The notes under the pieces are model-generated. The model had not been told where the DNA came from, ran no database searches, and saw nothing but the letters and a program-made list of their open reading frames with translations. 51,347 nt of DNA from Streptomyces afghaniensis 772. Lineage in GTDB: Bacteria; Actinomycetota; Actinomycetes; Streptomycetales; Streptomycetaceae. How positions within the stretch are numbered: the first letter of the stretch is position 1; the number at the start of each line of letters is the position of its first letter. Positions 1-51,347 of the stretch are shown piece by piece. Position numbers and translations under genes: made by a program. The stretch lies in contig KE354345.1 in NCBI GenBank assembly GCA_000415505.1, positions 1 through 51,347 of the forward strand, written 5' to 3'.

Positions 1-1145
1 CGCGAGGGCGACCCGGTCTCGCTGGACGGCCGTACCGGCGCCGTCTACGCGGGGACCTTGAGCGTCAGTGTCGCCGGGCCGCCGCCCGAGCTGTCCACCC
101 TGCTGGAGTGGGGGGACGCGTGCGCCGGCTGGGCGTGCGGGTCAACGCCGACACCGCCGCCGAGGTCGACACCGCCCTCGCCCTGGGCGCCGAGGGTGTC
201 GGACTGTGCCGTACGGAGCACCAGTTCCTCGGCGAGCGGCTGCCGCTGATCCGCCGGGTGATCCTGGCCGCCGACCCGACCGCCCGCGACCAAGCCCTGG
301 TGGCGCTGGAGCGCGCGCAGCACGAGGACTTCCGCGCGCTGCTGGCCGCCGTCGGGAACCGCCCGGTGACCGTGCGCCTGCTGGACGCCCCGCTGCACGA
401 GTTCCTGCCCGCCCCCGGGCAGGCCCTGGACGCGGGCGAGGAGCAGCGGGCCGCCGCACTGCGCGAAGCGAACCCGATGCTCGGACTGCGCGGGGTGCGG
501 CTGGCACTGCTGCACGAGAGGCTCTACCCGGCGCAGGCCGAGGCGCTCTTCACCGCCTGGGCCGATGTCGCCGCCACCGGAGTGCGGCCGGAACTGGAGG
601 TGATGATCCCGCTCGTCAGCCTGCCGGAGGAACTCGCCGCCGCGGCCGCGTACGTGCGCGGTGCCGCCGACGCGGTCGCCGCCCGTACCGGGGTGGCGGT
701 CCCGTACCGGCTCGGCACGATGATCGAGACCCCGCGGGCCGCGCTGCTGGCCGGCGAACTCGCCGAGCACGCCGAGTTCTTCTCCTTCGGCACCAACGAC
801 CTCACTCAGCTCACCTACGGGTTCTCCCGGGACGACGTGGAGCGCCAGGTGCTCGCCTCATACCAGGAGCGCGGGTTCCTGACCGCCAGCCCGTTCGCCC
901 GGCTCGACCCGCACGGGGTGGGCGCGCTCGTCGCCCTGGCGGCCGAACGGGCACGGAGCGTACGGCCCGGCATCAAGCTCGGCGTGTGCGGTGAGCACGG
1001 CGGGGACCCGGAGTCGATCGCCTTCTGCGACGACGTCGGCCTCGACTACGTCTCCTGTTCCGCGCACCGCGTACCGGTGGCCCGCATGGCCGCCGCGCAC
1101 AGTGCCCTGCGGCAGCGGCAGGACGAAAGCGGGAGCGCACGATGA
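1..1145 (+). pseudogene. ppdK: Pyruvate, phosphate dikinase, C-terminal part, frameshifted
   Basis: Cut by the window edge. The first 40 codons (frame 1) are the end of the swivelling phospho-histidine domain. The rest is the PEP/pyruvate-binding barrel, read from about 120 in frame 3. It carries the GLCRTEHQF and SFGTNDLTQ stretches, the catalytic-cysteine motif GVCGEHGGDP, and the usual YVSCSAHRVPVARMAAA ending. The family interconverts ATP + pyruvate + Pi with PEP + AMP + PPi in the cytoplasm. The two frames join if one G is restored near 118-121, so a one-base deletion or a sequencing error separates them. The stop TGA overlaps the next start as ATGA, which implies an operon with the acyl-CoA dehydrogenase. 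The ATP-grasp domain must lie left of the window. Confidence 0.85.
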
Positions 1146-2260
1146 CGAGCACCACGACAGAGGGCACCGCCCTGTCGGACACCGAGCTGGACGACCTGCG
1201 CGAGACCGTGCGGTCGGTGTGCGCCGACGCCGGCGGCACCGCCGCGGTACGCCGGCTGTCCGAGGAAGCCCCCGGCATCGACGCCGAGTTGTGGGACACC
1301 CTCGGCCGGCAGGTCGGCCTCGCGGCCCTCGGTCTGCCCGAGTCGGCAGGAGGTATCGGCGGCCTCGCCGAGATCACCGCCGTCTGCGAGGAGCTGGGCA
1401 GGACGCTGGCACCGGTACCGCTGCTGTCCTCCACCGTGCTGGCCGGGCAGGTGCTGGCCGGCTGCGGTACGGCCGACAAGGCGCTGGCCGAGCTCGCCGA
1501 GGGGACCGTGCATGCCCTGGCGGTGGCCGCGCCCGACGGGGTGTGGCGGCCCGGCGCCGTGCCGGTGGCCGTCTCCCGGCAGGGTGGTGTCCCGCTGCTG
1601 GACGGCACCGCGCCGTTCGTCCTCGACGGTGCCGACGCCGAGGCGCTGGTGGTGGCCGCGGCCGGGCCCGAGGGCGTGGACCTCTTCCTGGCCGACCCGC
1701 GCGAACCTGGCGTCACAGTGCGCCGCGTGCCCACGCTGGACCTGAGCCGGGGACAGGCGGTGGTCACCTTCTCCGGGGCCCGGGCCAGGGCGCTGACCGC
1801 CGGCGGCGAGGGAGCGGACGTCGTCTCCCGCGCCCTGGACGTGGCGCTCATCGCCCTGGCCGCCGAGCAACTCGGCGGTGCGCAGGCCGCGTTGGACATG
1901 ACGGTGGCCCATGTACGCGACCGCACCCAGTTCGGCAGGGCGATCGGCGGCTTCCAGGCGGTCAAGCACGCCTGCGCCGACATGCTGCTCCAGGTCGAGG
2001 CCGCACGGTCGGCCGTGGTGCGCGCGGTCCTGGCGGACGGCTCACCGGGGGCGCTGGCCGAAGCGGCGGCGGTGGCGCAGACGTGGTGCGGCGAGGCGTT
2101 CGTCTCCGTCGCCGCCGAGTGCGTGCAGTTCCACGGTGGGATGGGCTTCACCTGGGAGCACGACGCCCACCTGTACTTCCGGCGGGCCCAGTCGGACGCG
2201 GTCCTGCTGGGCGGCGCCGCACACCATCGGGAACGGCTGGCCGGGCTGCTGGGCTGGTGA
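1142..2260 (+). CDS. Acyl-CoA dehydrogenase family protein
   Basis: 372 residues. This flavoprotein family introduces a 2,3 double bond into an acyl-CoA thioester. Visible marks are the central domain end RALDVALIALAAEQLGGAQ, the DRTQFGRAIGGFQAVKH helix and the C-terminal VQFHGGMGFTWEHDAHLYFRR that contacts FAD and substrate. The start is fixed by the ATGA overlap with the dikinase stop. The neighbouring DUF35 and SCPx-type thiolase genes resemble steroid or branched side-chain degradation sets, where short dehydrogenases of this kind often act as heteromeric partners. Whether it works alone cannot be told from sequence. The family call is secure; the substrate is unknown. Confidence 0.9.
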   Translation: MTSTTTEGTALSDTELDDLRETVRSVCADAGGTAAVRRLSEEAPGIDAELWDTLGRQVGLAALGLPESAGGIGGLAEITAVCEELGRTLAPVPLLSSTVLAGQVLAGCGTADKALAELAEGTVHALAVAAPDGVWRPGAVPVAVSRQGGVPLLDGTAPFVLDGADAEALVVAAAGPEGVDLFLADPREPGVTVRRVPTLDLSRGQAVVTFSGARARALTAGGEGADVVSRALDVALIALAAEQLGGAQAALDMTVAHVRDRTQFGRAIGGFQAVKHACADMLLQVEAARSAVVRAVLADGSPGALAEAAAVAQTWCGEAFVSVAAECVQFHGGMGFTWEHDAHLYFRRAQSDAVLLGGAAHHRERLAGLLGW

Positions 2261-2278
2261 CGTGGAAGGCGGGACGGC

Positions 2279-2725
2279 ATGGCCACCAGACTCATCGACG
2301 AGTCCCTGTTCGAGAGCGGGGCGTTCGGCGGAGGTTCCGACGCCGGGGATCCACCGCGTCTCGTGGGCGCCCGCTGCTCCGCCTGCGGCACCGTCGTCTT
2401 CCCCCGGCAGGACTCCTGCCCCAGGTGTCCGGACGGGGTGATGTCCGCTCGGGTGCTGCCGGTGAGCGGGCGGGTGTGGTCGTGGACGCTCCAGGCGTTC
2501 CCGCCGAAACCGCCGTACCGGCCGCCGTCCGGCGGCCACCGGGCCTACCACGTGGGCTATGTGGACCTCGGCGAGGTGCTGGTCGAAGCGCGGCTGGCGG
2601 TGCCCCGCGCGGAGATCCGGATCGGTCTGCCGGTCCGGCTCACCACGGTGACGGCGTACCAGGACGAGGACGGGACCGAGGTGCTGACCTTCGCGTTCGC
2701 ACCGGACCGGGACGGCGGACGATGA
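2279..2725 (+). CDS. Zn-ribbon/OB-fold DUF35 protein
   Basis: 148 residues. The N-terminal rubredoxin-like zinc ribbon has CSAC and CPRC knuckles 12 residues apart (about residues 32-50), followed by an OB-fold with the characteristic GRVWSWTLQAFPPKPPY stretch. Proteins of this family bind thiolase-like partners and accept or channel acyl-CoA; examples are the DUF35 part of ChsH2 with Ltp2 and archaeal HMG-CoA synthase complexes. The next gene starts inside this stop codon (ATGA at 2722-2725) and encodes such a thiolase, so a stable complex is likely. Here the DUF35 domain stands alone rather than fused to a MaoC-like hydratase domain. The precise reaction is not determined. Confidence 0.88.
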   Translation: MATRLIDESLFESGAFGGGSDAGDPPRLVGARCSACGTVVFPRQDSCPRCPDGVMSARVLPVSGRVWSWTLQAFPPKPPYRPPSGGHRAYHVGYVDLGEVLVEARLAVPRAEIRIGLPVRLTTVTAYQDEDGTEVLTFAFAPDRDGGR

Positions 2726-3876
2726 GGCGGGCCGACGACGTCTATGTCGTGGGCTGCGGGATGCATCCCTTCGGCCGCGACGAGAGCGTCACCGGGATGG
2801 ACATGGCCGAGCGTGCGATACGCGAGGCGCTGGCCGACGCCGGTGTCGCCTGGGAGGACATCGGCTACGCGGCCGGCGGCTCCGACGTGTCCGGCAAGCC
2901 CGACACCCTGGTGGGCCGGCTGGGCCTGACCGGAGTGCCGTTCGTCAACGTGCAGAACGGCTGCGCGACCGGCGCCTCCACCGTGCTCACGGTGGCCAAC
3001 GCCCTGCGTGCGGGCGAGGCCTCCCTGGGACTGGCCGTGGGGTTCGACAAACACGAGCGGGGCGCGTTCCACGTCTCCGCCGCCCGCTACGGTCTGGGCG
3101 ACTGGTACGCCGAGACCGGCATGATGCTCACCACCCAGTTCTTCGCCCTCAAGACCCGGCGGTACCTGTACGAACACGGGATCTCGGAGCGGGCGCTGGC
3201 GATGGTGGCGGCACGGGCCTTCCGCAACGGCTCGCACCACCCCCTGGCCTGGCGGCGCAAGCCGCTGACGGAGCGGGAGATCCTTGACTCCGCCGAGGTC
3301 AGTCCCCCGCTCACCCAGTACATGTTCTGTTCGCCCGGACAAGGCGCGGCCGCGCTGGTGCTGGCGCTCGGCGACCGCGCGTTCGACCTGTGCGAACGGC
3401 CGGTCAGGCTCGCGTCGCTGGCCTTCAGGACCCGGCGGTTCGGTTCGTTCGAGGTGTTCTCGCCCTGGCTGCCGCCGGGACCGCACCGCAGCCCCAGCGT
3501 GGACGCCGCTGAGGCGGTCTTCCGCACGGCGGGGCTGCGTCCCGCGGACGTGCAGGTGGCCCAGTTGCAGGACACCGACAGCGGCTCGGAGCTGATCCAC
3601 CTGGCGGAGACCGGGCTGTGCGGCCACGGCGAGCAGGAGGCGCTGCTGGCCGCCGGGGACACCGATGCCGCGGGCCGGATACCGGTCAACACCGACGGCG
3701 GATGTCTGGCCGGCGGGGAGCCCGTCGGCGCCTCGGGGCTGCGGCAGTTCCACGAGGTCGTACGGCAGTTGCAGGGCCGGGCGCCGGGTCTGCAGGTGCC
3801 CGGCGCTCCCCGGGTGGGCTTCACCCATGTCTACGGGGCGCCCGGGATCAGCGCCTGCTCGGTCCTCACGGTGTGA
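2722..3876 (+). CDS. SCPx/Ltp-type thiolase family protein
   Basis: 384 residues. It has the thiolase fold with the nucleophile motif QNGCATGAS (Cys about residue 77) and the C-terminal NTDGGCLAGGEPVGASG motif of the lipid-transfer-protein thiolase branch. The last motif is THVYGAPGISACSVL: the usual second catalytic Cys is not at its normal place, and QDTDSGSE replaces the family HDCF-like segment. This branch includes true thiolases and the Ltp2 retro-aldolases that cleave C-C bonds in steroid side chains with a DUF35 partner. Translational coupling to the DUF35 gene supports a two-subunit enzyme. Thiolase versus aldolase chemistry is open. Confidence 0.85.
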   Translation: MRRADDVYVVGCGMHPFGRDESVTGMDMAERAIREALADAGVAWEDIGYAAGGSDVSGKPDTLVGRLGLTGVPFVNVQNGCATGASTVLTVANALRAGEASLGLAVGFDKHERGAFHVSAARYGLGDWYAETGMMLTTQFFALKTRRYLYEHGISERALAMVAARAFRNGSHHPLAWRRKPLTEREILDSAEVSPPLTQYMFCSPGQGAAALVLALGDRAFDLCERPVRLASLAFRTRRFGSFEVFSPWLPPGPHRSPSVDAAEAVFRTAGLRPADVQVAQLQDTDSGSELIHLAETGLCGHGEQEALLAAGDTDAAGRIPVNTDGGCLAGGEPVGASGLRQFHEVVRQLQGRAPGLQVPGAPRVGFTHVYGAPGISACSVLTV

Positions 3877-3893
3877 AAGGGGCGGACACCGCC

Positions 3894-4597
3894 ATGCAGC
3901 ACGACGGCAGAACCGCACTCGTCACGGGCGGGGCCCGGGGAATCGGTCTGGAGATCGGCCGGCAGCTCTCGGACCGGGGGCTGCGTGTCCTGGTCGCGGC
4001 GCGAAAACCGGAGGCCGCCGAGGAGGCATGCCGTGCCATCGGCCCGGCGGCGGTGCCGCTGGCCCTGGACGTGACCTCCGCGCGGAGCGTCACCGAAGCG
4101 GTCCGGGAAGCGAAAGAACTGACCGGCGGGATCGACGTGCTGGTGAACAACGCCGGGGTGTCGCTGGACGGGGATCTGCGGCCCCCTTACGTCGACGAGG
4201 ACATCCTGCGCGCCACGCTGGACACCAACTTCACCGGCGCCTGGCGGGTGGCGCAGGCCGTCGTCCCGGGCATGGTGAAGGCCGGCTACGGGCGGGTCGT
4301 GAACGTCACCAGCTCGTACGGCTCACTGGCGCTGATGGACTCCGGCCGGCATCCCGCCTACCGGATCTCCAAGACGGCGCTCAACGCCCTGACCCGCATG
4401 CTCGCCGCCGAGCTGTCCGGCACCGGCGTCCTGGTCAACGCCGCCGACCCCGGCTGGACCCGCAGCGGCATGGGCGGGCCCTCCGCCCCGCGCGGTCCGC
4501 GGGAGGGGCGGACACCCCGGTCTGGCTGGCGACCCTGCCCGAGGGCGACGAGACGACCGGCGGGCTGTTCGCCGACCGCAGGCCACTGGCCTGGTGA
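3894..4597 (+). pseudogene. Short-chain dehydrogenase/reductase, frameshifted near the 3' end
   Basis: About 234 residues once joined. It is a Rossmann fold with TGGARGIG cofactor loop, NNAG, the catalytic Ser (NVTSSYGS) and YRISK. NADPH or NADH dependence is not resolvable. The frame changes near 4500-4504 (a G is missing in GCGGGAGGGG). The correct C-terminus, ADTPVWLATLPEGDETTGG, continues in another frame to the stop at 4597. All catalytic residues precede the break. It is the last gene of the rightward operon from the dikinase and converges on the tetR gene ending at 4604. Confidence 0.82.
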
Positions 4598-4603
4598 ACC
4601 GCC

Positions 4604-5314
4604 TCAGGTCCGTGATGTGGCCGGCTTGGCCGACTTCACAGATTTCGCCGCTTTCGCTGTTTTCGCAGGCTTCGCTGGTTTCTGCTCGGTGGCGACGATG
4701 CGCAGCGCCAGCTCCCTGACCGCCTCCAGCACGGAGCGGGAGGGCAGCTGGGACAGCGGTCCTCCCTCCGCCCGCAGCGCGGTGACGAGCATGGTCGTAC
4801 TGATCAGGGTGCGGACCGCGAGCGCCTGTGACGCGTGCCGTACCTTCGCCGCCCGAGGGCTGCGGGTGGTGCCCTCGGGCAGATAGTCGTAGCCACGCTG
4901 GACGTGCCGCTGCTCGAACTCGTCCCGCAGCACCTTGACGCTGCCGTTGGCTGAGGCGACCTGCACCTGGTACAGGCGAGCCTCGTCCGGGTTCTGTTCC
5001 ACCCAGTCCCACACGGCGTCGATGACGCGGATCAGCCCTTCCGCGTCACCCGGCTCGGACTCGGGACGGGCCGCCTCCACGACCGCGTTCAGCTGGTCGA
5101 ACACGCGCCGCATGGCGAGTTCGAGCAGCTCTTCCTTGCCGTCGAAGTGGTAGTAGACGGCCGTGGGCACCACCTGGGCCTCGTCCGCGATGTCCTGGAT
5201 GCTGGTCTCCGCGAAGCCGTTGCGGCCGAACACCCGCACGGCGGCGGTGATGATGTGCTGCCGCCGCGAGGGTCGGTGGGCGGGCTGCTTGCCGTTCTTC
5301 GTGCTGGCCATCAT
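4604..5314 (-). CDS. TetR/AcrR-family transcriptional regulator with KxA-repeat tail
   Basis: 236 residues. The N-terminal helix-turn-helix (about residues 18-65) contains IITAAVRVFGRNGFAETSIQDIADEA and VYYHFDGKEELL. The C-terminal ligand domain is of the acyl-CoA/drug-sensing type. The last 27 residues are a basic tail of seven K-x-A/V tripeptides (KPA KPA KTA KAA KSV KSA KPA), unusual for TetR proteins. ATG at 5314 is chosen; ATG at 5311 is equally possible. It is divergent from a second tetR at 5455 and convergent with the SDR gene. Probably a repressor of the catabolic genes on one or both sides. Confidence 0.88.
   Translation of the reverse strand: MMASTKNGKQPAHRPSRRQHIITAAVRVFGRNGFAETSIQDIADEAQVVPTAVYYHFDGKEELLELAMRRVFDQLNAVVEAARPESEPGDAEGLIRVIDAVWDWVEQNPDEARLYQVQVASANGSVKVLRDEFEQRHVQRGYDYLPEGTTRSPRAAKVRHASQALAVRTLISTTMLVTALRAEGGPLSQLPSRSVLEAVRELALRIVATEQKPAKPAKTAKAAKSVKSAKPATSRT
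4619..4681 (-). repeat. Seven tandem KxA codon triplets in the regulator tail
   Basis: Seven consecutive 9-base units encode Lys-(Pro/Thr/Ala/Ser)-(Ala/Val). The DNA is visibly less GC-rich than its surroundings (runs such as GCTTTCGCT). It resembles the Lys/Ala/Pro-rich tails of actinobacterial histone-like proteins. Confidence 0.8.
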
Positions 5315-5357
5315 GCTCCCTGCCGGCTGCCGTGACCCCGCGTCCGCGGGCCCTGTG

Positions 5358-5378
5358 TACTGACCATGCTATCCAGTA
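5358..5378. promoter_or_regulatory. Inverted repeat TACTG-N11-CAGTA between divergent tetR genes
   Basis: It lies in the 140-base gap between the two tetR starts. A second overlapping repeat, ACTCC-N11-GGAGT, spans 5379-5399. The half-site CAGTAA recurs upstream of E1-alpha and the 25-26 kb acyl-CoA dehydrogenase. Likely operator(s) for one of the TetR proteins; no binding data. Confidence 0.5.
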
Positions 5379-5454
5379 ACTCCAACCGGCCGGCGGAGTA
5401 ATTCCTGCTGCGCGTGGGCTTACGGGACACTCGCCGCCCGGCATACTTGACATC

Positions 5455-6060
5455 ATGACGACCTCCGGAACCCGCGCCGCTCACCGTCCGTCGCGCAAGC
5501 AGTGGGTGATCGAAGCAGCCACCGAGCTGTTCGCCACCCAGCCGCCGGACGAGGTGACGGTGGCCGACATCGCCGCTCGCGCGGAGATGACCTCGGCAGC
5601 GGTCTACTACCACTTCTCCTCCAAGGACCAGGTCCTGGCAGAGGGGATGCGGGCGTTCACCACCGCACTGCGCGAGCAGTTGCAGGCGCTCACCGAGGCA
5701 CACGAGCCCGGCTCGGACATCGGCGCGGCGGTCACCACGCTGCTGTCCTGGCTGGGCGAACACCGTTCCGCCGCCACCGTGTTCTTCGTGTCGTCGGCCG
5801 GCATGAGCCAGGAAGCGGAGGCCCTGCGCCAGGAGAGCCGCAGCGAGTTGCTGGACGAGCTGGTGCGGCTGATCCGCAAGGCCCGCGCGTCCGTCTCCGA
5901 CGCGGAGGCGGCGGTGATCGGCCTGGGCCTGCTGGCTCTGCTGGAGACCGCGGCGATCTCACAGGTCCGGGGCGACGACGTCTACCGGTCGCTGGGGCAC
6001 CGCTCGTTCGTCCGTGAGGTCGGCGCTCTCGCGGAGCGGATCGCCGACCCGGCCACATAG
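5455..6060 (+). CDS. TetR/AcrR-family transcriptional regulator
   Basis: 201 residues. The HTH is at about residues 15-60 (VIEAATELFATQPPDEVTVA, then SAAVYYHFSSKDQVLAEGM), followed by an all-helical C-terminal domain. It is transcribed away from the other tetR gene and ends 8 bases before the convergent E2 gene. The two TetR proteins share N-terminal words (AHRPSR, AVYYHF) and could be an old duplication. ATG at 5455 has only a weak upstream purine stretch. The ligand is unknown; by context probably a CoA thioester or an aromatic intermediate. Confidence 0.88.
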   Translation: MTTSGTRAAHRPSRKQWVIEAATELFATQPPDEVTVADIAARAEMTSAAVYYHFSSKDQVLAEGMRAFTTALREQLQALTEAHEPGSDIGAAVTTLLSWLGEHRSAATVFFVSSAGMSQEAEALRQESRSELLDELVRLIRKARASVSDAEAAVIGLGLLALLETAAISQVRGDDVYRSLGHRSFVREVGALAERIADPAT

Positions 6061-6068
6061 AGCGCCGA

Positions 6069-7495
6069 TCACAGCAGCAGCCGTAGGGGCCTGCGCAGCA
6101 AGTCACCGACCGTGCGCAGATATTCGGCCGCGGGCGCCCCGTCGACGGCACGGTGGTCGAAGGTGAGGCTCAGGGTGAGCACCCGCGTCCGCAGCGGCCG
6201 GTCGTCCTCCCACTCGACGCCGTCCCTGAGCCTGCCCACCCCGAGGATCGCGACATTGCCGGGGTTGATCACCGGGGTGAAGAAGTCGACGCCGTACCCG
6301 CCGAGCGAAGTGACGGTGAAGGTGGCCCCTTCCAGCTGTGCGGGGGAGATGCGCCCCTCGCGCGCGGCCTGGGCCAGGGCCTTGGACCGGCGGGCGATCT
6401 CGGGCAACGGCAGCTCCACAGCGTCCTCGATCACCGGGACCATGAGGCCGCCCGGAACGGCAACGGCGAAGCCCAGGTGGATGCCGGCGAGCAGATGGAT
6501 GCCGTCCTCCCGCACCGTCGCGTTGAGCAGCGGGTGCTCGCGCAAGGCCAGGGCCGCGGCCTTCAGCAGGAAGTCGTTGAGGCTGGGCACCGGCAGATCG
6601 CTGTCGGCCCAGTCCTCCTTGAGCCGGCCCCGCAGGGACACCACGGCGTCCATCCGCACCTCGTAGCCGTGCGTCAGCTGTGCCATCTCCTGGAGGCTGG
6701 CGTGCATCCTGCGGGCGATGGTGCCGCGCATCCCGGTGAGCGGGAGGACGTCGCCGGCCGGGGGGCCGCGTCTCGGTGGGGAGGAGCCGCGTCGCGGTGG
6801 GGAGGGGTCGTGTCTCGGTGGGGAGGGGCCGCGGTGACGGCGTCGAGGTCGGAGCGGCGGATCCGGCCGCCCGGGCCGGTGCCGTTCACCTCGGAGAGGT
6901 CGATGCCCCGTTCCTTGGCCAGCTTGCGGACCAGCGGCGAGTAGGAGGTGCCACCCGGCGGAACCGGCTCGCCCAGGTCACCGAGGTCGCCGGGGAGGGC
7001 CGCGAGGAACTCCTCCACGTCCTCGGAGACGATCCGTCCGCCGGGTCCCGTACCGCGTACGGCGGTGAGGTCGACGTCGGCAGCGGTGGCGACCCGTCGG
7101 GCGTTCGGTGAGGACAGGAGCCGGCCGGCGGTGCCGTTGGCGGAGGACACCGCGGGCGCAACGCCGGTGTCGGTGCCGTTGAGCGCGGGCGGAGAAGCAC
7201 TCGCACCGGCCCCGGGCCCGGCGGGCATCGGCGCACCCGCCGGGCCCGGTGGCTGTTCACCCTCGGCCAGCAGCCAGCCGATGAGGGACCCCGTGGGGAC
7301 GGTGACGCCCGCCGGGACCACCGGGTGGAACAGTCCCCCGGCCTCCGCCTCGACGTCCACGTCGACCTTGTCGGTGGCCAGCCTCAGCAGCGCGTCGCCC
7401 TCCGCGACGGCCGCGCCGACCGGCACGAGCCATTCGTCGATCGTGCCTTCCTGCATGGTCAGACCGATCTTCGGCAGCAGAACCTCGACCGCCAT
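6069..7495 (-). pseudogene. Dihydrolipoamide acyltransferase (E2) of a 2-oxoacid dehydrogenase, frameshifted
   Basis: About 475 residues once joined. One N-terminal lipoyl domain carries the lipoylated Lys43 (LATDKVDVD). Two peripheral-subunit-binding domains follow (about 128-165 and 184-221, both ending GTGPGGRI), where most E2s have one. Then come three PPHRDxx linker repeats and the catalytic domain with the acyltransferase motif DHRAVDG. The frame changes near 6752-6760, where one base is missing between the linker and TGMRGTIARRMH. E2 moves the acyl group from lipoate to CoA. It lies 5 bases after E1-beta, and no E3 gene is nearby, so a shared lipoamide dehydrogenase must serve. Substrate class is acetoin or a branched or pyruvate-like 2-oxoacid. 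Confidence 0.87.
6765..6827 (-). repeat. Three tandem 21-base repeats in the E2 linker
   Basis: Units at 6765-6785, 6786-6806 and 6807-6827 encode PPHRDAA or PPHRDTT. They lie in the flexible linker between the second subunit-binding domain and the catalytic domain, directly beside the frame change. Confidence 0.85.
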
Positions 7496-7500
7496 GTCGG

Positions 7501-8535
7501 TCACGACCTTTCGAGGAGGCGCCGGCAGCCCTGGGCGATGCGGGCGCGATCGGGCACGTACGCCTTCTCCAGGACCGGGGAGAAGGGCACCGGGGAGAAG
7601 GGCGCGCCGATGCGCAGGACCGGCGCGTCCAGGTAGTCGAAGACCGCGTCCTGGATCTGGGCGGCTATCTCCGCGCCGAGCCCGCCGAACGTGACGGCCT
7701 CGTGCACCACGAGTACCCGGTTGGTGCGGCGGACGGAGGCGAACATCGTCTCGGTGTCCAGCGGCTGCACGCTGCGGGGGTCGATCACCTCGATCTCCAC
7801 ACCCTCGGCGGCGAGTTCGTCTGCCGCCGCGAGGGCCTCCCCCACCATGCGGCCCAGGGCGATCACCGTGACGTCGGAGCCGTGCCGTGCGGTGTGCGCC
7901 TGGCCCAGCGGAATGCCGTAGATCTCCTCGGGCACCTCGCTGGTGCTGCCGAGCAGGACCTTGTTGAGCATGATGACGACCGGGTTGTCGTCCCGGATGG
8001 CCGAGACGGTCAGCCCCTTGGCGGTGTACGCGTCGCTGGGCATGACCACCTTGAGGCCGGGCACGTGGGCCAGCCAGGCCTCCAGGCTCTGGCTGTGCTG
8101 GGCGGCGGCGCCGAGGCCCGCGCCGGAGGCGGTGGTGATGGTGAGCGGCACGGACAGCGCGCCGCCGAACATGTACTTCATCTTCGCCGCCTGGTTGACG
8201 ATCTGGTCGAGGCAAACGCCGATGAAGTCCATGAACATCAGGTCGACGACGGGTCGCAGGCCCCGGGCGGCGGCTCCCACGCCGAGGCCGACCAGGGCGG
8301 CTTCGGAGATCGGGGTGTCGATCATGCGGCGGGGGCCGAACTCGTCGAGCAGGTTGTCGAACATGCGGAAGACGCCGCCGTATCCGGCCACGTCCTCGCC
8401 CGCGACGAAGACGTTCTCGTCCTCGCGCATGGCCTGGGCGAGTCCCTCGTTGAAGGCCTTGACGTAGGACAGCTTGCGGGGGGCGGCGACCGGAGTGACG
8501 GCCGGTGCCTCGGTGGTGGTGGTCATGGCGGTCAT
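7501..8535 (-). CDS. 2-oxoacid dehydrogenase E1 component, beta subunit
   Basis: 344 residues. It is a transketolase-like pyrimidine-binding domain with FVAGEDVAGYGGVFRMF near the N-terminus and the VIDPRSVQPLDTETMFASVRRTNRVLVVHEA segment of the C-terminal domain. The beta subunit supplies the glutamate that activates thiamine diphosphate and pairs with E1-alpha in an a2b2 tetramer. The start is taken at ATG 8535, which overlaps the E1-alpha stop (ATGA); ATG 8526 is the alternative. The nearest recognisable groups are acetoin and pyruvate dehydrogenases. A short PFSPVPFSPV duplication is seen close to the C-terminus. Confidence 0.9.
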   Translation of the reverse strand: MTAMTTTTEAPAVTPVAAPRKLSYVKAFNEGLAQAMREDENVFVAGEDVAGYGGVFRMFDNLLDEFGPRRMIDTPISEAALVGLGVGAAARGLRPVVDLMFMDFIGVCLDQIVNQAAKMKYMFGGALSVPLTITTASGAGLGAAAQHSQSLEAWLAHVPGLKVVMPSDAYTAKGLTVSAIRDDNPVVIMLNKVLLGSTSEVPEEIYGIPLGQAHTARHGSDVTVIALGRMVGEALAAADELAAEGVEIEVIDPRSVQPLDTETMFASVRRTNRVLVVHEAVTFGGLGAEIAAQIQDAVFDYLDAPVLRIGAPFSPVPFSPVLEKAYVPDRARIAQGCRRLLERS

Positions 8536-9536
8536 CCCGAGTAGACGTTGAGCAGCAGGTCGGCGGGGTCGGGCAGCGGGCTCGCCTCGGCGTACGCGAT
8601 GGCGTCGGCGATCTCGTCGCGCGTGCGCTGCCATACGTCGTCCAGCTCCGCACGGGTCGCGGTGCCGTCGGCGACGGCCCGGACCTCCAGCAGGTCGATG
8701 GGGTCGCGGGCCTTCCACTCGGCGACCTCCTCGTCCGAGCGGTAGGGGTGACGCAGGCCCTTGACTCCCTGGTGATCGAAGTAGCGGTAGGTCTTGGCCT
8801 CGATCATCATCGGGCCCGCGCCGGCCCGGGCCCGTTCCACGGCTTCGGCGGCGGCCCGGTGGACGGCGACCGCGTCCATGCCGTCGACGATCACGCTGGG
8901 CATGCCGTAGGCGGCGGCGCGGTCGGCGACATCGGTGAGCAGCATGTGCCCGGACTGCGGGGTGAACTCCGCGTAGCCGTTGTTCTCGCAGACGAAGACC
9001 ACGGGCAGGCCGAGGATCGCGGCCATGTTGGCGCCCTCGTGCCAGGCGCCGATGTTGGTGGCGCCGTCGCCGAAGAAGGTCACGGCGACGTTGTCCTCGC
9101 CCTTGTACCGGGCGGCGAAGGCGGCGCCCACGGCGATCGGGACGCCCGCTCCGACGATGCCGTTGGCGCCGAGCATGCCGCGGGTGAGGTCGTTGATGTG
9201 CATGCTGCCGCCGCGGCCGAGGCAGGCGCCGGTGACCCGGCCGTACAGCTCGGCGTACATCTCGCGGAAGCCGACGCCCTTGGCCACTGCGTGCCCGTGG
9301 CCGCGGTGGGTGGAGGTGATCTGGTCGTCGTCGCGCAGGGCAGCCATCACGCCGGCGGCGACGGCTTCCTGGCCGACATACAGGTGCAGGAAGCCGGGCA
9401 GTTTGCCGGCCTCCATGAGCTTTCCCGCCTCGGTCTCGAACAATCGGATGCGCACCATGCGCTCGTGCAGATCCTTGATGACCTGCGCGCTGACCTGCGG
9501 GGATTTCTTCGACGCCGTTGGCGCTCGTTGAGCCAT
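8532..9536 (-). CDS. 2-oxoacid (acetoin/pyruvate-type) dehydrogenase E1 component, alpha subunit
   Basis: 334 residues. It has the thiamine-diphosphate motif GDGATNIGAWHEGANMA ending in VCENN, and the family-typical STHRGHGHAVAKG and CLGRGGSMHI segments; the close match of this block to AcoA-type proteins favours acetoin or pyruvate as substrate. ATG 9536 is chosen because AAGGGG lies 6-12 bases upstream; a longer ORF from 9572 has no such site. First gene of the E1a-E1b-E2 operon. It is preceded by a promoter-like TTCAGT-N17-TACTGT on the minus strand that overlaps an inverted repeat. Confidence 0.9.
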   Translation of the reverse strand: MAQRAPTASKKSPQVSAQVIKDLHERMVRIRLFETEAGKLMEAGKLPGFLHLYVGQEAVAAGVMAALRDDDQITSTHRGHGHAVAKGVGFREMYAELYGRVTGACLGRGGSMHINDLTRGMLGANGIVGAGVPIAVGAAFAARYKGEDNVAVTFFGDGATNIGAWHEGANMAAILGLPVVFVCENNGYAEFTPQSGHMLLTDVADRAAAYGMPSVIVDGMDAVAVHRAAAEAVERARAGAGPMMIEAKTYRYFDHQGVKGLRHPYRSDEEVAEWKARDPIDLLEVRAVADGTATRAELDDVWQRTRDEIADAIAYAEASPLPDPADLLLNVYSG

Positions 9537-9595
9537 CGTCCGCCCCTTCGTCCGAGAGAGGTTGCCAAGCAATCGGACTTACTTGTGCCGGTCTA

Positions 9596-9621
9596 CAGTA
9601 ACCAGCAGGGGCACCTTACTG
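9596..9621 (-). promoter_or_regulatory. Promoter/operator of the E1a-E1b-E2 operon
   Basis: Inverted repeat CAGTAA-N14-TTACTG. On the minus strand it overlaps -35 TTCAGT and -10 TACTGT, 17 bases apart. The words ACCGTT and CTGGTTACTGT around it recur with one mismatch upstream of the acyl-CoA dehydrogenase at 26.3 kb, suggesting one repressor. Confidence 0.5.
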
Positions 9622-9631
9622 AACGGTGTCT

Positions 9632-10092
9632 CTAATTACTATGGCCTGAGCCGGGGTCGTCGGCGCGCACGTCCACCAACTCCACGACATTGCCCTCCGG
9701 ATCGGTCCAGAAGCTGATCCGCCGACCACGAGCCCGGACGACGACCGGGTCCGACAGAGGCCGGGCACCTGCGGCCCGCAGCGCCTCCACGACCGGGCCC
9801 ATGTCGTCGAAGTGGAAGGTGAGATACGACAGGCCCGGACGCCCGGCCGGCAAGGCGGCTGCCCCCTCCGGCACCGCCGCCGACCGGGGAAGGATCAACT
9901 TCACACACCCCCGGAGGGCACCCGCAGCCACGCGACCACCAGCTCGCCGCCGAGCCCGGCCGGGCCGCCGACGGACTCCGGTACGCCCGAGCGGCGCTCG
10001 GCGCGGCAGCCGAGCACGTCGCAGTAGAAGCGCTCCATCAGCTCCAGGTCCCGCACCACCACGCCCACCTCGAACGGCAGGGTCATGACCAT
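9632..10092 (-). pseudogene. VOC (glyoxalase/bleomycin-resistance) superfamily protein, frameshifted
   Basis: About 153 residues once joined. The N-terminal bab motif begins FEVGVVVRDLELMERFYCDVLGC. The C-terminal half has FWTDPEGNVVELVD with the Glu that usually binds a divalent metal. The frame changes in the C5 run at 9908-9912 (one base missing), turning SGGCVKLIL into an early stop. Members catalyse isomerisation, epimerisation or extradiol-type reactions on metal; the short length fits a lyase or epimerase better than a ring-cleaving dioxygenase. It shares the 148-base divergent promoter region with the Rieske gene at 10241. Confidence 0.75.
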
Positions 10093-10138
10093 CACACCCA
10101 CCCCACGGGACACCGAGCGGCCACTTCGCCACTTTCTA

Positions 10139-10166
10139 TTGACAGACAACACTAAGTCCTGTTGTC
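10139..10166 (+). promoter_or_regulatory. -35-like TTGACA and inverted repeat GACAAC-N10-GTTGTC
   Basis: A perfect six-base inverted repeat at 10145-10166 abuts a TTGACA at 10139-10144, in the divergent region between the VOC protein and the Rieske oxygenase. The arrangement suggests a repressor site; no convincing -10 hexamer is seen at 17 bases. Confidence 0.45.
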
Positions 10167-10240
10167 GTTTCGGACACAGCCCAGCTGTCGCACTCAGAAG
10201 CCCTTCACCGGCTCGCGGCTGGGAGGATTGTGAGGACACC

Positions 10241-11530
10241 GTGGTCCAGTCCAGTTCGGTCCCCTTGGCGCCTTCGGCCCCCTCTGCCCCCGAATACGCG
10301 TCGGCCCCCGAATACGCGTCGTGGATCAGCCAGGACCGGTCCACCGACGCCGCGTCCCTGACGATGCGGCGGGAGGCCGCCGAACTCGTCGAGCGCGTGA
10401 TGACGCACTACCGCGACAACACGACGCACGAAGCGGACGGCCAGTGGACGGAACCCGTCGCCAACTACCTCGACGCCGACCGCTGGCGGCGCGAGACGGA
10501 CGCCGTCCACCGCAGCGTCCCCCTGCCGCTCGCCATGTCCTGCGAGCTTCCCGGGCCGAACACCTACAAGGCGATCGACGTGCTCGGCATCCCCGTGCTG
10601 ATCACCCGTGACCGTCAGGGCACCGTGCACGCGATGATCAACGCCTGCCGGCACCGGGGGGCCAAGCTCCTCGAACCCGGCTGCGGGGTGTCGAAGCGGC
10701 TCACCTGCCCGTACCACTCCTGGTCGTACGACCTCGCCGGGGAGCTGCGGGGCGTGTACGCGGAGAAGACCTTCGGCGAGGTGCCGCGCGAGGGCCGCAG
10801 CCTGGTCAGGCTCCCGGCCGGGGAGCGCGCGGGGATCGTCTTCGTCTCGCTGGACCCGGCGGCCGAGCCCGACCTGGACGCCTGGCTGGGCGACCTCCAG
10901 CCCCTGCTGGAGGGCCTCCGGCTGGCGGAGTGCCACCACTACGCCACCAGCGAGCTGACCAGTCCCAACTGGAAGGTCACCCTCGACGGGTACCTGGAGA
11001 CGTACCACTTCGCCTCGCTGCACCCGAAGACGGTGTTCGAGACGAACCTCTCGAACATGATGGCCCACGACACCTGGGGCCCCCACCAGCGCATCGCACC
11101 GGCCCTGCGCCCGATCGCGCAGGCGGTCGAGCTGCCGCCGGACCAGCGGGACCCCGGGGACTGCGTCGGGCCCATCTACTGGCTCTTCCCGGGCCTCGCG
11201 ATCGCGGGCGGCTGGCGCCAGAAGATCGCCGTCTCCCTGGTGCTCCCCCGGACGGCCACCGAGTCGGTGACCCAGCAGATCATCCTGCTGCGGGACCCGG
11301 CGGTCACCGAGGAGGAGCGCCAGGCCGCCGACCGGTTCGGCGCGTGGTTCCACGAGGTGGTCCGCGACGAGGACTACGCGACCACCTACGGAGTCCAGCA
11401 GGGCCTGAAGGCCCTCGACGGGACCGACTTCGTCTTCGGACGCAACGAGCCCGGACTCCAGCACTTCCACCGCACCATCCATCAGCACCTGGACAGTGGC
11501 GCCACAGCAGCCCCCAGAGCCGCCAGGTGA
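10241..11530 (+). CDS. Rieske non-haem iron oxygenase, alpha subunit
   Basis: 429 residues from GTG 10241, preferred because GAGGA precedes it; the open frame continues to 10085 but that stretch carries the promoter repeat. The Rieske centre is CRHRG to CPYHS (C-x-H ... C-x2-H). The mononuclear iron site is DGYLETYHFASLHP (two His) plus a downstream Asp in DEDYATTYGVQQ. The family activates O2 for hydroxylation or O-demethylation and needs an electron donor, presumably the ferredoxin at 15.8 kb and the reductase at 29.9 kb. The gene is followed by an SDR, a natural partner for oxidising the product. The substrate is unknown. Confidence 0.88.
   Translation: MVQSSSVPLAPSAPSAPEYASAPEYASWISQDRSTDAASLTMRREAAELVERVMTHYRDNTTHEADGQWTEPVANYLDADRWRRETDAVHRSVPLPLAMSCELPGPNTYKAIDVLGIPVLITRDRQGTVHAMINACRHRGAKLLEPGCGVSKRLTCPYHSWSYDLAGELRGVYAEKTFGEVPREGRSLVRLPAGERAGIVFVSLDPAAEPDLDAWLGDLQPLLEGLRLAECHHYATSELTSPNWKVTLDGYLETYHFASLHPKTVFETNLSNMMAHDTWGPHQRIAPALRPIAQAVELPPDQRDPGDCVGPIYWLFPGLAIAGGWRQKIAVSLVLPRTATESVTQQIILLRDPAVTEEERQAADRFGAWFHEVVRDEDYATTYGVQQGLKALDGTDFVFGRNEPGLQHFHRTIHQHLDSGATAAPRAAR
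10286..10321 (+). repeat. Tandem 18-base repeat encoding APEYAS twice
   Basis: Two perfect copies of GCCCCCGAATACGCGTCG, in frame, in the disordered N-terminus of the Rieske protein. A recent slippage product with no obvious function. Confidence 0.9.
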
Positions 11531-11559
11531 GCAACCAACAACACTCGCGGGAGAACACC

Positions 11560-12350
11560 ATGGTGGCTACGGGCAGCCTCGACGGACGCGTCGCGGTGAT
11601 CACGGGCAGCACGCGCAGCATCGGCCGCGCCATCGCCGAGGCCTTCCTGGCCGACGGCGCCACGGTCGTCGTCAGCGGCCGCAGCGAGGTCAAGGGCAAG
11701 CAGGCCCTGGAGGAGATGGACGCCGGGGACCGGGCCGTCTTCCACCCCTGCGACGCCAACAGCCAGGAGGACATCGAGGGCCTCGCCGACTTCGCCGCCG
11801 AGCGCTTCGGCAGGCTCGACATCTGGGTCAACAACGTCGGCGGCAGCTCCGGCTTCGCCCCGATCCACCAGCTCAGCGACGAAGCCTGGCACAACGCCCT
11901 CAACCTGAACGTCAACGGCTACTTCTACGGCACCCGCCGGGCCCTGCCGAAGATGCTGGAGGGCGGCTGGGGCCGCATCATCAACATCTCCTCGGTGGAG
12001 GGCAAGCAGGCCAACAAGCCCGCGATCAGCCACTACATCACCAACAAGCACGCCATCCACGGCCTGACCAAGGCGACCGCCTTCGAGTACGGCACCCAGG
12101 GCATCACCTGCAACGCCATCTGCCCCGGCGCCGTCGACACCGACCTCATGCGGGCCGCGGGTCCCGCCGCTGCGGAGGCCGAGGGCATCTCCTACGAGGA
12201 CTGGCTGGGCCGCTTCGCCGAGCACGCCGCCACCAAGAAGATCACCACGGTGGAGCAGATCGCGGCGGTCGCCTCGCTGCTCGCGAGCGAGGCGGGGGCG
12301 GTATCACCGGCACGCTGATCAGCGTCGACGGCGGAACAGCGCAGTGGTAG
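11560..12350 (+). pseudogene. Short-chain dehydrogenase/reductase, frameshifted at the C-terminus
   Basis: About 263 residues once joined. It shows ITGSTRSIGRAIAEAF, NNVGG in place of NNAG, NISSVEG with the catalytic Ser, and SHYITNKHA with Tyr and Lys. The last 18 residues (GGGITGTLISVDGGTAQW) lie in another frame: the run G5 at 12294-12298 lacks one base, and the unshifted frame stops at 12318. The C-terminal GTLISVDGG closes the cofactor domain in this family, so a real truncation would probably destabilise the enzyme. It follows the Rieske oxygenase by 29 bases and likely oxidises its dihydrodiol or alcohol product. Confidence 0.82.
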
Positions 12351-12381
12351 GCGCGGGTACGGACAGCGGGAGACCTCGGTC

Positions 12382-14117
12382 ATGAAGAGCTGGATCACGG
12401 ACTGGCAGCGCAGTGAGCGGCTGCCGCACTACACCCGGGCCAACGCGGGCGAGACCCTGCCGGACCCCGCCAGCCCGCTGGGCTGGACCCTGGTCTGGGA
12501 CGGGGCCTGCAGGGCTGGCGTCGCGGCTTCGTCGGGTTCGGCATCTACCGCGAGGAGGAGGTGGCCGGCCCCCGGCCGCCGTTCGTCGGCATGTTCGGCG
12601 GCCACTTCTACCTGAACCTGTCCCACATGCGGCTGTTCGGCATCCGCATGGGTCAGACGGCGGACCAGATCGACGCCGCCTTCGTCGGACAGCGCTCCGA
12701 CACGCCGGTGTACCTGGCGCACCCGGACGACCAGGACGAGGAACTGACCGCCAAGGCGGGCGCCACGCTCCAGCGGATGCTCGGCCAGACCTCCTTCCCG
12801 GAGGCCGACGCCGACCGGGAACGGCTGCGCGCCCTGCGCCGTTCGCGACCCGACCTGACGAGGCTGTCCGACGCCGAACTGGTGGCGCACGCACGGTCGT
12901 TGCTGGAGGAGGTGGAGACGACCTTCCAGCGGCACGTCGAGTCGTCGCTGCCCGCGTCCGTCGGACCGGCGATCCTCGGCCCGCTGTGCGCGAGCGTGGA
13001 CCGCCCCGGCGCCATGCTCGACCTGATCGGCGGTCTCGGCGACGTCGACTCCGCCTCCCCGTCGACCGGGCTGTGGACACTGTCCCGTCAGGTGGCGGCC
13101 TCGGCCGAACTGAGCGCGCTCTTCGACCAGGGTCCGGCCGCGGTGGAGCAGGCACTCGACGCCGCTACCGGCGATGTGAAGACGTTCCGTGACTCCTTCG
13201 AGGAGTTCCTCGCGGAGTCCGGCGACCGCGGTCCCAACGAGTGGGACATCCACGCGCTGTCGTGGGAGGCGTCGCCCGTCCAGGCGCTGGCCCTGGTCGA
13301 CCGGATCCGGCACAGCCCCGACGACGACTCCCCGGCCGCCCGGCGCATCCGGCTGACCGAGGGGCGCGAGCGGACGGCGCGGGAGATCCGGGACCTGCTG
13401 CCCGAGGACGTACGGCCCATGTTCGACGCCGGCATGCACGCCTCCCAGGTGTGGATCCCGGCCCGCGAGCGCACCAAGGCGAACTGCGTCACGGTCGTCA
13501 ACGAGATCCGCATGACCGTACGGGAGCTCGGCCGCCGCGGCGTCGCGGCGGGGCTCTTCGCCCGGCCCGAGGACGTGATGATGCTGCTGGACACCGAACT
13601 CGACGACTATGTCGCCGCCCCGGAGTCCTTCGGCCCGGTGATCGCGCGGCGGCTCGAGGAGTACGCGGGTCTGCACGAGCTGGAACCGCCGTTCTTCGTC
13701 GCCGACGACGCGCAGACCGAGATCGACACCTGGCCGCGCCGCGCCGAGGAGCGGACCGAGGCGGCCGTCGAGGGCGATGTGCTCGGTGGTGTGGGCGGCA
13801 GCCACGGCACGTACACCGGCAGGGTGCGGGTGGTCACCGACCCGGCTTCGTGCGAGGCACTGGAACCCGGCGAGGTGCTGGTGGCACCGATCACGGACGC
13901 GGCCTGGACCCCGCTCTTCCTGGTCGCCGGCGCGGCCGTCGTGGACGTGGGCGCGCTCAACAGCCACGCCGTGGTGGTCTGCCGTGAGCTGGGCATCCCG
14001 GCCGTCATCTCCGTCGAGGGCGGAACGCGACGGCTGCGGGACGGCATGGTGATCACGGTCGACGGTGAGCGGGGCACGGTCACCGTCGACAGTGTTCCCG
14101 CGCCGCTCGGCATCTGA
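12382..14117 (+). pseudogene. PEP-synthase-like protein with phospho-histidine swivel domain, frameshifted
   Basis: About 578 residues once joined. The N-terminal and central part (WITDWQRSERLPHYTRANAGE, then GGHFYLNLSHMRLFGIRMG) resembles the substrate domain of rifampin phosphotransferase and PEP-synthase-like proteins. The C-terminus is the mobile domain with the phosphorylatable His in ALNSHAVVVCRELGIPAV. There is no ATP-grasp domain, so another subunit must charge the His; the arrangement recalls split phenylphosphate synthase and the CreH/CreI pair of p-cresol catabolism. The frame changes in the G4 run at 12502-12505 (one base missing). It follows the SDR by 31 bases. Inferred role: phosphoryl transfer to a hydroxylated substrate. 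A partner encoded outside the window is required. Confidence 0.78.
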
Positions 14118-14122
14118 GAACT

Positions 14123-14166
14123 CCGCGGGCCCGTCGCTTCCCTGCACCGGAGCGACGGGCCCGCGG
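14123..14166 (+). terminator. Strong hairpin between the PEP-synthase-like and ABM genes
   Basis: A perfect 16-base GC-rich stem (14123-14138 with 14151-14166) and a 12-base loop start 5 bases after the stop at 14117 and end 22 bases before the ABM start. No U-tract follows. Probably a terminator or attenuator that separates or tunes the two genes. Confidence 0.6.
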
Positions 14167-14188
14167 GCACGACCTCGAAAGGACCACC

Positions 14189-14503
14189 ATGGCTGAGGAA
14201 ATCATCGTCTCCGGCTGGATGGACTACGAACCCGGCGACCGCCACACCATGCTGGCGGCCCTCGTCGAGCTGGGCCGGCGTACCCGCGAGGAGGAACCCG
14301 GCTGTCTGGACTACGCGATGACCGCCGATCCCACCGACGAGCGGCGTATCCGGGTGTACGAGCACTGGACCTCGCGGCAGGCCCTCGACGAGCACTTCGC
14401 CACCCCGCACATCAAGGACTTCCGGACGGCCGTCGCGGGGCTGACCCGGGTCAGGGTCTCGCTGACGGCCCACACCGTCGCCGCGTCACATCCCATGCGC
14501 TGA
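14189..14503 (+). CDS. Antibiotic biosynthesis monooxygenase (ABM) domain protein
   Basis: 104 residues, a single ferredoxin-like ABM fold. It has GWMDYEPGDRHTMLAALVELGRRTREEEPGCLDY and the YEHWTSRQALDEHFATPHI segment seen in the quinol monooxygenase (YgiN) group. Members are cofactor-free oxygenases or simple dimeric binding proteins for quinols and other aromatics. AAAGGA 6 bases upstream supports the start. It sits between two hairpins, so its transcript may be separate. A role in handling a phenolic or quinol intermediate fits the context but is inference. Confidence 0.82.
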   Translation: MAEEIIVSGWMDYEPGDRHTMLAALVELGRRTREEEPGCLDYAMTADPTDERRIRVYEHWTSRQALDEHFATPHIKDFRTAVAGLTRVRVSLTAHTVAASHPMR

Positions 14504-14531
14504 AACGGCGCCCCGGCCGGGGCGCCGTTTC
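14502..14531. terminator. Bidirectional terminator
   Basis: A perfect 30-base palindrome (GAAACGGCGCC half-site) follows the ABM stop and lies 8 bases before the end of the convergent reductase gene. Flanking AAA/TTT make it suitable for both strands. Confidence 0.8.
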
Positions 14532-14539
14532 CAGCAGTC

Positions 14540-15571
14540 TCAGCGGGAACCGTCCAGCCGCACCAGCATCTTGCCGACGTTGCCGCCACCCAGCAGGGAC
14601 AGCAGCGCCCCCGCGGCGTTCTCCAGGCCGTCCACCACCGTCTCGCGCGCGGTGATCCGGCCCTCGGCGAGCCAGCCCGCGACCCGCTGCTCGAACTCCG
14701 GCCGCAGATCCTCGTGGTCGCGGACGATGAAGCCGGACAGCGTCAGCCGCTTGAGGACCGCTTGGATCAACTGGTTGATGTCCACGGTCCGTCCCGCGCC
14801 GCCGAACTGCGACATCATGCCGCACAGGGCGACCCGGCCACCGGTGCGCAGCGCGTGAAGAGCGGCGGCGAGCTGCTCACCGCCGACGTTGTCGAAGTAG
14901 ACGTCGATGCCGTCGGGTGCCAGCCGCGCCAGCGCGTCGCGCACCGGCTCGGCACGGTAGTCCGCGGCCGCGTCGTAGCCGAACTCCTTCACCAGCAGGG
15001 CGCACTTGTCCGGGCCTCCGGCGGTCCCGATGACGCGGTCCGCGCCCAGCAGACGGGCGAACTGGCCGGCGGCGGTGCCGACGGCGCCGGCCGCCGCGGA
15101 CACGAAGACGGTGTCGCCCGGACACAGTCGCGCGATACGGGTCAGGCCGACGTACGCGGTGAACCCGGTCTGGCCGAGCAGACCCAGCCAGGTGGGCAGC
15201 GGCGCGAGTTCCGGGTCGATGCGGCCGGCGCCGTCGACGGCCGCCGCGTCGAGCACCGCCCGCTCCCGCCAGCCGAGCTGATGACGTACGTACGTGCCGG
15301 GCGGCAGCGAGGCGCAGCGGCTCTCCTCCACGACACCGAGGGCGCGGCCGTCGAGCGGCGAGCCCGGGGTGAAGTTGTGCGTGTAGTGCTTCTCGGTGGT
15401 CGACAGCCGCCCGCGCATGGACGGGTCGACGCTCATGTAGAGGTTGCGGACGAGCAGCTGTCCCTCCCCCACGGGCGGCAGCGGGCGCTCCTCGACGGCG
15501 AAGTCGCCGGGGAGCGGTTCTCCGTCGGGTCGGCGCACCAGGCAGACCACCCGGGTGGTACGGGGCGTCAT
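14540..15571 (-). CDS. NADP-dependent MDR-family enoyl/2-alkenal reductase (zinc-free)
   Basis: 343 residues. It is a medium-chain dehydrogenase without zinc ligands, of the leukotriene B4 12-hydroxydehydrogenase/CurA type: YMSVDPSMRGRL near the N-terminus, VSAAAGAVGTAAGQFARLLG dinucleotide loop, DVYFDNVGGEQL, and CGMMSQF. These enzymes reduce the C=C bond of enones or enals with NADPH. The start at ATG 15571 is preferred over 15601 because it lies 4 bases after the stop of the 71-residue gene. Last gene of the Rieske-ferredoxin-small protein operon; a candidate for reducing an unsaturated ketone intermediate. Confidence 0.88.
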   Translation of the reverse strand: MTPRTTRVVCLVRRPDGEPLPGDFAVEERPLPPVGEGQLLVRNLYMSVDPSMRGRLSTTEKHYTHNFTPGSPLDGRALGVVEESRCASLPPGTYVRHQLGWRERAVLDAAAVDGAGRIDPELAPLPTWLGLLGQTGFTAYVGLTRIARLCPGDTVFVSAAAGAVGTAAGQFARLLGADRVIGTAGGPDKCALLVKEFGYDAAADYRAEPVRDALARLAPDGIDVYFDNVGGEQLAAALHALRTGGRVALCGMMSQFGGAGRTVDINQLIQAVLKRLTLSGFIVRDHEDLRPEFEQRVAGWLAEGRITARETVVDGLENAAGALLSLLGGGNVGKMLVRLDGSR

Positions 15572-15575
15572 GGGG

Positions 15576-15791
15576 TCACTCTTCCGGCTGCCGGGTGGCA
15601 CGCCGCTGGGCGAGGCGGCCGACCCAGCCGGCCATCTGGAGGTCGGCGTGGCGCAGTTCGCCCGACTGCCACCGGGCCTGGAAGTCGAAGACGCCCTGCA
15701 CCCCTGTCCTGGGATCGGTCACCTCGACCAGGCCGTCCTCGGTGAGCCGGTACACATGGCCGGTCAGCGGGTGGATCACTTGCTTGGACAT
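15576..15791 (-). CDS. Small uncharacterised protein in the Rieske operon
   Basis: 71 residues; no family recognised. The N-terminus HPLTGHVYRLTEDGLVEVTDPRTGVQG reads like two short beta-hairpins, and the C-terminus is an amphipathic, basic helix. No Cys, so no iron-sulfur role. It is 6 bases downstream of the ferredoxin and 4 bases upstream of the MDR reductase, so it is surely translated with them. It could be a small accessory or specificity subunit of the oxygenase. The function is unknown. Confidence 0.7.
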   Translation of the reverse strand: MSKQVIHPLTGHVYRLTEDGLVEVTDPRTGVQGVFDFQARWQSGELRHADLQMAGWVGRLAQRRATRQPEE

Positions 15792-15797
15792 GGGGCC

Positions 15798-16112
15798 TCA
15801 CTCCTGCACTGGGCGGCGCACGCCGCGCTTGGTCACGGTCACCGGGCCCTCGACCCGGAGCCGGCAGGCGAGCCGGGTCAGGCCGTCCACCGGTCTGCGC
15901 AGGGCCTCGATGCCCTCGCGTTCCAGCGGGCCCACGGGGGAACAGTTCTCGGCGCCCTCGTCGACCTGGACGAAGCAGGTGCGGCAGGTGCCCTTGCCGC
16001 CGCAGAGGGTGGGCCAGCGGTAGCCGAGCCGCCGGGCGGCGGTGAACACGTCCTCGCCGTCGAGGACTTCGAGCTCGACGCCGGAGGGTCTGACCGCGAC
16101 CCGGTGGGTCAC
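15798..16112 (-). CDS. [2Fe-2S] ferredoxin
   Basis: 104 residues. It is a plant-type fold with C-x5-C-x2-C (CGGKGTCRTC) and a distal Cys in LACRLRVEG; the four Cys hold one [2Fe-2S] cluster. GTG 16112 overlaps the Rieske oxygenase stop (GTGA), which fixes the start and implies stoichiometric production with the oxygenase. It is the likely electron carrier between the flavin reductase and the Rieske oxygenase at 16.1-17.5 kb. The spacing (x5) is that of adenylate-cyclase/NqrF-like ferredoxins rather than plant photosynthetic ones (x4). Confidence 0.9.
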   Translation of the reverse strand: MTHRVAVRPSGVELEVLDGEDVFTAARRLGYRWPTLCGGKGTCRTCFVQVDEGAENCSPVGPLEREGIEALRRPVDGLTRLACRLRVEGPVTVTKRGVRRPVQE

Positions 16113-17513
16113 CTGCTCATCCACTGGTCGAGCGTCTGGTTGAAGTGGCGGATGCGGCTCTCCTGGTAGTTCGCCAGCGTGATGCCCGGCTTGCGCATCG
16201 CCTTCAGGCCCTGCTGGACGTAGGGCAGGTTCTCGCAGTCCTGGTCGAAGACGGGCCCGAGCACGCCGAGTTCGGGGATGTCGGCGAAGAGCGTGTCCTC
16301 GGGCACCCAGCGGATCTTCGCCGGGGCGCGTCTCGCCGGGCTGCTTCGGGGACGACATGAAGATGATCTCGGCGGTGCAGGAGTCGGGGTCGAGGCCGTT
16401 GGGCCGGAACCGGTAGATGATGTTCGACTTGGCGCCGCCCCAGGGGTTGAAATTGGGGAACAGCAAGTAGTTGATGGCGTCCAGCAGCTCGGTGTCGGGT
16501 GTTTCCGAGAAGTCCTGCTGCGAGGTGGCCGCCAGTTGTTCGCGCATGCGCGCGGCGAGGACCTGGCGGGCGGTGCCGCCGGGCGGTATCGCCGGCAGTT
16601 CGTCGCCCTCCTGCATCACCAGGTCACGGCCCTGGGCGGCGGCGTAGAAGGAACGCGAGTCGTAGAAGGTCTCCAGGACGTCCTCCTCCGTGACCGAGTC
16701 CGCCACGTGCGGGCTGGGCGCGCCCTGGATGTTGATCATCCGGTTCCAGTTCGGCTGGTCCGCCATGACGTCGTACTGCGAGTTGGCGTCGGCGAGCCAC
16801 GTCAGCATCTGCGGATGGGTGGCGATCACATGGAAGGACTCGATGAACGCGTCCTGCGCGATCTTCCAGTTACAGGGCAGCACCTTGGCGATGTGCAGCG
16901 ACTTGTAGCGGTTCTCCAACGGCCAGATGTAGTAGTCGTCGAAGGTGCCGCGGTAACTGTCGAAGGACTCGGCGTACGGGTCCATGTTGATGAAGACGAA
17001 GCCGCGCCAGGTGGCCACCTGGGCCTCGGGGAGGGCGAACTTCTCCGGGGTGACGTGCGGGAAGTCCCAGGCGCAGGGCGGGGTCTGCATCGTGCCGTCG
17101 AGGCTCCAGGTGAAGCCGTGGAACGAGCAGCGGAACTCGCTGACGTTGCCGCCGCCGGTGCGCAGTTTGCGGCCGCGGTGCAGACAGACGTTGACGTAGG
17201 CGCGGATCTCGTCGGGGGCCGTGCGCACGACGATGAGGGAGTCGTCGCCGATCTCGTAGACCTCGTGGTCGCCGACCTCGGGGATCTCGCTCTCCAGGCA
17301 GGCGAACTGCCAGACGCGCCGCCAGACCTGCCGCATCTCGCGTTCGGCCCACTCGCGGGAGGTGAAACGGGCGGTGTCGATGTCCTCGCTGCCGAGGTAG
17401 TCGTTCCGCTCGTACCTCAGGGCGGGGGGAACGGGGCGGCTGTCCTGGTCGAGGTAGTCCTGGACGCTGGGCCCGGGGCACCGTGCCGTGGCCGGCTCCG
17501 ACGTTTCGTCCAT
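16109..17513 (-). pseudogene. Rieske non-haem iron oxygenase, alpha subunit, frameshifted
   Basis: About 467 residues once joined. The Rieske ligands are in CLHRGRKL and CSFHGFTW, and the iron His pair in FIESFHVIATHPQM. The third iron ligand, Asp in DQDCENLPYVQQGLKA, lies beyond the frame change near 16320-16328 (one extra base or two missing). If the shift is real, the active site is lost; unshifted translation would instead run into the ferredoxin frame. ATG 17513 is preferred over 17516 because GGAGG then sits 7 bases upstream. The group resembles aromatic-ring and terpenoid oxygenases. First gene of the oxygenase-ferredoxin-small protein-reductase operon. Confidence 0.85.
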
Positions 17514-17543
17514 CATCTCTCCTCCGGCAGAAACTTTAGATTG

Positions 17544-17573
17544 AGTGTAGTTACCGCTGGCGGTCGGGAGCAA
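17544..17573 (-). promoter_or_regulatory. Putative promoter of the Rieske-ferredoxin operon
   Basis: On the minus strand TTGCTC and TACACT are 18 bases apart, 31 bases upstream of the ATG. The spacer contains GGTAACTA, close to the GGTWACT word seen at the E1-alpha and acyl-CoA dehydrogenase promoters. Confidence 0.35.
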
Positions 17574-17697
17574 TACTCACGCCGGTGAACGAGCTCCACA
17601 CCTTCCGAGGTCACCGCCCTTTCACACCGCTGTTCCGGAATTTATCGCGGTAGCCCTCTCCCCAAGCCCACCGGGCCATGTCACACTCCGACCCACT

Positions 17698-17715
17698 TGA
17701 GGCTGTAGTGCCTCA
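17698..17715 (+). promoter_or_regulatory. Inverted repeat TGAGGC-N6-GCCTCA upstream of the ABC importer
   Basis: A perfect six-base repeat, 36 bases before the start of the binding-protein gene, extended imperfectly by ACT/AGT at the ends. Candidate operator. The rest of the 17514-17750 gap shows only the divergent promoter on the minus strand. Confidence 0.4.
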
Positions 17716-17750
17716 TAAGTTTCTCCGTCACACCACGGGAGTGCTCAACG

Positions 17751-18893
17751 ATGAGTTCCAGACCCCGTCGCGCGGTCCGCCGCGCCCTGACCGCGACCCT
17801 CCCCGTCACCGCCTTGCTCGCCCTCGCGGCATGCGGCACCGGGACCACTCCGGCCGCCGACTCGACGCAGGCGGGGGCGCCCGGCTCCCCCGGCCTGACG
17901 GCGGCCCGCGCCGCCCTGGCGAAGTACTCCGAACGACCGGCCACGATCTCCGTGACCCAGCCTGTGGGCAAGGCGATCCCCAAGGGCAAGAAGATCGACT
18001 TCATCCTCTGCGGCGTCCAGTCCTGCAAGGACCTCGCCGACTTCTTCACCGAGGCCGCGAAGGAACTCGGCTGGCAGGTGAAACAGATCGCCACCCAGGG
18101 CACCCCGGAGTCCGTACAGGCCGCCTACGAGCAGGCCGTACGCGACAAGCCGGACGCAGTCGTCGCCTCCGGTTTCCCCCGTGCCGTCTACGCCAAGCAG
18201 CTGGCACAGCTGAAGGCGGCCGGCATCCCCGTCATCCAGTCGAACGCCGACGACGTGACGGGCGACGGCATCTCCCTGCTGAAGAACGGGCCGAAGGACG
18301 TCGGCGTCCAGGGCGAGATGCTCGCCTCATGGGTGGTGTCGAACAGCGGCGCCAAGGCGGACACCGTCTACTTCGATCTTCCGGCCTACACGATCCTCAA
18401 GCCCGTCAAGGACTCCTTCGCGGCCAAGTACAAGAAATGGTGCGACGGTTGCGCGCTCGACAACGTCGACGTGCCGATCACCGCGGTGGGCAAGGACATG
18501 CCGGACCGCGTGGTGTCGTACCTCCGGTCGCACCCGAAGGTGACCCATGTCGTCTTCTCCCTGGGTCTGCTCAACGTGGGTGTGCCGGCCGCGCTGAAGA
18601 CCGCCGGGATCACCGGCAAGCACATCGTCGTCAACGTCGGTGACGCGCAGAACTACCAGTACATCCAGAGTGGTCTCACCGACGGCGCGATGGCGCTGAA
18701 CTCGCACGAGACGGCCTGGCTCCAGGCCGACGCGCTGGCCCGGCACTTCACCGGCCAGTCCATGGCCGTGGGCCAGAAGGCGGCGCTGCCCAACATGCTC
18801 GTCACCAAGGACAACCTGCCTTCGGCCGACGGCGACTTCCCGATCGTCGAGGACTACGAGAAGCAGTTCAAGGCGCTGTGGGGACTGAGTTGA
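17751..18893 (+). CDS. ABC transporter substrate-binding lipoprotein (sugar-type, cluster with RbsA-like ATPase)
   Basis: 380 residues. It has a twin-Arg-rich n-region, a hydrophobic stretch and lipobox LAAC at Cys about 28, so it is exported and lipid-anchored outside the membrane. The mature part is a periplasmic-binding-protein fold of the ribose class (IDFILCGVQSCKDLADFFTEAAKELGW, then ASGFPRAVYAKQLAQLKAAGIPVIQSNAD). GGGAG 9 bases upstream supports the start. The gene overlaps the ATPase start by 16 bases. In this island the ligand need not be a sugar: such importers also take up other small polar molecules. The substrate is not predictable. Confidence 0.88.
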   Translation: MSSRPRRAVRRALTATLPVTALLALAACGTGTTPAADSTQAGAPGSPGLTAARAALAKYSERPATISVTQPVGKAIPKGKKIDFILCGVQSCKDLADFFTEAAKELGWQVKQIATQGTPESVQAAYEQAVRDKPDAVVASGFPRAVYAKQLAQLKAAGIPVIQSNADDVTGDGISLLKNGPKDVGVQGEMLASWVVSNSGAKADTVYFDLPAYTILKPVKDSFAAKYKKWCDGCALDNVDVPITAVGKDMPDRVVSYLRSHPKVTHVVFSLGLLNVGVPAALKTAGITGKHIVVNVGDAQNYQYIQSGLTDGAMALNSHETAWLQADALARHFTGQSMAVGQKAALPNMLVTKDNLPSADGDFPIVEDYEKQFKALWGLS

Positions 18894-20401
18894 CCGGGCC
18901 GGTACTTCGGGTGGCCGGGCTGTCCAAGAGATTCGGCGGCACGCAGGCGCTGACGGACGTCGAGCTCGAGGTCATGCCCGGCGAGATCCACGCCCTGATC
19001 GGGCCCAACGGCTCCGGCAAGTCGACCCTCATCAAGATCCTCGCCGGCTACCACCACGCGGAGCCGGGTGCCGTGGCCGAACTCGATGGCGAGCCCTTCG
19101 GCCTCGGCCAGGTCGAGGCCTCCCGCCACGACCGGCTCCGCTTCGTCCACCAGGAGCTGGGGCTGGTGGGCGAGTTGAGCGCCACCGACAACCTCGCGCT
19201 CAGCCATGGCTTCGCCCGCACGGCCTTCGGCAACATCCGCTGGCGGGAGATGGAGCGGCGGACGAGCGCCCTCGTCGAACGGTTCGGCCTCGGCATCGAC
19301 GTGCGCCGGCCGCTGGCGGCGGCGACCCTCGTCCAGCGCACGGTGGTGGCCATCGCCGCCGCGCTGCAGGGCTGGGAGGGCCGCCGCGGGGTCCTGGTGC
19401 TCGACGAGCCCACCGCGGTACTGCCGCCCGGCGAGGTGGCCCGCCTCTTCGACATCGTGCGGGAGGTCCGCGACGCCGGCGCCGGTGTCCTGTACGTCTC
19501 GCACCGGATGGACGAGATCTTCGCTCTCGCCGACCGGGTCACCGTGATCCGCGGCGGGCGCCGGATCGCCACCCGCCCGGTCGCCGAACTCACACCGCGC
19601 CTGCTGGCGGAGCTGATGGCGGGCGAGGACATGGAGACCACCCACCGTCCGGCACCCCGCACCGGTCCCACCAACCCCGTGCTGGAGGTCCGCGACCTGT
19701 GGGCCGGGCCGCTGCGGGGAGTCGGCTTCGACCTGGCCGGGGGCGAGCGCCTGGGCATCACCGGTCTGGTCGGCTCCGGCCACGAGATCGTGCCGTACGC
19801 GGTGTGCGGGGCCCATGCCGGGCAGGTGAGCGGCAGGCTCCGGCTGCCGGAACGCTCCGAGTGGTGGACCGAGGCGCGTGACGCAAGCGGCCTGGGTCTT
19901 CCCCTGGTCCCGGCGGACCGGGCGGGCGAGGGAGTGATCGGCGACTTCTCGGTCGGCGAGAACCTCACCCTGCCGCTCCTGGACCGGCTGCGCTCCCGGT
20001 CCGGGCGGCTGCGCCGACGCCGCGAGTCCGACCTGGCGCAGGACTGGATCCGGCGGGTCGGAGTGCGTACGGCCGGACACGGAGCGCGGATCGCCACGCT
20101 GAGCGGCGGCAACCAGCAGAAGGTCGTCATGGCCCGCTGCCTGGCCGGGCGGCCGCCGGTGCTGGCGCTGTGCGAACCCACGGCGGGCGTGGACATCGCC
20201 ACCCGTCTGCAGCTCTACGACCTGATAGAGCGCCAGGCCGACGAGGGCATGGGCGTCATCGTGTCCTCCTCCGACACGCAGGACCTGCTCGCACTGTGCA
20301 CCCGTGTCCTCGTGGTGCGGGACGGCCGGATCGCACGGGAGATCAGCGGCCGGGACATCACCGAGCCCGCGCTCGTGCACGCCATGGAAGGAACCGAGTG
20401 A
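18878..20401 (+). CDS. RbsA-like ABC transporter ATPase, two nucleotide-binding domains
   Basis: 507 residues from GTG 18878 (TTG 18890 is also possible). Domain 1 has Walker A GPNGSGKSTL and Walker B VLVLDEPTAVL, but its signature region reads LAAATLVQRTVVA and is degenerate. Domain 2 has a broken Walker A (LVGSGHEIV, no Lys), Walker B with Cys for Asp (LALCEPTAGVD) and an intact LSGGNQQKV signature. Domain 1 Walker A with domain 2 signature would form the single competent ATP site, and the other site is dead. This is a stronger asymmetry than usual for the family. It energises the permease downstream. Confidence 0.9.
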   Translation: MGTELTGPVLRVAGLSKRFGGTQALTDVELEVMPGEIHALIGPNGSGKSTLIKILAGYHHAEPGAVAELDGEPFGLGQVEASRHDRLRFVHQELGLVGELSATDNLALSHGFARTAFGNIRWREMERRTSALVERFGLGIDVRRPLAAATLVQRTVVAIAAALQGWEGRRGVLVLDEPTAVLPPGEVARLFDIVREVRDAGAGVLYVSHRMDEIFALADRVTVIRGGRRIATRPVAELTPRLLAELMAGEDMETTHRPAPRTGPTNPVLEVRDLWAGPLRGVGFDLAGGERLGITGLVGSGHEIVPYAVCGAHAGQVSGRLRLPERSEWWTEARDASGLGLPLVPADRAGEGVIGDFSVGENLTLPLLDRLRSRSGRLRRRRESDLAQDWIRRVGVRTAGHGARIATLSGGNQQKVVMARCLAGRPPVLALCEPTAGVDIATRLQLYDLIERQADEGMGVIVSSSDTQDLLALCTRVLVVRDGRIAREISGRDITEPALVHAMEGTE

Positions 20402-20432
20402 CATGAGCCCTGGAAGGAACCGAGTGACATGA
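20385..20432 (+). repeat. 22-base direct repeat at the ATPase-permease junction
   Basis: Perfect copies at 20385-20406 and 20411-20432, each containing GGAAGGAACCGAGTGACATG. The first copy holds the ATPase stop and an ATG that opens a 9-codon ORF (MSPGRNRVT). That ORF's TGA overlaps the true permease ATG at 20429 in the second copy. Confidence 0.9.
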
Positions 20433-21526
20433 CGTCCACCCCGACCCGGGCGGCGGAGCTCCCGCCGTCCGCACCGGAGAGATCCGCGGTGTACGTACCG
20501 GGGACATGGGCCCGACGGGCGGCGGCCGCCCTCTCGTTCCGCAACATCGGCGCCGTGTACGTGTGGCTGGTCATCGTCGTGCTCTTCACCGTCTGGGCGC
20601 CCGACACGTTCCCGACCACCATCACGGTCAAGCAGGTACTGAACGGCAACGCCGTGGCGGGCCTGGTCGCACTCAGCGTCGTACCACCGCTGGCCGCACG
20701 CGTCTTCGACCTCTCCATCGCCTTCACCATGTCGCTCACCAGCGTGCTGACCGCCCACTTCATGGTCTCCGCCGGGCTCGGGCCCGGCACGGCCATCGCC
20801 CTGGCGATGACCGCCGCACTGCTGGTCGGGGTCGTCAACGGCATCGTGGTGGTGGTCCTGCGCGTCGACTCGTTCATCGCCACCCTGGCCACCGGTGCGC
20901 TGATCCAGTCCCTGATCACCATGGTCACCAACGACAGCTCGATCACCGGTGTGCGGCTGCTCGCCGAGCCGTTCGCGAGCATCGCCCAGCTGGACGCCGG
21001 CGGCGTCACCCTGCCGGTGCTGTATCTGCTGCTCGCCGCCCTCGCCATCTGGTTCCTGCTGGAACACACCGCCACCGGGCGCCGGTTGTACGCCACCGGT
21101 TTCAACGCCGACGCGGCCCGGCTGCAAGGGGTGCGCACCGACCGGCTGCGCTTTCTGACCCTGGTGGCCTCCGCGCTGCTGTCCGGTTTCGCCGGTGTCG
21201 TGTTCACGGCCTCGGTCGGCTCCGGATCCCCGACCGCGGGCACCCCTTATCTGCTGTCGGCCTACGCCGCCGCGTTCGTCGGGGCGACCCAGTTGCGCGC
21301 GGGCCGCTTCAACGCCTGGGGCACGGTCCTCGCGGTCCTCCTGCTCGGCACCGGCATCACGGGCCTCGGCCTCGCGACCAGCGCGCAGTGGGCCGCCAGC
21401 CTGTTCACCGGCTCGGTCCTCATCGTGGCGCTTGTCCTCACGGGTGGCCGGATCGCCCTGCCCGCAGTCCTGCGCCGCCGGGCGAGAACCCGGCCGGACC
21501 CGTCCACCAGCAAGGAGATCCGATGA
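20429..21526 (+). CDS. ABC transporter permease (ribose/xylose type)
   Basis: 365 residues with about ten hydrophobic segments. It belongs to the BPD_transp_2 group (RbsC-like), with the EHTATGRRLYATGFNADAARLQGV cytoplasmic loop that docks the ATPase and a glycine-rich GTPYLLSAYAAAFVGATQ stretch. Length exceeds RbsC (about 320) owing to an extended N-terminal cytoplasmic region of about 45 residues. One permease gene is present, so it should homodimerise. The start is preceded by GGAAGGAAC within the duplicated 22-base element. The stop overlaps the next gene (ATGA at 21523). Confidence 0.88.
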   Translation: MTSTPTRAAELPPSAPERSAVYVPGTWARRAAAALSFRNIGAVYVWLVIVVLFTVWAPDTFPTTITVKQVLNGNAVAGLVALSVVPPLAARVFDLSIAFTMSLTSVLTAHFMVSAGLGPGTAIALAMTAALLVGVVNGIVVVVLRVDSFIATLATGALIQSLITMVTNDSSITGVRLLAEPFASIAQLDAGGVTLPVLYLLLAALAIWFLLEHTATGRRLYATGFNADAARLQGVRTDRLRFLTLVASALLSGFAGVVFTASVGSGSPTAGTPYLLSAYAAAFVGATQLRAGRFNAWGTVLAVLLLGTGITGLGLATSAQWAASLFTGSVLIVALVLTGGRIALPAVLRRRARTRPDPSTSKEIR

Positions 21527-22587
21527 TGAAGGCACTTCAGTACCGGCGGGTGGGGCACGCCCCCGAGGTCGTGGACGTACCGAAGCCCGAACCCGGCCCG
21601 GGCCAGGTGCTGCTGAAGGTGACGGCGGCCGGGCTCTGCCACTCCGATCTGGCGGTGATGGGCTGGCCCGAGGAGCAGTTCCCCTACGCCCTGCCGATGA
21701 CACTCGGCCACGAGGGCGTCGGCACGGTGGCGGCGCTGGGCGCCGGTGTCACCGCCGTGACGGAGGGCGAGGCGGTGGCGGTGTACGGCCCGTGGGGCTG
21801 CGGGCGCTGCCATCAGTGCGCCGAGGGCAAGGAGAACTGCTGTCCGCACGCCGCCGGGCTCGGCATCCTGCCGCCGGGGCTCGGCTCACCCGGTGCCCTG
21901 GCGGAGTACGTGCTGGTGGACTCGCCCCGGCACCTGGTGCCCCTGAACGGACTCGACCCCCTCCAGGCGGCACCCCTCACGGACGCCGGGCTGACCCCGT
22001 ACCACGCGATCCGCGGATCCCTGCCGAAGCTGCTGCCCGGCAGCACGGCGGTGGTGATCGGCGTCGGGGGTCTGGGGCATCTCGCCGTACAACTACTGCG
22101 CGCGCTGACCCCGGCCCGGGTGGTCGCCCTCGACGTGAGCAAGGAGAAGCTGGAGCTGGCGCGCGAAGTCGGCGCGCACGAGACGCTCCTCTCCGACGGC
22201 GAGGCGGCCGCGCGGATCCGCTCACTCACCGGCGGTACGGGAGCGGAGGTCGTCCTGGACTTCGTCGGAGCCGAGGCGACGCTGGCGGTCGCCGCCGCGT
22301 CGGTGGCGGTGGCGGGCGACGTCACCGTCGTCGGCCTCGGCGGGGGCACGCTGCCCGTCGGCTTCGGGGGCGGGTTGCCGTTCGAGGTGTCGGCCTCCTT
22401 CCCCTACTGGGGCAGCCGGACGGAGCTCATGGAGGTCCTTGAGCTCGCACGCCAGGGTCTCGTGTCGTCCCACGTCGAGACCTTCACACTGGAACAGGCG
22501 CCCGAGGCGTACGAGCGCCTGCACGCCGGGGAGATCGACGGCCGCGCGGTGGTACTGCCGCACGCCTCGTCGCCTCACGCGCTGTAA
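21523..22587 (+). CDS. Zinc-dependent alcohol dehydrogenase
   Basis: 354 residues, MDR superfamily. Catalytic zinc ligands are in GLCHSDLAV and TLGHEGVG; structural zinc is in CGRCHQCAEGKENC (four Cys). The NAD(P) loop is VIGVGGLGHLAVQLL, followed by VVALDVSKEKLELAREVGA, whose Asp favours NAD. It is translationally coupled to the importer permease, so it may act on the imported compound or an early alcohol product. AAGGAG sits 5 bases before the ATG. Its 3' end overlaps the convergent DUF4328 gene by 13 bases. Confidence 0.9.
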   Translation: MMKALQYRRVGHAPEVVDVPKPEPGPGQVLLKVTAAGLCHSDLAVMGWPEEQFPYALPMTLGHEGVGTVAALGAGVTAVTEGEAVAVYGPWGCGRCHQCAEGKENCCPHAAGLGILPPGLGSPGALAEYVLVDSPRHLVPLNGLDPLQAAPLTDAGLTPYHAIRGSLPKLLPGSTAVVIGVGGLGHLAVQLLRALTPARVVALDVSKEKLELAREVGAHETLLSDGEAAARIRSLTGGTGAEVVLDFVGAEATLAVAAASVAVAGDVTVVGLGGGTLPVGFGGGLPFEVSASFPYWGSRTELMEVLELARQGLVSSHVETFTLEQAPEAYERLHAGEIDGRAVVLPHASSPHAL

Positions 22588-23279
22588 GGACTGCTTGCCG
22601 TCGCCTTCCGCCAGTGCATGGACGTCAGGCGGACGGCGAAGTACACCGCGGCCACGGCAGCGGCCAGGTCCAGGACGTCCGCTGCCATGTACTGCATCAC
22701 CGCGGCCCGAATCTCCGTGAGGGTCTCTGCGCTCTCGTATCGCGACGAGGCGTACAGGCCGTACAGCGAGCTGGAAACGAGCAGGCCCCACCACAGGTTC
22801 ACGGGCCAGATCCCTGCCCGGTACGGCTCCCCGTCGGCGGGCAGGGGTGACGCGGCACCCCACATGTCGACGGCGATGCGGTACGGCAGCCAGAAGTTCG
22901 CCAGTGGGATGAGCCAGCCCCCGATGGCCCAGCCCTGGCCCTTGCGGAATCGATCGGGTGCCAGCAGCCCGGTGTTACGGCGCGTCCAGTAGAACCAGGC
23001 GATGAAGAGGACCGCGCAGGGCAGGAACACGATGCCCTGAACGTTGCCGGCTGTCTGGTACAGCGAGTACGCGGCGTCCAGCCGTTGCTGGGGAGCGGCG
23101 GCGAATCCCTGGTCCTCGTCGATGAGCAGGTAGATCCGGGCTCCGGCGAAGAGGGCGAGGATGTCGCTCAGGGCGACGATCGCGAGCGACACCGACGCCG
23201 CTGCCAGCAGGCCGCGCACCGAGCGTGGTGTTCCGTTCGGCAGCATGCGACGCGGACGGAGTTCATGGGATGCAGACAT
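22575..23279 (-). CDS. DUF4328 membrane protein
   Basis: 234 residues from ATG 23279, where GGGGGG precedes by about 6 bases; the open frame extends to 23393 without a better site. About five transmembrane segments are seen (near 20-45, 72-92, 120-140, 163-182 and 200-220), with the Trp-rich GGWLIPLANFWLPY and NLWWGLLVSSSLYG segments of this actinobacterial family. The function of the family is unknown. It looks unrelated to catabolism and may be a chromosomal gene lying between two parts of the island. Confidence 0.8.
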   Translation of the reverse strand: MSASHELRPRRMLPNGTPRSVRGLLAAASVSLAIVALSDILALFAGARIYLLIDEDQGFAAAPQQRLDAAYSLYQTAGNVQGIVFLPCAVLFIAWFYWTRRNTGLLAPDRFRKGQGWAIGGWLIPLANFWLPYRIAVDMWGAASPLPADGEPYRAGIWPVNLWWGLLVSSSLYGLYASSRYESAETLTEIRAAVMQYMAADVLDLAAAVAAVYFAVRLTSMHWRKATASSPYSA

Positions 23280-23408
23280 GACGGTGGCCCCCCACGGGCG
23301 GAGAAGGAAAAGGCCCGCGAAAGAGCGCGCGCGCAGGCACGGTACGCCTGATGCGAGGCCCCGTCCATGACAATCCGCAGGTCGGACACCCACTCCACGG
23401 CCCCCGCT

Positions 23409-24191
23409 TCACCGAGCCGGGCTTCGCCCGCCCACCGTCCGTTCCACACAGCGCCGGAGCACGGTCAGGAACTCCGGTGTCTCCCAGGGCCCCACGTCCA
23501 CGCGCCCGGTGTCGTCGACGCCGAGGTCCTGCACGTCGTAGCGGCCCCGGCAGTGGCCCAGCGTGAAGTAGCAGACCTCGCCGCGGCCGTGCCGCTTGAG
23601 GTACAGCACCGGCCGGGGCGCACGGTCGAGGGCCGCCGTGTCGCCCTCGGCGAAACCGCGGCACGGCCCCGTGTACTCGGCGTGCAGCAGCACCTCCAGC
23701 TCGCCGTGCAGCTCGCACACGTACAGCTCGTCGGTGACCGTGAACGGTCCGATCCCGGCGACCAGCGGGTGGTCGGGCCGGGTCACCAGCACCTCGTACG
23801 GCTCGATCGGCGGGTGGGCCAGGAACTGGCTGCCGAGCACCTCGGCCACTTCCCCGAGGAGCCGCGGAGTGGTGAACACCCGCGAGCCGCCACCCAGCGA
23901 CGGCTCGATCACCGCATTGGTGCCGTGCAGGGCGAGCCAGCGCCCGCCCCGCTCGACGAACCGTGCCAGCGCGGCCCGTTGCGCCGGGCAGGGCCGGACG
24001 TCGCAGGTGTAGGTGACCAGCAGGTCCGCCTCGTCGAGGGCGGCCAGGCAGTCGTAGTCCTGGTACACCGTGGTGCGCACCCGGGGATGCTCGGCGAGCA
24101 GTTCCAGCAGCCGCAGCCGCGCGTGGTCGAAGTCGTGCCACCGGCCGCCGCAGACCAGCACGGCGTCCAGGCGGCCGGCCGGGCCACCCAC
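23409..24191 (-). CDS. ThuA-like domain protein
   Basis: 260 residues, starting at GTG 24191. It has a class-I glutamine-amidotransferase-like fold of the trehalose-utilisation (ThuA) type: DAVLVCGGRWHDFDHARLRLLELLAEH at the N-terminus, LVTYTCDVRPC, GGRWLALHGTNAV, and GEVCYFTLGHCRGRYDV at the C-terminus. ThuA proteins act in carbohydrate catabolism, but their reaction is poorly defined and there is no clear catalytic Cys-His pair. It lies 3 bases after the SDR gene, so they are co-transcribed. It may work on the substrate of the ribose-type importer. Confidence 0.78.
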   Translation of the reverse strand: MGGPAGRLDAVLVCGGRWHDFDHARLRLLELLAEHPRVRTTVYQDYDCLAALDEADLLVTYTCDVRPCPAQRAALARFVERGGRWLALHGTNAVIEPSLGGGSRVFTTPRLLGEVAEVLGSQFLAHPPIEPYEVLVTRPDHPLVAGIGPFTVTDELYVCELHGELEVLLHAEYTGPCRGFAEGDTAALDRAPRPVLYLKRHGRGEVCYFTLGHCRGRYDVQDLGVDDTGRVDVGPWETPEFLTVLRRCVERTVGGRSPAR

Positions 24192-24194
24192 GGC

Positions 24195-24959
24195 TCAATA
24201 CTGGACGCGGGTGAGCAGCCCGCCGTCCACCACGAGGTTGACCCCGACGCAGAAGGAGCCGGTCCGCCCGAGCAGGAACGCCACCGCCGCGGCCACGTCC
24301 TCCGCGGTGCCGTAGCGGCCGATCGGCAGCTTGGCGAGGACCTCCTCGTACACCTCCGGGCGGCTGGTGCGGATGGTCTCCCAGGCGCCGCCGGGGAAGT
24401 CGATCGGGCCGGGCGAGACGGTGTTGACGCGGATGCCCTTCGGTGCGAGGGAGTGCGCGAGGGCCGAGGCGTGCTGGACGACGGCCGCCTTCAGCGCCGA
24501 GTACGAGTTCGCTCCGGCCGGGCGCGCGGTGTCGGAGGCGTTGGTGGTGCCGATGGCCACGACGGCGGCCCGGTCGGAGGCCTCCAGGTGCGGAAGTGCC
24601 GCCTCTACGAGTCCCGCGAACGGGATCAGGTCGCCGCGCAGGCTGGCTTCCCAGGACTCGGGGCCCTTCACGTTGCCCGCCGACACGTTGGACACCAGCA
24701 GGTCCAGGCCGCCGAGTTCACCGGCCGCCCGCTCCACGAAGCCCGCCAGGGCCGTCGGGTCCGTGACGTCGACCGGCTCCGCGAACACCGTGGCCCCCTC
24801 GCCGCGCAGTTCGGCGGCGGCCTTGGCCAGCCCTTCCTCGCCCCGGGCGCACAGCGCCAGCGCGCAGCCCTCCGCCGCGAGGGTTCCGGCGATCGCCCGG
24901 CCGATGCCCCGGCTCGCGCCGGTCACCAGCGCCTTCGCGCCTGTCAGTCCCAGATCCAT
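24195..24959 (-). CDS. Short-chain dehydrogenase/reductase (3-oxoacyl reductase-like)
   Basis: 254 residues. Marks are VTGASRGIGRAIAG, a serine-rich active-site strand (VAIGTTNASDTARPAGANSYSALK) with YSALK, and the closing NLVVDGGLLTRV. ATG 24959 is chosen because AAAGGAG lies 8 bases upstream; the alternative GTG 24968 falls within that site. It is the middle gene of a minus-strand set with the acyl-CoA dehydrogenase and ThuA protein. A plausible role is oxidation of a 3-hydroxyacyl or cyclic alcohol intermediate. Confidence 0.87.
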   Translation of the reverse strand: MDLGLTGAKALVTGASRGIGRAIAGTLAAEGCALALCARGEEGLAKAAAELRGEGATVFAEPVDVTDPTALAGFVERAAGELGGLDLLVSNVSAGNVKGPESWEASLRGDLIPFAGLVEAALPHLEASDRAAVVAIGTTNASDTARPAGANSYSALKAAVVQHASALAHSLAPKGIRVNTVSPGPIDFPGGAWETIRTSRPEVYEEVLAKLPIGRYGTAEDVAAAVAFLLGRTGSFCVGVNLVVDGGLLTRVQY

Positions 24960-25019
24960 CGATGTCACTCCTTTGTGATTGCCGGAACGGTCCCGGCAGC
25001 TCGGTTGCCGAGAAGTGCT

Positions 25020-26261
25020 TCAGTTGCCGGGAAGCTGCGAGAACGGCGCCCGGTCCGCCCGTGGCTCCGGCGGCAGCTTCAGCACCCGTTCGCCGATGAG
25101 GTTGCGCTGGATCTGGTCGGTGCCGCCGGCCAGCCGGTAGCCGGGGGCACCGAGCAGGTGCTGTGTCCAGGCGAAGGTGCCCGGTTCCCCGGTGTCGGCG
25201 CTGATCCGCGCCCCCATCAGCTCGGCGGCGACCTGTCCCGTGCGGGTGAGCAGGTCGGAGGCCATGAGCTTGGTCAACGACGCCTCAGGGCCTGGCCGTC
25301 CGCCGGACGCGCTCGTCCTGGCGACGCGGTCCACGGTGGCCGCGCGCAGGGCGGCCCGCACGTACAGGTCGGCGAGCCGCTGGCGGACCAGCGGGTCCGA
25401 GGTGCGGTCGAGGGAGCGGGCGAGCGCGAGCACGTCCGCAAAGGTGCCGCCCTTGCGGCGGTTGCCGCTGCCGGAGGCGGTCCGTTCGAAGGCGAGGGTG
25501 GTGGTGGCGACCTCCCAGCCCTGGCCCGGCCGCCCGATCCGGAGCCGGTCCGGGACGCGTACGCCGCTGAGGAACACCTCGTTGAACGAGGCGCCGCCGC
25601 TCATCTGCCGGATGGGGCGCACCTCCACGCCCGGGGCGTCCATCGGGACCAGGAAGGCGGTGATGCCGGCCTGTTTGACGACGTCCGGGTCGGTGCGGGC
25701 GAGCAGCAGGCCGTAGTCGGCGAACTGGGCGCCCGAGGTCCACACTTTCTGGCCGTCGATCACCCACTCGCCTCCGTCGGCCTGCCGGGCGCGGGTGCGC
25801 AGGGCGGCGAGGTCGGACCCGGCACCCGGCTCGCTGAAGAGCTGGCAGGCCAGCAGGTCGGTGCGCAGGAACGCGCGTGCGTGGTCGTGGAGTTGCTCGG
25901 CCGTCCCGAACAGGGAGACGGCCATCGCGACCAGGCGCACGGTGACGCTGATCAGCTCGGTGGAGGGCGGCACCTCGAAGGCGGACTCCTCCTCGGCGAA
26001 GGCGGCCACGTGAGCGGCGGTCAGTCCCGCGCCGCCCCTGTCCACGGGGAGGGTCAGCGCCTGGTAGCCGGCGTCGAAGCGGGCCCGCTGGTAGGCGCGG
26101 CAGCGCTCCAGCAGCAGGCGTTCCTCGTCCTCGGGGAGGTTGTGGAACACGGCGAGATCGGCGTCTTCTCCGGCGGACTCCGGCGTCCGCGCCGGTTCGA
26201 GCACGCCGGCCAGCCACTGCCGTACCTGCGTGCGCCATGCGTCCGGATCGGGCTGGGGCAT
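25020..26261 (-). CDS. Acyl-CoA dehydrogenase
   Basis: 413 residues, full length, of the FadE-like actinobacterial type. The FAD/substrate segment CQLFSEPGAGSDLAALRTRA and WVIDGQKVWTSGA are canonical, as is PGYRLAGGTDQIQRNLIGERVLKLP at the C-terminus. GGAGGAG lies just upstream of ATG 26261. It is divergent from the acyl-CoA ligase at 26457 with an inverted repeat between them. The ligase product is the natural feed for this enzyme. Steroid and terpenoid side-chain pathways use similar proteins, sometimes as heteromers with a shorter partner such as the 1.1-2.3 kb gene. Confidence 0.9.
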   Translation of the reverse strand: MPQPDPDAWRTQVRQWLAGVLEPARTPESAGEDADLAVFHNLPEDEERLLLERCRAYQRARFDAGYQALTLPVDRGGAGLTAAHVAAFAEEESAFEVPPSTELISVTVRLVAMAVSLFGTAEQLHDHARAFLRTDLLACQLFSEPGAGSDLAALRTRARQADGGEWVIDGQKVWTSGAQFADYGLLLARTDPDVVKQAGITAFLVPMDAPGVEVRPIRQMSGGASFNEVFLSGVRVPDRLRIGRPGQGWEVATTTLAFERTASGSGNRRKGGTFADVLALARSLDRTSDPLVRQRLADLYVRAALRAATVDRVARTSASGGRPGPEASLTKLMASDLLTRTGQVAAELMGARISADTGEPGTFAWTQHLLGAPGYRLAGGTDQIQRNLIGERVLKLPPEPRADRAPFSQLPGN

Positions 26262-26277
26262 GACTCCTCCTCGGACA

Positions 26278-26302
26278 GTTACCAGACGAAAGCTTCAGTA
26301 AC
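26278..26302. promoter_or_regulatory. Inverted repeat GTTAC-N15-GTAAC in the acyl-CoA dehydrogenase/ligase divergent promoter
   Basis: On the minus strand the site reads ACCGTT-N14-CTGGTAACTGT, matching the E1-alpha promoter (ACCGTT-N16-CTGGTTACTGT). Toward the ligase there is also CTACAGTCACC at 26392-26402, like the CTACAGTAACC near E1-alpha. A shared operator is likely. Confidence 0.5.
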
Positions 26303-26456
26303 GGTGGCGGCAAAGTGTGTTTGCGAGACCCCTTGAACATGCGGGAACGCCTCCGCTCGGGATCAGAGTGTTCCGTACTTTCTTGATAAACGCTACAGTC
26401 ACCGCATCACCTCTCCCCTCGAACCGGGAGAGGGCCGATGAGCCGCCGGAGGAGCC

Positions 26457-27995
26457 ATGTCGCTGCTGCCACTCGACCGTCGCGCCCAGGAGACACCCGA
26501 CGAGCCCGCCCTGGTGGACGACCTGGGCGTGCTGTCCTGGTCCGGCCTCGCCGACCGGGTGGCGCGGGCGGCGGCGCGGCTGCTGGAGTTCGCGCCCGGG
26601 CCCGACGACCGGATCGCCGTCCTCGGTGACAACGCGATCCCGACTCTGGTGGCCCATCTGGCCGGCCTGCGCGCCGGGGTCGGGACCGTGGCCACGTCCC
26701 GGAACCTCACCTCGGGCGAACTCGTCGACCAGATCATCGACGCGGGCGTGACCGCGATCGTCACCGGTCCCGCCGGGGCGGGTGCCGCCCTGGACGCGGC
26801 CCGGGAACTGGGCCTGCCGCTGGTCATGCACGGAACGCCGGCCGCAGGGCACGCCTTCGACTGGGACCTGTGGCTGGCGGCCGCACCGGCCGGACGTGCC
26901 GTCCCGGCGGACCGGCCCGCCCGGCCTCCGCTCGTCTACACCTCGGGCACCACCGGACGGGCGCGCGGCACCGAGGTGCGCTGGGTGAGCGGCCCGGTCA
27001 CCGACAGCGCCGCCTACCTCACCGCGATGTCCGCCCGGCCCGGATTCCCGCCGGGGCCGCACCTGGTGTGCGGCCCGCTCCAGCACAACGCGCCGCTGAC
27101 CTCGCTGCGGCACCTGGCGGCCGGTCAGCCGGTGGTCGTCCTCGGCAGGTACGACGGGGAGACGTTCCTCAGCCGGGTGCAAAGGTGGCGGGTCTCCTCG
27201 ACGGTGATGGTGCCCACCCACTTCCAGCGGCTGCTCGCCCTCCCGGAGGAGGTCCGCGCCCGGTACGACGTCTCCAGCCTGCGGCAGGTGTCCCACACCG
27301 GCTCGGCGTGTCCGCCGGACGTGAAGCGAGCCATGATCGAGTGGTTCGGTCCGGTGCTGACCGAGTCGTACGGCGCCAGCGAGGCGGGCACCGTGGCCCG
27401 CATCAGCAGCGCCGAGTGGCTGGCGCACCCGGGCTCGGTCGGGCGCGTCCGGGCCCCGTTCGAGGTCCTGGTCACCGACGACGACGGCCGGCCACTGCCG
27501 CCCGGCGAACGCGGACTGCTGGCCTTCCGGGCACCCGACGACCAGGGCGTCCGCTACCACGCGGACCCGGACAAGACCAGGTCCGCCTATCTCTCCCCCG
27601 GCGTCTTCACGCTCGGCGACATCGGCTACGTCGACGCGGACGGCTACATCTTCATCACCGACCGGGCCGCGGACGTGGTGGTCTCCGGCGGCGTGAACCT
27701 GTACCCGGCCGAGAGCGAGGCGGTCCTGCGCCAGCACCCGGCGGTCGCCGAGGTCGCGGTCGTCGGCGTGCCCGACCCGGACTTCGGCGAGTCCCTGCGG
27801 GCGCTGGTCGTGGTGGCGGCGGAGGAGCCGCCGGCCGATGAGCTGGACCGGTTCTGCCGCGAGCACCTCGCCGCCCACAAGTGCCCGAAGTCCTACGAGT
27901 TCGTCCCCGAGCTGCTGCGCAACGCCATGGGCAAGCTCGACAAGCGTGCGATGCGCCGCCCGTACTGGCACTCCGAGCGAACCATCGCCGGCTGA
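26457..27995 (+). CDS. Acyl-CoA synthetase (AMP-forming)
   Basis: 512 residues, ANL superfamily. The P-loop motif A3 is YTSGTTGRARG, with Arg-Ala-Arg where the family has Arg/Lys-Pro-Lys-Gly. A5 is ESYGASEAG, A7-A8 is LGDIGYVDADGYIFITDRAADVVVSGGVNLYP, and the catalytic A10 Lys is in NAMGKLDKRAM. It activates a carboxylic acid as acyl-AMP and then acyl-CoA. GGAGGAG precedes the ATG. First gene of the plus-strand set ligase, phosphatase, thiolase, reductase. The A3 substitution may weaken the first half-reaction but the rest is intact. Confidence 0.9.
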   Translation: MSLLPLDRRAQETPDEPALVDDLGVLSWSGLADRVARAAARLLEFAPGPDDRIAVLGDNAIPTLVAHLAGLRAGVGTVATSRNLTSGELVDQIIDAGVTAIVTGPAGAGAALDAARELGLPLVMHGTPAAGHAFDWDLWLAAAPAGRAVPADRPARPPLVYTSGTTGRARGTEVRWVSGPVTDSAAYLTAMSARPGFPPGPHLVCGPLQHNAPLTSLRHLAAGQPVVVLGRYDGETFLSRVQRWRVSSTVMVPTHFQRLLALPEEVRARYDVSSLRQVSHTGSACPPDVKRAMIEWFGPVLTESYGASEAGTVARISSAEWLAHPGSVGRVRAPFEVLVTDDDGRPLPPGERGLLAFRAPDDQGVRYHADPDKTRSAYLSPGVFTLGDIGYVDADGYIFITDRAADVVVSGGVNLYPAESEAVLRQHPAVAEVAVVGVPDPDFGESLRALVVVAAEEPPADELDRFCREHLAAHKCPKSYEFVPELLRNAMGKLDKRAMRRPYWHSERTIAG

Positions 27996-28022
27996 GCCGG
28001 GCTCCCCCAGTAAGGACCACCC

Positions 28023-28628
28023 ATGACCGAACTCCTCCTCATCCGGCACGGCCTCCCCCTGGCGGGCGTGTTCGACCCCGGGCTGTCGCCGGAGGGCACC
28101 GCACAGGCCGAGCGCCTCGCCGCCTGGCTCGTGCACGAGGACGTCGACGCCCTGTACTCCAGCCCGTACCGGCGTGCCCGCGAGACCGTGGCACCCCTGG
28201 AACGCCTCACCGGCATGACCGCCACCGTCCTCGACGACCTGCGCGAGTGGGACACCGACGTGACTCAGCCCTACATGCCACCCGAGCAGATCGGCGCGGA
28301 CGACCCCCGGGCGGCGGCACTCGCCGAGGGGCGCTACGAGGACTTCGTGCCCGAACTGGACTGGGACGCCTTCCGCGCCCGTGCCGGGCGGGCCATGGAC
28401 ACCATCCTCGACGCCCATCCCGGCGGGCGCGTCGCGGTCGTGTGCCACGGCGGCATCACCAACACCTATCTGGCGACGGTGCTCGGCCTGCCCACGATGT
28501 TCTGGTTCCACCCCGACTACACGTCCGTCAGCCGGGTGCGGCGCATGCCCGGCGGCCGGATCGTCCTGCACTCGGTGAACGAGACGGCCCACATGGTCGC
28601 CGAACGTGCCGTCGACGCGGTCGCCTGA
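28023..28628 (+). CDS. Histidine phosphatase superfamily protein
   Basis: 201 residues. The RHG motif LLIRHGLPL holds the phospho-accepting His (residue about 9). The second catalytic part is YSSPYRRARET, and the second His is in VVCHGGITNTYL. The length and single domain fit a phosphoglycerate-mutase-like phosphatase of broad specificity. It starts 27 bases after the ligase stop and 28 bases before the thiolase, an odd companion for beta-oxidation genes unless a phosphate ester is an intermediate. That would complement the PEP-synthase-like phosphotransferase at 12.4-14.1 kb. The alternative is housekeeping dephosphorylation of an unrelated metabolite. Confidence 0.88.
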   Translation: MTELLLIRHGLPLAGVFDPGLSPEGTAQAERLAAWLVHEDVDALYSSPYRRARETVAPLERLTGMTATVLDDLREWDTDVTQPYMPPEQIGADDPRAAALAEGRYEDFVPELDWDAFRARAGRAMDTILDAHPGGRVAVVCHGGITNTYLATVLGLPTMFWFHPDYTSVSRVRRMPGGRIVLHSVNETAHMVAERAVDAVA

Positions 28629-28656
28629 CCCGCCCCACACCCCAGGAGGTCCCGGC

Positions 28657-29847
28657 ATGCCCGGATCCGTCATCGTCGCCGGAGCAAGGACGCCCATCGG
28701 CAGGCTGGCGGGTGCCCTGAGCACCGTGTCCGCGGTCGACCTCGGCGCCCACGCCATCGGCGCGGCACTGGCCGCCGCCCGTCTGGACCCGGCAGCCGTG
28801 GAAGCCGTCGTCATGGGTCATGTCGTGCAGGCCGGGGCCGGCCCGAACTCGGCACGGCAGGCCGCGATCGGCGCCGGCATTCCGTTCTCCGTGCCCGCGA
28901 GCACCGTCAACAAGCTCTGCCTGTCGGGTCTGCACGCCATCGCCCTGGCCGACCTCATGATCACCTCCGGCCGCCACGAGGTGGTCGTCGCCGGTGGCAT
29001 GGAGTCCATGTCGGACGCCCCGCACCTGCTGCGCGGGGCGCGCACCGGCTGGAAGTACGGCTCCGCCGCGGCGGAGGACGCCCTCGACCGCGACGCCCTG
29101 GTCTGCGCCTTCGACGGCGTCTCCATGGGCGCGGCCACCGAGCGCTACCAGCGGCCGTACGCCCTGACCCGCGAAGAGCAGGACGAGTACAGCGCACTGT
29201 CCCATCAACGGGCCGCCCACGCCCAGGAGTCGGGCGCATTGGCCGAGGAGATCGCCCCCGTCACCGTGGCGGGACGCCGGGGCGAGACGGTGGTGGACAC
29301 CGACGAGGGCGTACGGCCGGGAAGCACCGCCGAGAGCCTGGGACGCCTGAGGCCGGCCTTCTCCGGCGCCGGCACCATCACCGCGGGCAACTCCTCACAG
29401 CTCTCCGACGGCGCCGCGGCCGTCGTCGTGATGAGCGCGGAACGCGCCCGGTTCGAGGGCCTGACACCACTCGCCGAGATCGGTGCCTACGGCACGGTCG
29501 CGGGCCCCGACCCCTCACTGCTCGTCCAGCCGGCCGGCGCGGTCCGCGACGCCCTGTCCCGGGACGGCCGACTGAAGGCCGCCGACCTGGACCTGTTCGA
29601 GATCAACGAGGCGTTCGCCGGAGTGGCCCTGGCCTCCGTACGGGAGTTGGACACCCCTCTCGACAAGGTGAACGTCAACGGCGGAGCGATCGCGCTCGGG
29701 CACCCGGTCGGCATGACCGGAGCCCGGCTGGTACTGACTCTCGCGGCCGAACTGCGGCGGCGCGGAGGCGGCAGCGGAGCGGCGGCCCTGTGCGGGGGCG
29801 GCGGCCAGGGCGACGCGCTGTTGCTGCACGTGCCGACCCAGGACTGA
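28657..29847 (+). CDS. Acetyl-CoA C-acyltransferase (thiolase)
   Basis: 396 residues, biosynthetic/degradative thiolase size. The nucleophile is Cys88 in VNKLCLSGLHAIALA. NEAF and ALGHPVGMTGAR supply His and Asn, and the second Cys is in CGGGGQGDA. It cleaves 3-ketoacyl-CoA with CoA, or condenses two acyl-CoAs. AGGAGGT 6 bases upstream is a strong ribosome site. In this operon it would finish the beta-oxidation round begun by ligase and dehydrogenase, with the 3-hydroxyacyl-CoA dehydrogenase at 34.2 kb supplying its substrate. Confidence 0.92.
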   Translation: MPGSVIVAGARTPIGRLAGALSTVSAVDLGAHAIGAALAAARLDPAAVEAVVMGHVVQAGAGPNSARQAAIGAGIPFSVPASTVNKLCLSGLHAIALADLMITSGRHEVVVAGGMESMSDAPHLLRGARTGWKYGSAAAEDALDRDALVCAFDGVSMGAATERYQRPYALTREEQDEYSALSHQRAAHAQESGALAEEIAPVTVAGRRGETVVDTDEGVRPGSTAESLGRLRPAFSGAGTITAGNSSQLSDGAAAVVVMSAERARFEGLTPLAEIGAYGTVAGPDPSLLVQPAGAVRDALSRDGRLKAADLDLFEINEAFAGVALASVRELDTPLDKVNVNGGAIALGHPVGMTGARLVLTLAAELRRRGGGSGAAALCGGGGQGDALLLHVPTQD

Positions 29848-29865
29848 ACCCGGAGCCGAACCATC

Positions 29866-30834
29866 ATGAACGTCCAGCTGACCTCGGTCGACACGACCCT
29901 TGTCGTGGCGGCCCGTACCCTCGCCGCCGACGGCGTCGTCTCCCTCACCCTGCGCCGCCCCGACGGCGGGATGCTTCCCGCCTGGACGCCGGGCGCCCAC
30001 GTCGACGTACTTCTGAACGGTGACGAGGGGGGTCTGATCCGCCAGTACTCCCTGTGCGGAGACCCGGCCGCGCGCGACCTATGGCAGATCGCCGTGCTGC
30101 GCGAGCCGCAGGGTCGCGGCGGCTCCGCGTACGTCCACGATCACCTGCGCGAAGGCGCTGCCGTGCGGGTCCGCGGACCGCGGAACAACTTTCCGCTGCG
30201 GCCCGCCGCACGCCACCTGTTCATCGCCGGCGGCGTCGGCATCACGCCCATCCTCCCGATGGTGGAGGCCGCCGAGGCCGCGGGGGCCGACTGGCGTCTG
30301 CTGTACGGCGGGCGCACCCGGACCTCCATGGCGTTCCTGGACCGCCTCGCCCCGCACGGGGACCGGGTGCTCGTCCGTCCGCAGGACGAGTACGGCCTGC
30401 TGGACCTCGCGACCCATCTGGGCGTGCCCGAGGAAGGCACGCTGGTGCATGCCTGCGGTCCCGAGCCCCTGCTCCAGGCGGTGCAGGAACACTGCAGGGC
30501 CTGGCCTCCCGGCACGCTGGGCGTCGAACGGTTCGCCCCGGTACGGACGGCCGAGACCGGCCCGGCAGGGGCCTTCGAGGTGCAGCTCGCACGATCCGGG
30601 CTCACCCTCACCGTGCCGGCGGACCGCTCGATCCTCGAAACCGTGGAGCAGGCCGGTGTCGCGGTCGACTTCTCCTGCCGGGAAGGCACGTGCGGCACCT
30701 GCGAGACGGACGTACTCGACGGCAAGCCGGACCACCGCGACTCGCTGCTGACCGAGGACGAGCGAGCCTCCGGCGACACCATGCTCATCTGCGTCTCCCG
30801 CTCGTGCGGGACTCGCCTCGTCCTCGACCTGTGA
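29866..30834 (+). CDS. Phthalate-dioxygenase-reductase-type oxidoreductase (FMN/NAD/[2Fe-2S])
   Basis: 322 residues. The flavin domain has RQYSLCGDP, the NAD domain has IAGGVGITPILPM and HACGPEPLL, and the C-terminal plant-type ferredoxin domain has CREGTCGTC plus the distal Cys in ICVSRS. Domain order (flavin, NAD, FeS) is that of phthalate dioxygenase reductase and VanB. It passes electrons from NAD(P)H to Rieske oxygenases directly or through a ferredoxin. No oxygenase gene is adjacent; the nearest are at 10.2 and 16.1 kb, so it probably serves one or both. It starts 18 bases after the thiolase. Confidence 0.92.
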   Translation: MNVQLTSVDTTLVVAARTLAADGVVSLTLRRPDGGMLPAWTPGAHVDVLLNGDEGGLIRQYSLCGDPAARDLWQIAVLREPQGRGGSAYVHDHLREGAAVRVRGPRNNFPLRPAARHLFIAGGVGITPILPMVEAAEAAGADWRLLYGGRTRTSMAFLDRLAPHGDRVLVRPQDEYGLLDLATHLGVPEEGTLVHACGPEPLLQAVQEHCRAWPPGTLGVERFAPVRTAETGPAGAFEVQLARSGLTLTVPADRSILETVEQAGVAVDFSCREGTCGTCETDVLDGKPDHRDSLLTEDERASGDTMLICVSRSCGTRLVLDL

Positions 30835-30855
30835 CGGCGATCACTCCCAACAATT

Positions 30856-30873
30856 TACTAGGACGTCCTAGTA
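30856..30873. promoter_or_regulatory. Perfect 18-base palindrome TACTAGGACGTCCTAGTA (icmF operator)
   Basis: It lies 47 bases upstream of icmF. Its right arm overlaps TAGTAT at 30869-30874, a good -10 hexamer, so a bound repressor would block polymerase. Odd symmetry at every position makes chance unlikely. Confidence 0.75.
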
Positions 30874-30920
30874 TCTCTTCTGTCAGCAGTACCCCCGCCC
30901 TGTCCGGGAAGGCCCCCCCC

Positions 30921-33900
30921 ATGAGCGATCTGCACCGGCCCGTGCACCCTGTCCGCCTGGTCACGGCTTCGGCTCTGTTCGACGGGCACGACGCGTCGAT
31001 CAACATCATGCGGCGCATCTTCCAGTCCCAGGGCGCCGAGGTGATCCACCTGGGACACAACCGGTCGGTGCGGGAGGTCGTGGACGCCGCTCTGGAGGAG
31101 GACGCCCACGGAGTCGCCGTCTCGTCCTACCAGGGCGGGCACGTGGAGTACTTCGAGTACCTGGTCGAGTCGCTGCGCGAGCGGGGAGCCGACCACATCC
31201 GTGTGGTGGGCGGCGGAGGCGGCGTCATCGTCCCCGAGGAGATAGCCCGGCTGCGCGGCAGCGGGGTGACCATCTTCTCGCCCGAGGACGGGCAGCGGAT
31301 GGGCCTGGCCGGGATGGTCAACTCGGTGGTCCAGGACTGCGACTTCGACCTCTGGGACGGCAAGCCGGCCGACGCGTCCGCCGTGCTGGCCGGTGACCGG
31401 TTCGCGATCGCCCGCGCCATCACCGGCGCGGAACTGGGCAAGCTGCCCCCGGATCTCCTGGAGCGGCTGCGGGCCGCCGCCGCGGCACGGGTCATGCCGG
31501 TGCTCGGCATCACCGGCACGGGCGGCTCGGGCAAGTCGTCGCTGACGGACGAGCTGGTACGTCGCTTCCGCCTCGACCAGCAGGACAAGCTGCGGATCGC
31601 CGTGATCGCGGTCGACCCGACCCGCCGCCGCGGCGGCGGGGCACTGCTCGGTGACCGGATCCGCATGAACTCCCTGGACGGGAGCCGGGTCTTCTTCCGC
31701 AGCCTGGCCACCCGTGGCAGTCGCGAGCTGCCCGAGCACCTGACCGACGTCATCGACGTGGTCAAGGCCGCCGGGTTCGACCTGGTGATCGTGGAGACGC
31801 CGGGCATCGGCCAGGGCGACGCGGCGATCGTGCCGTTCGTCGACACCTCGCTGTATGTGATGACACCGGAATTCGGTGCCGCCTCGCAGCTGGAGAAGAT
31901 CGACATGCTCGACTTCGCCGACGTCGTGGCGATCAACAAGTTCGAGCGGCGCGGCGCGCAGGACGCGCTGCGCGACGTCGGCCGCCAACTGGTCCGCAAC
32001 CGTGAGGCGTTCGGCATGCGGCCCGAGGACATGCCGGTGTACGGCACATCGGCGGCGACGTTCAACGACGACGGTGTCACCGCGCTCTACCAGCACCTGA
32101 AGACGGGCCTGGCCGAGAAGGGCCTGCCGCTGTCCGAGGGCGCGCTGGCACCGGTCGCGGTACGCCACTCCTCCGGCATCCGGCAGGTGGTCCCCGCAGC
32201 CCGGGTGCGCTACCTCTCCGAGATCACCGACACGGTCCGCGCGTACCACGCCGAGACCACGCGCCTGGCCGAGGCGGCCAGGAGAGTGCAGCACCTGGAG
32301 GCGGTCAGGGACGAGCTCGTCGAGGCCGGCACCGACGCCGCGAACGTGCAGTCGCTCCTCGACGACGCCCGCAGGCAGCTCCCGCACCAGATCACGGAGC
32401 AGATAGGGAACTGGCCCGCCGTCATCGCCTCCTACGCCGGGGACGAGCAGGTGGTGAAGGTCCGGGACAGGGAGATCCGCACCAAGCTGACCCGGGAGTC
32501 CCTGTCCGGCAACAAGGTCCCACGCGTCGCCCTGCCCCGCTTCACCGACCACGGGGAGCTGGTGCGGTTCTGGCGCGGGGAGAACCTGCCCGGCTACTTC
32601 CCCTTCACAGCCGGGGTGTTCCCCTTCAAGCGCGACGGCGAGGACCCGGCGCGGATGTTCGCCGGTGAGGGCGATCCGTTCCGCACGAACCGGCGCTTCA
32701 AGCTGCTCTCCGAGGGCCAGCCGGCCACCCGCCTGTCCACCGCCTTCGACTCGGTCACGCTCTACGGCCGCGACCCGGACGAACGCCCCGACATCTACGG
32801 CAAGGTCGGCACCTCCGGGGTGTCGGTGGCAACGCTCGCGGACATGAAGGCCCTCTACGACGGCTTCGACCTGACCGCACCCACGACCTCGGTCTCCATG
32901 ACCATCAACGGACCCGCGCCGACGATCCTGGCGTTCTTCCTGAACACCGCGATAGACCAGCAGACGGACCGGTTCCGAGCCGCCGAAGGCCGTGACCCGT
33001 CGCCCGAGGAGGCGGCCGAGCTGCGGGCCCACGCGCTCGCGAGCGTACGCGGCACGGTGCAGGCCGACATCCTCAAGGAGGACCAGGGCCAGAACACCTG
33101 CCTGTTCTCCACCGAGTTCTCCCTGCGGATGATGGCCGACATCCAGGAGTGGTTCATCGCCCACAAGGTCCGCAACTTCTATTCCGTGTCCATCTCCGGC
33201 TACCACATCGCCGAAGCCGGCGCGAACCCCATCAGCCAGCTCGCCTTCACCCTCGCCAACGGCTTCACCTACGTCGAGGCCTACCTCGCCCGGGGCATGC
33301 ACGTCGACGACTTCGCCCCCAACCTGTCGTTCTTCTTCTCCAACGGCATGGACCCCGAGTACTCCGTCCTCGGCCGGGTCGCCCGCCGCATCTGGGCCGT
33401 CGCGATGAAGGAGAAGTACGGGGCGGGCGAACGCAGTCAGAAGCTGAAGTACCACGTCCAGACCTCCGGACGCTCCCTGCACGCCCAGGAGATGGACTTC
33501 AACGACATCCGCACCACCCTCCAGGCCCTCACGGCCATCTACGACAACGCGAACTCGCTGCACACCAACGCCTACGACGAGGCCGTCACCACCCCGTCCG
33601 AGGAGTCGGTGCGGCGGGCGCTGGCGATCCAGCTCGTCATCAACCGCGAGTGGGGCCTGGCCATGAACGAGAACCCCCTCCAGGGGTCGTTCATCATCGA
33701 CGAACTCACGGACCTGGTGGAGGAGGCCGTCCTCCAGGAGTTCGAGCGGATCAGCGAGCGCGGCGGCGTACTGGGCGCGATGGAGACCGGCTACCAGCGG
33801 GGCCGCATCCAGGACGAGTCGATGCTGTACGAGCAGCGCAAGCACGACGGCACCCTGCCCATCATCGGCGTCAACACCTTCCTCCGCCCCGGGGGCGACA

Positions 33901-34148
33901 GCCGGCCTCAGGAGCTGGAACTCGCCCGGGCCACCGAGGAGGAGAAGCAGTCCCAGCTGGAGCGCGTGCGGGACTTCCACGCCGGCCACCGCGACCGGGC
34001 CCACGACGCCCTGGCCGCTCTCAAGAACGCGGCGACGAGCGGCGACAACGTCTTCGCCGTCCTCATGGACGCCACCCGGGTCTGCTCGCTCCAGCAGATC
34101 ACCGAGGCCTTCTTCGAGGTGGGCGGCCAGTACCGCCGCAACGTCTGA
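30921..34148 (+). CDS. icmF: Fused isobutyryl-CoA mutase IcmF
   Basis: 1075 residues. The N-terminal B12-binding domain has the cobalt-ligand His23 in DGHDAS; the usual last Gly of DxHxxG is Ser. SSYQGGH and GGGGGV follow. The middle is a MeaB-type G-protein chaperone with P-loop GITGTGGSGKSS (197-208). The C-terminal part is the mutase barrel. Phe567 (TAGVFPF) and Gln724 (DQGQNT) stand where methylmalonyl-CoA mutase has Tyr and Arg, the signature of isobutyryl-CoA specificity. It interconverts isobutyryl- and n-butyryl-CoA; known IcmFs also act weakly on pivalyl-CoA. GGGAAGG and a C8 run precede the ATG. The open frame continues upstream through the reductase gene but is not coding there. 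Confidence 0.95.
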   Translation: MSDLHRPVHPVRLVTASALFDGHDASINIMRRIFQSQGAEVIHLGHNRSVREVVDAALEEDAHGVAVSSYQGGHVEYFEYLVESLRERGADHIRVVGGGGGVIVPEEIARLRGSGVTIFSPEDGQRMGLAGMVNSVVQDCDFDLWDGKPADASAVLAGDRFAIARAITGAELGKLPPDLLERLRAAAAARVMPVLGITGTGGSGKSSLTDELVRRFRLDQQDKLRIAVIAVDPTRRRGGGALLGDRIRMNSLDGSRVFFRSLATRGSRELPEHLTDVIDVVKAAGFDLVIVETPGIGQGDAAIVPFVDTSLYVMTPEFGAASQLEKIDMLDFADVVAINKFERRGAQDALRDVGRQLVRNREAFGMRPEDMPVYGTSAATFNDDGVTALYQHLKTGLAEKGLPLSEGALAPVAVRHSSGIRQVVPAARVRYLSEITDTVRAYHAETTRLAEAARRVQHLEAVRDELVEAGTDAANVQSLLDDARRQLPHQITEQIGNWPAVIASYAGDEQVVKVRDREIRTKLTRESLSGNKVPRVALPRFTDHGELVRFWRGENLPGYFPFTAGVFPFKRDGEDPARMFAGEGDPFRTNRRFKLLSEGQPATRLSTAFDSVTLYGRDPDERPDIYGKVGTSGVSVATLADMKALYDGFDLTAPTTSVSMTINGPAPTILAFFLNTAIDQQTDRFRAAEGRDPSPEEAAELRAHALASVRGTVQADILKEDQGQNTCLFSTEFSLRMMADIQEWFIAHKVRNFYSVSISGYHIAEAGANPISQLAFTLANGFTYVEAYLARGMHVDDFAPNLSFFFSNGMDPEYSVLGRVARRIWAVAMKEKYGAGERSQKLKYHVQTSGRSLHAQEMDFNDIRTTLQALTAIYDNANSLHTNAYDEAVTTPSEESVRRALAIQLVINREWGLAMNENPLQGSFIIDELTDLVEEAVLQEFERISERGGVLGAMETGYQRGRIQDESMLYEQRKHDGTLPIIGVNTFLRPGGDSRPQELELARATEEEKQSQLERVRDFHAGHRDRAHDALAALKNAATSGDNVFAVLMDATRVCSLQQITEAFFEVGGQYRRNV

Positions 34149-34157
34149 CCCAGCCCC

Positions 34158-34185
34158 GTAGCCGCGGAAACCAACCCGCAGCTAC
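34158..34185 (+). other. Hairpin between icmF and the 3-hydroxyacyl-CoA dehydrogenase
   Basis: GTAGCCGCGG pairs with CCGCAGCTAC (one mismatch) around an 8-base loop. Weak terminator or mRNA-stabilising element; no U-tract. Confidence 0.35.
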
Positions 34186-34204
34186 TCAGCAGATAGGACC
34201 TCAG

Positions 34205-35065
34205 ATGGATCCCGTCACCCGTCTCGGCGTTGTCGGTTGCGGCCTCATGGGCTCCGGCATCGCAGAAGTCGCGGCCCGCAGCGGCATCGACGTCCGAGTC
34301 GCCGAGGCCACGCCGGACGCGCTGGAGGCAGGCCGCCGCCGGCTCACCGCCTCGCTCGACCGAGGCGTACGGCGCGGCAAGCTCAGCGAGGAGCAGCGGG
34401 ACCAGGCCCTCGCGAGGCTTTCCTTCACCCACGACCTCAGCGACCTGGCCGACCGCCAGTTCGTCGTCGAGGCGGTTGCCGAGAACCGCGACATCAAGAC
34501 GGATGTCCTGCGCACCCTGGACAAGGCGGTCGAAGACCCCACGGCGGTCCTGGCCACCAACACCTCATCGATCCCCATCGTCGATCTCGCCGTCGTCACC
34601 GAGCGGCCCGCGCAGGTCATCGGCATGCATTTCTTCAACCCCGTGCCCGTGCAGCAGCTGGTGGAGCTCATTCCCGCCCTCACCACCAGCGCGGACACCG
34701 TGCGGCGCACCCGCGGCTTCGCCGAGCAGCTGGGCAAACAGGCCATCCAGGCGCCCGACCGCTCCGGCTTCGTCGTCAACGCCCTCCTCGTGCCCTACCT
34801 GCTCAGCGCGGTACGGATGGTGGAGTCGGGCTCCGCTCGGCCGGAGGACATCGACCGGGGCATGGAACTCGGATGCGCCCATCCCATGGGGCCGTTGCGC
34901 CTCCTCGACCTCATCGGCCTCGACACCGCCCAGGCCGTGGCCGAGTCGATGTACGAGGAGTTCAAGGAGCCGCTGTACGCACCGCCCGCCCTCCTGCGCC
35001 GCATGGTCGCCGCAGGCCACCTCGGCCGCAAGAGCGGCCGGGGCTTCCACACTTACGACGCCTGA
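34205..35065 (+). CDS. 3-hydroxyacyl-CoA (3-hydroxybutyryl-CoA) dehydrogenase
   Basis: 286 residues, the single-domain 3-hydroxybutyryl-CoA dehydrogenase size. The Rossmann loop is GVVGCGLMGSGIAEVAA, ATNTSSIPI and GMHFFNPVPVQQLVEL hold the catalytic His, and the C-terminal LGCAHPMGPLRLLDLIGLD helix closes the acyl site. It oxidises L-3-hydroxyacyl-CoA with NAD. It follows icmF by 56 bases, so butyryl-CoA made by IcmF could run through crotonyl-CoA to acetoacetyl-CoA here and end at the thiolase of 28.7 kb. A crotonase is not present in the window. Confidence 0.92.
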   Translation: MDPVTRLGVVGCGLMGSGIAEVAARSGIDVRVAEATPDALEAGRRRLTASLDRGVRRGKLSEEQRDQALARLSFTHDLSDLADRQFVVEAVAENRDIKTDVLRTLDKAVEDPTAVLATNTSSIPIVDLAVVTERPAQVIGMHFFNPVPVQQLVELIPALTTSADTVRRTRGFAEQLGKQAIQAPDRSGFVVNALLVPYLLSAVRMVESGSARPEDIDRGMELGCAHPMGPLRLLDLIGLDTAQAVAESMYEEFKEPLYAPPALLRRMVAAGHLGRKSGRGFHTYDA

Positions 35066-35072
35066 ACGACGC

Positions 35073-35105
35073 CCTGCCATGGCCCGTGCCTTCAGGCCCG
35101 GCAGG
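35073..35105 (+). terminator. Probable terminator of the icmF operon
   Basis: CCTGCC pairs with GGCAGG, and an inner GGCC pairs with GGCC, around a 10-base loop, 7 bases after the stop. Confidence 0.4.
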
Positions 35106-35169
35106 TCACCAGTTCCCTTCGTCGTCCCACTGCAGCGAGAACAGCAGCGGAACGGGTAGACGCGTCGGC

Positions 35170-35931
35170 ATGGCTGAAGTGGTACAGGCTGGACTGTGGG
35201 GGCTGGTGGCGGGCTCGGCGCTGCTGCTCGGTGCCGCGCTGGGGTACGGGCTGCGGGTGCCGCAGAAGGTGATCGCGATCGTGATGGCCTTCGGGGCCGG
35301 AGTGCTGCTCTCAGCGGTGTCCTTCGAGCTGGTCGGGGAGGCGTACGAGCAGGCGGGGCTTGCTCCCGCTGCCGTCGGCACCCTCGTCGGTGCCTTGGCC
35401 TACACCGGGGGCAACGTGTGGCTGGCCCGCCGGGGTGCGCGCCACCGCAAGCGCTCCGGTCGCGATCAGGCGGAGGCGCAGCCGTCGGAGACCGAGCAGG
35501 GCGGATCCGGGACGGCGCTCGCGCTCGGCGCCCTGCTCGACGGTGTGCCGGAGTCCGCAGTCATCGGCGTCAGCCTGCTCGACGGCGGCGCGGTCAGCCT
35601 CGTGACCGTGGCCGCGGTGTTCATCAGCAACGTTCCCGAGGGACTGTCCAGTTCGGCGGGGATGAAGAAGGCCGGCCGAACCAAGGGGTACGTCTTCGGC
35701 GTCTGGGCGGCGATCGCCGCGGCCGGCACGGTGTCGGCCGTCCTCGGTTACACGGTGGTCGGTTCCTTCTCCCCCACCGTGATCGCCGCGGTGACCGCAG
35801 TGGCGGCCGGGGCGATCCTCGCCATGATCGCCGACACGATGATCCCCGAGGCGTTCGACGACGCCCACCTGGCCATTGGACTGATCACCGTCAGCGGCTT
35901 CCTCGTCTCCTTCGCCCTCTCCCACGCCTGA
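35170..35931 (+). CDS. ZIP-family metal transporter
   Basis: 253 residues with eight predicted membrane segments separated by a hydrophilic, charged loop (about residues 78-112). Metal-site motifs of the ZIP fold are visible: LDGVPESAVIG in TM4 position, SNVPEGLSSSAG in TM5 and MIPEAFDDAH near the end; the canonical HxxPEG His is Ser here (SNVPEG). It likely moves Zn2+ or another divalent cation into the cytoplasm. No operon partner; the next gene is separated by the SARP-type repeats. It seems unconnected to the catabolic island. Confidence 0.85.
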   Translation: MAEVVQAGLWGLVAGSALLLGAALGYGLRVPQKVIAIVMAFGAGVLLSAVSFELVGEAYEQAGLAPAAVGTLVGALAYTGGNVWLARRGARHRKRSGRDQAEAQPSETEQGGSGTALALGALLDGVPESAVIGVSLLDGGAVSLVTVAAVFISNVPEGLSSSAGMKKAGRTKGYVFGVWAAIAAAGTVSAVLGYTVVGSFSPTVIAAVTAVAAGAILAMIADTMIPEAFDDAHLAIGLITVSGFLVSFALSHA

Positions 35932-35935
35932 CGCC

Positions 35936-35982
35936 GGTTTCAGGCACTGAAAGCACCCTGAAACCGCGCTGAATGCGCCCTG
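35936..35982 (+). promoter_or_regulatory. SARP-type direct repeats (CTGAA every 11 bases) before the ABC exporter
   Basis: CTGAAAGCACC, CTGAAACCGCG and CTGAATGCGCC start at 35947, 35958 and 35969, with a fourth CTG at 35980: an exact 11-base period. SARP regulators bind heptamer repeats spaced by one helical turn, and a SARP gene faces this operon. GGTTTCAGG (35936-35944) also pairs with CCTGAAACC (35957-35965), which could terminate the ZIP transcript. No Shine-Dalgarno is seen before the ATG at 35999, so the mRNA may be leaderless. Confidence 0.6.
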
Positions 35983-35998
35983 CCGCAACCTCTGCGGC

Positions 35999-36970
35999 AT
36001 GACGACACCGACATCCCGCTCACTTGCCATCGCGGCCAAGGGGCTGTGCAAGGCGTACGGAGACAAGACGGTCCTCGACGGCATCGACCTGGCGGTGCCG
36101 ACCGGCACCGTCTTCTCCCTCCTCGGCCCGAACGGCGCCGGCAAGACCACCGCTGTCAAGATCCTCTCCACTCTCATCACCGCCGACGCCGGCGAACTGC
36201 ACGTCGGCGGCCACGACCTGGCCACCGCGCCGCAGGCGGTGCGGGCCGCGATCGGAGTCACCGGGCAGTTCTCCGCCGTCGACGGCCTGATCACCGGCGA
36301 GGAGAACATGCTCCTCATGGCGGACCTGCACCACCTCTCCCGCGGCGAGGGCCGCCGTACCACCGCCGAACTGCTGGAGCGCTTCGACCTCGTGGAGGCC
36401 GCGAAGAAGCCGGTCTCCACGTACTCGGGCGGCATGAAGCGCCGCCTCGACATCGCCATGACGCTGGTCGGCGATCCGCGGATCATCTTCCTAGACGAGC
36501 CGACCACGGGCCTCGACCCGCGCTCCCGGCACAACATGTGGCAGATCATCCGCGAGTTGGTCTCCGGCGGCGTCACCGTCTTCCTCACCACCCAGTATCT
36601 GGAAGAGGCCGACGAGCTCGCCGACCGCATCGCGGTGCTGAGCGACGGCAAGCTCGCCGCCGAGGGAACCGCCGACGAGCTGAAGCGGATCGTTCCGGGC
36701 GGGCATGTGCGGCTGCGGTTCACCGACCCGGCCGCGTACCGGTCCGCCGCCGTCGCCCTGCGCGAGGCCACCGGGGACGACGAGGCGCTGTCGCTGCAGA
36801 TCCCCAGCGACGGCAGCCAGCGCGAGCTGCGGGCCATCCTCGACTGGCTGGACTCGGCCGGCGTCGAGGCGGACCAGCTGACCGTGCACACCCCCGACCT
36901 CGACGACGTGTTCTTCGCCCTGACCGGCGGCACCAAGGTCCCCAACCAGTCCAAGGAGAACGTCCGATGA
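35999..36970 (+). CDS. DrrA-type ABC transporter ATPase
   Basis: 323 residues. Walker A is LGPNGAGKTTAVK, the signature TYSGGMKRRLDIAMTL, Walker B FLDEPTTGLDPRSR, and the switch His follows in the LTTQYLEEADELADRI stretch, where Gln replaces the usual His (TTQYL is normal for DrrA). The C-terminal 90 residues form the DrrA-specific domain. It exports hydrophobic drugs or lipids with the permease next door (ATGA overlap at 36967). Regulation by the neighbouring SARP is suggested by the 11-base repeats upstream. Confidence 0.92.
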   Translation: MTTPTSRSLAIAAKGLCKAYGDKTVLDGIDLAVPTGTVFSLLGPNGAGKTTAVKILSTLITADAGELHVGGHDLATAPQAVRAAIGVTGQFSAVDGLITGEENMLLMADLHHLSRGEGRRTTAELLERFDLVEAAKKPVSTYSGGMKRRLDIAMTLVGDPRIIFLDEPTTGLDPRSRHNMWQIIRELVSGGVTVFLTTQYLEEADELADRIAVLSDGKLAAEGTADELKRIVPGGHVRLRFTDPAAYRSAAVALREATGDDEALSLQIPSDGSQRELRAILDWLDSAGVEADQLTVHTPDLDDVFFALTGGTKVPNQSKENVR

Positions 36971-37758
36971 GTGCCCTCTCCCTCGCCGTACGCGACTCGA
37001 ACACCATGCTGCGCCGCAACCTGCTGCACGCACGGCGCTACCCGTCCATGACCCTGAACCTGCTGCTCACGCCGATCATGCTGCTGTTGCTCTTCGTCTA
37101 CGTCTTCGGAGGCGTGATGAGCGCGGGCATCGGTGGCGGCGGCGCGGACCGCTCCGACTACATCGCCTATCTCGTCCCGGGTCTGCTGATCATGACCATC
37201 GGCTCCACCGTGATCGGGGCCGCGATCTCCGTCTCCATGGACATGACCGAGGGCCTCATCGCCCGCTTCCGTACGATGGCGGTCTACCGCGGATCCGTGC
37301 TCGTCGGGCACGTCGTCGGCAGCGTGCTGCAGGTGCTCGCCAGTCTGGTCCTCGTCGGTGCCATCGCCGTGGCCATCGGCTTCAGGTCCAGGGACGCCAC
37401 GGCCCTGGAGTGGCTGGCGGCGTTCGGACTGATCGCGCTGTTCACCCTGGCGCTCACCTGGATCGCGGTCGGGATGGGCATGGCCAGCCCGAACCCCGAG
37501 GCGGCCAGCAACATGGCGACGCCGCTGATCCTCCTCCCGCTCATCTCGAGCGCCTTCGTCCCCATCGACGCGATCCCGGGCTGGTTCCAGCCGATCGCCG
37601 AGTACCAGCCGTTCACGCCGGCCATCGAGACCCTGCGCGGCCTGCTGCTCGGCACCGAGATCGGCAACAACGGGTGGATCGCGATCGCCTGGTGTGTCGG
37701 CCTGACCGCACTCGGCTACCGCTGGTCGACGTCGCTGTTCAACCGCGACCCGAAGTAA
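36967..37758 (+). CDS. DrrB-type ABC-2 transporter permease
   Basis: 263 residues with six membrane segments of the ABC-2 type. The NLLLTPIMLLLLFVYVFGGVM N-terminal helix pair, the MDMTEGLIARFRTMAV coupling helix and FVPIDAIPGWFQPIAEYQPFTPAIETLRGLLLG are family hallmarks. It forms the pore with DrrA-like ATPase. Its last 20 bases overlap the convergent SARP gene, so expression of the two must interfere at the 3' ends. Confidence 0.92.
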   Translation: MSALSLAVRDSNTMLRRNLLHARRYPSMTLNLLLTPIMLLLLFVYVFGGVMSAGIGGGGADRSDYIAYLVPGLLIMTIGSTVIGAAISVSMDMTEGLIARFRTMAVYRGSVLVGHVVGSVLQVLASLVLVGAIAVAIGFRSRDATALEWLAAFGLIALFTLALTWIAVGMGMASPNPEAASNMATPLILLPLISSAFVPIDAIPGWFQPIAEYQPFTPAIETLRGLLLGTEIGNNGWIAIAWCVGLTALGYRWSTSLFNRDPK

Positions 37759-40700
37759 CCGGCATGACAGCGCGGGCCGCCTCCCGCAACTCGTCCCGCC
37801 CCAGGGCGGCGTACTCCGACACCGCGTCGGCGTAGGCCGCCCGGTCGGCGTCCTGGGCCGCCTTCCGGGCGCGGTCCGCCGACATCGTCGGCTGGAAATC
37901 GCGCAGCACCCGCAGCCGTTCGGCCAGCGCGATCATCCGTACGGCACCGGCGTCGCCGGAGGCGAGCCCCGCCATACCGAGGGCGTGCAGCACTGTCCCG
38001 ATCACGGGGAGTTCCATGGGAGAGCCGGTCGGACCGGAGAGCAGGGTCCGCAGCCCCCTCCGCAGCCGGTCGACCGGCTCCGGGACCAGTTCGAGACGGC
38101 CGGCGTGCGCGTGCGCCGTCACCGCCACCGCCAGGGTCTGCAGCACCCACCGGTCGAAGAAGGGGTCGCCGCCGGGCATCGAGTCGGCTGCGGCCAGCGG
38201 CTGCACGGCACTGCGCCACAAGCCGAGCCCGACCTCCGTCAGTCCGCGCGCGAGCGCGATCTCGGCGCGTCCGAGGAGGTCCATGCTGTAGTCCTCCTGC
38301 TGCGTGGTGTTGGCGCCCTGTGCCTGCCGCAGCCAGTACTCGGCCTCGTCGGGGTCGCCGCGCTGCAGGCAGGCGAGGACGAGGCCCCAGCGGACGCCGA
38401 TGAGGTCGTGCTCGTCGCCGAGCCGAGGCAGCGCCCGGAGCGCCGCCCTGAGGTGCCCGTACGCCTCCTCGCCCCGCTCCGTCTGCAAGCACAGCTCGCT
38501 CAGCCGGGCGTGGCCCATGACCTGGAGGAACGGGTTGTCGACCGGCGTCAGTGCGGCGATGATCCGCCGAGCCGAGGCGCGCGCACGGTCGATGTCGTGC
38601 TCCGACTCCCAGACGTAGGTGGCGACGCACTCCGCGATGCCGGCGAGCAGCGGCTGCTCGCTCTCGCAGAGCCGGTGCAGCACTTCGTAGTCGGGCGGCA
38701 GCATCTCCGGGATCGCGCCCAGCACCACCGCGACGGCCCGCAGCAGCGTGTCCGGTGGGGCCGGGGGCAGCCGACGGAGCGTGACGAGCTGGCGTACGAC
38801 GTGCGGGCCGTAGCCCATGAACAGACTCGCCGTGCACAACACCGCGGCTGCGCGGGCGACTTCGACGTGTTCGGGCTCGGGATGGTAGTGCGACAGCGGC
38901 CGGCCGGTGTCCGCGGCGAGGGCGGTGAGGCGGGGGTAGTTGGAGCCGGTGGACCACAGGGCGGCGAGGACGGCGGTGAGGGCGGCCGTGGTGGGGCCGT
39001 CCGTACGGGCCAAGGCGTGCCGCAGGGCCAGCACGAGGTTGTCCTGCTCGGCCCTGACCCGCTCCCAGGCGGTCAGCGGTTCGGAGCGGAAGAGCCAGTC
39101 GTGGTACGCGACCCCGAAGTCCCGCGCCCAGGCGAGGAACCGGCTGACGGCCTCCTCTTCCTCGCCCGCCTCGGCACGCCGGGCCGCGCTGAACTCCCGC
39201 ACGGTCTCCAGCATCCTGAACCGCGCGCCGGCCGGGGTGTCGCCGACGGTGAGCAGCGACTGATCGGCCAGCTGCTCCAGCAGGAACAGCGCCTCCTCGC
39301 CCAGCACCCGCTCCGCCGCCTCGCCCGAGAAGCCACCGGGGAAGACGGACAGCATGCGCATCGCCGCCCTGGCCTCGTCGTCGAGCAGGTTCCAGCTCCA
39401 CCCCACGACCGCGTGCAGTGTGCGGTGGCGCTCCGGAACGTCCCGTGCCCCGCCGCGCAGCAGCGCGAACCGGTCGCCGAGGCGGCGGGCGATCTCCGGC
39501 ACCGACATGACCCGCACCCGCGCCGCGGCCAACTCCACGGCGAGCGGCAGCCCGTCGAGGTGGCGGCACAGCTCGGACACTTCGTCCGGCGGCAGTTCCA
39601 CGCCGGGCCGGGCTGCCCGGGCCCGCTGCGTGAACAGCTCGGCCGAGGTGTCCGGACGGAGTTCCGGCAGCGCGTACACCGCTTCCGACGTGAGGCCCAA
39701 CGGGGCCCGGCTGGTGGCCAGCACCCGCAGGTCCTCGGAGGACGAGAGCAGGGCCTGTACGAGGTCGGCGGCGCCCCGGATGACCTGCTCGCAGTTGTCG
39801 AGGACCAGCAGAGCGGGCCCGGAGCCGAGCACGCCGAGGATGCCGGACACCGGGTCGGCCGAGGCGTGGCCGCTCACGACGCCGGGCCGCCTCTCGCCCG
39901 CGCCGAGCGCGGAGGCCACCTCCGCGGCCACGTCCTCGTCCACCGTGACGCCGGCGAGCGGCACGAAGTACACCACGCGTTGCTCGGCCCGGCGGCTGAC
40001 GGCGTGGGCGAGCCGGGTCTTGCCGAGGCCGCCGGGGCCGACGACGTTGACGGCGCGGGAGGCGCTCAGCAGCCGCTGCACCGCCGCGATGTCCTCGTCC
40101 CGGCCGAGGAGCGGGTTCGGCTCGTGCGGCACGCCGTGCCGGACCACAGGTGCCTCGCCGCGCAGCAGTTCCCGCTGTACGGCCTTGAGCGCGGCGCCTG
40201 GATCCGTGCCCAACTCGTCGCGGAGTTCCCGGCGGTAGGCCTCGTACCGCATCAGCGCGGTGGACGGACCCGCCGTCGCCGCCTCGCAGCGCAGCAGCTC
40301 GACGAGCACCTCCTCGTCGCGCGGATGCTCCGCAGCGGCCACGGCCAGCGGCCCGGCCGCCTCCGCGTGCCGTCCGAGGCGGGCGAGCGCGAGCGCCCGC
40401 GCGCGTAGGAGAATGCCGCGGACGGGGGCGCGCTCGGTGCGCAGGGCGGCTACAGGGTCGTCGGTGTCGTACGCCTCGTCAGGAGTGCCCTCCCACAGTG
40501 CGAGCCCGGCCTCGGCCGCGGCCAGCGATCCCGCGTGGTCCCCGGCCCTGGCCCGTTCCGCGCCGGCAGCGGCGTGCAGCAGCAACGCGGAGCTGTCGAC
40601 CTGGTCCTCGGCGAGGGTGAGCCGGTATCCGGCCGGCGTGCCGGCGATGGCATCGGCGCCCAGCTGCGCCCGCGCCCTGGACACGAGGACCTGCACCGCT

Positions 40701-40873
40701 TTCGCCGGCCGCTCCGGCAACTCGTCCGGCCACAACCCCGCCACCAGGCGCTCGGTGCTGCAGCCCGTGCGCAAGTCGCCGGCGAGCAGCGCGAGGAGGC
40801 CGCGGAGCCGGGGGGCGGTGATCTCCTGTCCGCGATGGGCGACACGCGGCAGGAGGGTCAGGTCGGTGGTCAC
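37739..40873 (-). CDS. AfsR/SARP-like regulator with BTAD, NB-ARC-type ATPase and TPR region
   Basis: 1044 residues from GTG 40873. The N-terminal winged-helix OmpR-like DNA-binding domain (about 5-90) and the bacterial transcriptional activator domain (about 95-240) are followed by a STAND ATPase with P-loop VGPGGLGKTRL (about 280) and Walker B LLVLDNCEQ. A long helical TPR-like C-terminus (about 550-1030) follows. Such proteins activate antibiotic or export genes by binding 11-base direct repeats near -35. The adjacent DrrAB operon carries exactly such repeats. No Shine-Dalgarno precedes the GTG, which overlaps a TGA (GTGA) of a small upstream reading frame. Confidence 0.9.
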   Translation of the reverse strand: MTTDLTLLPRVAHRGQEITAPRLRGLLALLAGDLRTGCSTERLVAGLWPDELPERPAKAVQVLVSRARAQLGADAIAGTPAGYRLTLAEDQVDSSALLLHAAAGAERARAGDHAGSLAAAEAGLALWEGTPDEAYDTDDPVAALRTERAPVRGILLRARALALARLGRHAEAAGPLAVAAAEHPRDEEVLVELLRCEAATAGPSTALMRYEAYRRELRDELGTDPGAALKAVQRELLRGEAPVVRHGVPHEPNPLLGRDEDIAAVQRLLSASRAVNVVGPGGLGKTRLAHAVSRRAEQRVVYFVPLAGVTVDEDVAAEVASALGAGERRPGVVSGHASADPVSGILGVLGSGPALLVLDNCEQVIRGAADLVQALLSSSEDLRVLATSRAPLGLTSEAVYALPELRPDTSAELFTQRARAARPGVELPPDEVSELCRHLDGLPLAVELAAARVRVMSVPEIARRLGDRFALLRGGARDVPERHRTLHAVVGWSWNLLDDEARAAMRMLSVFPGGFSGEAAERVLGEEALFLLEQLADQSLLTVGDTPAGARFRMLETVREFSAARRAEAGEEEEAVSRFLAWARDFGVAYHDWLFRSEPLTAWERVRAEQDNLVLALRHALARTDGPTTAALTAVLAALWSTGSNYPRLTALAADTGRPLSHYHPEPEHVEVARAAAVLCTASLFMGYGPHVVRQLVTLRRLPPAPPDTLLRAVAVVLGAIPEMLPPDYEVLHRLCESEQPLLAGIAECVATYVWESEHDIDRARASARRIIAALTPVDNPFLQVMGHARLSELCLQTERGEEAYGHLRAALRALPRLGDEHDLIGVRWGLVLACLQRGDPDEAEYWLRQAQGANTTQQEDYSMDLLGRAEIALARGLTEVGLGLWRSAVQPLAAADSMPGGDPFFDRWVLQTLAVAVTAHAHAGRLELVPEPVDRLRRGLRTLLSGPTGSPMELPVIGTVLHALGMAGLASGDAGAVRMIALAERLRVLRDFQPTMSADRARKAAQDADRAAYADAVSEYAALGRDELREAARAVMPVTSGRG

Positions 40874-41107
40874 GCGTGCAGGTTAGCCAAGGTGCCCGCC
40901 ACCGCCATCCGGATCATCTCGGAGGTCGAGGCCAACTCGCGTCCTCCTTGGCACTGGTCGCGCATCAGTTCAGCCACACCACACAAGGAACACGCCATCC
41001 TTGAGGCCACCGATTGCATGCGGGGCGAGCTCCGGGCTGGACTTGATGTCCTGGACACGCTTCGCATACGTGACGCCCCAAAAGGGCGGCGGCAGTCCCT
41101 TGGCCAT
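40870..41107 (-). pseudogene. Possible small protein gene coupled to the SARP gene, frameshifted
   Basis: Low-confidence call. On the minus strand MAKGLPPPFWGVTYAKRV... (from 41107) runs to about 40975 in one frame, and VAELMRDQCQGGRELASTS... continues in another to a TGA at 40870-40872 that overlaps the SARP GTG. Both halves have about 80% G or C at third positions, as expected for coding. One extra T near 40975 would explain the shift. Joined length is about 78 residues; no family recognised. If unreal, the 40874-41273 gap holds no gene, only the inverted repeat at 41159. Confidence 0.3.
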
Positions 41108-41158
41108 GTCCCACGAGGACGTGCGCTGTGAGCCACGCCTGATGTGCAGGCGCTGACG

Positions 41159-41186
41159 TGACAACGGCTGCTTTCACGCGTTGTCA
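41159..41186. repeat. Inverted repeat TGACAACG-N12-CGTTGTCA
   Basis: A perfect eight-base inverted repeat in the gap between the SARP and B3/B4 genes. It shares the GACAAC/GTTGTC half-sites of the Rieske promoter repeat at 10145 but with different spacing. Hairpin or operator. Confidence 0.45.
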
Positions 41187-41273
41187 GGGCACGAAGCCAC
41201 CCGTGCCGGCCTTCAACGGCGCAGGCCCCACCTACGCACCGGTACCGCAGGAAGACTAGGAAAATCTCCCCCC

Positions 41274-42038
41274 ATGCCTGACGCTGTCACGAGTCAGTTC
41301 GCGAGAACCGAACGCTGTTTGCGCCTCTCGATCGCACCGGAGGTTGCTGCCCGCTACCCGGAGTGCCACACCGCCGTCGTCGTGGCCCTCGGCCTGGACA
41401 ACTCCGGATCGTGGCCGGAGACGGAATCGGAACTGACCGAGCTGGAAGCCGAGGTGAGAGCCGGTCGACGGCAGATGCCCGGTGAGGACCATCCGGCCAT
41501 TGCCGCCTGGCACGACCTGCTCCGCAGTTTCGGGACCAACCCGCGGCGGATGCGGCCGAGCGTCGATGCGCTGGGGCGGCGACTGGCCAAGTCCGGAAGG
41601 CTGCCGCGGATTTCACCTCTCGTCGACACCTGCAACCTCGTCTCATTGCGTTACACGCTGCCCACCGGCGGCTACGACCTGAATCACATCCGATTTGGCT
41701 TCACCCTGCGGCAAGCGCGGCCGGGTGATGAGCACATTCCTCTCGGGCAGCCCGAGGAACGCGAGAGGCCCGTGCCCGGCGAGATCGTGTACGCCGATGG
41801 CCATCAGGTGCTGACGCGCCATTGGAATCACCGGGACGCCGACAACACCAAGGTCACGGAGAACACTGTCGATGCCGTGCTGTTTCTGGAAGGGATTTCG
41901 CCCGTGATCGCCCCGGACGTACTGGAAGAGGCCCAACGGGAGCTCGCGGACCGCGTGGCTCCTCATGCCTCGTCCGTCACGCTCCACACCTTCGACCCGG
42001 CACAGGAAACGACGGTGACCTGGGTGCCGACGCGCTGA
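41274..42038 (+). CDS. Freestanding B3/B4 (PheRS beta editing-type) domain protein
   Basis: 254 residues covering one B3/B4 domain: FGTNPRRMRPSVDALGRRLAKSGRLPRISPLVDTCNLVSLRY, GGYDLNHI, EERERPVPGEIVYADGHQVLTRHWNHRD and TKVTENTVDAVLFLEG are the family core. In phenylalanyl-tRNA synthetase this domain hydrolyses mischarged tRNA; freestanding copies have no settled role, trans-editing being the obvious hypothesis. The LysE gene starts 3 bases after its stop, so the two are co-transcribed. The 110-residue segment before the core is family-typical. It would protect the cell against an amino-acid analogue made or exported by its neighbours. Confidence 0.88.
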   Translation: MPDAVTSQFARTERCLRLSIAPEVAARYPECHTAVVVALGLDNSGSWPETESELTELEAEVRAGRRQMPGEDHPAIAAWHDLLRSFGTNPRRMRPSVDALGRRLAKSGRLPRISPLVDTCNLVSLRYTLPTGGYDLNHIRFGFTLRQARPGDEHIPLGQPEERERPVPGEIVYADGHQVLTRHWNHRDADNTKVTENTVDAVLFLEGISPVIAPDVLEEAQRELADRVAPHASSVTLHTFDPAQETTVTWVPTR

Positions 42039-42041
42039 TCC

Positions 42042-42650
42042 GTGGATGCCTACTTCGCCGGGATGCTACTCGGCCTCGCCATGATCACGCCCATCGGGCC
42101 GCAGAACATCTTCCTCATCAACCAGGGCTTCACCTTCGGCGTACCACGGGTGTTCGTGGCGGTCGTGGCCGCCGGGGTCTGCGACACCGTCCTCATCTCT
42201 CTTGGCGGTGCCGGGACCTCAGCGGTGCTCAACCGCGTCCCCGGGATCAAGTCCTTCCTCCTGGCCGCCGGCGTGGTGTTCCTGACGTACCTGGCGGTGA
42301 AGTCGTTCCGGTCGCGTCCAGAGGACTTCGACCAGTCCACACCGCCCGAGATGCGTTGGCGCCGTGTCGTTGCGCAATGCACCTCGGTCACCGTCTTCAA
42401 CCCCCACGCTGTCCTGGACGTGGTCGGCATCCTCGGTGTGGCCATCGCTGCCCAGGCTCCGGATCACCGCCCGATCTTCGCCGCGGGGACGGTCAGTGCC
42501 TCCTGGCTCTGGTTCACCCTCCTCGCTCTCGGCGCTTCGACGCTGAGACGCTGGCTGACGCCTCAGCGGCGGGTGTGGATCGACCGTGGATCCGGCACTC
42601 TCATGCTCGTTTTCGCCGCCCTCTTCCTGGGTGAACTCCTCCGCTCATGA
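42042..42650 (+). CDS. LysE/ArgO-family amino-acid exporter
   Basis: 202 residues with six membrane segments. The N-terminal GMLLGLAMITPIGPQNIFLINQGF is the LysE hallmark, and VTVFNPHAVLDVVGILG carries the conserved Asn-Pro of the second repeat. Start GTG 42042 lies 3 bases after the B3/B4 stop; no separate ribosome site is needed if translation is coupled. It exports basic or other amino acids by proton antiport. Together with the B3/B4 protein it suggests detoxification of a toxic or non-canonical amino acid. Confidence 0.9.
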   Translation: MDAYFAGMLLGLAMITPIGPQNIFLINQGFTFGVPRVFVAVVAAGVCDTVLISLGGAGTSAVLNRVPGIKSFLLAAGVVFLTYLAVKSFRSRPEDFDQSTPPEMRWRRVVAQCTSVTVFNPHAVLDVVGILGVAIAAQAPDHRPIFAAGTVSASWLWFTLLALGASTLRRWLTPQRRVWIDRGSGTLMLVFAALFLGELLRS

Positions 42651-42664
42651 TTCGTCCTTCTACG

Positions 42665-42697
42665 CGGCCGCGCTCGCCCCTGTAAGCGTCGCGGCCG
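42665..42697 (+). other. Hairpin between the LysE and radical SAM genes
   Basis: CGGCCGCG pairs with CGCGGCCG around a 17-base loop, in the 82-base gap. Partial terminator or leader structure. Confidence 0.35.
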
Positions 42698-42732
42698 GCT
42701 CTCCCTGCCCCGCACTCGAAGGGAATCGCGTC

Positions 42733-44615
42733 ATGCTCAAGATCGGCTTAGTACAGCAGAGCGCCTGGGATCTGCCCATCGACTCCATGCCACTGGCTGC
42801 CGGCTACATGAAGGCGGTACTGGACGCCGACCCGGACCTCGGGCCCGAGACCGATGTACGCATCCACAACCTGCGCGGCGGCTGGTCCATCACGCAGATG
42901 GCTCGCATGATCTTCGGTGACGGCGACATACCCGATGTCCTCGCCTTCTCCGTGCTCGGCTGGAACTACCGCAACTTCGCCTGCCTCGCCGAACTCCACA
43001 AACAGCTCAAGCCGGACGGCGTGACCGTCTTCGGCGGTAACCATGTCAGCAACCAGGGCCAGAAGGTGTTCCGCGAGTGCCCGTCCGTCGACGTCGTCGT
43101 CAACGGTGAAGGTGAGCTGACCTTCCGGGACCTGACCGCCGCCCTCCTCGCCGACCGTCGTGAACCGCCCCTTGCCGACATCGCCGGCCTGTCCTTCCGC
43201 TCTCCGGAGGACGGTGGTTGTGTCACGACCGGCGAGCGCGAGCGGATCGACGATCTGGACGTCATTCCGTCACCGTTCCTCACCGGAGCGATACCGCTCC
43301 TCGACCGCGATGGGCATTTCCCCTATGAGTTCGCTCTCCTGGAGACGAACCGCGGTTGCCCCTACAAGTGCTCCTTCTGCTACTGGGGTGGCGCCACCGG
43401 TCAACGCGTGCGCTCCTTCTCACGTGAGCGGCTCGCCGCCGAACTGGACATGTTCGGCTATCACGAGGTGCCCACGGTCTTCCTGTGCGACGCCAACTTC
43501 GGCATGCTGCAGGCCGACGAGGAGTTCACCGAGGACCTCCTCCGCATGAACGAGAAGTACGGCTTCCCCATCGCGCTGGAAGCCAACTGGGCCAAGAACA
43601 AGTCAGAGCGATTCCACCGCATCGTTCGTACGCTCAAGGAACGCGGATTCAAGAGTTCGTTCACCTTGGCCCTGCAGACGCTCTCCGATCAGGCGCTGAC
43701 CGACATGCGGCGCCGCAACATGAAGCTCAACCAGTGGGAGGAACTCACCGACTGGCTGGCCGAGGAGGAGATGGAGGCGTTCGTCGAACTCATCTGGGGC
43801 GCCCCCGGCGAAACGACCGAGTCCTTCTTCCAGGGCTACGACAAGCTGGCGGAGAAGGTTCCCAGGATCGCCGTCTATCCGCTGTTGCTCCTGCCGAACA
43901 CCGACTACAGCGAACAGCGTGACATCCACGGCTTCGTCACCGTCCGCGGGCAGTCCGACGACTTCGAGTACGTCCTCGCGAACCGTACCTCCACCTTCGA
44001 CGAGAACCTCCGCATGCAGCGCTTCATGTACCTGGCGCGGATCCTCGGGGAGAACCAGTACTTCAAGCGGCTGTGGCACCCGGCACGGCGGCTCGCCGGG
44101 ATGACCCAGTCGCAGGTCATCCACAGTCTGCTGGACTGGATCGACGCGTCGGACCATCCCTCGGTCGCCGCCTTCCGCGACAGCTTCCCGGTCATCGCCG
44201 AATCACCGGCCGTCGCCTCCGGTCATCGCATGCTGTACAGCGACCCTCTGCTGGACCGGAGATCGAGCGGTGGTGGTCGCAGTCGATCGTGCCGAGGTTC
44301 CCGGAGGACTGGAGGGACGCGGGAACGCAGATGTACGCCTTCGAACGCTGGAGCCGTCCCGTCTACCAGCCCCCAGGCACCGAGCGGCCCGACGGCTGGA
44401 CCGAGGCCGACGGCGAGTACATCAGCGAGGAGGTCTCCTTCTCCTACCCGATGGCAGAGCTGCTCGACCGGATCGCGGCCGGGGACCTCACCTCGCCGGA
44501 TGCGGAGGAGGCGGTCTACGTGTTTCGTGGCATGAGCGGCTTCTACCAGCACTTGGACAACCACGAGACCGGCGCCCACTACTTCACCCGCGCCGAACGC
44601 CTGGTACACGCCTGA
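42733..44615 (+). pseudogene. B12-binding radical SAM enzyme (KedN5-like C-methyltransferase), frameshifted
   Basis: About 627 residues once joined. The N-terminal cobalamin-binding Rossmann domain (about 1-160; AFSVLGWNYRNF, VFGGNHVSNQG, VVNGEGELTFRDL) is followed by the radical SAM barrel with CPYKCSFCYWGG (4Fe-4S ligands C-x3-C-x2-C). A long C-terminal domain follows. The sequence around CYWGG and LIWGAPGETTESF resembles, from memory, KedN5-type methylcobalamin-dependent C-methyltransferases. One C is missing near 44255-44257; the last about 120 residues (EIERWWSQSIVPRFPEDW to the end) lie in another frame. GAAGGGA precedes the ATG. It would methylate an unactivated carbon of a small molecule; the substrate is unknown. 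Confidence 0.8.
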
Positions 44616-44787
44616 CCAGAGCACACCGCGGGGCTCCGTCGTCTCACGCGCTCTCACAGCCTCAGCTGAACACCTCTTGGAACCCCTACGTACTAAGGAC
44701 ATCCGTAGATGACAGCCAGGGGACGACGGAAGTCGACGGGCCCGCGACACAGGGCGCCGGCGACGATGGTCGAGGCGGAGGGCAGCA

Positions 44788-45684
44788 ATGGGAAGTCCGG
44801 CCCTGAACTGGACGCTGGCGGCGGTCGCCGCATTCGTGGCCGTCGTGAGCACGGCGCGGCTGGCCGCCGCCGGCAGCGGAGAGGCCCGGTTCGCGGCCGG
44901 AGGCGATCTCGTCATGGCCGGCGGCATGGCCGCGATGTTCCTGCCCATGACGGCGGTCGGCTTCGGGGACCACAGCCTGTGGTGGGTGACGGTGTTCAGC
45001 GCCGTCGGCCTGGGTGGCGTGGCCCTGTCCGTACGCCATGTTCGGCTGCACGGCTGGCGACACGGCCGCCGCTGGGCGCATCACATCATCGGCAGCGCCG
45101 CCATGGTGATCATGACGCTCGCCATGCCGGGTTCCGACTCCGCGCCGGTCCTCGCGTTGGGCGGGCACTCGATGGCCGGCATGGCTCATGGGCACGGGCA
45201 CGCGTCCGACACCGCGGGGACGGCGGGCATGGCCGGGATGCAGGGCATGGACCACTCCTCGGGGATGGCCGGTCACGACATGACGGCCGGCGCCGCCCAC
45301 AGCTCCGCGTCGGGAGACTCCGCTGCTGTGTGGCGTGCCGTCCTGCTCGCCCTCGCCGTGTACTTCCTGCTCTCGATCGTCGCGGCCGTGTGGGCACGGC
45401 TCCGTGGCACCGACCGGCCGGCGGGTGCGGGCCGCGCCGTGGGCAAGGGCCGCTGGGCGCGGCGGCTCCTCGCCCTGCCCGACGCGATCGTGGTGTTCGC
45501 CGCGTCCTTGGCCATCTCCGTCTGGGACAGGGCACGGCCGGGAGGCGACAAGCGCCGGGCCCACGCGGCAGCGGGCCAACGGAGCCGCCGTCGCCCGCCG
45601 GGTACGTCACCGAGCGCGGCGCTGCTGGCCCACATCGGCATGGGCGGCACGATGTGCGCCATGCTCGTCATGATGGCCGCCTGA
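44788..45684 (+). CDS. DUF5134 membrane protein, Met/His-rich
   Basis: 298 residues with about six membrane helices: three pairs near 8-50, 55-80 and 95-115, then 187-205 and others. A loop at about 125-180 is packed with Met, His and Gly (MAGMAHGHGH, MAGMQGMDHSSGMAGHDM), a typical soft-metal-binding composition. DUF5134 proteins often occur next to copper genes in Streptomyces. GGAGGG 5 bases upstream supports the start. It ends 14 bases before the convergent BNR-type gene. A copper-handling role is inferred from composition and neighbours; transport activity is not shown. Confidence 0.83.
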   Translation: MGSPALNWTLAAVAAFVAVVSTARLAAAGSGEARFAAGGDLVMAGGMAAMFLPMTAVGFGDHSLWWVTVFSAVGLGGVALSVRHVRLHGWRHGRRWAHHIIGSAAMVIMTLAMPGSDSAPVLALGGHSMAGMAHGHGHASDTAGTAGMAGMQGMDHSSGMAGHDMTAGAAHSSASGDSAAVWRAVLLALAVYFLLSIVAAVWARLRGTDRPAGAGRAVGKGRWARRLLALPDAIVVFAASLAISVWDRARPGGDKRRAHAAAGQRSRRRPPGTSPSAALLAHIGMGGTMCAMLVMMAA

Positions 45685-45698
45685 CGGCTCGTCGCGGA

Positions 45699-46565
45699 TC
45701 AGTGACCGCCGGTCGACGTGACCGCGAGGCGCTTCTTGAACGTCCTGCCGCCGTCCTTCGACTCGAACACCCCGGCTTGAGTGGCGGCAAGGACATGCTC
45801 GGCGCCGACGGCGGTGAGTGCCTGTGGCCGGCCGCCCGGCACGGTGGAGACCTTCTTCCATGTGGTGCCGCCGTCCGTGCTGCGGTTGAGGCCGCCGGAG
45901 GTGTCGATGCCGTAGAGGCCGTCCTTCGCGGTCCAGGAGAGGAAAGCCATCACCGGCTCCTTGCCCGGGGCGAAGGTCTTTCCGCCGTCGCTGCTGCGGG
46001 CGACTCCTTCGGCGGTGGTGGCCAGGACGACGCGGGGGTCGGTGGGGCTGACCGCTATGTCCAGAGCTTCCAGCCGGGCCCCCTCCCTCCAGGAGACGCC
46101 GTCCTTGGTCGTGCGCACCAGGCCGTTGGTGGAGTCGTAGCCGTAGACGGTGCCGTGGGCGGATTCCAGGGCGTGGAAGTCGGACTCGCCGGACAGGGAC
46201 AGTGCTTCCCAGGTCTCGCCCGCGTCGGTGCTCCTGATGAGCCCCTTGTTGCCGCCGGAGGTCGGGTGGCCGCTGGCGTAGAACGTCTTGTCGCCGGCCA
46301 CGGTGAAGCCCATGAAGTCGTCCTTGCTGTCGCCCACCAGCTGAGGCTCTCCCTTGGCGTCGGGGGTGTAGACGCCTTCGTGGGTGGCGACGTAGAGGTG
46401 CTGGTCGGCGGGGTCGAGACCGAGACCGTGGATGTGGCTCACGGTCGTCCCGGGGGCAGCGGACGAGCCGTTCGAGTCCGCGCTGTCTCCGTTGCCGGAG
46501 CATGCGGCCAGTGTGAGGGCGAGAGCCAGGGCAGTGACTGCCACGGTGGCAGGGCGCTTGTTCAT
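45699..46565 (-). CDS. BNR/sialidase-like beta-propeller lipoprotein (F510_1955-type)
   Basis: 288 residues. The signal peptide ends in lipobox LAAC (Cys about 22), so the protein is lipid-anchored outside the membrane. Propeller repeats carry Asp-box words: STDAGETWEAL, TTKDGVSWREG, SSDGGKTFAPG, STDGGTTWKKV and SKDGGRTFKKR (five). The automatic family name glycosylhydrolase is misleading: no sialidase catalytic Arg triad is evident. It is third in the minus-strand set after DUF6153 and DUF305, which suggests an extracytoplasmic copper-related role. Confidence 0.83.
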   Translation of the reverse strand: MNKRPATVAVTALALALTLAACSGNGDSADSNGSSAAPGTTVSHIHGLGLDPADQHLYVATHEGVYTPDAKGEPQLVGDSKDDFMGFTVAGDKTFYASGHPTSGGNKGLIRSTDAGETWEALSLSGESDFHALESAHGTVYGYDSTNGLVRTTKDGVSWREGARLEALDIAVSPTDPRVVLATTAEGVARSSDGGKTFAPGKEPVMAFLSWTAKDGLYGIDTSGGLNRSTDGGTTWKKVSTVPGGRPQALTAVGAEHVLAATQAGVFESKDGGRTFKKRLAVTSTGGH

Positions 46566-46696
46566 GATTCCTCGGGGGCGTACTGGTGCACTGGAGCGGC
46601 GACCGCCGATCACGGTCCTGCCGGCACGGGGAGGTGACCGCCCGGGCTCCTCGGGTGCGCCCCTCGGAGCCCTGAGCGGTCAGTGGGTGATGCGGA

Positions 46697-47383
46697 TCAG
46701 AGCCGGTCGAGGATCTTCTCGAACTTCTCGACCTCGGCGGACTGGGTCTTCACGACGTCGGCGGCGAGCTTCTTGGCCGTGGCGTTGCGGCCGTTCTTCT
46801 GCTCGTCCTCCGCCATGGTGATCGCGCCCTTGTGGTGCTCGATCATCATCTCCGCGAACATCCGGTCGAACTCGGTGCCCTTGGCAGCCTCGAGCTTCTT
46901 CATGTCCGCGTCGGACATCATTCCCGACATCCCGGACCCGTGGTCCATGCCGCCGGACCCGTGATCCATGCCGGGCATGCTCTCCCCGGCGGACACCGGC
47001 TTGCCCCAGCCCTTCAGCCAGGACTTCATGGTCTGGATCTCGGGGTCCTGGGCCTTTTCGATCTCCGCGGCCAGGGTCTTGATCTCCGCGTCGGAGGCGC
47101 GGCCGTCCGCGAGCTCGGACATCTCCAGCGCCTGCTCGTGGTGCGGGATCATCATCTGCGCGAACATGACGTCCGCGTCGTTGGACGCGCCGGGCGCCGG
47201 GTTCTCACCCGTCGCCCGGGTGGGCGAGGCGGAGGCGGAGGCGGAGTTGCCGCTCCCGTGGTCCATGCCCTCCATGTCGTTCCCACCGCAGGCGGCGAGC
47301 AGCAGCCCGCCCGCTGTGACGGCGCCCACCACCGCGAGACGGCGGCTCAGGCGGCGGTTGAGGGCGTGCTTGTAGGCAGTCAT
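46697..47383 (-). CDS. DUF305 lipoprotein, Met/His-rich
   Basis: 228 residues. Signal peptide with lipobox LAAC (Cys about 32), then two ferritin-like four-helix halves with the DUF305 words MFAQMMIPHHEQALEMS and MFAEMMIEHHKGAITMA. Met/His/Gly inserts (MDHGSG, MPGMDHGSGGMDHGSGMSGMM) look like metal baskets. The family is linked to copper and silver tolerance outside the cytoplasm. It lies 87 bases downstream of DUF6153 and 131 bases upstream of the propeller lipoprotein; the three are likely one unit. Confidence 0.88.
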   Translation of the reverse strand: MTAYKHALNRRLSRRLAVVGAVTAGGLLLAACGGNDMEGMDHGSGNSASASASPTRATGENPAPGASNDADVMFAQMMIPHHEQALEMSELADGRASDAEIKTLAAEIEKAQDPEIQTMKSWLKGWGKPVSAGESMPGMDHGSGGMDHGSGMSGMMSDADMKKLEAAKGTEFDRMFAEMMIEHHKGAITMAEDEQKNGRNATAKKLAADVVKTQSAEVEKFEKILDRL

Positions 47384-47470
47384 GTGCGGAATACCTCTTG
47401 TCGTCGGTTCTGTCTGTGCGGAGTACGCGTCTGCGCGGGCAGCGCTGAATGGGCCGCGCGACGGTTCGGC

Positions 47471-47932
47471 CTATATCCGCAGAACTGACAACTCGGAGAG
47501 GAGCGGTCTCGGCGGCGGAGTTACGGGGCGCGCCAAGGCCATCGATCGAGCGAGAAGGGCAGTCAGCCGCTCTTGCCGGCGGACCACCAGCGCATGGAGA
47601 AACAGCCCGAGCAGCCCCGCGGTGAGAACCGCCAAGCACACGGACATCGGGTCCATGCCGCCCGGGAGTTCGTGCACCGGCGACTTGGCGGCCGATGCCG
47701 CTGTCCCGTGCTCGGCCGCCACCTGCGGCTCGGCCGAGGGCTCAGAGGCTGCGCCCTTCTGGGCCATGCCGTCCTGGTGCGCACCTGCGGCAGCAGGGAT
47801 CGCGCCGCTCATGCCGTGCCCGGAGGAACCTTCTGGGTGGCCCATCGTGTGCATGGCGAACACGCCCAAGGTGAGCATGACGACCAGCAGGAGGTACCCG
47901 AAGGCCCCACCTGCGCGCAGCCGCCCGCTCAT
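47471..47932 (-). CDS. DUF6153 membrane protein
   Basis: 153 residues. One membrane segment lies at about 10-32 (GGAFGYLLLVVMLTLGVFAMHT) and a second at about 100-120 (MSVCLAVLTAGLLGLFLHALVV), with an exposed Ala/Ser/His loop (HTMGHPEGSSGHGMS) between. Although the open frame continues far upstream, that extension belongs to the DUF1772 gene; ATG 47932 is the sensible start. DUF6153 genes commonly precede DUF305 genes in Streptomyces. A TAGTAT about 40 bases upstream on the minus strand could be the -10. Function unknown. Confidence 0.75.
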   Translation of the reverse strand: MSGRLRAGGAFGYLLLVVMLTLGVFAMHTMGHPEGSSGHGMSGAIPAAAGAHQDGMAQKGAASEPSAEPQVAAEHGTAASAAKSPVHELPGGMDPMSVCLAVLTAGLLGLFLHALVVRRQERLTALLARSMALARPVTPPPRPLLSELSVLRI

Positions 47933-48066
47933 GCTCAAGCCTGCCCTCCGTACTCGACCTACCGGGGATACTACTAAGTCGCTTGGCACTGCGCGGCAGG
48001 ACCGGGCGGAGGCCGCCCAGTACGACAACGTGGCGACGCCTGCCTCGGCACCGCCATCGCCCGTTC

Positions 48067-48589
48067 TCAGACCCGTCGCCGGCCGGAGGCAGTCGGCCCG
48101 AGGGCGAGGACGACAAGGATCACGAAGGCGGCGACGGCGGTGAGCGTGCGGGCGTTGTTGAACAGCTCCCAGCGGCGCAGGATCTCCGCATGGTCGGCCG
48201 GCGGAGCGGTGGCTGCCCACTGCTTGATACGGCCGTTGATCGGGACGTTCCCGAACCGGGTGATCAGGAAAGACGCCAGGGTCAGGGTGCACGCCACACC
48301 TGCGAGGGCGCGGGCCCGGGCGCGGGTCAGCACGGCAAGGGTGAGGGAACTGCGAGACCGCCATCGCGCCCTGCACGGTGATCCCGTTCACCCTCATCAA
48401 CTCGGTGTGGAAATCGAGCCGCATTCCGATGGGCACGGAGTTGAACGTGGGGACGAGGTTGGCGGCGCCGTAGCCGAACGCGCCGGCGAGCAGACCGGTG
48501 GACAGCAGGGAGAGTCCCTGAATGAGCCGGACCCGCGTGGGCTGTGGTGGACGGGTGCACGGAGGGGCGAGTTCGGGTCGGGCGGGCAT
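48067..48589 (-). pseudogene. DUF1772 (anthrone-oxygenase-like) membrane protein, frameshifted
   Basis: About 173 residues once joined, with four membrane helices. The family segment IQGLSLLSTGLLAGAFGYGAANLVPTF is followed by VNGITVQGAMAVSQF. The chain continues in another frame as LTLAVLTRARARALAGVACTLTLASFLITRFGNVPINGRI to a stop at 48067. One extra C in the run at 48345-48347 explains the shift. ATG 48589 overlaps the stop of the NTF2-like gene (ATGA). DUF1772 proteins pair with NTF2-like proteins in small oxidoreductase or detox modules; the reaction here is unknown. Confidence 0.75.
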
Positions 48590-49002
48590 CAGGCTTGCCC
48601 GCCCGCATCGGCCGGTGCCGGGGTGAGGGCTCGGGTGAGCTGGTGGGCCCGGCGCATGCGTCCGTCGTCGGTGAACTCCCCGAGGAGGTGCACCTCGGTT
48701 GCGGTGGCGCCGCCCTTGCGCATCCGCGCGTGGATCGTGAGCCTGGCGGCGATCCGGTTACCGTCCGCGATGGCTTCGTGCACCTCGAACCGCCAGCCGA
48801 CCACGTTCTTGCGCACCGGTCGCAGATGGGCGAGGAGCCGGTTGTGTTCGAGTCGGATCCCGTCGCTGATCTGAACCATGTCCGGCGTGAAGTGGCGGGC
48901 CATCACCGATTCCGGTGTGTCCCCCCGGACCGTGGACTCGGTGAGAGAGGTGAAGAAGTCCGAGATGAACCGCTCAGGCGCGGTGTTGGCGAAGGGCTCC
49001 AT
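48589..49002 (-). CDS. NTF2-like (SnoaL/DUF4440-type) protein
   Basis: 137 residues, an alpha+beta barrel. It has FTSLTESTVRGDTPESVMARHFTPDMVQISDGIRL at the start and the paired strands GWRFEVHEAIADGNRIAARLTIHARM then TEVHLLGEFTDDGRMRRAHQLTR. Members are cyclases, isomerases or binding modules for small ligands. It begins a two-gene unit with DUF1772 and is divergent from a tetR at 49130, with direct repeats between them: a compact regulator-effector module. Confidence 0.82.
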   Translation of the reverse strand: MEPFANTAPERFISDFFTSLTESTVRGDTPESVMARHFTPDMVQISDGIRLEHNRLLAHLRPVRKNVVGWRFEVHEAIADGNRIAARLTIHARMRKGGATATEVHLLGEFTDDGRMRRAHQLTRALTPAPADAGGQA

Positions 49003-49077
49003 GACGCTCCGATCTGGTCAGGACGGCGGGGGCGGGGAAGGGCAGGACGGAGAGGCCACAGTCCGATCACAATCTTT

Positions 49078-49127
49078 GACAGGCTTGTAAGGTATAAGCT
49101 TCTCGATAACTTAGACAAGGCTGTAAG
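49078..49127. promoter_or_regulatory. Two direct repeats in the tetR/NTF2 divergent promoter
   Basis: GACAGGCTTGTAAG (49078-49091) and GACAAGGCTGTAAG (49114-49127) share 12 of 14 bases when one base is shifted and start 36 bases apart. The second abuts the tetR ATG, so binding would autorepress. The gap 49003-49129 is much richer in A/T than its surroundings and contains TATAAG. Confidence 0.5.
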
Positions 49128-49129
49128 AG

Positions 49130-49756
49130 ATGACTTCCTCGGGAGAACCACGCCGTCGGCGCCGCGCCGATGCCGAGCGCAGCAGAGCCGCCATCCTCGA
49201 CGCGGCGGTCCGCCTGTTGCGACAGCGCCCGGATGCGGGCATGGAGGCCATCGCCGCGGCGGCGGGGGTGACTCGGCAGACGGTCTACGCCCATTTCTCG
49301 TCGCGCGACGTACTCCTCGTGGCCGCCGTCGACCGAATCAGCGAGGACGCCGTCGCCGCGATGGACGCCGCCGCACTCGATGAAGGACCGGCCAGAGCCG
49401 CGCTTCTGAGGTTTCTCGACGCCTCCTGGCGGTCGTTCGAGGACAACGCGCCGCTGCTCCAAGCGGCTCCGACCGGCATGCCGGGGGGCGGGGAGCGGGC
49501 ACGCCACGAGCCTGTCACCGAGCGGCTGGCCCGTCTCGTCGAACGGGGTCAGCGGGCAGGTGAGTTCGCACCGGGGCTGCCTCCGCGCTGGCTGGTGGCC
49601 ATGACGGTCGCCCTGGGACATGCGGCGGGAGACGAGGTCGGTTCCGGCCGCATGACGACCACCGAGGCCGAGACCGCGCTCCGCACGACCGTCCTCCGGG
49701 TCCTCGGCGCCGCGGAAGGACGACCCGACTCACATGATCGGCCAGACAGGGCTTAG
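49130..49756 (+). CDS. TetR/AcrR-family transcriptional regulator
   Basis: 208 residues. It opens with an arginine-rich arm (EPRRRRRADAERSR), then an HTH at about residues 20-65 (ILDAAVRLLRQRPDAGMEAIAAAAGVTRQTVYAHFSSRDVLL). A helical C-terminal domain follows. It is divergent from the NTF2-DUF1772 pair, which it probably represses; the promoter gap holds two direct repeats. GTAAGAG just before the ATG serves weakly as ribosome site. Confidence 0.88.
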   Translation: MTSSGEPRRRRRADAERSRAAILDAAVRLLRQRPDAGMEAIAAAAGVTRQTVYAHFSSRDVLLVAAVDRISEDAVAAMDAAALDEGPARAALLRFLDASWRSFEDNAPLLQAAPTGMPGGGERARHEPVTERLARLVERGQRAGEFAPGLPPRWLVAMTVALGHAAGDEVGSGRMTTTEAETALRTTVLRVLGAAEGRPDSHDRPDRA

Positions 49757-49799
49757 CGCCTCCGAGCAGCGTCCAGGCCGATCGCTTCTGTGCAGGCGG

Positions 49800-51230
49800 T
49801 CAGGGCGCGAGCGGACCGCCCAGTGCGTCGAGGACGGTCCCTCCGAGCAGTCCCAGAACGACGGATCCGGCCGCCGCACCGTAGGCGATCACAGCGGCCG
49901 TCCGTGACGTCGTACGGGAGTCACCCGCGGGTCCGCGTGTGAGGAACGCCGGGGCGATCCAGCGCAGGTAGTAGAAGAGGGAGGCCACGGTGTTGACCGC
50001 CGCGACGACGGCCAGCCAGGCGTAGTCGCCGTCGAAGGCCGCGCTGAAGGCTTCCAGTTTGCCGAGGAACACGGCGGTCGGGGGCGTGCCCACCAGGCCC
50101 AGCAGGCAGACGACGAGCGAGGCCAGCAGGGCTGGGTGCGCCCGTGCCAGGCCCCGGTAGTCGTCGATGGTGTGCGCTCCGGGGAGTGCACAGACGACAG
50201 CGAAGGCCCCGAGGTTGGTCAGCGCGTACCCGGCCAGGTAGTACAGCAGCGCCTCCTGGTCGAGGTCCGTGCGTCCGGCGACGGCCACGGGGAGCAGGAG
50301 ATAGCCGACCTGGCTGATGGTGGAGTACGCGAGCAGCCGTTTGACGTCCTGTTGGAAGAAGGCCGCCAGGTTGCCCAGGGTCATGGAGGCGACCGAGAGC
50401 ACCGCCACCAGGCCGGCCCAGGGCAGGTCGGCGTCCGCCAGCGGCACCACGCCGAGCCGGTAGAGGGCCGCCAGGGCGCCGATCTTCGGGATGGTGGTGA
50501 GGAAGGCGGCCACCGGGGCCGAGCTGCCCTGGACGGCGTCCGGCACCCAGAAGTGGCCGGGCACGCCTCCGGCCTTGAACAGGACACCGGCGAGCAGGGC
50601 GAGCGTGCCGACCGCGACCAGTCCGGCCGGCGCCAGGGCGAGCTCGGAGCGGAGCACGGGGTAGGCCGTCGCCCGGCCCGCGGCGAGCAGCACGGTGATG
50701 CCCGCGAGCATCAGGACACCGAGGAGCGCGCCGACGACGTAGTACTTCAAGGCCGCCTCGGTGCCGGGGCCGTCCTTGCGGAACCCGGCGAGCGCGTAGC
50801 CGGGCACGCCGGCCAGCAGGTAGCCGGCGGCGAGGAGCAGCAGGTCCTGGGCTCCGGCCAGGACGAGCGCGCCCACGGCGGCGAGCTGGAGGAGGACGTA
50901 GAACTCGGTCTCGCGCGGGTCGCCGTACCGGCGCGGCATGGCGAGCGCGAGGACGAGCAGGGTGCCGCCCAGGATGACGATCCTGCTGGTGGCCGTGAGC
51001 GGATCGATGGCGAAGGACGCACCGAAGGCCGTCTCCACCGGGCCGGCCGAGGCGATGGCGGCGGCCACGATCCCGCCGGTGCAGGCCGCGCCCGCCAGGG
51101 CCCCGGTCAGCCACTGGCGGCGGCGCGGCAGCCAGGCCCCGAGCAGCAGCCCGAGCACGGCGGAGGCGGCGAGCAGCACCTCGGGCAGGAGGTCGAGGGG
51201 GTTCTCGTTCATCCCGGTCATCTCGTTCAT
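49800..51230 (-). CDS. nuoN: NADH-quinone oxidoreductase subunit N
   Basis: 476 residues, about fourteen membrane helices of the Mrp-antiporter type. Conserved parts are ALKYYVVGALLGVLML, LFKAGGVPGHFWVPDAVQGSSAPVAAFLTTIPKIGALAAL (with the proton-channel Lys), and QQDVKRLLAYSTISQVGYLLLPV. It is one of the proton-pumping subunits of complex I. ATG 51230 overlaps the nuoM stop (ATGA), the normal order M-N. At least two Nuo sets are common in Streptomyces; the context does not show which this is. It is last in its operon and its stop is 44 bases from the convergent tetR. Confidence 0.93.
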   Translation of the reverse strand: MNEMTGMNENPLDLLPEVLLAASAVLGLLLGAWLPRRRQWLTGALAGAACTGGIVAAAIASAGPVETAFGASFAIDPLTATSRIVILGGTLLVLALAMPRRYGDPRETEFYVLLQLAAVGALVLAGAQDLLLLAAGYLLAGVPGYALAGFRKDGPGTEAALKYYVVGALLGVLMLAGITVLLAAGRATAYPVLRSELALAPAGLVAVGTLALLAGVLFKAGGVPGHFWVPDAVQGSSAPVAAFLTTIPKIGALAALYRLGVVPLADADLPWAGLVAVLSVASMTLGNLAAFFQQDVKRLLAYSTISQVGYLLLPVAVAGRTDLDQEALLYYLAGYALTNLGAFAVVCALPGAHTIDDYRGLARAHPALLASLVVCLLGLVGTPPTAVFLGKLEAFSAAFDGDYAWLAVVAAVNTVASLFYYLRWIAPAFLTRGPAGDSRTTSRTAAVIAYGAAAGSVVLGLLGGTVLDALGGPLAP

Positions 51231-51347
51231 CGCGCGAGCAGCTCCAGCACGGTGCGCGAGGCGGGTTCGATGACGTCGAGGACGAACCGGGGAGCGAGGC
51301 CGAGGACGACTCCCAGGGCCAGCAGAGGGACGATCGCGAGCCCTTCG
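51227..51347 (-). CDS. nuoM: NADH-quinone oxidoreductase subunit M, C-terminal end (partial)
   Basis: The last 39 residues only; the gene continues beyond the right edge. It reads AIVPLLALGVVLGLAPRFVLDVIEP then a short tail, the typical final helix and end of NuoM. The stop TGA overlaps the nuoN start. Identification rests on this short stretch plus synteny. Confidence 0.8.
   Translation of the reverse strand, partial: EGLAIVPLLALGVVLGLAPRFVLDVIEPASRTVLELLAR

Follow-up and report, generated by a model that had tools for sequence, protein, structure and literature searches.

Why should a gene for a freestanding B3/B4 editing-domain protein lie beside genes for a LysE-type exporter and a cobalamin radical SAM enzyme? 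The question is raised by the window, the whole stretch of DNA analysed here, which is one entire contig of 51,347 bases in a Streptomyces draft of 1724 contigs. A sequence-only reading had described three neighbouring genes on one strand, the first two 3 bases apart, and this description proved accurate, with all three genes at 41274-44615 on the + strand and 3 bases between the B3/B4 stop and the LysE start (Table 1). The answer that we favour, and to which we give about an even chance, is that the trio may constitute a compact transferable biosynthesis-and-immunity cassette, summarized as 'C-methylate, export, edit'.

Table 1. Coordinates of the trio and of its upstream stretch in the window.
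Feature	Position	Strand	Remarks
Upstream stretch common to G148	40960..41273	.	left edge of conserved block
Freestanding B3/B4 editing-domain protein	41274..42038	+	254 aa; PF03483 89.8 bits
LysE-type exporter	42042..42650	+	202 aa, GTG start; PF01810 113.7 bits
Cobalamin radical SAM C-methyltransferase of the KedN5 family, main part	42733..44243	+	NF033712 854 bits
KedN5-family gene, C-terminal part, different reading frame	44244..44615	+	NF033712 positions 506-623

Conservation of the trio across genomes

The trio is a real genetic unit. The three genes recur in the same order in two other Streptomyces, G148 and S. sp. HD, where B3/B4 and LysE are again 3 bases apart. Protein identities are 91/97/95% and 82/90/92%, respectively, and the flanks differ from those of the window; chance neighbourhood is ruled out by this recurrence. 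Window positions 40960-44629 matched G148 by blastn as one block at 92.9% identity, and the match to S. sp. HD, at 84% DNA identity, begins at 41274, the upstream stretch not being shared. This stretch is a possible promoter region of the conserved block, and no further biosynthetic gene lies within the shared block of the three-gene version. Likewise, a fixed chromosomal location of the trio is ruled out, given that the window's left flank, trio and right flank are found at three places in G148. A plasmid-borne copy was also dismissed, the plasmid collection holding no DNA match: all 180 plasmid records with B3/B4 relatives fall below 60% identity (best 50% among the 25 listed), as do all 77 records with LysE relatives. 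Long or strong repeats between 40700 and 45000, and tRNAs anywhere in the window, were absent as signatures of mobility. Over the pairs tested dN/dS ranged from 0.06 to 0.24, and the trio is under purifying selection.

The gene-neighbourhood survey by which the sequence-only reading was to be checked spoke for it: two other genomes keep the trio together, and two more keep B3/B4 and KedN5 with an EamA exporter gene. Neighbouring genes were predicted from codon-position G+C, by which some gene starts and the B3/B4 gene of G148 were missed. Among 392 genomes of the genus, a close B3/B4 orthologue was found in 4, KedN5 in 10 and both in 2 (that of the window and G148), side by side in each, and a close LysE orthologue (E <= 1e-40) occurs in 3, always in the cassette or its remnant. 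In G009 the cassette is eroded, LysE being kept and KedN5 gone, and positions 40966-41047 of the upstream stretch (about 80 bases) are found at 91%. This erosion, together with the break of the cassette in the window contig, counts against a system that makes, exports and edits.

The three proteins

PF03483, for which the gathering cut-off is 29.3 bits, is the sole Pfam match in the B3/B4 protein, in which the catalytic and tRNA-binding domains of PheRS are absent. Relatives in the PDB are 9mkl and 9f7e (CtdA), and 9f7e_A was matched at E 1.5e-16 over query residues 70-224; the window protein thus appears to be a distant relative of CtdA, a similarity that is no proof of orthology. In PMC10018355, CtdA is described as a freestanding B3/4 protein that deacylates canavanyl-tRNA-Arg and whose knockout mis-incorporates canavanine, located among canavanine-degradation genes in legume-associated bacteria (two species), and with relatives frequently, not universally, placed under guanidine riboswitches. 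That the window protein is a CtdA orthologue acting on canavanine was dropped as an explanation, since the similarity is distant and the riboswitch was not found by Rfam at gathering scores in the window or at L057, L081, L082 and L083. By eye, no canavanine-degradation genes were recognised among the neighbours, and both negatives count against the favoured reading.

A contig scan gave 151 confirmed relatives, of which the best 80 were kept. A B3/B4 tree was built from 71 of these 80 loci, the window, G148 and the paralogue of the window's own genome, after omission of L090, L095, L106, L114, L137, L142, L143, L148 and L150 (in-frame stop or fewer than 180 residues matched). In this tree the window protein falls in a clade of 7 with support 99/99. 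We know of no activity for any member of this clade, which also weighs against the favoured reading. An alignment of 20 rows was drawn from 33, 2 being removed for in-frame stops and 11 more left out; in it, the stretches SPLVDTCN and PTGGYDL-type differ from the sister clade.

We propose that the window protein is a trans-editing aminoacyl-tRNA deacylase. That it is instead a biosynthetic hydrolase or a ligand-binding protein of the pathway seems very unlikely: an editing role is drawn from distant relatives only and the match to PheRS is weak (E 0.009), but residues that do not vary across the 20 aligned rows, W184 and N185 among them, line up with WN in the RRWNWR stretch of CtdA.

The exporter scored 136.7 bits with TIGR00948 (L-lysine exporter), under the curated cut-off of 213.65, and 44.0 bits with the homoserine/threonine model; it resembles most closely the Lys/Arg (LysE/ArgO) branch, not RhtB. 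Among 8 of the 9 other LysE matches of the same genome, scanned as controls (L213 was left out, as it is a fragment of the locus that L211 already represents), the homoserine/threonine model scored higher in 6 and the lysine model in 2. These two are L210, outside the cassette, with 126.8 bits for the lysine model and none listed for the other, and L212, weakly lysine-type (41.6 vs 22.8 bits). A score under the cut-off and a like-scoring protein elsewhere count against the favoured reading. As a first guess, which we regard as doubtful, the substrate of the KedN5-family enzyme might be a basic amino acid of the Lys, Orn or Arg type.

In the radical SAM gene starting at 42733, PF04055 and PF02310 both scored above cut-off, the CX3CX2C motif at nt 43357 reads CPYKCSFC, and NF033712 (KedN5 family; curated cut-off 700 bits) was exceeded by the window's first fragment and, with 932 bits, by the G148 copy. 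The enzyme had been called a 'CYWGG-type' radical SAM; CYWGG is only a stretch at the iron-sulphur motif (CPYKCSFCYWGG). It had also been treated as one gene, two frames being read across unremarked, which is not what the window holds: NF033712 positions 1-503 fall in the frame from 42733 and positions 506-623 in a second frame ending at 44615, with an interruption near 44,240-44,260 and no single complete frame. Both G148 and S. sp. HD carry an unbroken copy of the gene, and because the window is a whole contig of a 1724-contig draft the break may be a sequencing or assembly error. If it is real, export and editing may persist as immunity without production.

Neighbourhoods of the relatives and meaning of the trio

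Judged from its gene neighbours, the clade that holds the window's B3/B4 protein is part of gene clusters for small molecules. In S. prunicolor, KedN5 begins about 36 bases after B3/B4, accompanied by an EamA exporter and an ATP-grasp enzyme, and a divergent gene for a HalD-family halogenase lies about 460 bases upstream. In ODS25, B3/B4 is found with two ATP-grasp enzymes, an amino-acid permease, EamA and KedN5, and in CB02923 and NRRL F-5727 it is adjoined by a nitrosuccinate lyase gene (over cut-off). KedN5 is not in view at 2 of the 7 clade members (L084, and L085, where the contig begins at the B3/B4 gene), which counts against the favoured reading. In the sister clade, among the best 80 of 151 relatives, an EamA-transporter homologue lies within 3 kb at 28 of 51 loci and LysE is adjacent at one, L125. 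The HalD group, according to passages of PMC10187165, acts on Lys, Orn, Leu, Ile or Nle as free amino acids. A general link between B3/B4 and HalD halogenases was dropped, having been seen once: HalD occurs at 40 places in 38 of the 392 genomes, and none of the 19 other loci inspected has B3/B4, LysE or KedN5, which again counts against the favoured reading.

The KedN5 proteins linked to B3/B4 form one clade with support 100/100, in which relatives are 78-95% identical to the window's enzyme, compared with 53-62% for other KedN5 loci. KedN5 itself comes from the pathway of the enediyne kedarcidin, and other relatives have NRPS-like and PKS-like surroundings, judged by eye. In 8 of the 10 KedN5-bearing genomes of the genus, neither B3/B4 nor LysE was seen in the 12-20 kb inspected, a breadth that counts against the favoured reading. 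These surroundings, the origin of KedN5 and the two B3/B4 clade members that have nitrosuccinate genes with KedN5 not in view would fit a substrate that is not an amino acid, with B3/B4 acting on a precursor or on unrelated mischarging and the linkage reflecting a shared cluster. We consider this unlikely; in the three-gene version the shared block holds no other biosynthetic gene, and KedN5 and LysE would have to serve a product for which the block provides no further dedicated step. Equally unlikely, in our estimate, is a role in resistance only, in which a foreign toxic amino acid would be expelled by LysE, edited by B3/B4 and inactivated by C-methylation through KedN5. The cassette is indeed compact and found at different places in different genomes, G009 keeps LysE without KedN5, and CtdA, too, deals with an amino acid of outside origin, but the ATP-grasp genes beside B3/B4-KedN5 in S. 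prunicolor and ODS25 and the halogenase of the former suggest product assembly, and in other places relatives of KedN5 are surrounded by biosynthetic genes (by eye, with a separate basis for one cluster type).

In the favoured reading, we hypothesize that the KedN5-family enzyme would C-methylate an amino acid, either free or in closely derived form, and the LysE protein would export the methylated product. Product loaded on tRNA by a synthetase would then be removed by the freestanding B3/B4 protein, acting as a CtdA-like trans-editing deacylase, and the producer would be spared from poisoning its own proteins. This reading draws on the order and 3-base gap kept in G148 and S. sp. HD amid other flanks, the low dN/dS and both clade supports, the neighbourhoods of S. 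prunicolor, ODS25, CB02923 and NRRL F-5727, the EamA and LysE genes of the sister clade, and the precedent of CtdA with the match to its structure entry. The C-methyl amino-acid system first suggested is partly supported, by its conserved linkage and by an editing precedent; an amino-acid substrate for the KedN5 enzyme and the clearing of product-bearing tRNA by B3/B4 are putative.

More generally, toxic-amino-acid clusters may carry a dedicated B3/B4 trans-editing factor plus an exporter, their producers editing tRNA rather than altering the synthetase, a proposal to which we give somewhat less than an even chance; such a self-immunity principle was not found in the open-licence literature searched. 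If true, the B3/B4 clade could be used to mine genomes for amino-acid antimetabolites, C-methylated and nitrosuccinate-derived included, and would supply a marker gene for small toxic-amino-acid clusters, some perhaps missed for want of NRPS/PKS genes. In that case, tRNA trans-editing would join the known self-protection routes of antibiotic producers, in a three-gene system whose methylation substrate, exporter cargo and editing substrate can be cross-checked.

Comparison with known systems

The sequence-only reading knew of no described system with this logic. For the editing part there is a precedent in CtdA (PMC10018355). For the whole, no published make-export-edit account was found in the open-licence literature, a weak negative, as word searches do not recognise the term 'B3/4'. 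PMC13336041, relevant by title, was set aside as its passages were not relevant.

The window's enzyme, like the KedN5 family, exceeds the curated cut-off and has the B12 domain and the CX3CX2C motif, but belongs to a separate B3/B4-linked clade and is broken in the window contig. The exporter shares with LysE/ArgO proteins the family and the L-lysine exporter as best model; it differs in scoring under the cut-off of that model and in travelling with a tRNA-editing-type gene. A dedicated LysE-type transporter gene for a toxic non-protein amino acid is also found in AMB-type clusters, whose product, in contrast, is NRPS-made, and the start of the abstract of PMC4357302 names no tRNA-editing gene. 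According to passages of PMC12945691, AcmD and SbzA are extra synthetase copies conferring self-resistance against inhibitors; they are likewise tRNA-charging-related cluster proteins that shield the producer's translation machinery, whereas the deacylase of the window would clear misloaded tRNA. By analogy, CtdA is the best precedent for the B3/B4 protein, which is also freestanding, of similar size and alignable sequence, with a proposed role in clearing mischarged tRNA, and which also adjoins genes taken to handle one unusual amino acid, these being a C-methyltransferase and an exporter instead of the canavanine-degradation genes that surround CtdA.

The three-gene cassette and its conservation as a unit

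The B3/B4, LysE and KedN5-family genes, which the sequence-only reading had joined into one system, form a unit that lies on the forward strand of S. afghaniensis 772 (table below), in a draft genome of 9.85 Mb and 1724 contigs of which the window is one entire contig (C640, 51,347 bases). When 392 Streptomyces genomes were searched with the B3/B4 protein (E <= 1e-50; a sister group at 43-51% identity set aside), close copies besides that of the window genome were found in G148 (91%), CB02923 (60%) and NRRL F-5727 (59%), and a KedN5 protein scored above the cut-off in 10 of the 392. Both genes are present in two genomes, that of the window and G148, and are adjacent in both, when independence would predict about 0.1 genomes with both (4 x 10 / 392), adjacency not yet being required. 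A close LysE copy (E <= 1e-40) was found in three genomes, these two and G009. A scan of 84,980 species genomes with two short peptide patterns, from which the best 80 of 151 B3/B4 relatives were kept, added S. sp. HD (82%), S. prunicolor (72%) and S. sp. ODS25 (70%) and recovered CB02923 and NRRL F-5727 as well. S. sp. HD carries the same three genes, and there, as in G148 and in the window, 3 bases lie between the stop of B3/B4 and the start of LysE. In the pairs tested dN/dS ranged from 0.06 to 0.24, highest for B3/B4, and the trio genes are under purifying selection.

Genes of the cassette in the window (forward strand)
Feature	Position	Description
B3/B4 protein	41274-42038	254 residues; B3/4 is the sole Pfam domain
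LysE-type exporter	42042-42650	Starts 3 bases past the B3/B4 stop
KedN5-family gene	start 42733	B12-binding and radical SAM domains (Pfam); KedN5 C-methyltransferase model (NCBIfam) 854 bits, cut-off 700
KedN5-family gene, C-terminal piece	44244-44615	Different frame; covers the last fifth of the KedN5 model

The KedN5 gene is uninterrupted in G148 (627 residues) and in S. sp. HD (called at 621 residues), and alignment places the frame break of the window copy near 44,240-44,260, where it reflects either a mutation or an error of the draft. In G009 an eroded cassette (L184, G009:C1:8850001-8870000) retains a whole LysE gene, B3/B4 is cut to approximately its last 100 bases and KedN5 is absent; G009 and G148 have the downstream side of this site in common, together with short upstream pieces. 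Since it is broken in the window and eroded in G009, the cassette can be lost.

Junctions and signs of mobility

The cassette appears to move between sites. The DNA common to the window and G148 spans 40960-44629 at 92.9% identity and that common to the window and S. sp. HD spans 41274-44619 at 83.6%, with no further match in the 20.8 kb of S. sp. HD compared. In the one-contig chromosome of G148, the trio and the two flanks of the window (left, 36000-40893; right, 44666-47400) are found at three separate sites at 91-93%, and the window junctions at 40894-40959 and 44630-44665 consequently connect stretches that are far apart in G148. Therefore, either the cassette lies elsewhere in the window strain or the draft contig is chimeric near the cassette ends; the junctions represent a real rearrangement or a draft chimera. 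The third-position G+C of the trio genes (0.79-0.86, against mostly 0.88-0.97 in the other called genes of the window) is mildly atypical, which would fit acquisition from outside. No tRNA genes were found in the window and no strong repeats within 40700-45000. Elsewhere in the window, genes at 6069-9536 and 30921-34148 resemble by eye a branched-chain keto-acid dehydrogenase set and a fused isobutyryl-CoA mutase.

Neighbourhoods of the B3/B4 relatives

In S. prunicolor (L083) the KedN5 gene starts approximately 36 bases past the B3/B4 stop, EamA transporter and ATP-grasp genes come after it, and a divergent gene for a halogenase of the HalD family (317 bits), the Pfam family to which BesD belongs, lies approximately 460 bases upstream. 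The HalD-type enzyme group, the lysine chlorinase BesD included, is described as acting on lysine, ornithine, leucine, isoleucine or norleucine as free amino acids (PMC10187165). This halogenase neighbor is a single case, B3/B4, LysE and KedN5 being absent from the 19 other HalD loci searched (of 40 places listed). A HalD locus in the genome of the window strain (L185, G000:C598:14001-34000), also devoid of the three genes, has its halogenase adjoining NRPS-like genes (by eye). In ODS25 (L082) the neighbors of B3/B4 encode two ATP-grasp enzymes, an MFS protein, a threonine-dehydratase-like PLP enzyme, an amino-acid permease and an EamA protein, and KedN5 lies approximately 7.9 kb away on the opposite strand. 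One ATP-grasp in each of the S. prunicolor and ODS25 loci scores above the PRK07206 cut-off, and these resemble dapdiamide synthase at 191 and 202 bits, under its cut-off of 840. In CB02923 (L061) and NRRL F-5727 (L063) the B3/B4 gene is found with a nitrosuccinate lyase (684 and 778 bits, cut-off 650), a FAD-NAD(P)-binding flavoprotein (PF13454), presumably nitrosuccinate synthase-like, and a GntR-aminotransferase regulator (by Pfam in the former, by eye in the latter); these loci are possibly nitroso or N-N amino-acid clusters. An ATP-grasp-like gene lies 6 kb further on in CB02923. One clade unites the seven B3/B4 proteins (support 99/99) and another the five B3/B4-linked KedN5 proteins (100/100 in a 13-row tree), and from these clades and the neighboring families it follows that, as far as families can tell, the B3/B4 clade sits in small clusters with amino-acid-centred chemistry. 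Two riboswitches were also observed, one for cobalamin in G148 (L057:7595-7869), approximately 10 kb upstream of the cassette and ahead of cobalt-transporter-like genes, and one for SAM at L083:17492-17649, outside the B3/B4 cluster.

Beyond this clade, in the sister group of 51 freestanding B3/B4 loci (43-53% identity; L086-L134, L136, L148), homologues of one EamA transporter and of one HTH-cupin regulator, both named after the Pfam domains of the two query proteins, occur within 3 kb in 28 and 40 loci, respectively. In Actinopolyspora (L125) a LysE gene directly follows B3/B4; its product is 52-53% identical to the window LysE, and the lysine-exporter model likewise gives it the highest score (128.7 bits). 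These neighbor types were not found at 24 more distant B3/B4 loci, some on short contigs. The pairing of a freestanding B3/B4 protein with an amino-acid-type exporter thus recurs in actinobacteria, with differing exporter families.

Putative function and comparison with known systems

We hypothesize that the substrate C-methylated by the KedN5 enzyme is an amino acid or a close derivative, that LysE would export the methylated product and that the B3/B4 protein, by its likeness to CtdA, may strip this product from tRNA. This mechanism is drawn from the CtdA precedent, the PDB matches and the LysE branch. CtdA, a freestanding B3/4 protein, is reported to remove canavanine from tRNA-Arg alone, without ArgRS, and to guard the proteome in vivo (PMC10018355). 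The best PDB matches of the window B3/B4 protein are a B3/4 entry (9mkl, E 8.2e-19) and CtdA (9f7e, E 1.5e-16), PheRS being reached only at E 0.009. The window LysE scores 136.7 bits with the Lys/Arg-type (lysine-exporter) model, under its curated cut-off, against 44.0 with the homoserine/threonine model. Six of the eight LysE-family controls scanned from the same genome favor the homoserine/threonine model and two the lysine model (L210, 126.8 bits; L212, weakly, 41.6 bits), and the lysine-type branch is therefore the less common one in the genome, yet not confined to the cassette. As the shared trio block holds no other enzyme, the KedN5 substrate should be a common metabolite; the exporter branch and the one halogenase neighbor suggest, as a rather doubtful guess, a substrate of the Lys/Orn/Arg type.

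Several observations count against this hypothesis: besides the isolated halogenase case and the broken and eroded cassettes of the window and G009, KedN5 itself acts in an enediyne pathway, no B3/B4 gene was seen by eye in the 12-20 kb around KedN5 in eight of the ten genus genomes that carry it, and some KedN5 genes lie by NRPS-like or PKS-like genes (by eye). A role of the cassette in resistance only is also possible. Around another KedN5 gene, five 20-kb loci (L074, L077, L078, L079 and L080 of G211, G371, G090, G118 and G139) contain a conserved cluster, labeled by similarity and by eye, with Pfam for the L074 and L077 proteins, that comprises an MbtH protein, sulfotransferases, an arginine-deiminase-like enzyme, a rubrerythrin-like protein and a 643-aa protein in which part of the GyrB ATPase is fused to a methyltransferase domain; this GyrB piece hints at a putative gyrase-directed product.

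An editing protein serving self-protection within a biosynthetic cluster was not found described among the open-licence papers searched, where the term 'B3/4' is unsearchable. Every part of the trio is from a known family, and its separate themes have precedents in the cited sources: AMB has a LysE-type transporter within the cluster for a toxic amino acid (PMC4357302), extra synthetases serve as self-resistance (PMC12945691) and in CtdA a freestanding B3/4 protein edits an unusual amino acid (PMC10018355).
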